DNA of 49,230 nt from positions 1-49,230 of the forward strand of contig CANQLJ010000009.1 in the NCBI GenBank assembly GCA_947624685.1. The letters run 5' to 3'. Below, in pieces: positions 1-49,230 of this stretch. The notes beneath the pieces were generated by a model. The model had not been told where the DNA came from. It searched no databases and saw only the letters and a program-made list of their open reading frames with translations. A program made the position numbers and the translations under genes. The stretch comes from Candidatus Gastranaerophilales bacterium (lineage in GTDB: Bacteria > Cyanobacteriota > Vampirovibrionia > Gastranaerophilales > Gastranaerophilaceae). Position 1 is the first letter of the stretch, and each line of letters starts with the position of its first letter.

Positions 1-1330
1 CTTGAGAAACGGCCATTCCGTGAATATCATCGGGGCATGTTTCAATACGAACAAGAATAACTTTTTCGCCCGCTTCACCACGACGAGCTGCTTCTTCCGT
101 ATCAAATACGATTTTACCCACTGCAGCACCGGGGGATGCATTTACGCCTGTTGAAATTTTCTTTGCTTCTTGCATAGCTTTAGCATCAAAACAAGGCAAT
201 AGTATTTGATTTACGCTATAAGGATCAACTAATTGAATTGCTCTTTCTTTTGTGATGATACCTTCTTCATACATTTCAACGGCGATTCTAACTGCAGCGG
301 CAGCTGTTCTTTTGCCGTTTCTTGTTTGAAGGATGTATAATTTACCTCTTTCAATGGTAAATTCCATATCTTGGACGTCTTTATAGCCGAGTTCGAGTTT
401 TTTAGCTATGTCTACATATTGTTTATATAAATCTGGCATTTCGGTTTCGAGCATTGCTATCGGTTTTGGTGTTCTGATGCCTGCTACAACGTCTTCACCT
501 TGAGCGTTTGTTAAATATTCACCATAGAACTTATTTTCGCCCGTTGCGGGGTTTCTTGTAAATGATACGCCTGTTGCGCAGTCGTCACCCATATTTCCAA
601 ATACCATTGTTTGAACGTTTACCGCCGTTCCATAGTTATGGTCGATTTTGTTCATATTTCTATATGCAACGGCACGGGGAATATTCCAGCTTCTAAATAC
701 CGCTTCGATTGCTTCTTGTAATTGAACATAAGGGTCTTGAGGGAAATCTTTTCCCGTCACTTCTTTTATTACTTTTTTATAAATCGGAATCAATGATTTC
801 CAGCCTTCGGCACTGATTTCGGTATCAGATTTAACGCCTTCGCGAGCTTTAACTTTTTCTACTTCGGATTCAAAATATTTTTGTCTGTCCATCTCCCAAG
901 CGACCGACCCGAACATTGTTAAAAATCTTCTGTAGCTGTCGTAGCAGAAACGGGGATTGTTGGTTAATTTAACCATTGCTTCCACTGTTTCATCATTTAA
1001 GCCGAGGTTTAAAATCGTTTCCATCATGCCGGGCATTGAGATTCTTGCGCCCGAACGAACGGAAACAAGCAAAGGATTAGTCGTGTCGCCAAACTTTTTG
1101 CCTGCTTGGCTTTCAACCGTTTTTAATTTTTCTTTAACATCTTCCATCAAACCTTCGGGCATTTTATTGCCGTTGTTGATGTATTCCATACAAGTTTCAG
1201 TCGTAATAGTCAACCCCGGAGGAACAGGCAAACCCAAATTGGTCATTTCGGCCAAGTTTGCGCCCTTTCCGCCAAGGAGGTTTCTCATATCTGCATTGCC
1301 TTCCTTAAAAAGCCATACACGTTTTTGCAT
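1..1330 (-). CDS. ppdK: pyruvate, phosphate dikinase (N-terminal half, runs off the window)
   Basis: Interconverts pyruvate, ATP and phosphate with phosphoenolpyruvate, AMP and pyrophosphate; in anaerobes it often works in the glycolytic direction. About 443 residues are visible, roughly half of the usual ~880, and the frame stays open to base 1. The N-terminus has the family's glycine-rich segment (MRNLLGGKGANLAEM), followed by VRSGARISMPGMMETILNLG and, further on, the ATP-grasp end (QDMEFTIERGKLYILQTRNG). The visible part ends at ETCPDDIHGMAVSQ, at the entry to the phosphohistidine swivel domain; the catalytic histidine and the PEP-binding barrel lie outside the window. The start at 1330 has an ideal GGAGGT ribosome site six bases upstream. 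dapA lies upstream on the same strand, 90 bp away. Confidence 0.96.
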   Translation of the reverse strand, partial: MQKRVWLFKEGNADMRNLLGGKGANLAEMTNLGLPVPPGLTITTETCMEYINNGNKMPEGLMEDVKEKLKTVESQAGKKFGDTTNPLLVSVRSGARISMPGMMETILNLGLNDETVEAMVKLTNNPRFCYDSYRRFLTMFGSVAWEMDRQKYFESEVEKVKAREGVKSDTEISAEGWKSLIPIYKKVIKEVTGKDFPQDPYVQLQEAIEAVFRSWNIPRAVAYRNMNKIDHNYGTAVNVQTMVFGNMGDDCATGVSFTRNPATGENKFYGEYLTNAQGEDVVAGIRTPKPIAMLETEMPDLYKQYVDIAKKLELGYKDVQDMEFTIERGKLYILQTRNGKRTAAAAVRIAVEMYEEGIITKERAIQLVDPYSVNQILLPCFDAKAMQEAKKISTGVNASPGAAVGKIVFDTEEAARRGEAGEKVILVRIETCPDDIHGMAVSQ

Positions 1331-1420
1331 TAAATTACCTCCAAATTTCTAAAATATTTCTTAATTTACAATTTTTTTAATTTACAAAAAATCTTATCAA
1401 AAACAAAATTTTATTTCAAA

Positions 1421-2326
1421 TTACAAATTTAAAATCTTTTCTTCTGCGGTGCAAAGGCATTCTAACAGTTCCAACCTGTCTTTTTCGTCTAATTCAACAA
1501 GAGGCGAGCGGACATTGTTTTCAATAATTCCTAATTTTGATAGCAACGCCTTAATTGGCGTGGGATTCGGCGCCATAAAGATTTTTCTAAACAGCGGAAA
1601 CAAGATTTTATGCATATTGGCAGCCGCCACAACTTGCCCCGATTTAAAATTATGTATCATAGATTTAATTTCAGACCCAACGACATGCGATGCCACGGAC
1701 ACTACCCCATGCGCTCCCAACGATAGCATTGGCAGAGTCAAACTGTCATCTCCGGAATAAATCACAAAATCATCCGGCACAAGCATTTTAATTTCAGATA
1801 CAAGGTCAATATTGGGGTTAGATTGTTTTACGGCTACGATATTATCATATTCTTTTGCTAGAAATGCAATTGTACTTGGCGCCATATCAATTCCCGTTCG
1901 AGAAGGGATGTTATAGAGAATTATCGGAATATCAACGCTTTTTGCAATTGTTCCGAAATGTTCAATTAATCCTTGTTGAGAAGGCTTGTTATAATACGGA
2001 ACAACCGATAGAATCGCATCAGCTCCCAATTCTTGGGCTTTTTTGGATGATTTAACCGCAGTTTGAGTGGAATTTGACCCTGCTCCCATAATTATTTTAC
2101 ATTGACCCGAAGCGGTCGATTTTGCGCAATATAAAATTTCATATTCTTCTTCATGGGTCAAAGTCGGGCTTTCGCCTGTCGTACCTGCGATTACCAGAGC
2201 GTCTGTTTTTTGTTCGATTAAATATCTTGTTAATTTCTCTAAAGCCGGATAGTCGACTTCCTTTTCGGCTGTCATCGGCGTCACCATTGCGGTAATCAAC
2301 TCACCTAAATCACATCTTAATGCCAT
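1421..2326 (-). CDS. dapA: 4-hydroxy-tetrahydrodipicolinate synthase
   Basis: Condenses pyruvate with aspartate semialdehyde, the first committed step to diaminopimelate (peptidoglycan) and lysine. The 301-residue length is normal for the family. Seen in the sequence: the GTTGESPTL loop near residues 48-56, the catalytic tyrosine in IILYNIPSRTG (about Y138) and the Schiff-base lysine in VAVKQSNPN (about K167). The ATG at 2326 has AAAAGGAG just upstream. No other lysine-pathway gene is adjacent; ppdK follows on the same strand after 90 bp, so co-transcription is possible. The region upstream is the GGG-rich repeat spacer. Confidence 0.97.
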   Translation of the reverse strand: MALRCDLGELITAMVTPMTAEKEVDYPALEKLTRYLIEQKTDALVIAGTTGESPTLTHEEEYEILYCAKSTASGQCKIIMGAGSNSTQTAVKSSKKAQELGADAILSVVPYYNKPSQQGLIEHFGTIAKSVDIPIILYNIPSRTGIDMAPSTIAFLAKEYDNIVAVKQSNPNIDLVSEIKMLVPDDFVIYSGDDSLTLPMLSLGAHGVVSVASHVVGSEIKSMIHNFKSGQVVAAANMHKILFPLFRKIFMAPNPTPIKALLSKLGIIENNVRSPLVELDEKDRLELLECLCTAEEKILNL

Positions 2327-2413
2327 TAGTTTCTCCTTTTTTGTTTCATTTTACCATGGAAATATCTTAAGTGGCATTATTTTTATATTTGTGCTAAATT
2401 ATATTAATTTTTT

Positions 2414-2542
2414 GGGTAAATTTTAGGGGTTAATTTTATGGGTAAATTTTAAGGGGCAAATTTAAGGGTAAATTTTGTAAAATTTGCGGGCAAAATTTAA
2501 TGCGGGTAAATTTTAGGGGTAAACTTTGCGGGCAAATTTTAA
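2414..2542. repeat. degenerate GGG(T/C)AAATTTTA spacer repeat
   Basis: About nine imperfect copies of a 12-16 base unit that starts with GGG or GGGG, then (T/C)AAATTT and a short variable tail. The copies sit head to tail between the hypothetical gene at 2576 and dapA. Every copy has the same orientation, so one strand carries evenly spaced G-runs and the other C-runs. I see no open reading frame in it. It could arise from replication slippage or form a structured element; the sequence alone does not say which. Confidence 0.75.
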
Positions 2543-2575
2543 TAAATATTTTATGATGCTTGGGGCGCTTGGGGA

Positions 2576-2956
2576 CTAATCTTGTTCATCTTCGCCATAA
2601 AGGAAGATTTCGCAAGCATAATCTGAAGCATCAGCAAAAACGCCGTATTTAGAATATGTGAATGTATCTTTAGGCTCGTTTTGCGCTTGTTTTGAAGCGA
2701 GAAGATTTTTTATTATGTGCAAACCTGCCGCAATAATAGCTCCGGCGCCTGCAAATTTTAATATCGAGCGGCTTGCTCCGCGAGCGCTTGTTGAAGCATT
2801 AGAAAAGAATGAATCCGAGCAGGTTTTGAAATTTTTAATTTCGTTTTTAGTAGGGATTATATAGCGTGAAAGGCTGCCCAAAGCAGCGCCTGTCGCCGTA
2901 GTCAAGACCAGGCGGGCGTTGTTTGTTTTATTTAGTTGTGTTGGTGCTACTTTCAC
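2576..2956 (-). CDS. small hypothetical protein with a possible membrane-associated helix
   Basis: A 126-residue protein I do not recognise. The middle holds a moderately hydrophobic, glycine/alanine-rich stretch (RSILKFAGAGAIIAAGLHII) that may be a membrane helix or amphipathic segment, and the last 25 residues are acidic (ending GEDEQD). The start is GTG, because the frame is closed by a TAA three codons upstream and no in-frame ATG precedes it. A consensus promoter at 3117-3145 points at this gene, leaving an mRNA leader of roughly 150 nt. That promoter is the best argument that the gene is real. Function unknown. Confidence 0.6.
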   Translation of the reverse strand: MKVAPTQLNKTNNARLVLTTATGAALGSLSRYIIPTKNEIKNFKTCSDSFFSNASTSARGASRSILKFAGAGAIIAAGLHIIKNLLASKQAQNEPKDTFTYSKYGVFADASDYACEIFLYGEDEQD

Positions 2957-3116
2957 TTTCTTTTATTTCTTTCTTGTTGCCATTTTGTTTTTTTGTTTTG
3001 CACGACAAAAGATTCTGTGTTATTGTCACGTTTTGCGGAAATTTTTTCAGCCTTTTCGGTCAAAAAAAATTTGCAAAAAAAATTTGTATCCCTAACCTAT
3101 TTCACAAATTTTTTCC

Positions 3117-3145
3117 ATTATATCATTTTAGAAAAATTATGTCAA
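3117..3145 (-). promoter_or_regulatory. consensus sigma-70 promoter with extended -10
   Basis: On the minus strand TTGACA, a 17-base spacer and TATAAT match the textbook boxes at all twelve positions. TG one base before the -10 box also gives an extended -10. Transcription would start near 3110 and read toward the gene that begins at 2956. Confidence 0.75.
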
Positions 3146-3161
3146 GCGCAAATTTGAAAAA

Positions 3162-4241
3162 TTATTTTTTAACACAATCTTCCCAAAGCGCCTGAATTTG
3201 CGAAATTTTTCTTGCGATGGGTTCGTAATCTTCAAGCGTCAGTGCGTCAGAGGATTTTTTATTAAAATAATCAAACATATTTTCATACATTTTATCCATG
3301 TTATCTTCGATTATTTCTTTTTTAAACGCACGTCTGATGCCGTTTTTGGTTATATCAACTTCAATTGAGGGAGTTTTTGTGCAAATTGAATTTTCAAATT
3401 GCGCGTCATAATCGCAAATAATATCAGCGTCTTTGTCATCATCGTCAAGATAAATTTTCAAGACTCTTTCTCGCTTTAAATCGGTTTTATCGCCTTTTTG
3501 AAGGTCGGAATTAATCTCAATATCGTCTTTGACGGATTTTTTATCAATCAAAGTCACGTTCACCGCGCTTTTTGATTGTTTTTTTGAATCCATCAAAATT
3601 TCAGCATCATCTAAATCCATTAACCCCGTCGAATGGACGATTTGAAGCGCATGGGGCATTTCTTGAGATGGCGGGTCAATCGTCAAAACTTCGTTTTTCT
3701 TGCTGTATTCTATTTTTGCTTTTTCGACTGTAAAATCATAGTTAAAATCATCCAAATGCGACAATTCGCTTTCAATTTCTTTTGGAGCGGTTTTAACCTT
3801 TTCACCTTTAAGGGTCTTTAATATTGCTTTTGTAAAATTAGTTATGTCGCTATAGTGCCAATTTGAGGCAACGACAGCTTTGGCATTATGTTCTTTTGCA
3901 AGGTTTTCCATTTTCTCAAACGTGTCAAAATCGCTCGTGACCGGTTTTGGCAGGATTATTTTTTTAATTCCTTTTTGAATAACTTTTTGATAAACATCAT
4001 ATACAAGCTTCGGCACAAGCGCAACTTCGCACAATGCGCCTTCGCAATCGCATTTTTTCACGTCTTTTATGTCTTTGTATGTTTTTGCGTTTTTTAAATT
4101 ATAATTTTGCTGCTGTTTTATATTATCAATATTAGGATCAACCACAACGCCTAATTTTGCGCCATAATACTCTCCTTTTGAATATTTTTGACCTATCAAA
4201 TTATTCCCGTATCTGCCTGCACCTATTAAAATAACATCCAC
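3162..4241 (-). CDS. Gfo/Idh/MocA-like NAD(P)-binding oxidoreductase, divergent
   Basis: A 359-residue protein with an N-terminal Rossmann motif (ILIGAGRYGNN, residues ~4-14) and, near residue 90, a LPKPVT segment at the place where Gfo/Idh/MocA enzymes have their conserved EKP. It is followed by an ASNWHYSDITNF stretch typical of the second half of the fold. The rest is unusual: highly charged, with acidic runs such as YLDDDDKDAD. The substrate cannot be named. The start is GTG with AAAAGGG upstream. Its promoter region is shared, divergently, with ldpA. It could be a dehydrogenase of a sugar or cofactor, or a non-catalytic relative. Confidence 0.7.
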   Translation of the reverse strand: MDVILIGAGRYGNNLIGQKYSKGEYYGAKLGVVVDPNIDNIKQQQNYNLKNAKTYKDIKDVKKCDCEGALCEVALVPKLVYDVYQKVIQKGIKKIILPKPVTSDFDTFEKMENLAKEHNAKAVVASNWHYSDITNFTKAILKTLKGEKVKTAPKEIESELSHLDDFNYDFTVEKAKIEYSKKNEVLTIDPPSQEMPHALQIVHSTGLMDLDDAEILMDSKKQSKSAVNVTLIDKKSVKDDIEINSDLQKGDKTDLKRERVLKIYLDDDDKDADIICDYDAQFENSICTKTPSIEVDITKNGIRRAFKKEIIEDNMDKMYENMFDYFNKKSSDALTLEDYEPIARKISQIQALWEDCVKK

Positions 4242-4402
4242 TTGATTACCCTTTTTTATCCCTTTTTTTTAATTTTAACCACAATCTTTATGCAATCTTT
4301 ATGTAATATTATACCTATAAAACTTGTAAAAATTAATATTTGCCACTAAAATAATTTAAAGATTTTACAGAAATTAAATATTTTAAAAAAAGGAATTGAA
4401 AT

Positions 4403-5389
4403 ATGCTTGATGATATTTTTAGAGAAAAAAGAGGCTTTAAACTCGTCTGTGGCGCGGGAAACGAGGATTTAGATGAAATTGAAAAATTAGTTTATATTTA
4501 TTCACTTGCAGGGTGCAATTTTTTTGATGTCTGCGCAAAAAAAGAGGTCGTCTTGGCTGCTAAATCAGGCTTAAAAAGAGCAGGAATTGAAAAAGACAGA
4601 TACCTCTGCGTAAGCGTCGGTATTTCAGGCGACCCTCATATCACAAAAGCAAAAATTGACCCGAATAAATGTATTAAATGCGCTTCATGCCTTAATATTT
4701 GCCCCCATGGCGCAATAGATAGCGAAATTAATGTAATAAAACAAAGATGCCTCGGGTGTTGTCAATGTGAAAAAATCTGCCCCAAGGGAGCAATCACGAT
4801 GGAGAGCCAAATAAGAGAATATAAAGACTTTTTACCCGAATTAATTAACCTTGGAATAGATGCTATTGAATTCCATGCCATTTCAACCGATGAAAACGAT
4901 GTCGATGAAAAATGGGCGCAATTAAATGAAATGTTCGATGGAATGCTCATTATTTCTCTTGATAGGTCTGAACTTGGCGACAAAAGGCTTGTTGAACGTG
5001 TTAAAAGATTAATAAGAGACAGAAAGCCATATACAACGGTAATTCAAGCAGACGGTATCGCCATGAGCGGAAATAATGATGAATATGGTACAACCCTTCA
5101 AGCTGTCGCCACCGCTCAAATGTTTCAAAATGCAAAATTGCCTTGCTATATAATGATTTCAGGGGGAACAAATACAAAAACAATGGAGCTTGCAGCTCTT
5201 TGTTCAATTGACGCTAATTGTCTTGCAGTAGGCTCTTACGCCAGAAAAATCATAAAAGAATACCTTGAAAAAGATAATTTATTTGATGATAAAAATGCAA
5301 CGGATAATGCCGTAAAAATCGCTAAGTCATTAGTCAATGGCGCAATAGAAAAAATGAGCGGGAAGAAATTAATAGGAACAATGGTATGA
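4403..5389 (+). CDS. ldpA: LdpA-like bis-[4Fe-4S] protein
   Basis: A 328-residue protein. Its opening (FKLVCGAGNEDLDEIEKL, then a SLAGCNFFDV segment) resembles LdpA, the cyanobacterial redox-sensing iron-sulfur protein that feeds light/redox state to the circadian clock. Two ferredoxin-type clusters are visible: C90-x2-C93-x2-C96-x3-C100-P and C116-x2-C119-x2-C122-x3-C126-P. The C-terminal ~200 residues look like a TIM-barrel-like domain (IQADGIAMSGN, CYIMISGGTNTKTMELA). The ATG has AAGGAA upstream. It overlaps the following HAD phosphatase by four bases (ATGA), so the two are translationally coupled. No clock genes are in the window, so the role here is probably ancestral redox sensing or an unknown enzyme activity. 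Confidence 0.8.
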   Translation: MLDDIFREKRGFKLVCGAGNEDLDEIEKLVYIYSLAGCNFFDVCAKKEVVLAAKSGLKRAGIEKDRYLCVSVGISGDPHITKAKIDPNKCIKCASCLNICPHGAIDSEINVIKQRCLGCCQCEKICPKGAITMESQIREYKDFLPELINLGIDAIEFHAISTDENDVDEKWAQLNEMFDGMLIISLDRSELGDKRLVERVKRLIRDRKPYTTVIQADGIAMSGNNDEYGTTLQAVATAQMFQNAKLPCYIMISGGTNTKTMELAALCSIDANCLAVGSYARKIIKEYLEKDNLFDDKNATDNAVKIAKSLVNGAIEKMSGKKLIGTMV

Positions 5390-6150
5390 TAAACTTTAAA
5401 ACAAAAGACTTTAAAATCGAAAATATTGAAAATGTTTTTTTCGATAAAGACGGCACCCTGATTGATTTAGACTACTTTTGGGGTCAAATGACCATTTTAA
5501 GAGTCAAAGAAATTATAAAAAGATATGGTTTAAATGAAGCTGATTACTTGGAAAAATTGTGTCTTTTACTGGGCTATAACTTAAAAACGGGTAAAATGAT
5601 AAAAGACGGCATAACCGCACTTTATTCAAGAGTTAAAATAATTGAAATTTTCACAAAAAACCTGCTTGAATTAAATATCGACACAAACGAAAAAGAAATA
5701 ACCGAAATTTTCGATTATGTTAATAAAATTTTTTATCAGGATATGCAAAAATTCACAAAACCCATTGAAAGCGCAATTAATTTTATTAAAAAAATAAGAA
5801 ATTTTAATAAAAACATAAAAACCGCAATCGTAACGTCAGATTCCAAGCAATCAACAAAGCTCACAATCGAACATTTCTCTTGGCAAAATCTGTTTGATTT
5901 TGTTGCGGGAAGAGAAATGTCGTCTCAAACAAAAGAAAGCGGAGCATTAACCATAATTGCGCTTGAAAACCTCAAAGCCGACCCGAAAAAAACATTGATG
6001 ATTGGAGATGCGCCAATGGATTATCTTGCCGGGGTTAATGCAGGGGTGGATAATGTGATATTGGTGTCTTCGGGGCAAATTGATTCGTATGACCTTAAAA
6101 AAACAACAAAAAACGTCGTTTCATCTTTAGATGAAATTGAAATATATTAA
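5386..6150 (+). CDS. HAD-superfamily hydrolase, phosphoglycolate phosphatase-like
   Basis: A 254-residue HAD phosphatase. Motif I is FFDKDGTLID near residue 20 (the usual DxDGTL with DKDGTL), motif II is the threonine in AIVTSDS, and motifs III/IV are a lysine followed by MIGDAPMDYLAG. The helical cap between motifs I and II is about 100 residues, as in the Gph/PGP-like subclass. The substrate is uncertain; phosphoglycolate is the commonest for this architecture. It overlaps ldpA by four bases and ends 48 bp from the convergent clpX. Confidence 0.85.
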   Translation: MINFKTKDFKIENIENVFFDKDGTLIDLDYFWGQMTILRVKEIIKRYGLNEADYLEKLCLLLGYNLKTGKMIKDGITALYSRVKIIEIFTKNLLELNIDTNEKEITEIFDYVNKIFYQDMQKFTKPIESAINFIKKIRNFNKNIKTAIVTSDSKQSTKLTIEHFSWQNLFDFVAGREMSSQTKESGALTIIALENLKADPKKTLMIGDAPMDYLAGVNAGVDNVILVSSGQIDSYDLKKTTKNVVSSLDEIEIY

Positions 6151-6198
6151 TTTTGCTGCTTAATTATTTAATTATTTAATTATTTGGGGGGCAGTATT

Positions 6199-7524
6199 TT
6201 AGGCGATTTGTTCGTTTTTTGCTTCATCGTGTTCTTGTTTGGATGGAAGCTTCACTATTTCGCCCTGGTCATTTGGGGAATTTATTTGCGACTTTTCAAC
6301 CATTTCTTTAGTCACGACAAATTCTTTAATATCTTCTTTTGAAGGCACTTCATACATAATATCAAGCATTATCTCTTCGACGATTGACCTTAGTGCGCGA
6401 GCACCCGTTTTTCTTTTCAGCGCTTCTTTTGCGATTAAATCAATTGCTTCATCGTCAAATTTCAATTCAACCCCATCCATATTCATCAAACATTGATATT
6501 GCTTGATTATCGCGTTTTTGGGTTTGGTTAAAATCATCTTGAGCGTTTTTTCATCCAGCGCATCTAAAACCGTATAAATTGGGATTCTTCCGATAAATTC
6601 AGGGATTAAACCGAATTTTAATAAATCATCGGGTTGAAGCTTCTTTAATATTTTAGCGCTTTCAAGTTCTTTTTCTTCTTCGCTTAATGATACCGTTCCA
6701 AAGCCGATTGAAGAAGATGTTCCCGCACGTCTTTCAACGATTTTTTCAAGACCCACAAAAGCACCGCCTACGATAAAAAGAATGTTATTTGTGTCGATTT
6801 GGATAAATTCTTGATGGGGGTGTTTTCTTCCGCCTTGGGGAGGAACGTTTGCGACTGTTCCTTCAATCATCTTTAACAGCGCTTGTTGAACGCCTTCACC
6901 CGAGACATCTCTTGTAATTGAAGGGTTTTCTGATTTTCTTGCGATTTTATCAATTTCGTCGATATAAATTATGCCACGTTCCGCTTTTTTAGCGTCATAA
7001 TCGGCACTTTGATAAAGTCTTAAAAGAATATTTTCAACGTCGTCTCCGACATAGCCGGCTTCCGTTAATGTCGTAGCATCAGCCACCGCAAAAGGAACAT
7101 TGAGCATTTTAGCTAACGTTTGAGCAAGCAGGGTTTTGCCCGAACCGGTGGGTCCAACGAGCAGAATGTTGCTTTTTTGGATTTCGACGTCATTTTCTTT
7201 TGTGTCCATATTGTGGGCAATTCTTTTATAATGATTATAAACGGCAACGGCTAAGACCTTTTTAGCGTCATCTTGACCCACGATGTGCTCATCTAAATAG
7301 GCTTTAATTTCTTGGGGCTTTGGAACGGATTCAATCGGTGCTTCCTCTTGAGCTTCCTTTTCTTCGCCTTTAAAATTAAAAAGTTCTTCATCTAATATCT
7401 CATTACATAACTCGATACATTCATCGCAAATGCACACGTCAGGCCCTGCGATGAGCTTTTTGACCTGATCTTGGGTTTTTCCGCAAAATGAACATTTTAG
7501 AGTAGAATCAGAAGTTTTAGCCAT
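6199..7524 (-). CDS. clpX: ATP-dependent Clp protease ATP-binding subunit ClpX
   Basis: The AAA+ unfoldase that recognises tagged proteins and threads them into ClpP. At 441 residues it is full length. The N-terminal zinc-binding domain has CSFC (C11, C14) and CDEC (C33, C36). Walker A is GPTGSGKT, the pore loop is AGYVGDD, Walker B is [10 protein letters not shown], and the ClpP-docking loop is the conserved IGFG. It is the last gene of tig-clpP-clpX, 23 bp after clpP, the standard bacterial order. The C-terminal tail is acidic and polar. Confidence 0.99.
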
Positions 7525-7547
7525 TTTTTAGTTTATCCTTTTAATTA

Positions 7548-8144
7548 TTAATTGTTGTTTTGTTCATCCAATGTGACGACTTTATCTATCATTCCGTATT
7601 CGACGGCTTCTTCAGCTGTCATTATGTAGTCTCTGTCCGTATCTTTTTCGATTTTTTTCAAAGGTTGACCGGTGTTTGAAGCTAAAATCGAATTGAGGGA
7701 TTTTTTGATTCTTAATATTTCATTGGCTTGAATTTCAATATCGGTTGCTTGACCTTGCGCACCACCTAAAGGTTGGTGAATGAGGACTCTTGAATGAGGA
7801 AGGGCAAGGCGTTTTCCTTTAGTACCCGATGAGAGCAAAAACGCACCCATTGAAGCCGCTTGACCGAGACAAATAGTCGAAACGTCCGATCTTATATGCT
7901 GCATGGTATCATATATCGCAAAACCTGCCGTGACAGAACCTCCGGGGGAATTAATATAGAGCATAATGTCTTTTTGAGAATTTTCACTATCTAATAGTAA
8001 CATCTGCGCTACGACTAAATTTGCAACCATATCGTCAATCGGAGTGCCTAAGAATATTATTCTTTCTCTTAAAAGTCTTGAAAATATATCAAAAGACCTT
8101 TCCCCTCTTGAAGATTGTTCTATAACTACAGGTACGAAACTCAT
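7548..8144 (-). CDS. clpP: ATP-dependent Clp protease proteolytic subunit
   Basis: The serine peptidase that forms the double-heptamer chamber used by ClpX. It has 198 residues. The catalytic serine lies in [14 protein letters not shown] and the catalytic histidine in [13 protein letters not shown]. The N-terminal [20 protein letters not shown] opening is typical. It sits between tig and clpX on the same strand with 21-23 bp gaps, consistent with one operon. Confidence 0.99.
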
Positions 8145-8165
8145 CTTTTTATCCTTTCAATTGAA

Positions 8166-9452
8166 TTATTTTGCTATGAATTTATTGTGTTCGAGTAAAA
8201 ACTCGTTTACTTTGTTTGCGGTAATTTGTTGAGAAATTGCGGCAAATGAATTGGGGTTTTTTCTCAATTCTTCAAATAACTGATTCGGGCTCATGCCGTA
8301 CATCATCGACATTTGATTGATATGATTCATCATATCTTGGTTATTGACTTTAATGTCTTCATCAAGCGAGATGCGCTCAATTATTAAAGAGTTTTTGATT
8401 CTTTTCAGCGCTTCTTGTTTGAATTTTTCGAGAGTTTGTTCTTTGCCTTCTTTTTCCAATAATTCTTCGTAATTTCCACCTTGGCGGGTGATTGTCATTT
8501 TTGTTTCTTCGACGATTGCTTCATATTCGCGATTGAGCATCGATTCTTGAACGTCAATTTGTGTTGTCTCTAACAGTTTTTCAAAAACCGCTTCCGATTT
8601 AATTCTGTCGTTTTGGGTTTTTTCCATATTTTCAAGATATTTTTTAATATCTTCTTTCATGGCTTCAAGATTTTCTTTTCCGGCTTTTTTAGCTAATTCA
8701 TCGTTAAGCTCGGGTAATATTCTTTTTTTAACTTCATGGAGCGTGATTTTAAATTGAGCTTTAGCGCCTTTTAATTTTTCTTCGTGATAATCATCCGGGA
8801 ATGTTACATCAATTGTAAATTCTTCTCCCTTAGTGTGGCCCACAAGACCTTCGGCAAACCCGGGGATGAAATTAGAATTTGCTAAATCAAGAGTATAGTT
8901 TTGGCCTTCGCCATGGTCAATTTTTTCTTCGCCAACATAACCCACGAAGTCAAATACAACCGTATCTTCGTTCGTTGCTTTTTCGTCGGTATTTTCAAGT
9001 GTCGAATATCTCTTTTGAGCGAGCTTGAGTTGTCTATCTAATTCATCGGGGGCATTTTTAAATTCGTCATAAGTAATTTCAGTATCTTTATATTGACCGA
9101 GTTTTACTTCGGGCTTTAATTCAACTGCGACGTTAATTTTAAGGTCGCTTCCTAAATTGAAGTCATAGCTTTTAATTTCGGGGGTGAAAGCGATGTTTAA
9201 TTTATTTTCGCTAATTACTTTTGGAAATTCGTTTTGAAAGAGCCTATCAATTACATCTGCTTTAATTCTTTCAATTCCGACATATTTTTCAACGATGTGG
9301 CTTGGGGCTTTGCCTTTTCTGAAGCCTGCAATATTAATGTTGTTTCCGTATGCTCTTAAAGTTCTTTCATAAGCTTCTTTTGCAACGTCTGAAGCTATTG
9401 TCATATCAATGTTTGCGATGTTTTTTTCATCAATTGTAACTGTGTTTGTCAT
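8166..9452 (-). CDS. tig: trigger factor (ribosome-associated chaperone / peptidyl-prolyl isomerase)
   Basis: Binds the ribosome exit tunnel and shields nascent chains. The ribosome-binding signature GFRKGKAP is present near residue 44, followed by the FKBP-type PPIase domain (VVFDFVGYVGEEKIDHGEGQ and FIPGFAEGLVGHTKGEE) and the helical C-terminal domain. I place the start at the ATG at 9450-9452 because AGAGGTG lies directly before it; an upstream in-frame ATG four codons earlier (to 9464) is the alternative. The protein is then 428 residues. First gene of the tig-clpP-clpX operon. Confidence 0.97.
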   Translation of the reverse strand: MTNTVTIDEKNIANIDMTIASDVAKEAYERTLRAYGNNINIAGFRKGKAPSHIVEKYVGIERIKADVIDRLFQNEFPKVISENKLNIAFTPEIKSYDFNLGSDLKINVAVELKPEVKLGQYKDTEITYDEFKNAPDELDRQLKLAQKRYSTLENTDEKATNEDTVVFDFVGYVGEEKIDHGEGQNYTLDLANSNFIPGFAEGLVGHTKGEEFTIDVTFPDDYHEEKLKGAKAQFKITLHEVKKRILPELNDELAKKAGKENLEAMKEDIKKYLENMEKTQNDRIKSEAVFEKLLETTQIDVQESMLNREYEAIVEETKMTITRQGGNYEELLEKEGKEQTLEKFKQEALKRIKNSLIIERISLDEDIKVNNQDMMNHINQMSMMYGMSPNQLFEELRKNPNSFAAISQQITANKVNEFLLEHNKFIAK

Positions 9453-9510
9453 GGCACCTCTCATTATAATATTTTACGTATAATATAGTATAAATCAAAA
9501 ATAAAAATCA

Positions 9511-9540
9511 TGGTCAATATAGAGTATATTGTGTTATAAT
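9511..9540 (+). promoter_or_regulatory. probable promoter of the glycyl-radical gene
   Basis: TATAAT at 9535-9540 is preceded by TG one base earlier (extended -10), and TGGTCA lies 18 bases upstream as a weak -35. It points toward the gene at 9586 and shares the intergenic region with the divergent tig promoter. Confidence 0.5.
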
Positions 9541-9585
9541 TTTTTAAGCTTTTTAAAAGCATTTAGTTAATGGAGGAAGAAAACT

Positions 9586-9843
9586 ATGTCAACAATGCAA
9601 GAAGATAATTTAATTTCGCTGTTGGACGGTTATGTTGAAAAAGGCGGACATCACTTAAATGTCAATGTTTTTAACAGAGAAACCCTGCTTGACGCTCAAA
9701 AACACCCCGAAAAATATCCTCAATTGACAATTCGCGTCTCAGGTTATGCCGTAAACTTCAATAAATTGACCAAAGAACAGCAAGACGACGTAATTTCAAG
9801 AACTTTCCATAAAAATTTAGGCATGGACAATCGTTCAATCTGA
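9586..9843 (+). CDS. grcA: minimal autonomous glycyl-radical protein (GrcA-like, PFL C-terminal domain)
   Basis: 85 residues that correspond almost entirely to the radical-bearing C-terminal domain of pyruvate formate-lyase. The radical motif is RVSGYAVNF with glycine 53, preceded by [18 protein letters not shown] and PEKYPQLTI and followed by [12 protein letters not shown]. In enterobacteria the stand-alone protein (YfiD/GrcA, ~127 residues) repairs PFL whose own glycyl-radical segment has been cleaved by oxygen. This one lacks most of the extra N-terminal part of YfiD. It may be a repair subunit or one half of a split PFL; the PFL body is not in the window. It has a GGAGGAAG ribosome site and its own likely promoter; rpsO follows 99 bp later. 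Confidence 0.88.
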
Positions 9844-9942
9844 CATATAATTATTAAGAAATTTTAAGAAAAAATTGTAAAAAAATTTATGTTTATACTA
9901 AAATAATCAAGGTAAAAAGTATAACAATAAGGAAAACAAAAA

Positions 9943-10212
9943 ATGTCAATCAACTTGAAAAACAAACAAGAAATTATCAAAAAATTCGGAAAAACCGAAC
10001 ACGACAGCGGAAACATCGAAGTTCAAATTGCGATGATGAGCCAAAAAATCAACGAATTAACGGAACATCTTAAAACAAACAAAAAAGATTTCCAAGCAAA
10101 ACGTGGTCTTTTGGTTATGGTCGGAAGAAGAAAAGGCATGCTCACATATCTTAAAAACGCAGACCTTGAAAAATACCGCAATCTCGTAAAAGAACTCAAT
10201 ATCCGCGGATAG
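9943..10212 (+). CDS. rpsO: 30S ribosomal protein S15
   Basis: 89 residues, the standard length. It binds 16S rRNA early in assembly of the small-subunit platform. The signature HDSGNIEVQIA and the basic VGRRKGMLTYL segment are intact. The ATG has AAGGA about ten bases upstream. pnp, a common downstream neighbour of rpsO, is absent; the gene is followed by a perfect hairpin instead. Confidence 0.98.
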   Translation: MSINLKNKQEIIKKFGKTEHDSGNIEVQIAMMSQKINELTEHLKTNKKDFQAKRGLLVMVGRRKGMLTYLKNADLEKYRNLVKELNIRG

Positions 10213-10251
10213 TACCACCAATCAACAACACTGTAATTTCAAGTTATCAAC

Positions 10252-10283
10252 TAATGCCACAAGAGTTATACCTTGTGGCATTA
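10252..10283. terminator. perfect 12-bp hairpin after rpsO
   Basis: Arms TAATGCCACAAG (10252-10263) and CTTGTGGCATTA (10272-10283) pair without mismatch around an 8-base loop. No T-run follows on either strand, so it is either a weak terminator between the convergent rpsO and the gene at 10304 or an RNA-stability element. Confidence 0.6.
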
Positions 10284-10303
10284 ACATTACTATATAACTA
10301 AAC

Positions 10304-10732
10304 CTATATTGCACAAAGGTTTTGGGCAATGTCTAAGAATTTTTTAATAATTTTTTGAGAAATATTAATAATGGCAACTTTCTTTAAAACCTTGAAATCA
10401 AGCTCTTTTATAAGTTTGTTTGCGCCTTTTTCAATTTTTAGGGATTTAATTAGCATAACAATTTGAATGACGTTAATTATCCCGAAAATTATATTTTTGA
10501 CTTGGTATATCTTTTTGTTTGTGATGAATTTGACGACTTTGTTGATTTTTTTCAATATATTATTAATTTCATCGTTAATTTGAAGAATCATTTGCGACGT
10601 TTCGATTAATTTTAAATGAAATTCGTCAATCTTTTTTTCAAACATAACAAGATATTTAACCAAAAAGTATGTGGCAAAAATTTCAAAAACAATTAAAAAA
10701 ATTATTAATAATATGAAAATCAAATTTAACAT
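10304..10732 (-). CDS. small membrane-anchored hypothetical protein
   Basis: 142 residues with one clear N-terminal membrane helix (LIFILLIIFLIVFEIFATYFLV), then a lysine- and isoleucine-rich helical region (HLKLIETSQMILQINDEINN) that may form a coiled coil, and a second hydrophobic stretch near residues 80-97. I do not recognise a family; the layout recalls small single-pass proteins of the DUF948 type, without proof. A TATAAT box ends six bases before the ATG and there is no Shine-Dalgarno, so the mRNA may be leaderless. Divergent from murT. Confidence 0.6.
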   Translation of the reverse strand: MLNLIFILLIIFLIVFEIFATYFLVKYLVMFEKKIDEFHLKLIETSQMILQINDEINNILKKINKVVKFITNKKIYQVKNIIFGIINVIQIVMLIKSLKIEKGANKLIKELDFKVLKKVAIINISQKIIKKFLDIAQNLCAI

Positions 10733-10738
10733 TTATGT

Positions 10739-10767
10739 ATTATAATAAAAGCGGTGTTTTTTTGCTA
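10739..10767 (-). promoter_or_regulatory. putative promoter with -10 box six bases from the ATG
   Basis: TATAAT on the minus strand at 10739-10744 with a weak TAGCAA 17 bases upstream. Only six bases separate the -10 box from the ATG of the gene at 10732. Confidence 0.4.
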
Positions 10768-10797
10768 TACTCAACTTATACTATTTTTAAGGTGAAA

Positions 10798-12168
10798 ATG
10801 GATTTTAAATCAATAGTTAAATGTTCAAGCCTTCTATATAAAATATTAGAAAAAATTAATCTCGAAAAAAAGATTGATGTGGATTCGATTTTGGATAATA
10901 ATTTCCCTCAAGTTCAATCGAGGCTTCAAAGTTACATAAAAAACCAAAAAATCGCCATTTGCCAAACAAACGGCAAAAAAACAACCCTCCAATTTTTAAA
11001 TGAAATATTAAAAGCAAACAACAATACTTTTTCTTCAAACATCGATAAAACCGCAAAAAAATACCCTCTTTTTCTTTCTTTAATACTTGATTTAGCTCAA
11101 AACCCCGATATAATTGATAACGACGAAAAAAAAGACTATTTAAGTGCGTGCTTTGACGAATTTGAGCTTGAAAATTATTTTAATATAATGAAATTCGATT
11201 GCCTTCTTTTGGGCAATTTATTTATTGACCAGAAGGATTACGCCAATCTTGAAGAAAAAAGAGAAAAAATTCAAAAAGCGATAATATTAAATTCCAAGCT
11301 CGATTTAATAATAAACGCGGATGAACCGATGTTTTATAACATTGATGACATTAAAAACGACACTCTTTTAAATAAAAAAAGAAAAAAAATCTTCTATGGC
11401 TTTGATAGTATTGAGTTTTTCGATAACGACAATCAATTGATTCAAAAAAATGACCTCACAAAGTGCCCAAATTGCCTCTGCGACCTTGATTATAAAAAAA
11501 GATACTATTCTCATCTGGGGCATTTTGAATGTGAATGTGGCTTTAAAAGGCCAAAGCTCGATATAAGCGCTTGTGCTCGGGTTTTTAGCGACTATACATT
11601 TTTAAATGTCTTTTATAACGGCAATAAATATGTTTTTAAAGTCCCCTTGGGCGGTGTCTATAATGCATATAACGCTTTAGGAGCGATAAGTGTTGCGCTA
11701 TATCTTAATATCGAAAGAAAAATAATCACATCCGCTTTTGATAATTTTGCTCCCCTAAGCGCGCGGGATGAAAAAATTCAATATAAAAATAAAACAGTTA
11801 AAATAAAAGTAATTAAAAACCCCACATCGCTATCGGAAGCATTAAGAGAGCTTTTTGCAAACAAAAACACAAAAGTTGTCTTTTGTCTTAATGACGCAAA
11901 TAAAGACGGAATCGACACAAGCTGGATATGGGATGCTAATTTTGAAGCTATGAGAGGCTTTGAAAACAAAATTTATGTCACATCAAACAGATTCGACGAT
12001 ATGGCGCTTCGTTTGAAATATGCAAATATCAATCCCTGTTTAATCATAATGGATTCAACACTCAAAAATGCGCTTCAAAGCTGCTTTTGGGACTTGGAAG
12101 AAAATGAAAATATGCTCGTTTTAACAACACCTTCATTGGAAAATGAAGTTCGCAATATATTAAGATAA
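10798..12168 (+). CDS. murT: MurT-like Mur ligase (lipid II isoglutaminyl synthase subunit), orphan
   Basis: A Mur-ligase-fold protein of 456 residues. With GatD, MurT amidates the glutamate of lipid II to isoglutamine. The family hallmark zinc ribbon inside the central domain is visible: CPNC, then HFECECGFKRP about 25 residues later, followed by VPLGGVYNAYNALGAI and a C-terminal MurT-type domain (NDANKDGIDTSWIWDANFE). The P-loop is odd: CQTNGKKTT (Q56 to T63), where Mur ligases normally have GTNGKTT. The start at 10798 is chosen for AAGGTG four bases before it; an in-frame ATG at 10735 is unlikely. The usual gatD partner is not adjacent. Confidence 0.85.
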   Translation: MDFKSIVKCSSLLYKILEKINLEKKIDVDSILDNNFPQVQSRLQSYIKNQKIAICQTNGKKTTLQFLNEILKANNNTFSSNIDKTAKKYPLFLSLILDLAQNPDIIDNDEKKDYLSACFDEFELENYFNIMKFDCLLLGNLFIDQKDYANLEEKREKIQKAIILNSKLDLIINADEPMFYNIDDIKNDTLLNKKRKKIFYGFDSIEFFDNDNQLIQKNDLTKCPNCLCDLDYKKRYYSHLGHFECECGFKRPKLDISACARVFSDYTFLNVFYNGNKYVFKVPLGGVYNAYNALGAISVALYLNIERKIITSAFDNFAPLSARDEKIQYKNKTVKIKVIKNPTSLSEALRELFANKNTKVVFCLNDANKDGIDTSWIWDANFEAMRGFENKIYVTSNRFDDMALRLKYANINPCLIIMDSTLKNALQSCFWDLEENENMLVLTTPSLENEVRNILR

Positions 12169-12204
12169 TGCAACAAATGTTACAAAATTATAAAAATTGT
12201 TGCA
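12169..12204 (+). terminator. possible weak terminator after murT
   Basis: TGCAACAA and TTGTTGCA pair over eight bases, directly after the murT stop, around a 20-base AT-rich loop, followed by AAAATTTT rather than a clean T-run. Confidence 0.3.
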
Positions 12205-12332
12205 AAATTTTAAAAATAATTATAAAATACATGGCATCAAATTGAATAATGGTGCGTTGAATTCTTTATTATTAAAAAATTTTCTGCACTCAATTATAAA
12301 AATTAAATAGAGAGAACAAGGAGATTTAAAAA

Positions 12333-12626
12333 ATGTATGAAGATCAAACCTTAGTTTGCGAGGATTGCGGAAAAGAATTTGTCTTTAGCGCAGGCGAACA
12401 GGAATTTTACGCACAAAAAGGGCTTGTAAACACTCCAAAAAGATGCCCCGAATGCAGAAAAGCAAGAAAACATAAATCAAGAAGAAAAATGTATGATGCA
12501 ATCTGTTCTAAATGCGGCGCAGCGACGAAAGTCCCATTTAAGCCCACCGAAGACAGAGAAATCCTTTGCAAAGAGTGCTTCGCTCAAAAGAAACAAGAAG
12601 AAGCTCAAGCACAAGCAAGTGAATAA
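12333..12626 (+). CDS. CxxC-x17-CxxC zinc-ribbon protein
   Basis: A 97-residue protein with two zinc-ribbon units. The first is CEDC and, 28 residues on, CPEC (EFVFSAGEQEFYAQKG between them), the form known as the probable zinc-binding domain zf-trcl. The second is CSKC, a VPFKPTEDREILC segment and CKEC, the CxxC_CxxC class. The segment between them is basic (RKARKHKSRRK), which suggests nucleic-acid or ribosome contact. The tail is Gln/Ala-rich. The role of the family is unknown. AAGGAG lies nine bases before the ATG and a strong terminator follows. Confidence 0.9.
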   Translation: MYEDQTLVCEDCGKEFVFSAGEQEFYAQKGLVNTPKRCPECRKARKHKSRRKMYDAICSKCGAATKVPFKPTEDREILCKECFAQKKQEEAQAQASE

Positions 12627-12632
12627 AACTTT

Positions 12633-12659
12633 AAAAGCGCGTTTAATACGCGCTTTTTT
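12633..12659 (+). terminator. intrinsic terminator
   Basis: AAAAGCGCGT (12633-12642) pairs with ACGCGCTTTT (12648-12657) around a five-base loop and is followed by further T residues. A strong rho-independent terminator of the zinc-ribbon gene. Confidence 0.9.
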
Positions 12660-12861
12660 AATACTTAAATCAATTTAATGCTGTATTTGAAAATGACGAT
12701 ACAAATTGTAAAATTTTATTAACGATACATTGAAATTATGTTTAAAAATAATCAAAGTGTGAACTTATACTGTAACGGTACATTTTTATATTTGGAAGGT
12801 GTTGCCGCATATAAAAATTGTTAAGTAATGTTTCAAAAACCGAGCTATTTTACAAAAAGTC
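12660..12861. other. intergenic region with spaced ACG(A/G)TACA repeats, no convincing gene
   Basis: Lies between the zinc-ribbon terminator and the promoters of the gene at 12929. It holds ACGATACA at 12696 and 12722 and ACGGTACA at 12775; the spacings are 26 and 53 bases. A 28-codon frame at 12738-12824 has no ribosome site and I do not call it a gene. Confidence 0.5.
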
Positions 12862-12889
12862 TAAAGTTTTTGAACGATGTTGACGAATA
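12862..12889 (+). promoter_or_regulatory. sigma-28-like (flagellar late) promoter
   Basis: TAAAGTTT matches the FliA -35 box exactly; twelve bases later GACGAATA shares five of eight positions with GCCGATAA. The expected start leaves a ~33-base leader containing AAGGAG. A sigma-70 alternative overlaps it. Confidence 0.5.
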
Positions 12890-12908
12890 TTGTTTGTAAA
12901 AGCATAGT
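12880..12908 (+). promoter_or_regulatory. alternative sigma-70 promoter
   Basis: TTGACG, a 17-base spacer and CATAGT, five and four matches to consensus. It overlaps the sigma-28-like site, so the two would exclude each other or act as tandem starts. Confidence 0.4.
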
Positions 12909-12928
12909 AGTAAAAAAGGAGACAGCCT

Positions 12929-14221
12929 ATGGGTGATGAGTTCAACTTAAACCTTCAGAAGATTTTAGATTCCAACCCAAATCTAAAAGCAAAACTTACT
13001 GAAGCCGCAAAAGACGGCCATCTTGACATTGAAGAAATTGCCAAGATGAAACAAGACGGTGTATTTGATGAAAGTTTATTTAATGAACTTACTTCAAATA
13101 TGGGTATCAACACAGAAAATGGCGTTGATGATATTAAAGTTTGGCAAGAAATTTCAGAAGCCATGGATAACTTAAATGATTACCCCGGAGGCCTGGAAGG
13201 CGCTTATGATGATGAAGTGTATAATCCAATCGAAGCCAGAGACATCTATACGGAAAATAACCTTGAAGAAAAAGGCTGGGAAAAATTTGCAAAATATATT
13301 AACGGCGACGTTAATGTCCATGAAGCTCCAGAGCTTGAAGCGCAATCACTTTTAGGTGAATCAAAATTATTAAGCGTTGAAGACCAAAAAGCAATCTTAA
13401 AAGATATAGGGCTTGATATTGATGATGAATCTTTTGAAGCTCATCCGACTAAAGATGGTGACGGTTATTGGTTTTCATATAAGGGCAATGAATCTGAAGA
13501 TAAAGAATGTTTTAAAGTCCTTGAAGCGCCCGATGGCAGCAAATTGTTAGTTTATACAACAATCGATGATGATGGCGATATGGAAGATCCTTTAGGTAAG
13601 ACTCAAGTATTCAGATTACCTAAAGCGAAACCTGAACCTATTAAAGTGGAAGTTAAGCTCCCTGAACCCGAAACGGAGCCGGAACCCGAGCCCGAGCCCG
13701 AGCCCGAACTGGAGCCGGAACCCGAACCCGAGCCCGAACCTGACACACCAACGGAACCTCCCGTAACGGAACCACCCGTCACAGAACCGCCCGTCACAGA
13801 ACCACCCGTTACCGAACCACCCGTTACCGAACCTCCTGTAACAGAACCACCGGTTACCGAACCTCCTGTAACAGAACCCGATGACCCGGGCGATATAATA
13901 GATCCTGATGCAGGTGATAACACGGTCGATGATTTCGAGGATGAACCGACAGACCCCGGTGAAACCGATGATCCTCCGGTAGAAGACCCCGGTGAACCCG
14001 AAAATCCTCCGACTGAAACGCCGGTTGAACCTGACACACCTCCCGGAGGACAAACCGAAGGCGATTGCCCCGATCCTGATGATGTAGATCCGGATGAGGA
14101 TGATTTGAATCCCGATAAGCCGGGCAGCCAAACCGAAGGTGCGGGATCCGAAGGAGAAACGACGGTAACGGTAGAATCAACCGTAGTAGAATTAAATAAA
14201 TATCCGGAAGAAAATCCGTAA
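12929..14221 (+). CDS. acidic Pro/Glu-rich repeat protein with EF-hand-like N-terminus
   Basis: 430 residues, very acidic, with no signal peptide, membrane helix or sortase motif. Residues ~1-230 look folded: an EF-hand-like stretch AAKDGHLDIEEIAKM near residue 27, then YPGGLEGAYDDE and a segment GDGYWFSYKGNE. Residues ~230-275 are Pro-Glu dipeptide repeats, followed by eight PPVTE repeats and a disordered acidic tail. The motif DPDAGDNTVDDFEDEPT also occurs, slightly changed, in the next gene, so the two are related. AAGGAG precedes the ATG. I cannot assign a function. The motility-type promoter and disordered acidic sequence would fit a secreted or flagellum-associated protein; a structural stalk is another possibility. 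Confidence 0.85.
   Translation: MGDEFNLNLQKILDSNPNLKAKLTEAAKDGHLDIEEIAKMKQDGVFDESLFNELTSNMGINTENGVDDIKVWQEISEAMDNLNDYPGGLEGAYDDEVYNPIEARDIYTENNLEEKGWEKFAKYINGDVNVHEAPELEAQSLLGESKLLSVEDQKAILKDIGLDIDDESFEAHPTKDGDGYWFSYKGNESEDKECFKVLEAPDGSKLLVYTTIDDDGDMEDPLGKTQVFRLPKAKPEPIKVEVKLPEPETEPEPEPEPEPELEPEPEPEPEPDTPTEPPVTEPPVTEPPVTEPPVTEPPVTEPPVTEPPVTEPPVTEPDDPGDIIDPDAGDNTVDDFEDEPTDPGETDDPPVEDPGEPENPPTETPVEPDTPPGGQTEGDCPDPDDVDPDEDDLNPDKPGSQTEGAGSEGETTVTVESTVVELNKYPEENP
13754..13873 (+). repeat. eight 15-bp repeats encoding Glu-Pro-Pro-Val-Thr
   Basis: Eight in-frame copies of a 15-base unit. Codons vary synonymously between copies (for example CCC/CCT/CCG for proline and ACG/ACA/ACC for threonine) while the peptide stays constant. 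A Pro-Glu dipeptide run lies just upstream (about 13663-13745). Confidence 0.95.
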
Positions 14222-14234
14222 TAAATAAAATCAT

Positions 14235-14273
14235 AAAGAGCCCCAAACACTATTTTTCAAGGGGCTCTTTTTA
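14235..14273 (+). terminator. intrinsic terminator
   Basis: AAAGAGCCCC (14235-14244) pairs with GGGGCTCTTT (14261-14270) around a 16-base loop, followed by a T-run. It closes the gene at 12929, so the next gene needs its own promoter. Confidence 0.92.
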
Positions 14274-14387
14274 TTTTAAACAAAATGTAAATTTTTATTA
14301 ATTAAAGCTAAAAAATATGTTTAAAATCTTGTGAAATGTGGATTTAACTAAACAGCGTAGAATTTATTTTAGAAGGAAGGTATTAAT

Positions 14388-17105
14388 ATGGATTTAAAAA
14401 TCAACTTTTATGCCGTTCAAGCTGCAAAATCAGATGCGACATCGAACACCTCATCGACTGAAACAGCACAAAGTTCACCCAGTGAAACGACTGATGAACC
14501 GATTATTGATAACAGTGATTCAAACAGCAACTACGAATTTGACAGCAATAACGCTGCTTCTTCAACTGTAATTGCAACAAATGACTATAGCGAAACAACG
14601 ACATACTCTTCCGATGAAAGCTATGTCAGCATGGATACCGCTCAAGATTCACAAGCTTTTGAAAGCCAATATGAAGAATTGATGAGCGAATTAGAGGGCG
14701 ACTTCGCAACCGACGAAGACAGAACCCAAGCAATTTTAGATAATAACGAAGGATTGCTAGACTTTTTAAATGATGCAACAAAAGAACAATTGAATAATGA
14801 CGTCTTAAACGGACTTGACGCGGATAAATTTAACGATAGCCAAAAAGACGCGATTAAAGAACTTCAAGATAAAATCTTAAACGGCGAAGAAGTTGATTTT
14901 AAAGCTCTTGAAAGCAAGTTTACCGCTGATGATATGGATACAATCAAAGCTAACGCGGAAAAAGCCCAAGAAGCAGGAGCAAAACTTCTCGACAGCGAAA
15001 ACTTAGACCTTGCCGAAGTTAAAGAAAAAATCGAAAGCACTGATATTTCAGACTATAAAACCCTTGCTAACGGCAGCCAAATGAGAGAACTCATTTTGGA
15101 TAACTATAAAGACGAAGACGGAAATACAAAACAAATGTCCGAAAACGAAATGAATTCCGCTGCTTGGTCAATCGTTGATAATAACAGATGGATGATGGAT
15201 AACATCAACGAAACTTATAAAGCTTCACAAGTAACAGAAACTTTGATGGGCGACAATGTCTATGAAAGCGATGAAGATATTAAAGGTATCTTAGATATTG
15301 CAAGCACCGTTTCACAAGGGGGCGAATTAAGCGAAGAACAACAAGCATTCGCAAATGAAAAAGGCCTCGATATTCAAAGTGCTCAAACAAAAATTGCAAA
15401 TAATGAATATGACCAATTTGATGCTGATATAAGAACGGATAAGATTCCTCCGGAATTAATCTATGCAACCGATTTTTCAACAAAAGTTGACGGCTCAAAA
15501 CCGGATGATGTGTTCTTGCCTGATATTACAACACTGAACGAAGATAAAGACGTCGTTGAAGCAGATACAATTGTAAGAAACGTTGAATTTAATTCAATTA
15601 ATAAAGACGACTTCCAAATCGATGTTAACGGCTTTGGCACAGATGACGCCGGAAAAGAACAAGCCTATGCTTCAATTAAAGAACAAATCGCAAAGAACTA
15701 CGGACTTGAAGATTTAGACAACATCCAAGGTACAAATATATTAGCCGCAATCGGTAAAGAAGAAAATAACAACGATATTTTTGACAAAAACAACGAAAAT
15801 ATTGATGATTATGCAAAACTATTGTATGAAAAAGCCCTTGAAAACGGCGGTAAATTAGATTTATATTGCCCTGATACCGCAACAAACGTATTGTTTAACG
15901 AAAATGACCTCGTAAAATCCGTCACTGATTTAACAGGCGACGGCACAATCGATGAAAAAGACCGTGAAGAATATGCAAGAAACTATTTAACAAGCCACAA
16001 AGCAGAAGATGTATCATATTTACACGTTGATGCCGATGCTATTTCGTTAAATGAAAACGAAAGCTTAAAAGGTATTGATATATTAAAACACGTTGAATAC
16101 GGTGATACTACATTAGGCGATAAATTAGAAGAATTATACAGACAACAACAAGCAAGCGGAAACGTTAATCCTCAGCTTGGCGCAATGGAAGCTTTAGGTA
16201 TGAGTGCATTGCAACAAATTGCCGAAAATAACCCCGCAATGGCTGAATATCTTCAAGATGACTTAACCGAAAACGATTTGTCGCAGCTGTTAAACAGTAT
16301 CGACTATGCAAGTGTCATAAAAGACCACAACAGAGACTACGGAACAGACGAACAAAAATTAATCTTAGAAAATGTTCAATATGTTAAGGCAGGCGAAAAA
16401 GAAGCCCCGCAAGTTATTGAACCGAAAGTTCAAGTAGCAACTATTTCAACTCCTCAAATTGATGTACCGATTGAAAAACCGAGTATCGAAGAACCTAAGC
16501 AAGAACCCACAACTCCTGCTAAACCCGATACTCCTCCGACAACGCCACCGACAACACCTCCTACAACACCACCATCCGTAACGGTGCCGCCTACTCCAAC
16601 AGCACCTCCGAAAGAAGATGACCCTGATGCAGGCGACAACGTACTTGAAGACTTTGAAGACGAGCCGACATTGCCTCCAAGTCCGACAACACCGGCTTCG
16701 CCAACTACACCTCCCGCAACCGAACCGCCGGTTGAAGATAAACCTCCTGTTGAAACTCAACCTCCGGTACAAGAACCGCAACCGCAACCCGATTGCCCTG
16801 ATAAACCGGATGTAGATAGGTCGCAAGAAGAAGAGGACATTATCCCAACCACCCTAAGCGATAATCCTCCAAGTGCCCCTGAACCTGTAGTAGAATCGCA
16901 ACCGCAACCGCAACCCGAACCGCAACCCGCAGCCGAGCCCGAACCCGCGGCTGACCCTGAACCGGCGGCTGAACCTGAACCCGAGCCGGAACCTGAATCC
17001 GAACCAACGGGCGGAGAAATCGGAGGCTATACTCCGTACGCAGGCGAAGAATTCTATGACAACGATGGTGTCGGAGTTGATGACTTCCTTAGAAGACGCA
17101 GATAA
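14388..17105 (+). CDS. large acidic EF-hand/dockerin-like protein, relative of the preceding gene
   Basis: 905 residues, no Sec signal peptide and no membrane helix. Residues ~12-95 are Ser/Thr/Asn/Asp-rich and probably disordered. Residues ~95-670 are helical and acidic (LNDATKEQLNNDVLNG, DDMDTIKANAEKAQEAG), with one dockerin-type calcium loop DLTGDGTIDEKDREEY starting at residue 514. The C-terminal 200 residues are Pro/Thr/Glu-rich: PPTTPPTTPP runs, a DPDAGDNVLEDFEDEPT motif shared with the gene at 12929, EPAAEPEP runs, and a final GVDDFLRRRR. AAGGAAGG precedes the ATG. Candidate surface or flagellum-exported protein; function unknown. No obvious sigma-28 site, although a weak TAAAATCT lies at the equivalent distance. 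Confidence 0.88.
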   Translation: MDLKINFYAVQAAKSDATSNTSSTETAQSSPSETTDEPIIDNSDSNSNYEFDSNNAASSTVIATNDYSETTTYSSDESYVSMDTAQDSQAFESQYEELMSELEGDFATDEDRTQAILDNNEGLLDFLNDATKEQLNNDVLNGLDADKFNDSQKDAIKELQDKILNGEEVDFKALESKFTADDMDTIKANAEKAQEAGAKLLDSENLDLAEVKEKIESTDISDYKTLANGSQMRELILDNYKDEDGNTKQMSENEMNSAAWSIVDNNRWMMDNINETYKASQVTETLMGDNVYESDEDIKGILDIASTVSQGGELSEEQQAFANEKGLDIQSAQTKIANNEYDQFDADIRTDKIPPELIYATDFSTKVDGSKPDDVFLPDITTLNEDKDVVEADTIVRNVEFNSINKDDFQIDVNGFGTDDAGKEQAYASIKEQIAKNYGLEDLDNIQGTNILAAIGKEENNNDIFDKNNENIDDYAKLLYEKALENGGKLDLYCPDTATNVLFNENDLVKSVTDLTGDGTIDEKDREEYARNYLTSHKAEDVSYLHVDADAISLNENESLKGIDILKHVEYGDTTLGDKLEELYRQQQASGNVNPQLGAMEALGMSALQQIAENNPAMAEYLQDDLTENDLSQLLNSIDYASVIKDHNRDYGTDEQKLILENVQYVKAGEKEAPQVIEPKVQVATISTPQIDVPIEKPSIEEPKQEPTTPAKPDTPPTTPPTTPPTTPPSVTVPPTPTAPPKEDDPDAGDNVLEDFEDEPTLPPSPTTPASPTTPPATEPPVEDKPPVETQPPVQEPQPQPDCPDKPDVDRSQEEEDIIPTTLSDNPPSAPEPVVESQPQPQPEPQPAAEPEPAADPEPAAEPEPEPEPESEPTGGEIGGYTPYAGEEFYDNDGVGVDDFLRRRR

Positions 17106-17129
17106 AATAAATAATAAATAATAAATAAT

Positions 17130-17166
17130 AAAAGGCGCCCCATAAATTATATGGAGCGCTTTTATT
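17130..17166 (+). terminator. probable intrinsic terminator
   Basis: An imperfect hairpin: AAAAGGCGCCCCAT pairs with ATGGAGCGCTTTT with one bulged G and one mismatch, followed by TTTATTT. An (AATAAATAAT)-type AT-rich run precedes it. Confidence 0.7.
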
Positions 17167-17190
17167 TATGAAGTTTTTTGGTAAATTTGC

Positions 17191-17222
17191 AATTCAACAA
17201 TTCAACAATTCAACAATTCAAT
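17191..17222. repeat. four tandem 8-bp AATTCAAC units
   Basis: Three exact copies and one variant (AATTCAAT) head to tail between the terminator of the acidic-protein gene and the stop codon of cheA. Confidence 0.85.
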
Positions 17223-20200
17223 TAATAATTTAAAATGCTTTCAATTTTATTTATTAAGTCATTTTGGCTGAACAGATTTTTTTGGATGTAATCGGTGATA
17301 TTAAGTTCTTCAATATCTTGGATATAGTGTTCTTTTGGTTCTGAACTTACGATGATTACCGGAATATCTTTAAATTCTTTTGTATTTCTTAAATGTCTTA
17401 CAAATTCAATCCCTGTCATTTCGGGCATTTGAACATCCGAGATGATTAAGTCAAATTTTGTTGTTTTCATTTTTTCAAGCGCATGGATTGGATTAGTTGC
17501 GCTTGAGACGTTATAGCCGTAATTAAAGAGGATATTTTTTTGCAAAATCCTTGTGGTGTGGGAATCATCCACGACCATAATTTTATATTTATAGTTATCT
17601 TTTGTTTTTAAGATGCCGTTTTTAGATATTATTTTTGTGCCGACTTTTTTAGAGTTAATTGTTGCAATAATATCAGAAAGGCTCAAAACAAGGCAGGCTT
17701 CGCCGTTGGCAAGTGTTGTGATGCCTGAAATGTGTTTAACTTTGTACAGGGGAGCTGCGAGCTTTTTGTGGACAATTTCCTGATCTGAAATCAGTTTTTC
17801 AACGATTATTCCAAATGTCGCGTTTTCCGTCTCGATTATCAAAAGAGTGTATTTGCTTGCTTCTCTTGGGGTGTTTTCGAAATTTAATATTTGAGATAAT
17901 GTGTGAATCATAATTGCATTATTGTTATAAATGCAATAGTTATGATTATCTTTTTCAAAAATTTCATCGGAATTTATCCGAACAATTGTTTTAATTGCCG
18001 ATGTTTCAATTGCAAAAAGCTGGTTTTGTTCTTCGATGATAAATACTTTTTTGGTTGCAACCGTGGCGGGTAACATCACTCGAACCATCGTTCCGCGGTT
18101 TAATTGGGAGAAAATGTCGATTCTTCCTTGCATGTGGGTGATTTTGTTGTTTACTATATCAAGCCCCAAGCCTCTGCCTGATAATTCCGTCACAAAGTCT
18201 TCCGTCGAAAAGCCGGGGTAAAATATAAGATTTGTAATTTCCTCGTCACTTATCGCATCAAGCTCCGCTTTGGTTAAAATCTGTTTTTCCAGTGCTTTTG
18301 CTTTAATTTTTTCAATATCTAAGCCTCTGCCGTCGTCTGTAACGTCAACTATGACTTTTCCGTCTTTATAGCTTGCGTTTATTTCGATTTTTCCGGTGGG
18401 GTTTTTACCCATCTCTTTTCTTTTTTGAGGGTCTTCGATTCCATGGTCAATTGCGTTTCTGATTATATGCATCAGAGGAATCTTCAATTCTTCAATAATT
18501 GTTTTGTCGGCTGTAATATCGGCCCCGTTTATGATTAAATCTATTTTTTTATTTTTGTCGCGAGCGATGTTATGAACCATCCTCGGAAAAAGCGCAAATA
18601 TCGTCGACATAGGTAAAACGCGCATGTTTTTAACCATCTGGTCAATTTCGGTTGTTGTCGAATTGAGCTTTGTTTCGCTTTCTTGCAATTGCTTAAAAAG
18701 ATAGGACATATCTTTTATAAGATGAGACAATCTTTCGTTATGCTGGCTTGCAAAGACGGATAATTGCTTGTTGTGAGCCACTATTTTTCTAAAATCATTT
18801 TCATGTTCAAAAGGGTTTGAGAGGTATTTTTTGTCGAAATATTTTATATAATAGCTCATTTTTGAAACATGTTTTTGCCAATCGATTAAGTCATTGTTGA
18901 TTTTTTTGACCAATAAAAGCTGTTCGTTTGTTTTGATTTTTGATACGATGAGCTCTCCAATTTGCGAAACCAAATTATCAAGCTTATCCGAATCGACCCG
19001 AAGGGTCTTAATTTCGGTGTTTGTGATTGTGCTGAAAATATCTTTTTGATTTTCGTTTAATTTTGTGCTGCTTTGAGTTTTCAGATTACTGTTTTGAAAA
19101 TTTGACATTTTATCAAAAACATCAATTTTGATTTTTGCTTCTTTAATCTCCTCTTGATTATTTGATTTTATTGCGTTTAAGACTTCTTTTATCCCCAAGA
19201 TTAAATCTTGTTTTAAATTGATGTTTTTTGATTTATGAGTTTTTAAAATGTTTAATAAAACCTGATAAATCTGTTTTATTGTTTCGTTGTTTGAGCTATG
19301 GATTAAAGCGTTAATTTGCTCTATTATTTCATCAAAAAATTCAAAAGTATGTTCCAAAAGAGAAATTTTGTCGATAAGTTCATCAAACTTTGCGTTTGAG
19401 ACGATATTAGGCGTGATTGATTGCGGTTGTGATTGTGGTTGCGGTTGATTTTGGCTTTGCTGTTGGTTTTGGGATTTATTTTGCTCATTTTGAAGTCTTT
19501 TTTCAACTTCTTCATAGTAATCTTTTCTTTTGAAATTTTGATTATCAACATAAGCGCTAAAATTTGTTATAAAATTATTAACGCATTCATTAATCTCTAA
19601 GAAGCTTAAAGCCTTGTTATCGGTGAGCGAAAACTTTTCCGTTGCTTTAGATATATTTGAAATTGAAGTTTTTATGTCATTTAATTTTTCGTCATTTACT
19701 TTTGAAATTAGATTATTAAAGTTTTCGATATTTTTATCAAGCTCAAAAATCTTGTCGAAATTATTCTTCAACCTTGAATATGAAACGATATAGAGCATTT
19801 CAACAATTATATTTTCGATGTTATCAAAGTTGATTAAAAATTCTTTTTGGCTCGGTTCAATTTCGCAATTGATGTTTACATATTGTTTTTCTTGTTCAAG
19901 TCTTGCTAAAGACTCTAATTTTTCAATATATTTATCTAAATCGGGGCTTTTAAATTCTTTTTTTTGTGAAACCGTTTTATTAACCAAAATCAGAATAAAT
20001 TCAAGGCATTCCGAGATGACATCTGCTATATATGTTGTTATTTCAAGCTTTTGCTCTTTAATGAGGCTTATAATATCTTCTATTTTATGAGCAAGGTTTT
20101 GAATGTCTTCAAACCCGAGCATGCGAGCCGAACCCTTGAGCGAATGCGCGTCTCTAAAAAGCTGCATTGCCGTTTCATAGTTTTTTGGGTCTTTTTCCAA

Positions 20201-20296
20201 AATCAAAAGCTTTCCATCCATCGCAGTGATGATTTCGGTGCTTTCTTGCTGGAAGATGTTTAATATTTCATTTAGCTCATCTTTTTGAAATTCCAT
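17222..20296 (-). CDS. cheA: hybrid chemotaxis histidine kinase CheA-REC
   Basis: 1024 residues. Domains in order: Hpt with the phospho-accepting H51 in RDAHSLKGSARMLG; a long helical linker with a Gln/Ser/Pro-rich tract near residues 270-290; a dimerisation region; the HATPase with HIIRNAIDHGIEDP (N box), DDGRGLD (G1) and ELSGRGLGLDIV (G2); a CheW-like regulatory domain beginning KKVFIIEEQNQLFAIE; and a C-terminal receiver (IMVVDDSHTTR, aspartate in IISDVQMPEMTG). The kinase controls motility through phosphotransfer; the fused receiver is either a phosphate sink or an output. CheA-REC fusions are common in cyanobacterial Pix/Hmp/Tax-type systems and pilus chemosensory systems. It follows the MCP gene by 25 bp on the same strand. 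Confidence 0.96.
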   Translation of the reverse strand: MEFQKDELNEILNIFQQESTEIITAMDGKLLILEKDPKNYETAMQLFRDAHSLKGSARMLGFEDIQNLAHKIEDIISLIKEQKLEITTYIADVISECLEFILILVNKTVSQKKEFKSPDLDKYIEKLESLARLEQEKQYVNINCEIEPSQKEFLINFDNIENIIVEMLYIVSYSRLKNNFDKIFELDKNIENFNNLISKVNDEKLNDIKTSISNISKATEKFSLTDNKALSFLEINECVNNFITNFSAYVDNQNFKRKDYYEEVEKRLQNEQNKSQNQQQSQNQPQPQSQPQSITPNIVSNAKFDELIDKISLLEHTFEFFDEIIEQINALIHSSNNETIKQIYQVLLNILKTHKSKNINLKQDLILGIKEVLNAIKSNNQEEIKEAKIKIDVFDKMSNFQNSNLKTQSSTKLNENQKDIFSTITNTEIKTLRVDSDKLDNLVSQIGELIVSKIKTNEQLLLVKKINNDLIDWQKHVSKMSYYIKYFDKKYLSNPFEHENDFRKIVAHNKQLSVFASQHNERLSHLIKDMSYLFKQLQESETKLNSTTTEIDQMVKNMRVLPMSTIFALFPRMVHNIARDKNKKIDLIINGADITADKTIIEELKIPLMHIIRNAIDHGIEDPQKRKEMGKNPTGKIEINASYKDGKVIVDVTDDGRGLDIEKIKAKALEKQILTKAELDAISDEEITNLIFYPGFSTEDFVTELSGRGLGLDIVNNKITHMQGRIDIFSQLNRGTMVRVMLPATVATKKVFIIEEQNQLFAIETSAIKTIVRINSDEIFEKDNHNYCIYNNNAIMIHTLSQILNFENTPREASKYTLLIIETENATFGIIVEKLISDQEIVHKKLAAPLYKVKHISGITTLANGEACLVLSLSDIIATINSKKVGTKIISKNGILKTKDNYKYKIMVVDDSHTTRILQKNILFNYGYNVSSATNPIHALEKMKTTKFDLIISDVQMPEMTGIEFVRHLRNTKEFKDIPVIIVSSEPKEHYIQDIEELNITDYIQKNLFSQNDLINKIESILNY

Positions 20297-20321
20297 TTTC
20301 CTTGCCTTGTTTAAATGAGCG

Positions 20322-21371
20322 CTATATAACTGATTGTTTTAAATTGCTTGAAGCGTTTTCGATTTTTTCAAAAATTGCTTCGTTATTTTTTGTAATTTCG
20401 TCGCTTGATTCAACAATTTGAGATATTTCTTTGATGAACCCGTCTGTTTGAGAGCAATCGGAATTTATTTGTTTGCTTGAATTTAAAATTTCTCCCATGT
20501 TGCTTGAAATTTCGCTCATCGCGCTGATTAATTTTTCGATATTTTCGCTTATCACATGGGCTAATTCCAAACCCGATTCAATTTCTTTTGTACCTTCTTC
20601 GGTTGCTAATACCGTTGAATTTGCGGTTTGTTGAATGTCGTTAATAAGAGAAATTATTTTTGTCGTTGCTTGTTTTGATTCATCGGCGAGCTTTCTGATT
20701 TCGGACGCTACAACGGCAAAACCTTTTCCGTGTTCGCCTGCGCGGGCTGCTTCAACTGCGGCATTTAAGGCAAGAAGGTTTGTTTGTTCGGCAATATCTT
20801 CGACAAGCCCGATAGTGGAAGATATTGATTGGACAAAATCGGACAATTCAAGGATTAACTCCGCGATTGTTTGGATTTTGTGTCTTATTGAAAACATTTT
20901 TTCGATGTTTGTTTTGACCGCGCCATATTCATTATTTGTGAAATCGAGCGACTCGTCGGTTTTTTGTCTTGTTTGATTTGTTAAATCTTCCATTTGAGAA
21001 GAAAATTTTTGTAAATTATCCACAAGCTCTTGCATGTTTTTGATTTTGTTATCGGAGAGAGCATTATTTTCTTTTTGAGAATTGTTTGAATTTTGTGCGC
21101 TGTTTACTTCGTCTATTGTTTGGCTGAAAGCGTCTTGTACGAATTTATTCAGGGGATTTTTAACTTCGTTTTTGCTATATTCAAAGATGAATACCAAAAT
21201 TAAAAATTCCATAAATATTGCGATAAATAAGTCATAGCTTATAAAACCAAAAAATTTAACCAAACAAAATGTGACAAAAAGCGCGATAAACATACATCCG
21301 CAATCGAAAATTTGTTTTTTTAAGAGTTGTTTATTGATGTTTATTTTATTATTATCTACTTCTTTTAACAT
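20322..21371 (-). CDS. methyl-accepting chemotaxis protein without a periplasmic sensor
   Basis: 349 residues. Two adjacent membrane helices (about residues 19-40 and 45-65: [18 protein letters not shown] and [16 protein letters not shown]) are joined by only a few residues, so there is no ligand-binding domain and no recognisable HAMP. The rest is a cytoplasmic coiled-coil signalling rod with the canonical hairpin tip [20 protein letters not shown] and [15 protein letters not shown]. It must sense membrane state, a cytoplasmic cue or another protein. AAGGTGGA precedes the ATG. Probably transcribed with cheA. Confidence 0.95.
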
Positions 21372-21441
21372 ATTCCACCTTATATAAAAAAATTGTATAA
21401 TTATAATTACATTATAGTAAAATATTAAAAAAAGTTAAGAT

Positions 21442-22878
21442 ATGACAAAAAAACTAATTATTATAGATGATAGTCTCTTGCAATTGAATGTTTTAAAAAC
21501 ATTTTTCTCTAATAACGGCTGGGAAGCTTTGGGAGTTCAAAACGCAAAAATCGGCTATGAAATGATATTTGATTTCGCTCCGGATTTAATAATAACAGAC
21601 GCAATTATGCCTGTTATGGGCGCAAGCTCATTAATTAAATCCATAAGACAAAATGAAAAAATATCCAAAATACCGATAATTGTCTATAGTGTATTGGATG
21701 AAATTAACGCAAAATTCTATGTCAAAGAAGAATTAAACGAATATTTCCTCAAAAAAAGCGAAAAACATAACGAGCTTTTGGATTTGGCTAATTTAATCGT
21801 CGAAAAATATCCGCTTGATGAAGAATATAAAAATGAAATATTAAAAATCGGCATCCAAAACTACGAAACAAAACAACAAAACGAGCTCCAAAGTGAACAA
21901 CAAAATGAGCAAAATGACGATGATGTTTCAAAAAACGCAAATATAAATAAGTTTGACAAAAAAGAATATGAAACGGAAATTAAGATTCTTTTAAATTCTC
22001 AAAACAACGAAAATAAAATAATTCCCGAGTTATTTTTGATTTTATATCCGAAATTTAACTATAATCTCTGTTTAATAAGCCTGTTTTCTTTTGAAAACAA
22101 CGAAAGAACAACATATTTTGATATTAAAGATATTATTTTAAGCCCCAAGTTTAAAGATGACGTCTTAGAAAAGCACAAAAGCGCGCTCAGCGTGATGTAT
22201 AAAAAATATGCGCCAAATTTAAAAACGATTGTTAATGAAAATGAATTTTTATCAAAAATCGAATTTTCAATCGAATGCAGGGATAAAAATATTGTTAATA
22301 TCGGATTTTACTCTTGCGAAAATTTGAAATGGAACGATGAAACCCTTATTGAAACGACAAAAGACCTTCTTGAAAATTTCTTTAAGACGTATTTTAATAA
22401 AAAATCCTCCTCAAAAAGCCTCAAAGACGACATTGGAAACAGATATTTTCCGTTTTTAAATAATAAATTTGAAAATATAAAAAATTCTTCCAATAACGCA
22501 TATTTTACAATAATTCAGATTTCAAACTATCAAGAACTCAGTTTGAATCTGCATCATGAGGATATGGATTTAATCAATTCAATGATTTCTAAAAAAATCG
22601 TCGATTGCCTTGAAGATAATGAACAGATATACAGAAGCGACATTGACGAATATAGCGTCGTAATTTTTGCAAAAAACGATAAACAAGCTCAAAACAGGCT
22701 CAACTACATCGTAAATAACATAGATAAAATGGTATATGAAGAAGAAAAAGTCGAAATATTAATCGGCGCAAGCCCCTGTATTTTTGATAATAATTTTGAT
22801 TTAGCTCAAGCACAAAAGATGGCAAGAATTGCGCTTGATGAAGCGGAAGTTGATAAAGTGGTATTAAAAAATGGATGA
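21442..22878 (+). CDS. response regulator with degenerate GGDEF-like output domain
   Basis: 478 residues. Residues 1-120 are a receiver (KKLIIIDDS, phospho-aspartate in LIITDAIMPVMG). The middle is a poorly recognisable linker rich in Gln/Asn around residue 150. Residues ~345-478 resemble a GGDEF domain, with DIDEY at residues 400-404 in place of GGDEF and an ending AQKMARIALDEAEVDKVV like the end of that fold. Loss of both glycines argues against cyclic-di-GMP synthesis; it may bind a nucleotide or act as a protein-interaction domain. It overlaps the downstream CheW-type gene by eight bases and is divergent from the mcp-cheA pair. Confidence 0.8.
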   Translation: MTKKLIIIDDSLLQLNVLKTFFSNNGWEALGVQNAKIGYEMIFDFAPDLIITDAIMPVMGASSLIKSIRQNEKISKIPIIVYSVLDEINAKFYVKEELNEYFLKKSEKHNELLDLANLIVEKYPLDEEYKNEILKIGIQNYETKQQNELQSEQQNEQNDDDVSKNANINKFDKKEYETEIKILLNSQNNENKIIPELFLILYPKFNYNLCLISLFSFENNERTTYFDIKDIILSPKFKDDVLEKHKSALSVMYKKYAPNLKTIVNENEFLSKIEFSIECRDKNIVNIGFYSCENLKWNDETLIETTKDLLENFFKTYFNKKSSSKSLKDDIGNRYFPFLNNKFENIKNSSNNAYFTIIQISNYQELSLNLHHEDMDLINSMISKKIVDCLEDNEQIYRSDIDEYSVVIFAKNDKQAQNRLNYIVNNIDKMVYEEEKVEILIGASPCIFDNNFDLAQAQKMARIALDEAEVDKVVLKNG

Positions 22879-23908
22879 AAATAATTTAATATTAAACAGC
22901 TCCAAAATGATTCAAAATAATGAAGAAAATTTTGAGAACTATACTTTTATCGAAATAGCCAAAAAAAAATATGCAATTAACACAAAATATGTAAGAGAAA
23001 TCTTAAAGCTCACAGCCCTTGATTTTCCGCACCAGATGCCTTCATATATCTTGGGGCTCATTGAATTTGAAAAAAAACCGCTGGGTGTAATTGACTTAAG
23101 GGAAATTTTTCAAAATGAAAGAATAGTTTACGATTTGAGCTCTAAAATCATCGTCATCCAAACGCAGAATCATTTTGTTTCTTTGATATGTGATAATGTC
23201 TTAGATATTAATAAAATTGAAACTTCACAAATAAAACAAGTGCCCTATCAAAGTGCCACAAACTTTTTTGACGGAGTTTATATTTCTCAGGATTTAAGCG
23301 CATATATCTTAAATATTGATAATGTTCTTGATTTTTGCCAAAAAAATCAAGACAGATATAAAATTGAAAGCTCGCAAAAATATATAATCAACGATGAAAA
23401 TTCGCTTCAAATTTTAGAAAAAAGAAAAGAATTTTTAACCCAAACAACGACAGAAATACAAAAAGTGACAACATTGTTTGACAGAGGCGTCATCTTTACC
23501 ATAAACGATGCGAAATATTATATTAATATGGCAAATGTCAAAGAATTTTATAAAGTCAATAATTCTAAATTCATCAAAATTCCCTGCACAAAAGATTTCA
23601 TCTTGGGTCTTGTAAACATCAAAGGCGAATATATAACGGTAGTCGATATAAGAAGATTTTTCTATAATTCAAAAACTCAAATAAAAGAAAAATCTACAAT
23701 AATTATTTTAAATTCCGACGAATTTAAAATCGGGATTTTGACGGATGAGATATGCGAAAGCATGGATATAGATTTTGAAAAAATCGTTCAAAACAGAATT
23801 CAAAAACAAGACGACAATTCATTAATTGAATTTGTTTTGGATAATGAAATATACCAAGTGATTGATGTGGAAAAACTCTTGAGCGACGAAAGACTCGCCG
23901 TATTATGA
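22871..23908 (+). CDS. tandem double-CheW coupling protein
   Basis: 345 residues made of two CheW-like domains. The first begins YTFIEIAKKKYAINTKYVRE and has LGLIEFEKKPLGVIDLRE; the second begins VIFTINDAKYYINMANVKE and has ILGLVNIKGEYITVVDIRR. CheW domains bridge MCPs to CheA, so this protein could join two receptor or kinase units in an array, or compete for binding. The start overlaps the preceding receiver gene, indicating coupled translation and a shared task. It ends 16 bp from the convergent gene at 23925. Confidence 0.9.
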   Translation: MDENNLILNSSKMIQNNEENFENYTFIEIAKKKYAINTKYVREILKLTALDFPHQMPSYILGLIEFEKKPLGVIDLREIFQNERIVYDLSSKIIVIQTQNHFVSLICDNVLDINKIETSQIKQVPYQSATNFFDGVYISQDLSAYILNIDNVLDFCQKNQDRYKIESSQKYIINDENSLQILEKRKEFLTQTTTEIQKVTTLFDRGVIFTINDAKYYINMANVKEFYKVNNSKFIKIPCTKDFILGLVNIKGEYITVVDIRRFFYNSKTQIKEKSTIIILNSDEFKIGILTDEICESMDIDFEKIVQNRIQKQDDNSLIEFVLDNEIYQVIDVEKLLSDERLAVL

Positions 23909-23924
23909 ATGATTTTTGTAAAAA

Positions 23925-25163
23925 TTATTCATCAAATTTAAGATGATACCCTCCGAGATGATTTTCAACATTATAGACAAATTTATCCGTATCAAAAGCA
24001 TCTTTGTCGATTCCTTTGGAGGTTAAAACCTCAATCAGCGCATCTTTATCTATTTTTACTTTTCCGTTTTCATCCCTTACGTCAACTTCCCTTCCAAAAA
24101 CAAGAGTGTAGCCTTTTTTGGGGTAATACATATAATTTAGCATTAATCTTAGGATGTTTGTGTTTGTTTTGAGAGCTTTTGCGGCACAATTCACATCGTC
24201 AAATTTGTCAAAATCTCCGTTTTTTCTAATGACATAAAAAGACTTATTAACCATTTTTGCAAATGAATCGATTAGTTTTAAATTAACCTCTGTTTCGTTG
24301 TTTTTGTTTCGGCTTTCAACATCTTTTGAATAGACAAATGTCAATCCTTTTGATGAAGCGGAAAGCCCCGAAAGGACATTTGAGATTCTCTGAATTGGTA
24401 TATTGAGGTCTTTTGCCGCTTCTGTTTGGTTTTTATATTTTTTGTATGTTCCGTTTGGAAAAATTGCATAAATACTTTTATCGATTGCTTTTGATATGTC
24501 GTTTATTTTTTTGATGTTTACCGTTTCGTTTCCGTCTTTATCAATAACCTCTATATCTTTTGCAAGAACGAAGGTGTAACCCATATAAGTGTAATTCGGG
24601 GTATTTAACATTTGGGCTGCGACTTTTGGGAAATTTTCGATGTTTAGCGCTTTATCAACATCAGATCGACTGTAGAATTTTTGGTAATTTCCGTATTTGT
24701 CAATTGCATAAAATTCTTCGTTTTCAGTTGACTTCGGGCCTCTTTTATCCTGGTGTTTTTGAATCAATATTTTATTTAATTTATCTTTGTCGATTGTTGT
24801 ATTTCCTTTTTCATCAACCGTTTCGACTTCATCGGCATAAAAAAAGATATAGTCTCCCGAGTATTTGCTTCGCTTGGCAAGAGAGTTTAAGACGCTTGTT
24901 CGATTCAAATTTAATTCTTGTGAAGCTTCTTTTGAGTCTTTATGCTCTTGGATAGCTTGGGTTTTTGTGTTATAGCTGTAAAATTTTCTGTATCTGCTTC
25001 GGGAAGTGAAATTAAGTGCGGTATAATGATTATATGCGCTCCTAGGTGCAATATCAGACATTTTTTTTGCGCTTGCTTCGATTGATACTTTTTTTGGTGC
25101 TTTAGAATAATTTTTAAAGCGCGAGAGAGAAAAGATATTTTGGGATAAAAAAGCTATGTTCAT
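23925..25163 (-). CDS. protein of four NUMOD1-like repeats, no nuclease domain
   Basis: 412 residues. After a basic N-terminal ~60 residues there are four copies of a ~79-residue module, at about 71-135, 150-224, 230-304 and 308-383. Each has the order: aromatic-V/A-I then GxYxKF/Y; an EAAKxLNI-type helix; a second helix with I/VLxxL; a KGYTFVxxxDVE strand; and a DxxGNxxVN linker. This resembles the NUMOD1 helix-turn-helix module found behind homing endonuclease domains, but no GIY-YIG, HNH or LAGLIDADG motif is visible. It may bind DNA or be a surface or host-directed repeat protein. Neighbour genes give no clue. Confidence 0.75.
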   Translation of the reverse strand: MNIAFLSQNIFSLSRFKNYSKAPKKVSIEASAKKMSDIAPRSAYNHYTALNFTSRSRYRKFYSYNTKTQAIQEHKDSKEASQELNLNRTSVLNSLAKRSKYSGDYIFFYADEVETVDEKGNTTIDKDKLNKILIQKHQDKRGPKSTENEEFYAIDKYGNYQKFYSRSDVDKALNIENFPKVAAQMLNTPNYTYMGYTFVLAKDIEVIDKDGNETVNIKKINDISKAIDKSIYAIFPNGTYKKYKNQTEAAKDLNIPIQRISNVLSGLSASSKGLTFVYSKDVESRNKNNETEVNLKLIDSFAKMVNKSFYVIRKNGDFDKFDDVNCAAKALKTNTNILRLMLNYMYYPKKGYTLVFGREVDVRDENGKVKIDKDALIEVLTSKGIDKDAFDTDKFVYNVENHLGGYHLKFDE

Positions 25164-25223
25164 ATTTTTTTAAAACCTAAACAAAAATTAAATTGCGCCA
25201 AAATAAATTATTTATATAAAAAA

Positions 25224-25297
25224 TATGCCCAATGGGACTCGAACCCACAATCTTTGGCTTCGGAGACCAACGCTTTATCCGATTAAGCTATGAGCAT
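25224..25297 (-). tRNA. tRNA-Arg (anticodon CCG)
   Basis: A 74-base cloverleaf on the minus strand. The acceptor stem ATGCTCA pairs with TGGGCAT (one T-G pair) with discriminator A; the D stem is GCTT/AAGC; the anticodon stem TTGGT/GCCAA holds loop CTCCGAA with CCG at the anticodon position; the T stem GTGGG/CCCAT holds loop TTCGAGT. CCA is not encoded. It reads CGG arginine codons. Confidence 0.95.
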
Positions 25298-25387
25298 ATT
25301 TATGTTAATTCTATCAAAAATAATCTTTTAAAACTATCCTTGTTATAGTTGGATTTTTTTCAATTTATCATTAAGTTTATTATTGTT

Positions 25388-26356
25388 ATGTTAAAAAGTT
25401 ATTATGAAATATTAAACGTACCATACTATGCCACAAAAGAAGAAATTAAAGCGCAGTTTAAAAAACTTGTGAAATTATATCACCCCGACATTAATAAATC
25501 TCTTGATTCCGAAATCATCTTTAAACAAATCAATATGGCAGCTCAAGTGCTTTTAGATGATGAAAAAAGAAAAACTTATGATAATTTAAGACAAAAAACG
25601 AAAATCAAAGATTCAAAGATTTATAACTATAAAAATCCGCAATATAAAAATCCAAGCAATAAAACAGATTTTTCAAAGGGCATTTCTCGCGGGTTTTATG
25701 ACTTATTTAAAAAATCACAATCCCAAAAAAAACAGCCCCCAAAACCAAAAAAAGGCGATGATATTTTTGTCACGGTTGAAATTGATTGTTATGAAGCGCT
25801 TTTGGGGACTCAAAGATGCGTTAATATTTCAAAAAACATAATTTGCCCAAAGTGCCTATCCAAAAAATATATAAACGGCGAAAAATGTTCATTTTGCGAT
25901 GGTTTGGGGCAAAAAAGCGAAAATAAAAAGATAACGGTTAAAATTCCTCCAAAAATCACTTCCGGCATGAAATTAAGAATCAAAGGAGAAGGAAAACAAG
26001 GGCAAAACGGGGGCGAAAACGGCAATTTATATGTTAAAGTAATTGTTAAAAAAGAAGAAAAATTTATTGTACGAGATGGAATTGTCTATTATACCGCTTC
26101 AATCAGCCCTATAAGAGCAATTTTGGGCGGGAATGTGACAATTGACACCCTTTGGGGCGAAGCGACAATTAAAATCCCGCCTTTGACAAAAAATAATCAA
26201 AGTTTTAAACTAATTGATATAGGTTTAAAAGATGATAAAACCTTAAAAAACGGAGAAATGATTGTTAAAGTGTCTATTGAAATCCCTGAATCCATAACAA
26301 AAGAAGAACAAAATTTATATCGCGAATTAGAAAAAATCAGCTTAAAAAAAATATGA
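25388..26356 (+). CDS. DnaJ-family co-chaperone with a single reduced zinc centre
   Basis: 322 residues from the ATG at 25388, chosen because the J-domain starts there (MLKSYYEILNV); an in-frame ATG at 25349 adds a hydrophobic 13-residue extension. The J-domain has the HPD motif in LYHPDINK, needed to stimulate DnaK. A linker leads to a cysteine region with only two CxxC pairs (CPKC and, ten residues later, CSFCDGLG) instead of the four CxxCxGxG of DnaJ. Two substrate-binding C-terminal domains follow. It overlaps queE by four bases. Intermediate between DnaJ and CbpA in design. Confidence 0.9.
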   Translation: MLKSYYEILNVPYYATKEEIKAQFKKLVKLYHPDINKSLDSEIIFKQINMAAQVLLDDEKRKTYDNLRQKTKIKDSKIYNYKNPQYKNPSNKTDFSKGISRGFYDLFKKSQSQKKQPPKPKKGDDIFVTVEIDCYEALLGTQRCVNISKNIICPKCLSKKYINGEKCSFCDGLGQKSENKKITVKIPPKITSGMKLRIKGEGKQGQNGGENGNLYVKVIVKKEEKFIVRDGIVYYTASISPIRAILGGNVTIDTLWGEATIKIPPLTKNNQSFKLIDIGLKDDKTLKNGEMIVKVSIEIPESITKEEQNLYRELEKISLKKI

Positions 26357-27045
26357 ATGAATCGGCTAAAATAATAAACAAAAATATAAAAAGCGTTTTA
26401 ATTAAAGAAATCTTTTCTTCAATTCAAGGAGAAGGGCTTGAAACGGGAAAAAAACATATTTTTGTAAGATTTACCAAATGCAATCTAAATTGCGCCTATT
26501 GTGATACTGATTTTAAAAGTGGCGCTAAAACTTATGATATTAAAAAATTATATAAAGAATTAGCAAAATTTGATTGCGACACAATAAGCCTAACAGGGGG
26601 CGAACCGTTAATTGAATGGGAGTTTTTAAAAGAATTTTTAAAAACTTATAAACAAAAATTAAATAAAAAAATATATCTTGAAACAAACGGCACAATGCCT
26701 GAACAATTAAAAAAAATTATAAGATATGTTGATACTGTTGCAATGGATATAAAAATAGAAAGTGCCGCGGGGCAAAAAAATAATTTTAAGCAAAATCTGG
26801 AATTTTTAAAGATTGCAAGCTTGAAAGACGCTTTTATAAAAGTTGTTTTTGATAAAAACATTAAACAAAAAGAAATTAATGAAATTTTAAAAATTGCTTC
26901 AATTTATAATACAAAAATCATTCTTCAGCCCAAAATGCCAATGGAACCTGATATTGATTTAATTAAGATATATGATAAATTTTATAAAAAATATAAAAAT
27001 GTTTATTTAATTGCTCAAAATCACAAATTTTTAAATTTAGCGTGA
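26353..27045 (+). CDS. queE: 7-carboxy-7-deazaguanine synthase (radical SAM)
   Basis: 230 residues. Converts 6-carboxytetrahydropterin to 7-carboxy-7-deazaguanine on the way to queuosine in tRNA. Visible motifs: FSSIQGEGLETGKKHIFVRF, the cluster motif CNLNCAYC (CxxxCxxC), LTGGEPL and YLETNGT. No other queuosine gene is adjacent. The start overlaps the stop of the dnaJ-like gene (ATGA), so the two are coupled. Confidence 0.93.
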   Translation: MNESAKIINKNIKSVLIKEIFSSIQGEGLETGKKHIFVRFTKCNLNCAYCDTDFKSGAKTYDIKKLYKELAKFDCDTISLTGGEPLIEWEFLKEFLKTYKQKLNKKIYLETNGTMPEQLKKIIRYVDTVAMDIKIESAAGQKNNFKQNLEFLKIASLKDAFIKVVFDKNIKQKEINEILKIASIYNTKIILQPKMPMEPDIDLIKIYDKFYKKYKNVYLIAQNHKFLNLA

Positions 27046-27072
27046 AAAAATTTTTATGTCATAATTAAAACT

Positions 27073-28494
27073 ATGGCAGATAATTTTAATAAAACAAATA
27101 AAAAATTTTTTTCTTCCCGTGCTCCTCTGGTTGAAGCTATGGAAAATTATAAAAAAAGCCCGATGATTGGTTTTCATATCCCGGGACACACAAGAGGGCT
27201 TGGGATTAACCCGAGGTTTGTAAATCTTGTGGGGCAAGATGTTTTAAAAATAGATACAACGGATGAATTTGATAATTTAGGAACACTTCACCCAAGCTCA
27301 GGCGCTATTAAGGAAGCGCAAGAAATTGCCGCAAAAACATATAACGCCAAAAAAACATTTTTTGTAACATCAGGTTCAACTATAGCTAATCTTGCTCTTG
27401 CCTTTGGTTTAACAAATCCCAATGACGAAGTGTTGATTGCTCGAAACTGCCACCGCTCTGTTTTAACGGGGCTAATTATATCAGGCGCTAAGGTCAATTG
27501 GGTAATTCCTAAAAAATTAAACAATTGGTCAATATTTGGAAATATTGAAGTAGAAGATATTGAAGAAAAATTAAGATACAACAGAAACATAAAACTTTTG
27601 TGGCTCACAAACCCGACTTATGAAGGAGTGGTATCTGATATTGAAAAAATCAGCGAAGTTTGCAAAAAATATAAAGTTAATTTAATAGTGGATGAGGCGC
27701 ACGGGTCTTTATGGAATTATAACGACAATTTGCCTAAATCCGCGCTTTTTTATGGGGCGGATGCTGTAATCCATTCCATTCATAAAACCGCAGGAGCAAT
27801 GACCCAAGCTTCGATGCTTCATTTAGGCAAAAACTCTAATTTTGATGAGATTAAAGTTGCCCATGCGCTCAAGCTTCTTCATACCACAAGCCCGAGCTTA
27901 TTGCTTCTAGCGAGCTTAGATGCCGCAAGAGCGAATCTATCGAGTGAATCGGGGCAAAAGATGCTCCAAAATGCTATTGATAACGCTCTTTATTTTAGAA
28001 AAGAAGCAAAAAATATAGAAAACCTCTCTGTTTTAGAAAAAGGCGTCAATATTGATATTACAAAAATATTTATCAAAATGAAGCACCTTGGCGGTGTTCA
28101 ATTGGAATATATTTTAGAACATGAATTTAATATAGAAGTTGAATCGGCAAGCGATGAAGGGGTTTTGATTTTATCAAATTTGGGCAACACTAAAGATGAG
28201 TTTGATTATTTAATTAATAGTCTTAAAAAAATCTCGGATATGAAATTTGATAAAATCGAAAAAAAGGTTAAAATTATGCCCCTTGTTGATCCTGAGATTG
28301 TGATGAACCTTAGAGAAGCATATTTTGCCCCAAAAGAATCGGTAAATAAGGTTGACGCCATAGGAAGAATATCATCCGAAGTCATTGCGCTTTGTCCTCC
28401 GGGGATTTCGATACTATTGCCTGGGGAAATAATCAAAAAAGAACACATTCCATATTTATTCAATTATGAAAAAATTGAAGTTATAAAAGAATAG
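27073..28494 (+). CDS. Orn/Lys/Arg decarboxylase family (PLP-dependent, fold type I)
   Basis: 473 residues, the length of the short Bacillus SpeA/YaaO-type enzymes rather than the ~750-residue enterobacterial ones. Seen: MIGFHIPGHTRG near the N-terminus, VTSGSTIANLALAFGL, the PLP-contact aspartate in LIVDEAHGSLW, and the Schiff-base lysine K238 in SIHKTAGAMTQ. The C-terminal domain ends with CPPGISILLPGE. It probably decarboxylates arginine, lysine or ornithine to a polyamine; sequence alone does not tell which. There is no Shine-Dalgarno, and a CATAAT box lies seven bases before the ATG. Confidence 0.93.
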   Translation: MADNFNKTNKKFFSSRAPLVEAMENYKKSPMIGFHIPGHTRGLGINPRFVNLVGQDVLKIDTTDEFDNLGTLHPSSGAIKEAQEIAAKTYNAKKTFFVTSGSTIANLALAFGLTNPNDEVLIARNCHRSVLTGLIISGAKVNWVIPKKLNNWSIFGNIEVEDIEEKLRYNRNIKLLWLTNPTYEGVVSDIEKISEVCKKYKVNLIVDEAHGSLWNYNDNLPKSALFYGADAVIHSIHKTAGAMTQASMLHLGKNSNFDEIKVAHALKLLHTTSPSLLLLASLDAARANLSSESGQKMLQNAIDNALYFRKEAKNIENLSVLEKGVNIDITKIFIKMKHLGGVQLEYILEHEFNIEVESASDEGVLILSNLGNTKDEFDYLINSLKKISDMKFDKIEKKVKIMPLVDPEIVMNLREAYFAPKESVNKVDAIGRISSEVIALCPPGISILLPGEIIKKEHIPYLFNYEKIEVIKE

Positions 28495-28520
28495 TTTTTT
28501 TAAGGGACAGCTGCCATAAT

Positions 28521-28688
28521 TTAGAGCTTTTCGGGGTGATTGGAATTAGATAAAACTATTTCATAATATTCGTTTTTGTTAAAATTTATACCCCAGTTTT
28601 TAGTGTTTAAGGTTTTATATTTCAGCTTCTTCTTTTTCTTGTTTTTTCCCGGGGCTTTAGATATGTTATCAGGGTTATTTTCTTCCAT
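28521..28688 (-). CDS. small basic hypothetical protein (55 aa)
   Basis: A 55-codon frame that starts three bases after the stop of the exported-protein gene at 28692, on the same strand, which suggests translational coupling. The peptide has an acidic start, a lysine run (GKNKKKKKLKYKTL) and a NWGINFNKNEYYEIVL segment with a believable strand-like pattern. There is no good ribosome site of its own. No family recognised. Confidence 0.4.
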   Translation of the reverse strand: MEENNPDNISKAPGKNKKKKKLKYKTLNTKNWGINFNKNEYYEIVLSNSNHPEKL

Positions 28689-28691
28689 AAA

Positions 28692-30653
28692 TTACAATAA
28701 AACTTCCATATTCATTGATGATTTTGTGACTTTTACAAGCATTTTAACATCGGACACTTTTACGATGAAATTAGCATTTTTGCCGTCTTTTTCGCTTAGG
28801 CGGTATTTAATATCATAGTTTTCAAGTTTTGGCTGTTTAAAGTTATAGAGCGCAAAAACATCATCAAAAATATAGCCCATTAAATTAATGTTATTATTAT
28901 ATGCTATTGTCATAAACCCGCGCTTTGGTGCTATTTCGATGTTTGAGAGGACAACGGGTTCGCTTTTGTCAATTATCGCCGTTGCATTTTTTTGAACTTG
29001 GGGTTTTTGACTATTTTCAGCTATATCTTGTTTTGTGTCTTGAAGTGAAACGGAATCTTTTGCGGCGTTTTGAAATTCGTCTTGTTCAATTTCAATAAAG
29101 CTGTCGGCTTTAAGGATTTTTTGGATTATATCGTAGTCGCCGTCGTTTTTGTTCGGGTCAATTTTTTGATAGTGTTCGACTTGGGCTCTTTTATAATTAT
29201 CTTTTAAGTCCGGTTCATAGCTTGAAAGTTCATAATTTCTTGAATTTTTGGATGTTAAAGGAGTGCAAAAGCCCGTTTGTTTGATATTTTTATCAAAAAC
29301 AAAATATTGCGCGTCGTTTTTGGCTTTTTGTTTCGCGGTGACGGGTTTTCGTTGTCTTGAATCGTTTTGATAATCTTCATTTTCAAGCTCGGCTCTCGAT
29401 TTAATTTTGGCCGTATTAAGCGGTTTTTTGTTAAGTGATTTTAGAATTATAAGCCCGGATATAAGCGCACATAGCGCAAATACCATAATATAGAATAATG
29501 TGCTTAATTTAATATTATATTTTGCAAGCTTGTTTACCATTTTATTTTTTAAAGCTATCAAAGATAAAATGGCGCTGTTTTCTTCTCTAATATTGTTTGA
29601 TAAAACATCATTTTGTTCGTTTGTTATGTTTTCATTTTCTGTAGAATTTTGGGAATTTTCCCTATCTTCAACATTTTGCGAATTTTCTAAGTTTTCTAAA
29701 TTTTCTAAATTGGCACTGTCATCTTCAAAAACTTCATCGTTTATTTGATGTCCGTTTTCAATTCCATTTTCCCCATTTTCCCCATTTTCCCCATTCTCGA
29801 TATTATTGAGCAATTTTTGTGTCTCAAGCGCTTTTTTATCCTTTGCCGCTTGGACTTCTTTTGCTATAATATCTTCAAATTTTTCTTGTCTTTGTTTTGG
29901 GGTTGCTGTCGGAGCTGCTTTTGGTGCGGTTTTTGAAACAGATGGGGGAATTACTTTTGAAGTTGCCTTCGTTGTAGTTTTCGTTGCGGCTTTCGTTGCA
30001 GCTTTCGCTGCAGTTTTAGATTGGGTAACGGGAACAGCAACCGCCGAAGCGATTTTTTCTTTAAGATTTAAGCCTTGTTTTTGCGGTTGAAAATTTGAAT
30101 TTTTTTTTTCGACAGTATTATTTTTAGATGCACTTTTAGAAGTGCTTTGAGCCGACGGCATTGGAGCTAATGCGCCTTGAGGCGTTTGAGAAGCTTGGAT
30201 GGGATTAGATGCTGCGACTTTTGCGGCCGTTTGAGGAGGGTTTTTTGAAACCATATTTTTCATATTGACGCTAAAATTAATCGGGCGCGTGGTGTTGATG
30301 TTGATTTTTGTGTAGCCGTTATTTGTGTTTTGTCCGGCATAAGGATATAAATCAACCGAAATGTTTCTAATATCCGCTCCGTTTAAAGTTGTTTTAGAGG
30401 CATTGTTTTTTGTTTCGGGAAGAAGGATATAATAGTTTAAATCGCTTTTTTTAATTGCTTTAATGGGAGAGGGAAACTTGTTTTGAGTGTATAAATCAAT
30501 GTTATAGCTATCAAGAGAGGTTTTTGACAATTCTATTTTAATTAATGAATTCTTAAATTCCTCATCAAGCGCTGACGCAGTTGTCCCTATAAAAACCATA
30601 CAGCTAAAAACTATAAATACGCTAAGAATAAATTTATTAAAAACTTTATTCAT
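28692..30653 (-). CDS. exported, bitopic membrane protein with long low-complexity linkers
   Basis: 653 residues. An N-terminal signal peptide or anchor (FILSVFIVFSCMVFIGTTASA) is followed by a ~110-residue beta-rich domain that recalls AMIN domains (SYNIDLYTQNKFPSPI, then NINTTRPINFSVNMKN). Next come an Ala/Lys/Thr-rich linker with AATKAATK-type repeats, acidic NGENGENGE and NLENLENLE repeats, and a membrane helix near residues 376-400 (LFYIMVFALCALISGLIIL). A ~240-residue part ends in a conserved-looking domain (GFMTIAYNNNINLMGYIFDD, ending MNMEVLL). It may link a periplasmic domain to a cytoplasmic one. AGGGAT precedes the ATG and a near-consensus promoter lies at 30699-30727. Function unknown. 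Confidence 0.75.
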   Translation of the reverse strand: MNKVFNKFILSVFIVFSCMVFIGTTASALDEEFKNSLIKIELSKTSLDSYNIDLYTQNKFPSPIKAIKKSDLNYYILLPETKNNASKTTLNGADIRNISVDLYPYAGQNTNNGYTKININTTRPINFSVNMKNMVSKNPPQTAAKVAASNPIQASQTPQGALAPMPSAQSTSKSASKNNTVEKKNSNFQPQKQGLNLKEKIASAVAVPVTQSKTAAKAATKAATKTTTKATSKVIPPSVSKTAPKAAPTATPKQRQEKFEDIIAKEVQAAKDKKALETQKLLNNIENGENGENGENGIENGHQINDEVFEDDSANLENLENLENSQNVEDRENSQNSTENENITNEQNDVLSNNIREENSAILSLIALKNKMVNKLAKYNIKLSTLFYIMVFALCALISGLIILKSLNKKPLNTAKIKSRAELENEDYQNDSRQRKPVTAKQKAKNDAQYFVFDKNIKQTGFCTPLTSKNSRNYELSSYEPDLKDNYKRAQVEHYQKIDPNKNDGDYDIIQKILKADSFIEIEQDEFQNAAKDSVSLQDTKQDIAENSQKPQVQKNATAIIDKSEPVVLSNIEIAPKRGFMTIAYNNNINLMGYIFDDVFALYNFKQPKLENYDIKYRLSEKDGKNANFIVKVSDVKMLVKVTKSSMNMEVLL

Positions 30654-30698
30654 TTACTATCCCTTTTGTTTTTTATATTACCTCTAATTTTATTATAT

Positions 30699-30727
30699 AT
30701 TATAATATAAACAAAATATATTGTAAA
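30699..30727 (-). promoter_or_regulatory. near-consensus sigma-70 promoter
   Basis: TTTACA, 17 bases, TATAAT on the minus strand, reading into the exported-protein gene at 30653 with a ~40-base leader. It overlaps the divergent era promoter. Confidence 0.65.
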
Positions 30728-30736
30728 AGTGATAAT
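30708..30736 (+). promoter_or_regulatory. putative era promoter, leaderless arrangement
   Basis: TAAACA, 17 bases, GATAAT; only six bases (CTTTTT) separate the -10 box from the era ATG and no Shine-Dalgarno fits between. Confidence 0.45.
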
Positions 30737-30742
30737 CTTTTT

Positions 30743-31654
30743 ATGAAGGAAAATAAACAAAATACTAATTTTAAATCGGGCGTAATTACCCTGTTAGCCA
30801 GAACCAACGCGGGTAAATCAACTTTATTAAATCAAATATTGGGTCAAAAAATTGCCGTTGCAACGCCATTAGTTCAAACGACAAGAAAAAACCTTAAAGG
30901 TATCTATACCGATTCCAATTCTCAAATAATTATAACCGATACCCCCGGAATCCACAAACCCAAAAATGAGCTTGGAGAGTATCTTTCAACCCAAGCAAAA
31001 GAAGCGATTAATGATGTTGATTTAATTTTATATATGATTGATTGTACAAAAAGTGCCACCAAAGGTGACATTTGGCTTTATGAAAATTATTTGAAAGATA
31101 TAAAAACCCCGATATTGGTTGTTTATAACAAAGTTGATTTAATAAAAGACCTTGAAAAAAGAGAATTAAACATCTTTTCATATAAAAAAATATTTAACCA
31201 AAACTTAGATAGCGTCAAAATCAGCGCTAAAACGGGAAGAAACGTTAAAGACTTAATTGAAAAAATAAAAACTTATCTTAAAGATGATAAAAAATATTTT
31301 GATGATGATACAATAACCGATTCAAACATGAGAGAAATTTCCTCTGAACTTATCCGAGAAGCGATAATCATAAATACTAAAGATGAACTACCGCATCATA
31401 GTACGGTTGTTGTAGAAGAATATCACGAAAAAGAAAATATAGATAAAATAAAAGCAAAAATAATCGTCAATACCGAAAGCCAAAAAGGAATCATAATCGG
31501 CAAAAACGGCGAAATGCTTAAAAAAATCGGAACAAAAGCAAGACTTGAAATAGAAAAAATTACCCAAAAAAAAGTTTACTTAGAATTATTTGTCAAGGTT
31601 CAAAAGAATTGGCTCAACGATAAAAATAAAATTAAAGCTTTGGGTTTTGATTGA
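30743..31654 (+). CDS. era: GTPase Era with altered P-loop
   Basis: 303 residues. Era binds the 3' end of 16S rRNA and GTP during 30S maturation. G2 to G5 look normal: VQTTRKN (switch I), DTPGIHKPKNELGEYL, NKVD and SAKTGRNV. A C-terminal KH domain with GIIIGKNGEMLKKIG follows. The P-loop is ARTNAGKST (residues 19-27), whereas Era usually has GRPNVGKST; the first invariant glycine of the Walker A motif is alanine. The frame is open and all other regions are intact, so this is not a pseudogene. See the promoter entry for the possible leaderless start. Confidence 0.95.
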   Translation: MKENKQNTNFKSGVITLLARTNAGKSTLLNQILGQKIAVATPLVQTTRKNLKGIYTDSNSQIIITDTPGIHKPKNELGEYLSTQAKEAINDVDLILYMIDCTKSATKGDIWLYENYLKDIKTPILVVYNKVDLIKDLEKRELNIFSYKKIFNQNLDSVKISAKTGRNVKDLIEKIKTYLKDDKKYFDDDTITDSNMREISSELIREAIIINTKDELPHHSTVVVEEYHEKENIDKIKAKIIVNTESQKGIIIGKNGEMLKKIGTKARLEIEKITQKKVYLELFVKVQKNWLNDKNKIKALGFD

Positions 31655-31828
31655 TAAGGGTTTTAAACTTATCTCAATCTTTAGATTTAGATAAAAAGAA
31701 CCACATTATTTAGGCTAAATTTCAATCTTGATATTGATGATTGAGTCGCCCCAAAGAAGTATATTTAAAATGTAGATTACATAGAATAGATTAAAAATTA
31801 TAAAAAAATATACTTTTTGGAGGGGTTA

Positions 31829-32542
31829 ATGAGAAGAACCGTAGATTTTAAAAGAAAACAAAAAGTCATTGTAGTAGATGACAAATATGAGCATGCTTCA
31901 GGCGTTCGAGAGCTCGTAAATCTTGAAAACGATTATGAAGTTATAGCAAATGCGGGAAATGCTAATGTCGCTATTTCATTAATTAAAAAATATCAACCCG
32001 ATATTGTTTTAATGGATGTGAACATGCCCGAAATGGACGGTATTAACGCGATAGCTGAAATTCAAAAATTAAACTTAAAAACAAGAGTAATCGTGCTCAC
32101 GGCTTATGACGATGCGGATTTGATTTATCGAGCTATGAAAGTCGGCGCTTGCGGATATGTTTTAAAAACAATGGTCAGCGCTCAATTAATCAAAGCGCTT
32201 GATGAAGTGTCGATGGGAAGAATATATCTTCCGAATGTTCTTTGTTCAAAATTCTTTGAATATTTCCAAGACTTCGAAAGAAACGGTCAAGCGAAAAACA
32301 ATGAGGACGGAGAAGAAAATCTTCTGCATTATTTAACAAACAGAGAAGAAGAAGTGTTATCGCTGCTTTTAGAAGGTGCAACATATAAAGATGTTGCAAG
32401 AGAATTGTTTATCTCTGAAACTACCGTTAAAACTCACGTAAACAACATTTTCCAAAAACTTCAAGTCAAAGAAAAGACACAAGCGGTTTTATATGCAATT
32501 AACAAAGGCTTCAAACCGAAAGCAAAGAAAATTGCCGTATAG
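31829..32542 (+). CDS. NarL/FixJ-family response regulator
   Basis: 237 residues. Receiver domain (VIVVDDKYEH, phospho-aspartate D63 in IVLMDVNMPEMDG, switch threonine in VIVLTAYDD, lysine in YVLKTM) followed by a LuxR-type helix-turn-helix (LTNREEEVLSLLLEGATYKDVARELF, then ETTVKTHVNNIFQKL). It should bind DNA as a phosphorylated dimer. The start is the ATG at 31829 with GGAGGGG upstream; a TTG four codons earlier lies inside that ribosome site. The histidine kinase at 32627 is the likely partner. Flagellar rod genes follow that kinase, so flagellar control is plausible but unproven. Confidence 0.95.
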   Translation: MRRTVDFKRKQKVIVVDDKYEHASGVRELVNLENDYEVIANAGNANVAISLIKKYQPDIVLMDVNMPEMDGINAIAEIQKLNLKTRVIVLTAYDDADLIYRAMKVGACGYVLKTMVSAQLIKALDEVSMGRIYLPNVLCSKFFEYFQDFERNGQAKNNEDGEENLLHYLTNREEEVLSLLLEGATYKDVARELFISETTVKTHVNNIFQKLQVKEKTQAVLYAINKGFKPKAKKIAV

Positions 32543-32547
32543 ATTTA

Positions 32548-32593
32548 ATATGGAAAGCTTGTGTGATATTATTGTCACATAAGCTTTCCGTAT
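32548..32593 (+). terminator. long hairpin between response regulator and kinase genes
   Basis: Arms 32548-32566 and 32575-32593 pair over 19 bases with two G-U/T-type pairs around an 8-base loop; the core is GGAAAGCTT/AAGCTTTCC. No T-run follows. Could be a partial terminator, an mRNA-end stabiliser, or an operator, because the DNA is palindromic. Confidence 0.55.
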
Positions 32594-32626
32594 AAATTAT
32601 AAAATTAAAACAATGGTTAAAGTAAG

Positions 32627-33862
32627 ATGAAAAAGGCCGAAAAAAATAAAGCTAAAAATAATTTTAATGTGTTTTTTGAAAACAGAGACTTGACTCCAAA
32701 CGAAGAATATTCTTTTGCGGTCATTATTTCGATAATCAAAAGTCTCTTAGAACCAATTGTATCAAATAATTCCAATGCCATCATTTTTTCAAGATTTCAA
32801 CAGTATCCGCAGCTTGAAGGAATAGTTAAAAGGCTTGAATATTGTACAAATGTGACGATGAGAAAATTCAGCGACTTTGAGATGTCAAAGTTTGATGTAG
32901 AAGATGTCGGCTTTTTGGTTTTGACGACACAAAGATATAACGCAGCCTTTCTCTTTAGAAAATCCGAAGAAAATCAAGACAAATATGAAACATATCTCAG
33001 ATTAAATTCAAAATTAGTCAACGACGTTTATGAAAGAATAAAAGAAATTTTCCTTATTAATTATGATGAAGATTTCTATGAACACAGGCCCGAGCGAAGG
33101 GAGAACTATCTTTTAAACGGCGCAATAGCTAATATCTTAAAATATTTTGAAGAATCGACCCAGGAAAACGAATATAATACAAAAATTCAAGAAAACTATA
33201 AAACAGTAAATGAAACAAACACAACATTTAGAAATGAAATGTATGAAAACGCAAAACAAATTGCCCATGAGATTAAAAATCAATTGAGCATTTTGGATAT
33301 TTATACAAGAATCTATGAAAAAAAATCCGGCGACACAGAAACTATCGAACCTATTCGAAAATCAATCGGACTTATTAAAAGCCAAATTGAACAATTCAAA
33401 AGCATCGAAGTTATTAATCTTCAGGAAAAAAATGTCAAAGACATTATCCAACAGTCAATTAAAGTTTATCAGCAGCTTTTAAAAGACAAAAACAATAAAC
33501 TGATTCTCGTGGATGAGATGCCGGCGCACACGGCTCTTGCGTTTGTGGATGAAGAAAAATTTGCTATTGTTATAAATAACTTAATAAAAAATGCAAATGA
33601 TTCAACTCAAAATGATGAAATAATCATAAGACTTTATAGTGAGGATGAAAAAATCAAAATCGCCTTTATTAACCATGGCGAAATGATTGCAAAAGAAAAT
33701 CAGCCACGAGTCTTTGAACAAGGTTTTACAACCAAAAAAGACGGCTGGGGAATAGGATTATCCGTCTGCCAAAGGATGATTGGTTCTCAGTTCGGCTCAA
33801 TTGAGCTAACTAAAAGCGATGAAAAAGAAACGATATTCACTCTTTCAATTTCATTGGCGTGA
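32627..33862 (+). CDS. soluble sensor histidine kinase
   Basis: 411 residues without any membrane helix. Residues 1-~195 form an uncharacterised sensor region. The phospho-acceptor helix has H214 in QIAHEIKNQLSILD, and the ATPase has NNLIKNANDST (N box) and GWGIGLSVCQRMIG (G box), with a D/N-type G1 replaced by INHGEMIA. It probably phosphorylates the regulator at 31829; the pair is followed directly by flgB-flgC-fliE, the setting of flagellar kinases such as FlgS/FleS in other bacteria. Input signal unknown. AAAGTAAG precedes the ATG. Confidence 0.92.
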   Translation: MKKAEKNKAKNNFNVFFENRDLTPNEEYSFAVIISIIKSLLEPIVSNNSNAIIFSRFQQYPQLEGIVKRLEYCTNVTMRKFSDFEMSKFDVEDVGFLVLTTQRYNAAFLFRKSEENQDKYETYLRLNSKLVNDVYERIKEIFLINYDEDFYEHRPERRENYLLNGAIANILKYFEESTQENEYNTKIQENYKTVNETNTTFRNEMYENAKQIAHEIKNQLSILDIYTRIYEKKSGDTETIEPIRKSIGLIKSQIEQFKSIEVINLQEKNVKDIIQQSIKVYQQLLKDKNNKLILVDEMPAHTALAFVDEEKFAIVINNLIKNANDSTQNDEIIIRLYSEDEKIKIAFINHGEMIAKENQPRVFEQGFTTKKDGWGIGLSVCQRMIGSQFGSIELTKSDEKETIFTLSISLA

Positions 33863-33901
33863 AAAAACAAAAAATAGTATTATTTGAAGGATAGAAGTTA
33901 T

Positions 33902-34378
33902 ATGGATTTTATTGATGACAGGACGCGCTCAATCGGGCAAATGGCGCTTGATGGGCTTTATGAAAGAGCTAAAGCAATAAGCTCTAATACCGTTAATGTT
34001 TTAACTCCGAATTATCAAAGAAAAGAAGTGAGCTTTGAAAAAAGCCTTCAAGACATAATCAAAAAAGAAAATGAAAAAGAAGATACAAAGCTTCAAAATT
34101 CAAAGCTTTTCGCGTCCGACATCAACAAGGCTCTAAAAGGTCAAACCCTGGAACAATTTGCGCTTAATCAGGGACTGGGCGATTTAAATAAAGATGATTT
34201 TATAATTGATGTTCAAAATGACCTAAGCGACGCTAACGGAACGGATGGCAACAATGTCGATTTGGAAGTTGAAATGATGGATGAAGCTAAAAACGGTATG
34301 CAATATCAAGTTGTGGCTTCACTGTTATCAAGGTCATATTCATTAATGAACAATATCATCTCGGGTCAAAACCGATAG
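33902..34378 (+). CDS. flgB: flagellar basal-body rod protein FlgB
   Basis: Proximal rod protein of the flagellum, exported by the flagellar type III apparatus. 158 residues from the ATG at 33902 (GAAGGA nine to ten bases upstream). The N-terminal AISSNTVNVLTPNYQRKEVSFE matches the rod-protein signature (ASNLANxxTPGYK), and the C-terminal MQYQVVASLLSRSYSLMNNII is the usual coiled-coil end. First of flgB-flgC-fliE. Confidence 0.93.
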   Translation: MDFIDDRTRSIGQMALDGLYERAKAISSNTVNVLTPNYQRKEVSFEKSLQDIIKKENEKEDTKLQNSKLFASDINKALKGQTLEQFALNQGLGDLNKDDFIIDVQNDLSDANGTDGNNVDLEVEMMDEAKNGMQYQVVASLLSRSYSLMNNIISGQNR

Positions 34379-34414
34379 TTTAAAATAAAAATGAGGGGAA
34401 GAGGTTAAATTAAA

Positions 34415-34906
34415 ATGAGCTTTAATGTTTTTGATATAGCAGCAACGGGAATGCACGCTCAAAGAATCAAAATGGATACGATTTCATCAAATATCGCAAA
34501 CATTAATACCACAAGAAACGAGCGCGGCGAAAAAGAAGTCTACAGAAAAAAAGAAGTCAATTTTAAAGAAATGGCGCTTAATAATAAAACGACATTTCCA
34601 AAAGGCAACGTCTCGGTTGAATTTGACCCGCCCGAAGAACCGTATTTGACAGGCGGTGTCACAATGACAAATAATGTGATATCGAAAGGCGTTATGGTGG
34701 ATTCTATCGTCGATAGCGATAACCCGACAAGAATCGTGTATGACCCGAATCACCCGGATGCCGATGAAAACGGATATGTGGAATTACCTAATGTCAATGT
34801 TGTTGAAGAAATGGTTAATATGGTAAATGCTTCTCGTGCTTATGAAGCTAATATCACGCTTGCTCAAACAACAAAAACAATGATTCAAAGCGCAATCAAC
34901 ATATAA
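34415..34906 (+). CDS. flgC: flagellar basal-body rod protein FlgC
   Basis: Rod protein, 163 residues. The N-terminal segment FDIAATGMHAQRIKMDTISSNIANINTTRNERG and the C-terminal VELPNVNVVEEMVNMVNASRAYEAN are diagnostic. GGGGAAGAGG precedes the ATG. It lies 36 bp after flgB and 36 bp before fliE. Confidence 0.97.
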   Translation: MSFNVFDIAATGMHAQRIKMDTISSNIANINTTRNERGEKEVYRKKEVNFKEMALNNKTTFPKGNVSVEFDPPEEPYLTGGVTMTNNVISKGVMVDSIVDSDNPTRIVYDPNHPDADENGYVELPNVNVVEEMVNMVNASRAYEANITLAQTTKTMIQSAINI

Positions 34907-34942
34907 AAATTATATGGGAAATTATATGGGGGAGGATAAAAA

Positions 34943-35386
34943 ATGGGTTATAATTTTAATATAAATCCAAATATTAGCCCGAATTTTAAATTAAACAGTT
35001 TTGAAAACAGCATTCAAGAATTTAATAAAATTTTTCAAAATTCGATTAATAATGTAAATTCAAACATTCAAGGTTCAAAATCGTTTGATGAAATATTTAA
35101 TGATGAAGAAATGTTATCAGGCACCGTCACAAAAACCCAAAATATCTCCCCGAGCGCTAAGATGGCCTCTGACATTAAAAATGGATTTTTAGATGGGATT
35201 AATCAATTAAATGAAACGCAAAAAAGCGCCCAAGACGCTTTTGAAACATTTGCTTCAGGGGGCGATATAAGCGTGCATGAGGTAATGATTCAAAGCCAAA
35301 AATCAAACCTTGCAATGCAAATGGCAATTCAATTGAGAAATCAAATGATTAACGCTTATCAAGAATTTAAAAATTTGTCAATTTAG
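34943..35386 (+). CDS. fliE: flagellar hook-basal body complex protein FliE
   Basis: Connects the MS ring to the rod. 147 residues, longer than the usual ~100 because of an Asn-rich N-terminal extension. The C-terminal half has GGDISVHEVMIQSQKSNLAMQMAIQLRNQMINAYQE, the conserved FliE helix. The AGG of GGGGGAGG lies nine bases before the ATG. Third gene of the rod operon. Confidence 0.92.
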   Translation: MGYNFNINPNISPNFKLNSFENSIQEFNKIFQNSINNVNSNIQGSKSFDEIFNDEEMLSGTVTKTQNISPSAKMASDIKNGFLDGINQLNETQKSAQDAFETFASGGDISVHEVMIQSQKSNLAMQMAIQLRNQMINAYQEFKNLSI

Positions 35387-35404
35387 TTTAGGAAATAAAT
35401 AATT

Positions 35405-37150
35405 ATGAAATATGAATGTAATTTAAGTGTAAAAGAACTTGAAAAAAGAACATCAAAAGATTATTTAGTTACAAAAAAGATGTTAGATATTGATAGCGTC
35501 GAATTTAATAATTTAGAAGATGGCGATAAAATCGCTCTTAGCTATTTAGTAAAAGCTGCAAGAATTATAGAAAAAATTCATCTGATGATTGATAGTCACC
35601 ATAATTTGGCTTTTGAAAAATATCTTTTGGATTCAATTAAAAAAGGGGATAAAAAAGCAAAATTAACTCATATTTTATTTAACGCCCAAAAAGGAATCTT
35701 TGCGCTTGATTGCGAATCAAATCTTGTAAAACTGGCAAAAAACCTCGAACTTATGCCCGGGCGCGGATTGTATCCGGACGACCTTAAAAAAGAAGATTTC
35801 CATATGATTTTAATTAATATGATAAAAGAAAATAAAATCGATATGGTAAAAAAAATCCTCAATCAAAGAAGCGTGGTTGAATGGGATGAAGAAAAAAAAG
35901 AACTTATTGCAATTGATTATGTCGATAAATTTAAAGAAGAATTTGAACAAATTTCAAAGTTACTGCTTAAGGCAAGCTGCGTTTCAACAAATGCCGATTT
36001 TAACGAATACTTAAGACTTCAAGTGGATGCGTTTTTAAAAGCGGATGAGATGCTGGATGCTTATGCTGATAAAAAATGGGCTATGCTACAAGATACCCCC
36101 TTGGAATTTACGATAACAAGAGAAAACTATAGCGACACAATGACGGAAACGGTTTTAGAAAACGAGGAGTTAAAGAATCTTTTAAAAGAAAATAATATCG
36201 AAGTTATTTCAAAAGACTATCTTGGCTGTCGTGTGGGGATAGTAAATAAAGAAGGAACGGATTATATTTTAAAAGTTAAAGATTTTCTTCCCTTAATGGC
36301 AAAAAATATGCCTCTAAATGATAAATATCAGCAGGTGATAAATAGTGGCTCCGACATTTCTCAAACAATGGTTGATGTTGATTTAATAGAGGTTGCAGGG
36401 GATGTTGGAGCGTTTAGAGCGGGGATAACATTAGCCGAAAATCTTCCCAACAATGATAAAATGTCATTAAAAATCGGGGGCGGAAGAAGAAATGTTTACC
36501 ATAGGCAAATAAGATTTATCACAAGCAAGGACGCTCAAAAAAAACTCCAAGAAAGGCTTGATGCAATTTTAGATAAGAATTTGCATCAATTTTATGATGA
36601 TAAAATGGATCACCCTTTTACAATCGGTCATGAAAACGGCCACTCGCTTGGACCTAAAGAAGGCTGCGAAGCACTGGGCAAATATAAATCAATAATAGAA
36701 GAAAATAAAGCGGATATGGTTTCTTTAGCGATGCTTGATGTACTTACTGAAGCCGGGTTATACACAAAAGAAGAAAGAAATAAAATAATTGTAACTTATG
36801 CCGCTGATAATATGCTAAAATCAAAACCCGAAATAACCCAAGCACACAGAGTCCGCTCTGTTATGCAAAACTATTATTTTATTAAAAACGGCGCAATAGA
36901 AATATCAGATGACGGGGTTTTATTTATCTATATTGATGAAATGGTGCCGACGGCAAGGAAAATGCTCACTGAAATTATAAAAGTCCAATTGAGCGGAGAT
37001 TTTAGCAGGGGCGAAAAATATGTCCTTGATAATTTTATTTGGACAAAAGAAATGGAAACAATGGCAGATAAATTAAGAAAAATCTCAAAAAGGCTCAATG
37101 GAGAGGTCGAACACAAGCTTGCCGATAAGTTATTTTTACAAAAAGATTAA
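35405..37150 (+). CDS. M49-like (dipeptidyl-peptidase III type) zinc metallopeptidase
   Basis: 581 residues. The zinc site is read as HENGH (H409, E410, H413) in FTIGHENGHSLGP, plus a glutamate of EENKAD (432-437), matching the second DPP III motif EExxAD. Classical DPP III has a hexapeptide HELLGH; a pentapeptide HExxH form is known in some bacterial members. No signal peptide, so probably cytosolic. It may release dipeptides or have another role, since several bacterial relatives are poorly studied. It lies 18 bp after fliE, an unexpected neighbour; the link could be only transcriptional. Its end overlaps the convergent gene at 37136 by 15 bp. Confidence 0.8.
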   Translation: MKYECNLSVKELEKRTSKDYLVTKKMLDIDSVEFNNLEDGDKIALSYLVKAARIIEKIHLMIDSHHNLAFEKYLLDSIKKGDKKAKLTHILFNAQKGIFALDCESNLVKLAKNLELMPGRGLYPDDLKKEDFHMILINMIKENKIDMVKKILNQRSVVEWDEEKKELIAIDYVDKFKEEFEQISKLLLKASCVSTNADFNEYLRLQVDAFLKADEMLDAYADKKWAMLQDTPLEFTITRENYSDTMTETVLENEELKNLLKENNIEVISKDYLGCRVGIVNKEGTDYILKVKDFLPLMAKNMPLNDKYQQVINSGSDISQTMVDVDLIEVAGDVGAFRAGITLAENLPNNDKMSLKIGGGRRNVYHRQIRFITSKDAQKKLQERLDAILDKNLHQFYDDKMDHPFTIGHENGHSLGPKEGCEALGKYKSIIEENKADMVSLAMLDVLTEAGLYTKEERNKIIVTYAADNMLKSKPEITQAHRVRSVMQNYYFIKNGAIEISDDGVLFIYIDEMVPTARKMLTEIIKVQLSGDFSRGEKYVLDNFIWTKEMETMADKLRKISKRLNGEVEHKLADKLFLQKD

Positions 37151-37414
37151 ATAACATAATCTAAAAATAAGATAATATATTATTGCGCCAAAAATCGTGA
37201 ATACTTGGATTTTATAGTATTTTGGGCAAAAGAAAAAAGAAACGGCACAAACCCAAAGCGCAAAAAATTCAATTTGAGATAATGTAAGCTCATTTATCGG
37301 CACATGAAATTTAATTTTAGCAATTATTACGGGGCAAATTGTTATTACAAACATTGCAATAATTAATGCGATAACCCCGTTTATCATCCATTGAGTTTGG
37401 TTTGAAAGTTTCAT
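37136..37414 (-). CDS. small polytopic membrane protein
   Basis: 92 residues with three hydrophobic segments (MINGVIALIIAMFVITICPV; IEFFALWVCAVSFFFCP; YKIQVFTIFGAIIYYLIF). I recognise no family. AAGGAATTTTT lies before the ATG. It overlaps the tail of the convergent peptidase gene by 15 bp. It could be the last member of the minus-strand run that begins at 40562. Confidence 0.6.
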   Translation of the reverse strand: MKLSNQTQWMINGVIALIIAMFVITICPVIIAKIKFHVPINELTLSQIEFFALWVCAVSFFFCPKYYKIQVFTIFGAIIYYLIFRLCYLIFL

Positions 37415-37442
37415 TTTTTTAAAAATTCCTTAGCTAAAATTA

Positions 37443-38306
37443 TTATATCAAATTACAGAAAGATTTTTTAATCAAATTTTCAAACTCTTCTATATCCGAT
37501 TTTGGTAAAATCACTCTGCATAAAATATCATATCTTAAAAGCCTTTTAAAGAGTTCTTCTTTTTTTTGCGAGGCATTTGCAATAACCAATTTATTTTTAT
37601 TATAGTCAACGACTCTTTCCAAACCCTTTAAAAGATATGAAATTGATAAATTTCCGTATAATTCGAAAACGATTTCTTTTGGGCCTCCCATAAACACTTC
37701 TTCGTCTAAATGCATCAATTTAACTATTTTATCAAGGCAAATTGTCTCAACAGCGTTTGTTTCAAGGTTTATATATTCAAGCTCGGGTTTTTCTTTGTCC
37801 CAGAGTATTTGTTTCGGATCGGTCAGGATTTGTTTATTTTTGTTAGTCAATATTTTCATATTTTCTTTGATGTCTAAAAATTCATTTATTGCGCAAATTT
37901 TTTCAAAATAAAAATCCGTGTAGGCAATTTGTTTATAAAATCCGAATTTTTCTTTTGTCTTCCTAAAAGCTTCTTCATTTGCTAAACACAGCATTTTTTC
38001 GACCGCTCTTTCAAAAACAATATGTTTTTTATGGGGCAAAATAGCGTTTGTCATACACAAAAGATGCCCCAAGATGCTTGTTTCGCAATTGCCGAATTCC
38101 AAAGTATCATAAAAATTCAAAATCTTAAATTTATCGGGATTTTTGTTGAATATGAAGCCGGCCTTTTTAAAAATACTTACATATCTGTAAAAAGATGCCT
38201 GTTTAACATCAAGCTTCAGTGTAATATCGTTTCTTGTGCATTCTTTTTCTTTCAAGAGGCGATACGCTTGCAATATCTTCTTTTCGCTTATTGAATCATC
38301 CTTCAT
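37443..38306 (-). CDS. WYL-type transcriptional regulator, second of a pair
   Basis: 287 residues. The N-terminal ~60 form a winged helix-turn-helix (ILQAYRLLKEKECTRNDITLKLDV, then ASFYRYVSIFKKAGF). The rest resembles a WYL plus C-terminal extension regulator, though the Trp-Tyr-Leu signature is not readable (VFELYGNLSISYLLKGLE and YDILCRVILPKSDIEEFENL). WYL domains bind ligands such as nucleic-acid or nucleotide signals. It overlaps the preceding WYL gene by 11 bp, so the two proteins are likely made together and may form a heterodimer. Confidence 0.7.
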   Translation of the reverse strand: MKDDSISEKKILQAYRLLKEKECTRNDITLKLDVKQASFYRYVSIFKKAGFIFNKNPDKFKILNFYDTLEFGNCETSILGHLLCMTNAILPHKKHIVFERAVEKMLCLANEEAFRKTKEKFGFYKQIAYTDFYFEKICAINEFLDIKENMKILTNKNKQILTDPKQILWDKEKPELEYINLETNAVETICLDKIVKLMHLDEEVFMGGPKEIVFELYGNLSISYLLKGLERVVDYNKNKLVIANASQKKEELFKRLLRYDILCRVILPKSDIEEFENLIKKSFCNLI

Positions 38307-39195
38307 AATAAGATTGCATTATCTCCAATTTTTCTAAATATAATTTTTTGATTCTGTCGTTGGATATAAAATATACACCGGGACAAAAATGCATTAATCT
38401 TTGCATTATCTTAAAATCGCTGTCCATGGGTCTTTGTATCATTACTCTATTATCCCCTATCTCAACTATATGTTCTTTTATATCAAGTCCTTGGACTTTA
38501 TATGCTTCCATGCTCACAACATAAGTAAACACATTGTTTATTAATTCAAAATTAGTTGCACTGTTTAATGACTTTCTGACCATAAAAATCCTATCTACCG
38601 GCAAAAATGACAGATTTTTTGCATATTTAAAAACCCCATGGACGTATAATCTTTGTGAAGTGTCGGAAATTCTTAAATAATCAACTCTGAAATCAAATAT
38701 TTTGTTTCCGCCTTTCGGCAAGATGTAATCTATTGTTATGACATTTTTTTGTTCGCAATGATATTCAAGCTTTTTAACGATGTTCCAATTAATTGTCGAA
38801 TAGTATCCGAAATCGATAAATTCATCTTTTATGTCTTCATCTTCAACGAAAAGCGCGCATTTGTAAAATAATTTCATCGTTTTTCTTATATCATCAAAGT
38901 TTTTTTCCATGTATAAGAGTTTTTTTACATCTTTTATGACTTTGACTTCTTCGGGTGTTATACAAAGGCGGGGCTTATCTTTTTCAATGCCGTAGATGCT
39001 TTCTCTTGAATTATTTTTGGAAATTTGAACATTAAAACCGTTTGCGCTAATGGTTTTGATATAATTTGAAATACAAGTTTTTGTAAGTCCGTAGCCTCTT
39101 TTTTCAAACTCAAACATGAGCTCTTGTTTTGTCATGGGACGTTTAGAAATGAGATTTAATAAAAGCAGGACTTTATATATGCTTAAAGTTTCCAT
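38296..39195 (-). CDS. WYL-type transcriptional regulator, first of a pair
   Basis: 299 residues. N-terminal helix-turn-helix (RPMTKQELMFEFEKRGYGLTKTCISNYIKTI), then a WYL-like domain (VITIDYILPKGGNKIFDFRVDYLRI; RLYVHGVFKYAKNLSFLPVDRI), and a C-terminal segment ending in a YFISNDRIKKLYLEKLEIM helix. The last bases overlap the start of the second regulator. It lies 19 bp after mnmD. GGAAGG is 14 bases before the ATG. Confidence 0.78.
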   Translation of the reverse strand: METLSIYKVLLLLNLISKRPMTKQELMFEFEKRGYGLTKTCISNYIKTISANGFNVQISKNNSRESIYGIEKDKPRLCITPEEVKVIKDVKKLLYMEKNFDDIRKTMKLFYKCALFVEDEDIKDEFIDFGYYSTINWNIVKKLEYHCEQKNVITIDYILPKGGNKIFDFRVDYLRISDTSQRLYVHGVFKYAKNLSFLPVDRIFMVRKSLNSATNFELINNVFTYVVSMEAYKVQGLDIKEHIVEIGDNRVMIQRPMDSDFKIMQRLMHFCPGVYFISNDRIKKLYLEKLEIMQSYYEG

Positions 39196-39214
39196 TTTAT
39201 TATAAATAACCTTC

Positions 39215-40036
39215 CTAAACTACTTCGAGATGTCTTTTCTTATATTGACTTAAGGTTTGTAAAGATGAATTTTGAACCTCTGAATTGCGATAATTTATAA
39301 TTTCTTCATGCGTATGGCATAAACCCTTGTCTTTATAGGTTATTGCGGATTTTGTGTTTAACATATCTTTTTCATATTGATTAATTTGATTTTCAATCAA
39401 ATCACTGTTAAAAGAAGCATAGGTTGATATGATTTTATTTTCTTTAATAACATGGCCTACCGCTAAATTATTTTGTAACAGCGCTTTTAAAATCGGCATT
39501 GAATGATTATAGGTACAAAAAATCGAATTTTGATGCATTTTTTTTGTTATCTCAAAGATAAAATCTTCGCTCCAAAGAACGCTTTGTTTATGAGGACAAA
39601 AGGCATCTAAGAAAATCACGTCATATTTTTTATCTGACTTTTTTATGACGTTTCTGGCATCATCAAAATAAAAATGAATCAAATCAGGATTTTTAAGGTT
39701 TTTTTCAATAATTGAATCGATTTTTTTGCTATAGTTAAATTCAAAAGATTTTTTGGCCAGATTTTCATCAATCTCGATACAATCAATTAAATCAATACTT
39801 TCAAAGTTTTCCAAAAAACATTTTGTGTTATAGCCAATCCCAAAACAAATATCCAGAAGTTTTAAATTTTTATCAAGACCATTTTTTTTTAAGATGAAAC
39901 AGGGTTCGACAAATTTTTCAAAAGATTCTTTTTTTGCTCCGAATTTGCTGTGATAAATTTCATCCAAAGCTTTATCATAAAGCCCTATTGAGCCGTCTTG
40001 CGTTATAAAAATTTCGATATTATCTAAATTTTGCAT
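39215..40036 (-). CDS. mnmD: MnmD-type tRNA wobble-uridine methyltransferase
   Basis: 273 residues, corresponding to the methyltransferase half of bifunctional MnmC (MnmC2), here without the FAD oxidase. It would add the final methyl group to nm5(s2)U in tRNA. Seen: LLDICFGIGYNTKCFLEN (SAM-binding), an acidic IEIDENL strand, FYFDDARNVIKK, and VIFLDAFCPHKQSVLWSEDF, the family's DAFxPxxxPxLW motif. The last ~60 residues are polar. Upstream are two small unknown genes; downstream is the WYL pair. Confidence 0.85.
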   Translation of the reverse strand: MQNLDNIEIFITQDGSIGLYDKALDEIYHSKFGAKKESFEKFVEPCFILKKNGLDKNLKLLDICFGIGYNTKCFLENFESIDLIDCIEIDENLAKKSFEFNYSKKIDSIIEKNLKNPDLIHFYFDDARNVIKKSDKKYDVIFLDAFCPHKQSVLWSEDFIFEITKKMHQNSIFCTYNHSMPILKALLQNNLAVGHVIKENKIISTYASFNSDLIENQINQYEKDMLNTKSAITYKDKGLCHTHEEIINYRNSEVQNSSLQTLSQYKKRHLEVV

Positions 40037-40080
40037 TTTTTAAGGTAACTGTTTATTAATGTTACTATAATTACGAATAT

Positions 40081-40329
40081 CTACACTGCTTTTCGAATTT
40101 CTTGTGCAGTATTATCCAATTCGGCCGTATAATAGTGAATTTCGTCAACCGTTCTGTTTCCTTTTTCAAGAAATTCAATCATTTTTTGTCTGTTTTCTTC
40201 GGTTTCCAACAATAAAATAACATTTTCAATGTTTTCAACATGTTCAAACACATTTGATAACATTTCGTACAGTTTTTTTCCTGATTCGGTTCCGTATATT
40301 TCAGTGTTAATCATGTTTTCTATTGTCAT
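40081..40329 (-). CDS. small acidic helical protein
   Basis: 82 residues, mostly helical and acidic (IENVILLLETEENRQKMIEFLEKG, then HYYTAELDNTAQEIRKAV). No family recognised. AAGGGA precedes the ATG. The start overlaps the stop of the upstream gene by four bases (ATGA), so both proteins are made together. Confidence 0.6.
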   Translation of the reverse strand: MTIENMINTEIYGTESGKKLYEMLSNVFEHVENIENVILLLETEENRQKMIEFLEKGNRTVDEIHYYTAELDNTAQEIRKAV

Positions 40330-40562
40330 TTTATTTCCCTTTTTTTCAAGACTATTATTTCAGGTACATCTTCTTTATTATATATATCCACGATATAAAG
40401 ATAATTAGCGGTTCTTATGGTTGCAGTGTTTTCGCCTTCCATAAAATATTCACCCATACGAAATTTAGATTCTAAAATAGCTTTTTCCTTATTGGTGATT
40501 TTTATGTTGATATTCTTTGAGCTTGATTTGGTTTCAAAAAGACATTTTGACCTAAAATACAT
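40326..40562 (-). CDS. small hypothetical protein, possible leaderless mRNA
   Basis: 78 residues: a basic N-terminal part (KSSSKNINIKITNKEKAILESKF), a GEYFMEGENTATIRTANYLY segment and a lysine-rich end. The pattern suggests a small beta-rich domain; no family recognised. There is no Shine-Dalgarno, and a strong promoter ends six bases before the ATG. Together with the overlapping gene at 40081 it has the size and layout of a two-gene module such as a toxin-antitoxin pair, but no motif supports that. Confidence 0.55.
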   Translation of the reverse strand: MYFRSKCLFETKSSSKNINIKITNKEKAILESKFRMGEYFMEGENTATIRTANYLYIVDIYNKEDVPEIIVLKKREIK

Positions 40563-40568
40563 AATGCT

Positions 40569-40597
40569 ATTATAACTGAAATATGCTCTATATTCAA
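40569..40597 (-). promoter_or_regulatory. strong sigma-70 promoter placed for a leaderless transcript
   Basis: TTGAAT, 17 bases, TATAAT on the minus strand (four of six and six of six). The sixth base after the -10 box is followed by the ATG of the gene at 40562, so transcription should begin at or next to the A of the start codon. Confidence 0.65.
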
Positions 40598-40649
40598 TGG
40601 TGCAAAAAACCTATATTGTCCTTTATTTTTTACATTTGTTATATTAAAT

Positions 40650-40690
40650 AAACAGCTAAAATACTTATTTTAAGGCATTTTAGCTGTTTT
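40650..40690 (-). terminator. hairpin terminator after the exported-protein gene
   Basis: AAACAGCTAAAAT (40650-40662) and ATTTTAGCTGTTT (40677-40689) pair over 13 bases around a 14-base loop. On the minus strand the 3' side ends in GTTTATTTAAT, a fair T-rich tail, 25 bases beyond the stop codon. Confidence 0.7.
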
Positions 40691-40715
40691 ATCAAAAATA
40701 TTATATATAATTTTT

Positions 40716-41414
40716 TTATTTTGGAAGTTTTAAGTTATCTTGAAGTTCAAGGATAATTGCTTCGCCTTTTTTTGCTTTATAATGAAGCCCGGGGGATACT
40801 ATCCCTGAGACAAGCCCTACGCCGCCGCCGATTGAGCCTCCGATGATGAGCCCTGTGATTGTATGGCCCGCAGCAACACCTATTGCTGAACCTAAGCCCG
40901 CTCCGACTCCGCCTATGGATAAAGTGTATGCGGCAATTTTTCCTGCTGTTTCTTTAGCTCCTTCTTGAAGATATTTTTTCTTTGAAGCCAATTGAACGCA
41001 AACGGGGATGTTGGTGCCATCCGGTAATAAGATATGGGTAAATTCCATAAAGACTTTTGCGTTTCTTGAGAACCATTTTGGTTTTTCGATGCAGACAATT
41101 TTAGCGATTAATGAAGAATTGCAAGGAATCAAAAGTGTTCCTTCGAGGGTTTTTAAGTCACAATCAAAGTTAAATTGGACGTAATCACCTTTTTTATAGT
41201 ATTTTGAATTAAAGTTTTGCGCAAAATTAACAACGATATAGTTTTCTTTTTGGATGATATTTCCCGCAGGAGTTATTTTGACAAGGTCAACTTTTGAATC
41301 TTTATTAAGCTGGATGTGTTCAATGTCGTTATCATAGTCTTCAAAAGCAAAAGCTCCCAAATTCAATGGAATCATCATAGATAGCATTATTATTGAAAAA
41401 ATTTTTTTAATCAT
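40716..41414 (-). CDS. exported protein with glycine-zipper region
   Basis: 232 residues. A signal peptide (IIMLSMMIPLNLGAFAFE) is followed by a beta-rich domain (DYVQFNFDCDLKTLEG, ending HILLPDGTNIPVCVQLAS). Then comes a Gly/Ala-rich glycine-zipper segment near residues 165-210 (GGVGAGLGSAIGVAAG; IIGGSIGGGVGLVSGI) of the kind that inserts into membranes, and a basic tail. Possibly an outer-envelope or pore-related protein. GTGAGG precedes the ATG. The glycosyltransferase gene lies upstream on the same strand. Confidence 0.75.
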   Translation of the reverse strand: MIKKIFSIIMLSMMIPLNLGAFAFEDYDNDIEHIQLNKDSKVDLVKITPAGNIIQKENYIVVNFAQNFNSKYYKKGDYVQFNFDCDLKTLEGTLLIPCNSSLIAKIVCIEKPKWFSRNAKVFMEFTHILLPDGTNIPVCVQLASKKKYLQEGAKETAGKIAAYTLSIGGVGAGLGSAIGVAAGHTITGLIIGGSIGGGVGLVSGIVSPGLHYKAKKGEAIILELQDNLKLPK

Positions 41415-41480
41415 ATAACCTCACAATTTTGATTCATAGATGTCTTTAGATTTTAACATTCATTTGAAAATATGTAATCA

Positions 41481-43589
41481 TTAATTTGATTTATTATTCA
41501 ATATGTATAAAATTTCAGCTAAGTCGTTTTTGTCTTTTCTTGCTAATTGTTCGCTATAGTCTAAAATAAAATCGTTATCCAGAATAATATAATTATAGCT
41601 GAAACAGGTTCTTTGAGTAAGGTTTTTGTCTCCTTTTGATTTTGGCACGTGCGAATTTGGACTGTAAAAGCAATTTAGGTCTTTTTTGGTTTTAAAAATA
41701 ACATCATTCCCGATTATTTCATAGGTTTTTTTTATGTCTTTGAGATTAAAAACATTGTCTTTTTGAAAATAGTCTTCAAGGATGATTAAATCATATTTTT
41801 TTAGTTTTTCATAATTTATCTTTGCAGCGTTTAGAAAATCTATCTTTTTATTTTTGTTTTGAAGTTCATACAATTTTAAATATAACATTGTGCTCTCGTC
41901 TGATTTAATTATTGCAATGTTATTTTTATCGTTATATTTTTCTTTAATTGTATTTATAATGTCCTTTGAGAGCGTCATTGTGGGAATTATTTTCCCTTCA
42001 AAAAATGCTAAGGTTAATTTTTCTTTATCGTAATTAACTTTTTTCAGATAATCAACAATTCTGAAAAACGGCGCTCTGAGGTTATAAAAAGGGGTTACAC
42101 CCATATAAAAAACCATAAAAAATATAATAAAAGGTTTAATTAAGCTTTTTTTGAAATAACAATTTACAAGAATAATTGAACAAAATGCAACAATTGAAAC
42201 AATGAATCGGATGGAATAAACCATATAAGCAAGGCTTAAGCTCAGAAAAATTATGTTAATTAAAAATGAAAAAGATAAAATGAAACAGAGTTTTGTTTTA
42301 TTATTGTTTGTTTTTGGGTTTTTAAAAAAATTAAAAATTGATATAAAAATATAAGGCAAAAATAAAACAAACCCCAATACCCCAAACCCGCAAGTCTGTT
42401 CATCAAGCGCGATATTGACGATTTCTTGTTTGACGTTTTGAGAAACAGTTGAATCAATATTTAAAAAATCAAAAACATTATTTTCAAGCCCCATTATTGC
42501 GTTATTCAAATAATATCCCCATTTAAACCCCGAAAAATCAAGGCTTTGGAAAAAATACCTTATTATATTTGATATAAACCCTTTTATGCCGCCCCAAAAC
42601 TTGTGAGATAATATTATTGCATCATTTCCGAAAGGATTATGAAATTGAATTATATTTAAAATATAGTTATAGCTTGAAAAAATTATAAAATTTAAAATAA
42701 GAAAGATTATAAATTTTTTAAATTTATCAAAATTCCCCTTTTCTATCATCAATTGATATAAAATAAGGGCAAATATATACCCCGCCCCAAAAATAATGGC
42801 GGTAGTTTTAACCCCCAAAGCAAGCGCAAAACAAAGGGAGGAAAAATAAAGAGAGCAGTTTTTATTTAAAATAAAAAAGTAAAATGAAGCAAGAAAAAGG
42901 CTCCCGATAACTAAATCCGTCTGAAGGCTCGGGATTTGAAGAATAATTGCGCTAAAGGAAGAAAAGATAAGTATTGCAAAAAGTCTTTTTCTATATGCGA
43001 ATTTAAATCTTTCAAAAATGTTCCATAGTGACAATATCGCTAAAATATAGGAAAAAAACGACAAAACCCCGTAACCGTAGAAATTTTTCTTGAAACATAA
43101 CATAAAAGTGTAAAATATTTCGCTGTTTATAGGCATTACAAGCGAGCGAACGTCGTTTGTTTCAAAGTGATTAAGGTTGTGATTTTGGAAAAATTCAAAA
43201 GCTCTTATAAAATGATACGTCTGCGCATCCGGTTCAATAGCGGGAATAGTTAAAGATAAAAATAAAGATACAAAAATTAAAATCAAAAACGTAATTGAAA
43301 GAATAATCAAGCTCTTATCAAGCAATAAAGAATTAAATAATCTTTTAAAATCAAAAGAAAATTTATATAATTTTGCTTTTAAAAACTTAAATAAGATAAA
43401 AGAAAAAATGAGATTAAATAAGCTCATTATAAATAAATTAACGTCTTTTATTGCGCTAAAGAGCGATAAAATCTCAATGTTTATTATAACAAAAGCAAAA
43501 AACGATATTAAAACAACTAAAAAGCTTCCTTGAATTGAAGCTATAAGATAGCTTGAGATGAGATTAAAAAATATCGTTAAAAAAAACAT
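41481..43589 (-). CDS. polytopic membrane glycosyltransferase, GT39/PMT-like
   Basis: 702 residues with about twelve membrane helices in the first ~480, then a soluble C-terminal domain. The loop after the third helix has IPAIEPDAQTYHFIRAFEF, in the position where lipid-sugar-dependent glycosyltransferases carry their acidic motif. It would transfer a sugar from a polyprenyl-phosphate donor to lipid, glycan or protein outside the membrane; acceptor unknown. It starts 26 bp after hisS on the same strand with a TATAAA box but no clear ribosome site. Confidence 0.75.
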   Translation of the reverse strand: MFFLTIFFNLISSYLIASIQGSFLVVLISFFAFVIINIEILSLFSAIKDVNLFIMSLFNLIFSFILFKFLKAKLYKFSFDFKRLFNSLLLDKSLIILSITFLILIFVSLFLSLTIPAIEPDAQTYHFIRAFEFFQNHNLNHFETNDVRSLVMPINSEIFYTFMLCFKKNFYGYGVLSFFSYILAILSLWNIFERFKFAYRKRLFAILIFSSFSAIILQIPSLQTDLVIGSLFLASFYFFILNKNCSLYFSSLCFALALGVKTTAIIFGAGYIFALILYQLMIEKGNFDKFKKFIIFLILNFIIFSSYNYILNIIQFHNPFGNDAIILSHKFWGGIKGFISNIIRYFFQSLDFSGFKWGYYLNNAIMGLENNVFDFLNIDSTVSQNVKQEIVNIALDEQTCGFGVLGFVLFLPYIFISIFNFFKNPKTNNNKTKLCFILSFSFLINIIFLSLSLAYMVYSIRFIVSIVAFCSIILVNCYFKKSLIKPFIIFFMVFYMGVTPFYNLRAPFFRIVDYLKKVNYDKEKLTLAFFEGKIIPTMTLSKDIINTIKEKYNDKNNIAIIKSDESTMLYLKLYELQNKNKKIDFLNAAKINYEKLKKYDLIILEDYFQKDNVFNLKDIKKTYEIIGNDVIFKTKKDLNCFYSPNSHVPKSKGDKNLTQRTCFSYNYIILDNDFILDYSEQLARKDKNDLAEILYILNNKSN

Positions 43590-43615
43590 AAATTAATTTT
43601 ATAAAATTTTTATTT

Positions 43616-44851
43616 TTAAATCAAATCCCTAAAATCTTCGATTTTTTCTTGAACCCCCGAATTTAGGTCTTTGACGCTATAGAAATTCCCTTTTATCTCA
43701 TCTTCGCCTAATATTATTGCTCGATGAGCGCATTTTGAGGCTTTTTCAAGCTGTTTTATAAATTTTCTGTTTTGATAGTCAATTTCGGCGCTTTTTCCTT
43801 CCAGTCTTAATTTATTTGCTAAAACAAGAGCGTGTTTAGGGTCATTTGAGACAATAAAATAATCGAGCTTTTCTTTTTCTATTTTTTTAACAAGGTTATA
43901 TAATCTTTCAACCCCCATTGCAAAACCGATTGCGCCTGTGGGAGCGCCGCCTAGCATCTCGACAAGCCCATCATATCTTCCGCCGCCGCAAAGTGCGCTT
44001 TGAGCGCCTAAGGATTCGCTTTTGATTTCAAAAACCGTTCTTGTATAATAATCAAGCCCGCGAACAAGAAGTTTATTTATCTTATATTTAATGTTTAATT
44101 CGTCTAAATACCCTAAAAGCTCGCTAAAGTGGCTTTTACAGTCATCACAAATATAATCATTATAAATCACATCTTTTATATCGGGCTTCATAAAGATTTT
44201 TTGGCAATCTTCATTTTTGCAATCAAGTATCCTTAGGGGATTTTTTTCATATCTCATTTTGCAATCGTCGCATAAATCATCTAAATATGGTTTTAGCGCT
44301 TTTTTTAAAGATTCTCTATAGTCATTTTTGCAATTTTTGCAGCCTAAGGAATTTAATTCCAGCGTCAAATCATCAAGCCCAAGGGTTTTTAGGAAATTAA
44401 CGGCACATGAAATGACTTCGGCATCAGCAATAGGTTCGTAACATCCAAAAACCTCTACCCCCACTTGATGAAATTGTCTTTGCCTTCCTGCTTGCGGACG
44501 TTCATAGCGAAACATCGGCCCAAAGTACCAAAATTTTTGAGGCGGGCTCTGGCGATTCAGGTTATGTTCAATGTACGCTCTTACGACTCCCGCCGTATTT
44601 TCGGGGCGAAGGGTAATAGATGTTGCTGTTTTGTCGGCACCGCCTACGCAAAATGTATACATTTCTTTATTTACAATATCAGTAGAATCCCCCACCCCTC
44701 TTTGAAAGAGTTCTGTCGCTTCAAATATCGGGGTTTTTATTTCAACGTAATTTGATTTTGTAAAAACATTTTTTGCGCTATCTAAAATCCACTGCCAGGT
44801 TGGGATTTCATCTTCTAAAATATCTTTTGTTCCGCGGGTAATTTTAATCAT
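43616..44851 (-). CDS. hisS: histidyl-tRNA synthetase
   Basis: 411 residues. Class II synthetase: TRGTKDILEDE at the start, LRPENTAGVVRAYIEH (motif 2 region), FRYERPQAGRQRQFHQVGVE, VRGLDYYTRTVFE, and GGGRYDGLVEMLGG (histidine-binding and motif 3). A cysteine-rich insertion (CKNCKNDY, CDDCKMRY, CKNEDC, CDDCKSHF), seen in some bacterial HisRS, lies in the middle. The C-terminal anticodon domain is present. AAAGGA precedes the ATG. Confidence 0.98.
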   Translation of the reverse strand: MIKITRGTKDILEDEIPTWQWILDSAKNVFTKSNYVEIKTPIFEATELFQRGVGDSTDIVNKEMYTFCVGGADKTATSITLRPENTAGVVRAYIEHNLNRQSPPQKFWYFGPMFRYERPQAGRQRQFHQVGVEVFGCYEPIADAEVISCAVNFLKTLGLDDLTLELNSLGCKNCKNDYRESLKKALKPYLDDLCDDCKMRYEKNPLRILDCKNEDCQKIFMKPDIKDVIYNDYICDDCKSHFSELLGYLDELNIKYKINKLLVRGLDYYTRTVFEIKSESLGAQSALCGGGRYDGLVEMLGGAPTGAIGFAMGVERLYNLVKKIEKEKLDYFIVSNDPKHALVLANKLRLEGKSAEIDYQNRKFIKQLEKASKCAHRAIILGEDEIKGNFYSVKDLNSGVQEKIEDFRDLI

Positions 44852-44884
44852 CTTTTTTCCTTTGATTTAACAAAGCTATTTTAA

Positions 44885-44927
44885 AATAAAAAAATTAAAC
44901 CCGCAAGGAAACTAATTTCTTGCGGGT
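44885..44927 (-). terminator. intrinsic terminator of the EF-hand protein gene
   Basis: ACCCGCAAG (44899-44907) pairs with CTTGCGGGT (44919-44927). On the minus strand the hairpin is followed by TTTAATTTTTTTATTTTA. Confidence 0.9.
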
Positions 44928-44959
44928 GAGTTATGTTTGAATTTCGCTTAAATATAATT

Positions 44960-46672
44960 TTATTCTACGTTATGACCTTTTCTTGCTTTTTCGGGGTGTC
45001 TTTGTCTATAGTCATAGCTGGCTTGAAGCGTAAACACGTCGTCTTGGGTTTTTGCTATTCTTTCTCTTAAGATATTAATTGAATCTTTTTTATCTTGATC
45101 AAGCGCATCTTTAGCGTTATTATAAGCCTCTTGTGCCTGTTGAAGCTTTTCGTTTGAGCTGTTTATTCTATCTTCAATTGCTTGTTTTTCTTCGTTTAGT
45201 TTATCAAGTTTTTCTTGCTCTTTTGCTTGCGCTTCTTCTTTTGCTTGGACGTCGGCTTTTGCTTCCTGCAAGGCTGCATAAGTTTTATTATGGGCTTCTA
45301 CCGCTTTATCGTTAGCATCTTTAGCGTCTTCTTCTTTTCTTTCGGCTGCAAGTTGAGCGTCAAGCGCTTCTTGATAAGCAGCTTCAGCTTCATCATACGC
45401 AGCATCGACTTCGCTTGTGTCGACTTCTTCACCTTCGCTTTCACCGTCTTCACCTTCGCTTCCGGATGAACTTTGAGCAGCAGCGGCTTCTTTTGCGGCT
45501 TGTGCTTGTTCATAAGCGGCTTTTGCGTCTGCTACATTAGCATCAGCTTCTTTATGTTCATTTTGAGCTTCGCCCCAAGCAGGCCCTGTTTCATTTTCCA
45601 TTCTGCCATAGGCTTCGTTATTTTCTAAATCTGCATTGGTTAAATTTTGTTGAGATTCGCTCAACGCAAGGTCAGCTTCACTTACGGCGCTTTCTTGAGC
45701 GGAAATTTCATCCATTTTAGCGGATAATTCTTGTGCTAAGTCGCTATCGACTTCATTTAATGCGCTTAAATAATCTTCTTTTAAGCTTTCAACGTTACTT
45801 GCGGCCTCGCTAAATTCAGGGTCAGATCCGTTTGTGATTGCCGTTAATTCGTCTTGTTGGGATTTTAAAAGATCTTTTCCCTCATCAAGCTGAGCTTTGA
45901 TTTCTTCATCAGAGACATTCTTGCCTAATTTTGGTTGTGTTGTAACGTCCGTATTTACATAAGCGCTTACAATGCCGTTTGATGCTCTGCCTGCGCCTGC
46001 TGTACTTTGAGAAGCGCTTGAAGCATCGGCTGAAATATTAGATGCGCTTTGAGCTTCATTATTCATTTTTGCAGAACCGCCCGAAGAAGAAGCAGAACCG
46101 CCCGATGCTTTAGAGCTCCCCGAAGCCCCGTTCGAAGAGCCTCCCGAGGAAGAACCTTGAGGGTAATTTGCGGTTATACCGCTTCCTTGGTTTGTGTTTA
46201 ATCTTTGAGAAGCAGGCTGTTTGTCGCTGTTTGAGCTGCTTTTTGAGGAGCCGCCTTTAAACTTTTCTATATCTTTTTGTGAAATACCCGAATCATCGCC
46301 ATCTAAACCGCTTATTTTGTCATAAAGTTCTCTTAATTCGCTTTCGTCTAAATCGCCGCTGCCATCAAGGTCATACTGTTTCATTACGTTTTCATCTTTC
46401 ATCAATTCACCGATGAAACCCGCAAAAGCATCAGCGTCTTCATAATCTTTTGTATCATCTTTTTTTGTTGTTTCGCTTGATGTTGATGATGATGAGCCGC
46501 TTGATTTTGAAGAATTTGACGCAAAAATCGAATCGTTTTTAGATTCGGTCTTAGAGCCGCTTTTGGATTCTTGGCTTTCTTTTGCATTATCTGTACCTTG
46601 AGCTGTACCTTGAGCGGACTTTTTAAACAATTGTAAAAATTGAGAAAAGCTTAAATTCATATTGTTTTTCAT
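44960..46672 (-). CDS. EF-hand and coiled-coil protein with disordered Ser-rich N-terminus
   Basis: 570 residues, no signal peptide or membrane helix. Residues ~20-90 are Ser/Lys/Thr-rich and disordered. Two EF-hand loops follow near residues 100-140 (DLDGSGDLDESE and DGDDSGISQKD), then a Ser/Gly/Ala-rich linker. A long acidic coiled coil runs from ~260 to the end, with heptad-like Ala/Glu/Lys repeats. It ends HPEKARKGHNVE. The sigma-28-like promoter at 46710-46736 and an AGGGTG site support the start at 46672. By sequence type it belongs with the acidic proteins at 12929 and 14388. Candidate flagellar-regulon, possibly flagellum-exported protein; function unknown. Confidence 0.85.
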   Translation of the reverse strand: MKNNMNLSFSQFLQLFKKSAQGTAQGTDNAKESQESKSGSKTESKNDSIFASNSSKSSGSSSSTSSETTKKDDTKDYEDADAFAGFIGELMKDENVMKQYDLDGSGDLDESELRELYDKISGLDGDDSGISQKDIEKFKGGSSKSSSNSDKQPASQRLNTNQGSGITANYPQGSSSGGSSNGASGSSKASGGSASSSGGSAKMNNEAQSASNISADASSASQSTAGAGRASNGIVSAYVNTDVTTQPKLGKNVSDEEIKAQLDEGKDLLKSQQDELTAITNGSDPEFSEAASNVESLKEDYLSALNEVDSDLAQELSAKMDEISAQESAVSEADLALSESQQNLTNADLENNEAYGRMENETGPAWGEAQNEHKEADANVADAKAAYEQAQAAKEAAAAQSSSGSEGEDGESEGEEVDTSEVDAAYDEAEAAYQEALDAQLAAERKEEDAKDANDKAVEAHNKTYAALQEAKADVQAKEEAQAKEQEKLDKLNEEKQAIEDRINSSNEKLQQAQEAYNNAKDALDQDKKDSINILRERIAKTQDDVFTLQASYDYRQRHPEKARKGHNVE

Positions 46673-46709
46673 AAAAATACACCCTAAAATTTCCTTGTAG
46701 TCAGTATAT

Positions 46710-46736
46710 TTTTCGGATTATTATTTAAAAACTTTA
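46710..46736 (-). promoter_or_regulatory. sigma-28 (FliA)-like promoter
   Basis: TAAAGTTT (all eight bases of the FliA -35 box), an 11-base spacer, then TCCGAAAA (six of eight with GCCGATAA). The predicted start leaves a ~31-base leader with AGGGTG before the ATG at 46672. A good match to the enterobacterial consensus, in a genome that has flagella. Confidence 0.65.
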
Positions 46737-46796
46737 TAATTTTAGCTGTTAAAAAAATAAATTTTTACAATTCTTTACAATATTATATTTTATTTT

Positions 46797-47357
46797 CTAG
46801 CCTTCTTTTGTCACTTGCTGCATCGCGTCGTTTGATTTCATCTCTTGAAGCCTTTGTTGGCCGTTCATGACGACTTGATAGAGCCTGTTTAAATCTTGTT
46901 CGAGGTTATTTAGAAGCTGTTGAGCATATTCTTGGGATTCTTCTTTCATTCTGATTGATTCGTTTTTAGCGTTCAATCTAAGCTCTTGTGCTTCATTAAA
47001 GGCCGACATTTTAATTTGCTGGCATTCTTCAAAAACGGTTTGTCTGAATTTTTCGGCATGCTCTTCCATTGCCTTATTTAAGCTCGATTCATTCAAAAGC
47101 TTGTATCTTTCGTTTTCGGCGTCTTGGATGATGCGTTCTGCTCGAAGTTTTGCTTCTTGAAGTATTTCATCTTTCTTTTTTAAGATGATTCGAGCGTCAC
47201 TTATTTCATCCGATATTGCATTAGGAAAAGCATTTACGATTTTATACAGTTCTTTTGAGCTGACGATGATTTTGCCCGGAAAACACGGTATGCCGTCGTC
47301 GCATAACGCGCTTAAATCATCAATTAAATCAAACATCTTGTTTACTGATTCTGCCAT
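46797..47357 (-). CDS. coiled-coil protein, DivIVA/SepIVA-like or ATP-synthase-b-like
   Basis: 186 residues. A short folded N-terminus (FPGKIIVSSKELYKIVNAFP) is followed by a long charged coiled coil (ILQEAKLRAERIIQDAENERYKLLNE and a stretch with AFNEAQELRLNAKNES), ending in a Gln-rich tail. A coiled-coil protein of this type following coaD is also seen in other phyla (for example SepIVA in mycobacteria), where it relates to division or growth-site organisation. It starts one base after coaD ends. Confidence 0.7.
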   Translation of the reverse strand: MAESVNKMFDLIDDLSALCDDGIPCFPGKIIVSSKELYKIVNAFPNAISDEISDARIILKKKDEILQEAKLRAERIIQDAENERYKLLNESSLNKAMEEHAEKFRQTVFEECQQIKMSAFNEAQELRLNAKNESIRMKEESQEYAQQLLNNLEQDLNRLYQVVMNGQQRLQEMKSNDAMQQVTKEG

Positions 47358-47358
47358 T

Positions 47359-47871
47359 TTATTTTATAGCCTTTCTTGTGTCACCTTGTAAATATTCTAC
47401 CACATTTTTCGGAACAAATTTAGAAATATCTGTTTTATGGTTTGATAATTCCCTTACAATGCTTGAGGAAATGAAGTTGTGCTGCGGCCTTGTGGATAGA
47501 AATACTGTTTCGATGTCACTTGCAATCACTTGATTGGTCTGACAAAGCTGCACTTCATATTCAAAATCGGTTATTGTTCTCAATCCTCTGATTAAAAATT
47601 TTGCGCCGATTTTTCTGGCATATTCGACAGTCAACCCGTCAAAGCTATCGACAGACACGTTTTTTATGTTTTTTGTCGCTTCTTTTATGAGACTAACTCT
47701 TTCTTGCGTAGTCAAAAAAGACTTTTTCTCCGGATGCTTTAATACGGCAATTACAACCCTGTCAAACATTCTTGATGCTCTTTCTAAGACATCAAGATGC
47801 CCGTTTGTAATCGGATCAAAGCTCCCCGGGTATAGTGCAACCTTTTGTTCAGTTGTGTGACAATCTACCAT
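47359..47871 (-). CDS. coaD: pantetheine-phosphate adenylyltransferase
   Basis: 170 residues. Adenylates 4'-phosphopantetheine in coenzyme A synthesis. The nucleotidyltransferase signature GSFDPITNGHLDV, the RGLRTITDFEYE segment and the ISSSIVRE motif are intact. There is no Shine-Dalgarno; a TATAAT box lies seven bases upstream of the ATG, so a leaderless transcript is possible (the next ATG in frame is far inside the gene). Confidence 0.97.
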   Translation of the reverse strand: MVDCHTTEQKVALYPGSFDPITNGHLDVLERASRMFDRVVIAVLKHPEKKSFLTTQERVSLIKEATKNIKNVSVDSFDGLTVEYARKIGAKFLIRGLRTITDFEYEVQLCQTNQVIASDIETVFLSTRPQHNFISSSIVRELSNHKTDISKFVPKNVVEYLQGDTRKAIK

Positions 47872-47955
47872 AATTCATATTATAATATTAAAAAAATAAT
47901 TATAGCCAATTTTTCTTTTATATTTTTTATTTTTGTATCATTTTCTTAACAATAA

Positions 47956-48519
47956 TTATTCTTGTTTGTTGTTAATGCCGTAATTTTCAATAATTTCGAT
48001 TAATTTATCCTGCCAGCCCGCTTCTTTTTTAAGGAAAATGTCCGCTCCGCCGTTTAGACATTTAACTCTGTTTTCGGCTTTATTTGAAGCGGTAATTACG
48101 ATTATCTTTGTAATAAGGTTATTTTGAGTAATGATTTTTTTGGTTTCATATAAAAGAGTCAGGCCCTCTTGTTCGGTTGAAACAAATAAATCCATAATCA
48201 CAAAAGCATAGTTTGATTTAATGAATGTATTGAGCCCCGAGAAGATGTCTTTTGCAACTTGGACGTTATAGCCTAAATTTTTGAGCATGACTTTGAGCTG
48301 ATATGTTACAACCCCAATGTCATCAATAACCAAAATGTTGTTTGATGCCGGGTTAAATTCCGCATTTTGGGAAAAATCCATATCAACATTGGACATTTTT
48401 ATTTTAAATAAAGCATCCATCAAAGCTTCTTCGGTAATATCAGCCGGAGGCGTTTGATTTGCCAATTTAAAAATTTCTTTTAAAACTTCCACATTAACTT
48501 CTTTTTTTGATTCGCTCAT
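47956..48519 (-). CDS. single-domain response regulator with N-terminal extension
   Basis: 187 residues. Residues ~1-65 are an extension with no known domain. Residues ~65-187 are a receiver: NILVIDDIGVV, phospho-aspartate in AFVIMDLFVSTEQEG, threonine in IIVITASNKA and lysine in FLKKEAGW. It overlaps fliN by four bases, so it is made with the switch proteins and could act directly at the flagellar motor, like CheY, or with FliN as a switch adaptor. Confidence 0.9.
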   Translation of the reverse strand: MSESKKEVNVEVLKEIFKLANQTPPADITEEALMDALFKIKMSNVDMDFSQNAEFNPASNNILVIDDIGVVTYQLKVMLKNLGYNVQVAKDIFSGLNTFIKSNYAFVIMDLFVSTEQEGLTLLYETKKIITQNNLITKIIVITASNKAENRVKCLNGGADIFLKKEAGWQDKLIEIIENYGINNKQE

Positions 48520-48842
48520 TGTTCCATCCCGGTTTTCTTTTTCGTAATTTCCGTAATTCTAAGTCCGAAGTTGTCTTCGATAATGACAACTTCGCCCTTT
48601 GCCACTTCATGCCCGTTTGCCAAAAGCTTAATCGGGTCTACTGTTTTATTTTCAAGTTCGATTATTGAATCTTTTGTAATATCCAAAACTTTTTTTAAAG
48701 GAATGTCCGCTTCGCCCAAAATCGCCGACAATTCAAGTTCAACATCCATCAAAAGGTTATATGTCTTTGAATCTTGTGCTTTTTTAGGGCGATCAACATT
48801 TTCAAGCTTTGATATATCAAGATTTTTGGCTTCTTTTTCCAA
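48516..48842 (-). CDS. fliN: flagellar motor switch protein FliN
   Basis: 108 residues. C-ring component that binds CheY-P and the export apparatus. A polar ~25-residue N-terminus is followed by the SpoA/FliN domain (LLMDVELELSAILGEADIPLKKVLDI; ELENKTVDPIKLLANGHEVAKGEVVIIEDNFGLRITEI). The start is two bases after the fliM stop. Confidence 0.95.
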   Translation of the reverse strand: MEKEAKNLDISKLENVDRPKKAQDSKTYNLLMDVELELSAILGEADIPLKKVLDITKDSIIELENKTVDPIKLLANGHEVAKGEVVIIEDNFGLRITEITKKKTGMEQ

Positions 48843-48844
48843 AG

Positions 48845-49230
48845 CTACTCCTCATCTTCTCTATATTGATCAACTATCTTGACGCAGACTTTGTTTTGAA
48901 TTGATCCCGGAATGACATAAAATTTTTTCTTTTTATTGATGCAGGCGACAAGCTCCCTGTTTAATTTTTGGTCTAATTTTATTATATCATCAACCTTTAA
49001 ATCAAGTATTTCATCGATTTCAAGGTTTGCCATCCCTAAAATCACCTGCATTTCTAATGTTGCGGTTTTGATTTTTTCTAATGTTTCATTTTTGCCTATC
49101 TCATTTGCCGTGACATTTGAGTGCTGATAGATATATTGCGGGGTCAACTTCGGTAAAACCGTCTCCAGCACGGGATATGGGAAACAAATGTTCATCAGCC
49201 CAAAGTTTTTTTGCCCTAAGCGAACTTCAA
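48845..49230 (-). CDS. fliM: flagellar motor switch protein FliM (C-terminal part, runs off the window)
   Basis: 128 codons are visible and the frame is open to base 49230 with no stop upstream of the ATG at 49195. Upstream of that ATG the frame reads EVRLGQKNFGLMNICFPYPVLE, a typical FliM stretch, so the true start is outside the window. The visible part is the end of the middle domain and the SpoA domain (EMQVILGMANLEIDEILDLKVDDIIKL). It precedes fliN. Confidence 0.94.
   Translation of the reverse strand, partial: EVRLGQKNFGLMNICFPYPVLETVLPKLTPQYIYQHSNVTANEIGKNETLEKIKTATLEMQVILGMANLEIDEILDLKVDDIIKLDQKLNRELVACINKKKKFYVIPGSIQNKVCVKIVDQYREDEE

What the first reader, a model, noticed from the sequence alone, without database searches (positions are those of the whole stretch)
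12929..17105. Tandem acidic EF-hand-like proteins without Sec signals: candidate flagellum-exported or surface proteins
The genes at 12929 and 14388 share a DPDAGDN...DFEDEPT motif and a DCPD-type acidic tail, have EF-hand or dockerin-type calcium loops, long Pro/Glu tails and no signal peptide. With the protein at 44960 they form an informal set: disordered Ser/Thr/acidic N-termini, calcium loops and two sigma-28-like promoters. Type III flagellar export substrates typically have disordered N-termini and no cleaved signal. The set could be an undescribed flagellar-coupled secretion or surface system.
Basis: inference. Interest (0 to 1): 0.7.

Follow-up and report, generated by a model that had tools for sequence, protein, structure and literature searches.

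The report
Signal-less repeat-tailed protein family, gut bacteria
Two neighbouring genes in a gut bacterium of the Cyanobacteria lineage encode acidic proteins with long repetitive tails and no classical secretion signal; one belongs to a family found only in this genus, including species that have lost flagella, so they are not flagellum-bound, and a second flagellum-like export machine that the whole order keeps is the more likely way out of the cell.

Summary
The observation mostly holds. Both ORFs are real, lack a Sec signal, have long Pro/Glu/Thr tails, and share DPDAGDN...DFEDEPT and a Cys-Pro tail motif. The calcium loops hold only for the 44960 protein: P0002's single loop is absent from its relatives, and P0001 gives no EF-hand match. 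P0002 is a family of a predicted ~440-aa helical domain (AlphaFold pLDDT 86, no PDB match) plus a fast-changing tail. It is in 23 of 28 genomes of the genus and 0 of 30 outside. It is kept in both flagellum-less genus members and missing from five flagellated ones, so coupling to the flagellum is not supported. P0001's own N-terminal part is an orphan. The 44960 family combines an EF-hand, a coiled coil and, in some relatives, a CHAP wall-hydrolase domain, again without a signal peptide. New here: nearly all Gastranaerophilales sampled carry a second flagellar-type export gate, kept complete in eight genomes without the flagellar gate (own FlhA2 94% identical to that of flagellum-less G010). 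In five genus genomes the P0002 gene lies about 1.5-3 kb from its hook/FliJ/FliK cluster. I infer surface proteins, probably exported by this second system. The export route is not shown.

The parts
12929..14221 (+). P0001, 430 aa: orphan N-terminal part (1-230) plus Pro/Glu/Thr repeat tail (231-430); no Sec signal
13901..13951 (+). DPDAGDNTVDDFEDEPT, tail motif shared with P0002
14066..14086 (+). Cys-Pro tail motif CPDPDDV (family form C[PVDE]xxPx[VIT])
12862..12889 (+). sigma-28-like TAAAGTTT-N12-GACGAATA, 67 bp before P0001 (13/16; 9 of 300 shuffles reach it); function unproven
14388..17105 (+). P0002, 905 aa: N-terminal linker with 'SSTVIATNDY' box, insertion, conserved domain, repeat tail
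15063..16388 (+). conserved domain of the P0002 family (AF2 pLDDT 86.2, pTM 0.80; no PDB match)
15927..15962 (+). DLTGDGTIDEKD, dockerin/EF-type loop in an insertion absent from relatives
16389..17102 (+). Pro/Thr/Glu repeat tail of P0002
16620..16670 (+). DPDAGDNVLEDFEDEPT, tail motif shared with P0001
16794..16814 (+). Cys-Pro tail motif CPDKPDV
44960..46672 (-). P0003, 570 aa: N-terminal helix, S/T-rich linker with 'DSIFASN' box, EF-hand, coiled coil; no Sec signal
46337..46372 (-). canonical EF-hand loop DLDGSGDLDESE of P0003, kept in relatives
46710..46736 (-). sigma-28-like TAAAGTTT-N11-TCCGAAAA, 64 bp before P0003 (14/16; 0 of 300 shuffles reach it)
10304..12626 (.). neighbours (small TM gene, MurT-C ligase, treble-clef gene) that are also next to P0002 orthologues in relatives
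33884..35386 (+). FlgB, FlgC, FliE of the flagellum proper (system 1), for contrast with system 2 on other contigs

Best explanation
P0002 is a genus-specific cell-surface or secreted protein: a compact, mostly helical domain presented on a Pro/Thr/Glu stalk that carries Cys-Pro motifs, perhaps for covalent cross-linking. P0001 shares the tail type but carries a different, orphan N-terminal part. The Sec-less forms (P0002 group A, P0001, P0003) most likely leave the cell through a second flagellar-type type III export apparatus ('system 2') that the Gastranaerophilales keep even after losing flagella. The paralogous group B is probably exported by Sec. Shown: the family, its two N-terminal versions, its genus-limited range, its independence of the flagellum, and the existence and conservation of system 2. 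Inferred: extracellular location, stalk role, and use of system 2.
For: The domain family is in 23 of 28 genus genomes and 0 of 30 others. Paralogues with the same domain and tail have a hydrophobic segment at residues ~45-75, some with a lipobox (NTVSC, GVTGC), which suggests that the domain works outside the cytoplasm in group B. Tails are low-complexity stalk-type with a conserved C[PVDE]xxPx[VIT] motif in most tails that run to a complete end. A second gate is present beside the flagellar one: FlhA2, FliP2, FlhB2 and a FlgE-like protein, kept in eight genomes without FlhA1 and FliP1 (seven of them with no flagellin-domain hit at all). FlhA2 is 94% identical between own and G010. In G002, G003, G012, G017 and (by the 256-aa cluster gene at its contig end) G009, P0002 lies about 1.5-3 kb from the FliN/FliL/FliJ/FliK/FlgE-like cluster of system 2. 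P0003 relatives carry CHAP domains without a signal.
Against: No secretion data. In the window's own genome and in G010, P0002 is not next to system 2 genes. Adjacency in relatives may be one inherited arrangement. The P0002 family is limited to one genus while system 2 is order-wide, and five genus members with system 2 lack the family. No export signal was demonstrated; the '[S][VIA]F' box was chosen after looking.
Confidence: 0.42

Rival explanations
1. The proteins are exported by the flagellum itself (system 1) and belong to a flagellar or sigma-28 regulon.
For: Sigma-28-like sites before P0001 and P0003; a FliA/WhiG sigma factor is encoded; chemotaxis genes lie downstream at 17222-23908.
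Against: The P0002 domain is kept in G010 and G027, which lack FlhA1 and FliP1, and absent from five flagellated genus members. The FliA-type sigma is also kept in non-flagellates. Flagellin genes of the genus lack the consensus.
Confidence: 0.1
2. Group A has an unrecognised export route of another kind (type I with an uncleaved C-terminal signal, or release by lysis), not type III.
For: No Sec signal but stalk-like tails; acidic, Asp/Gly-rich stretches near several C-termini.
Against: No RTX repeats were seen, and no adjacent ABC/MFP/TolC set was recognised in the fetched loci, whose genes were only partly annotated; C-termini are not alike between relatives.
Confidence: 0.2
3. P0001, P0002 and P0003 are cytoplasmic acidic proteins (scaffold or calcium buffer), and only the paralogues with a hydrophobic segment are exported.
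For: No signal or TM segment and high Asp+Glu content.
Against: Long, fast-changing Pro/Thr repeat tails and conserved Cys-Pro motifs are usual in surface proteins; P0003 relatives carry CHAP wall-hydrolase domains.
Confidence: 0.2

Closest known systems
Flagellar-type type III export apparatus (FlhAB/FliPQR with FliFHJ and rod/hook proteins)
   Same: System 2 has FlhA, FlhB, FliO, FliP, FliQ, FliR, FliF, FliH, FliE, FliJ, FliK-like, FliL, FliN and FlgC/FlgE/F-like proteins
   Different: It is a second copy beside the real flagellum and is kept where flagellin and the flagellar FlhA1/FliP1 are gone; a soluble FlhA-C-only paralogue accompanies it
Injectisome (non-flagellar T3SS)
   Same: Used without a filament; its SctQ-like protein scores on both FliN and SctQ models
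   Different: FliR, FlhB and FliF score higher on flagellar than on Sct models; flagellar-type rod/hook genes are present; secretin and needle were not looked for
CHAP wall hydrolases with N-terminal coiled coil (PcsB-like architecture, from memory)
   Same: P0003 relatives L034 and L032 have coiled coil plus CHAP
   Different: No Sec signal, an EF-hand N-terminal module, and P0003 itself has no CHAP domain
EF-hand / dockerin proteins
   Same: P0003 has a canonical DxDxSGxLxxxE loop
   Different: P0001 and P0002 match no EF-hand or dockerin model; P0002's loop is not conserved

Membership tests
Flagellum-coupled (flagellar) export substrate | occurs with flagella and is lost with them | tested here: not met
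   kept in 2 of 2 flagellum-less genus members, absent from 5 flagellated ones; small sample
Flagellum-coupled (flagellar) export substrate | sigma-28 promoter shared with flagellin genes | tested here: inconclusive
   sites before P0001 and P0003 only; flagellin genes of the genus lack the consensus
Substrate of the second flagellar-type export system | a complete second export gate exists in every genome that has the protein | tested here: met
   second-class FliP found in every genus genome and FlhA2-class hits in them, some on fragmented contigs; second FlhB found in all genus genomes tested for it
Substrate of the second flagellar-type export system | gene near system 2 genes | tested here: inconclusive
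   within about 1.5-3 kb in G002, G003, G009, G012, G017; not in the window genome or G010
Substrate of the second flagellar-type export system | N-terminal signal needed for secretion | not testable with these tools
   needs a secretion assay
Dockerin | dockerin repeat pair (PF00404) | tested here: not met
   no match in P0001-P0003 nor in the whole genome
EF-hand protein (P0003) | canonical EF loop | tested here: met
   DLDGSGDLDESE; EF-hand_1 E 9e-4, under Pfam's cut-off; conserved in relatives
CHAP hydrolase (P0003 itself) | CHAP domain | tested here: not met
   absent in P0003, present in relatives L034 (E 1.2e-12) and, below cut-off, L032
Known fold for the P0002 domain | significant structural match in the PDB | tested here: inconclusive
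   Foldseek best E 2.2, VIA Z at most 3.4; does not prove a new fold

The most novel reading that the evidence does not exclude
Gastranaerophilales carry a flagellum-derived but non-motile secretion machine, conserved across the order and kept after loss of flagella, that exports a changing set of signal-less surface proteins (the P0002 family) and EF-hand/coiled-coil proteins, some of them wall hydrolases (the P0003 family).
Probability: 0.3. Interest if true: 0.82.

Novelty: new variant of a known kind. Interest (0 to 1): 0.55.

Why it matters
If true, an abundant but poorly known gut lineage of Cyanobacteria has a dedicated non-flagellar secretion machine with its own cargo. That would explain why flagellar genes persist in non-motile Gastranaerophilales, a point on which earlier papers disagreed (PMC5877343 reports both the flagellated and the incomplete-set readings), and would give a testable set of surface proteins.

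Tried and rejected
Dockerin/EF-hand reading of P0001 and P0002: no models match and the loop is not conserved. Phage origin: no PHROG match; the NCBIfam DarA hit of P0001 (23 bits against a cut-off of 350) overlaps the acidic/Pro-Glu stretch and was rejected as compositional. P0001 relatives: none in 58 genomes beyond low-complexity tail hits and none in the genome-contig scan, where the window's own genome may be left out. Fold of the P0002 domain: no PDB match, and no sequence match in solved structures below E 0.1. P0001 1-235 folded alone gave a low-confidence model (pLDDT 63.6) and was not searched. Sigma-28 as a regulon marker: not shared by relatives or flagellins. The PMC library held no paper that, by its abstract or matched passages, describes type III secretion in Melainabacteria or Gastranaerophilales; subscription papers and preprints are not covered.
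Full report
What was checked. The window is contig 9 of a 2.0-Mb genome. Both ORFs are as described: P0001 12929-14221 (430 aa) and P0002 14388-17105 (905 aa); the third protein, P0003, is 44960-46672 on the minus strand. The shared DPDAGDN...DFEDEPT and Cys-Pro motifs are real, the tails are repeats, and none of the three has a hydrophobic segment.

Calcium loops. Only P0003 has a loop that is canonical and conserved in its relatives (EF-hand_1 E 9e-4, below Pfam's cut-off). P0002's DLTGDGTIDEKD lies in an insertion that relatives lack. P0001 gives no match, and the genome has no dockerin.

P0002 family. Searches of 58 relatives and a profile (alignment A1) find the P0002 domain in 23 of 28 genomes of the genus and in none of 30 others. 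AlphaFold2 gives a confident model (pLDDT 86.2, pTM 0.80), mostly helical, without a significant PDB match. Tails differ in repeat unit (TEPPV, ETTTPPP, PTQA, SSD, PEVTD and others), but tails that run to a complete end mostly keep C[PVDE]xxPx[VIT] motifs; several members are cut at contig ends within the repeats. Two versions occur, in many genomes one of each. Group A (with P0002) starts with a short helix-like stretch and a Ser/Thr-rich linker. Group B starts with a 'DSVSFSG'-type tag followed by a hydrophobic segment at residues ~45-75, in places ending in a lipobox. This suggests that the domain acts outside the cytoplasm at least in group B.

P0001. Its tail resembles P0002-type tails, but its N-terminal part has no relative in 58 genomes or in the genome-contig scan (the window's own genome may be left out there). 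A single-sequence model is of low confidence.

P0003. Relatives in the genus share the EF-hand region and coiled coil; L034 (and L032 below cut-off) end in a CHAP domain. In G007 a coiled-coil stretch resembling P0003 is joined to a P0002 domain in one ORF (L088). This resemblance was judged by eye.

Is it flagellum-coupled? Each genome was scored for FlhA, FliP, flagellin and, in 16 genomes, FlhB. Flagellated genomes have two full-length FlhA classes (E about 1e-260 and 1e-216), two FliP classes and two FlhB; fragmented assemblies blur this in a few. G010, G028, G029, G030, G033, G034 and G047 have no flagellin-domain hit and lack FlhA1 and FliP1. G027 also lacks FlhA1 and FliP1 and has one flagellin-domain hit. 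All eight keep the second FlhA, FliP and FlhB. Within the genus the P0002 domain is in both flagellum-less members (G010, G027) and missing from five flagellated ones (G016, G018, G019, G021, G025); Fisher p = 1, with only two flagellum-less genomes.

The second system. In the window's genome: an SLT transglycosylase, FliE2, FliF2, an unassigned 326-aa protein, FliH2 and FlhA2 (contig 19); a SctQ/FliN-like protein and FliO-, FliP-, FliQ- and FliR-like proteins (contig 10; the same genes of G010 typed); FliN, FliL, FliJ, FliK-like and FlgE-like (contig 2); FlgC- and FlgF/G-like (contig 45; placed in system 2 by inference); FlhB2 (contig 60). The FlgE-like protein is found at E < 1e-80 in 54 of 57 Gastranaerophilales; the other three genomes are 75-82% complete. 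FlhA2 is 94%, FliP2 89% and FlgE2 85% identical between this genome and flagellum-less G010, against 39% between the genome's own FlhA1 and FlhA2. A soluble FlhA-C-only paralogue (483 aa), closer to FlhA2, accompanies it. Earlier work counted such genes as flagellar: two flhA genes are in the shared list of PMC3787301, and PMC5877343 notes that authors disagreed on motility because gene sets were incomplete.

Link between P0002 and system 2. In G002, G003, G012 and G017 the P0002 gene lies about 1.5-3 kb from the FliN/FliL/FliJ/FliK/FlgE-like cluster. In G009 it lies beside the 256-aa gene of that cluster at a contig end. In G024 and G011 it is 9 and 18 kb away. In the window's genome and in G010 it is elsewhere. 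This may be one inherited arrangement, so it is suggestive only.

Promoters. A sigma-28-like site before P0003 beats all 300 shuffles and one before P0001 beats 291 of 300. Relatives do not share them, 16 flagellin upstream regions of the genus show no such consensus, and FliA/WhiG is kept in non-flagellates. The sites cannot be read as a flagellar regulon.

Conclusion. Shown: a genus-restricted two-version protein family, not tied to the flagellum, and a conserved second flagellar-type export apparatus in the order. Inferred: surface location, and export of the signal-less versions by that apparatus. A type I route, release by lysis, or a cytoplasmic role remain open.

Noticed in passing
L041:13226-14674 (own genome), L051:8646-10097 (G010), L056:13814-15265 (G024): A soluble protein that carries only the FlhA C-terminal domain (FHIPEP 321-656) behind a short N-terminal part is found in nearly all Gastranaerophilales and is closer to FlhA2 than to FlhA1.
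   Followed up: partly
L040:2625-9451, L047:7591-11578, L128:2910-8234, L127:2518-4804, L129:3318-4502: Own-genome parts of the second flagellar-type export system, whose gate is kept in eight genomes without the flagellar gate.
   Followed up: partly
L044:6485-6916, L051:12323-13011, L062:15665-16597, L040:12485-14119 and others: An N-terminal tag of the type MxI...(N/S)xF(K/S/G)(G/A/S) is about three times denser in the first 70 residues than elsewhere (0.78 against 0.25 per 1000 aa), on otherwise unlike proteins; candidate export tag.
   Followed up: partly
P0002 group A and P0003 family, residues ~30-70: A '[S][VIA]F' box (ESIFAENSN in G010, DSIFASNSS in P0003) recurs in both families; regex chosen after looking.
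   Followed up: partly
L111-L126: Flagellin genes of the genus have conserved upstream stretches without the E. coli sigma-28 consensus although a FliA/WhiG sigma is encoded.
   Followed up: partly
window:35405-37147: 581-aa protein after flgBC-fliE without a Pfam or NCBIfam match.
   Followed up: no
window:23925-25163: ORF with an I-HmuI/NUMOD-like domain between chemotaxis and DnaJ-like genes.
   Followed up: no
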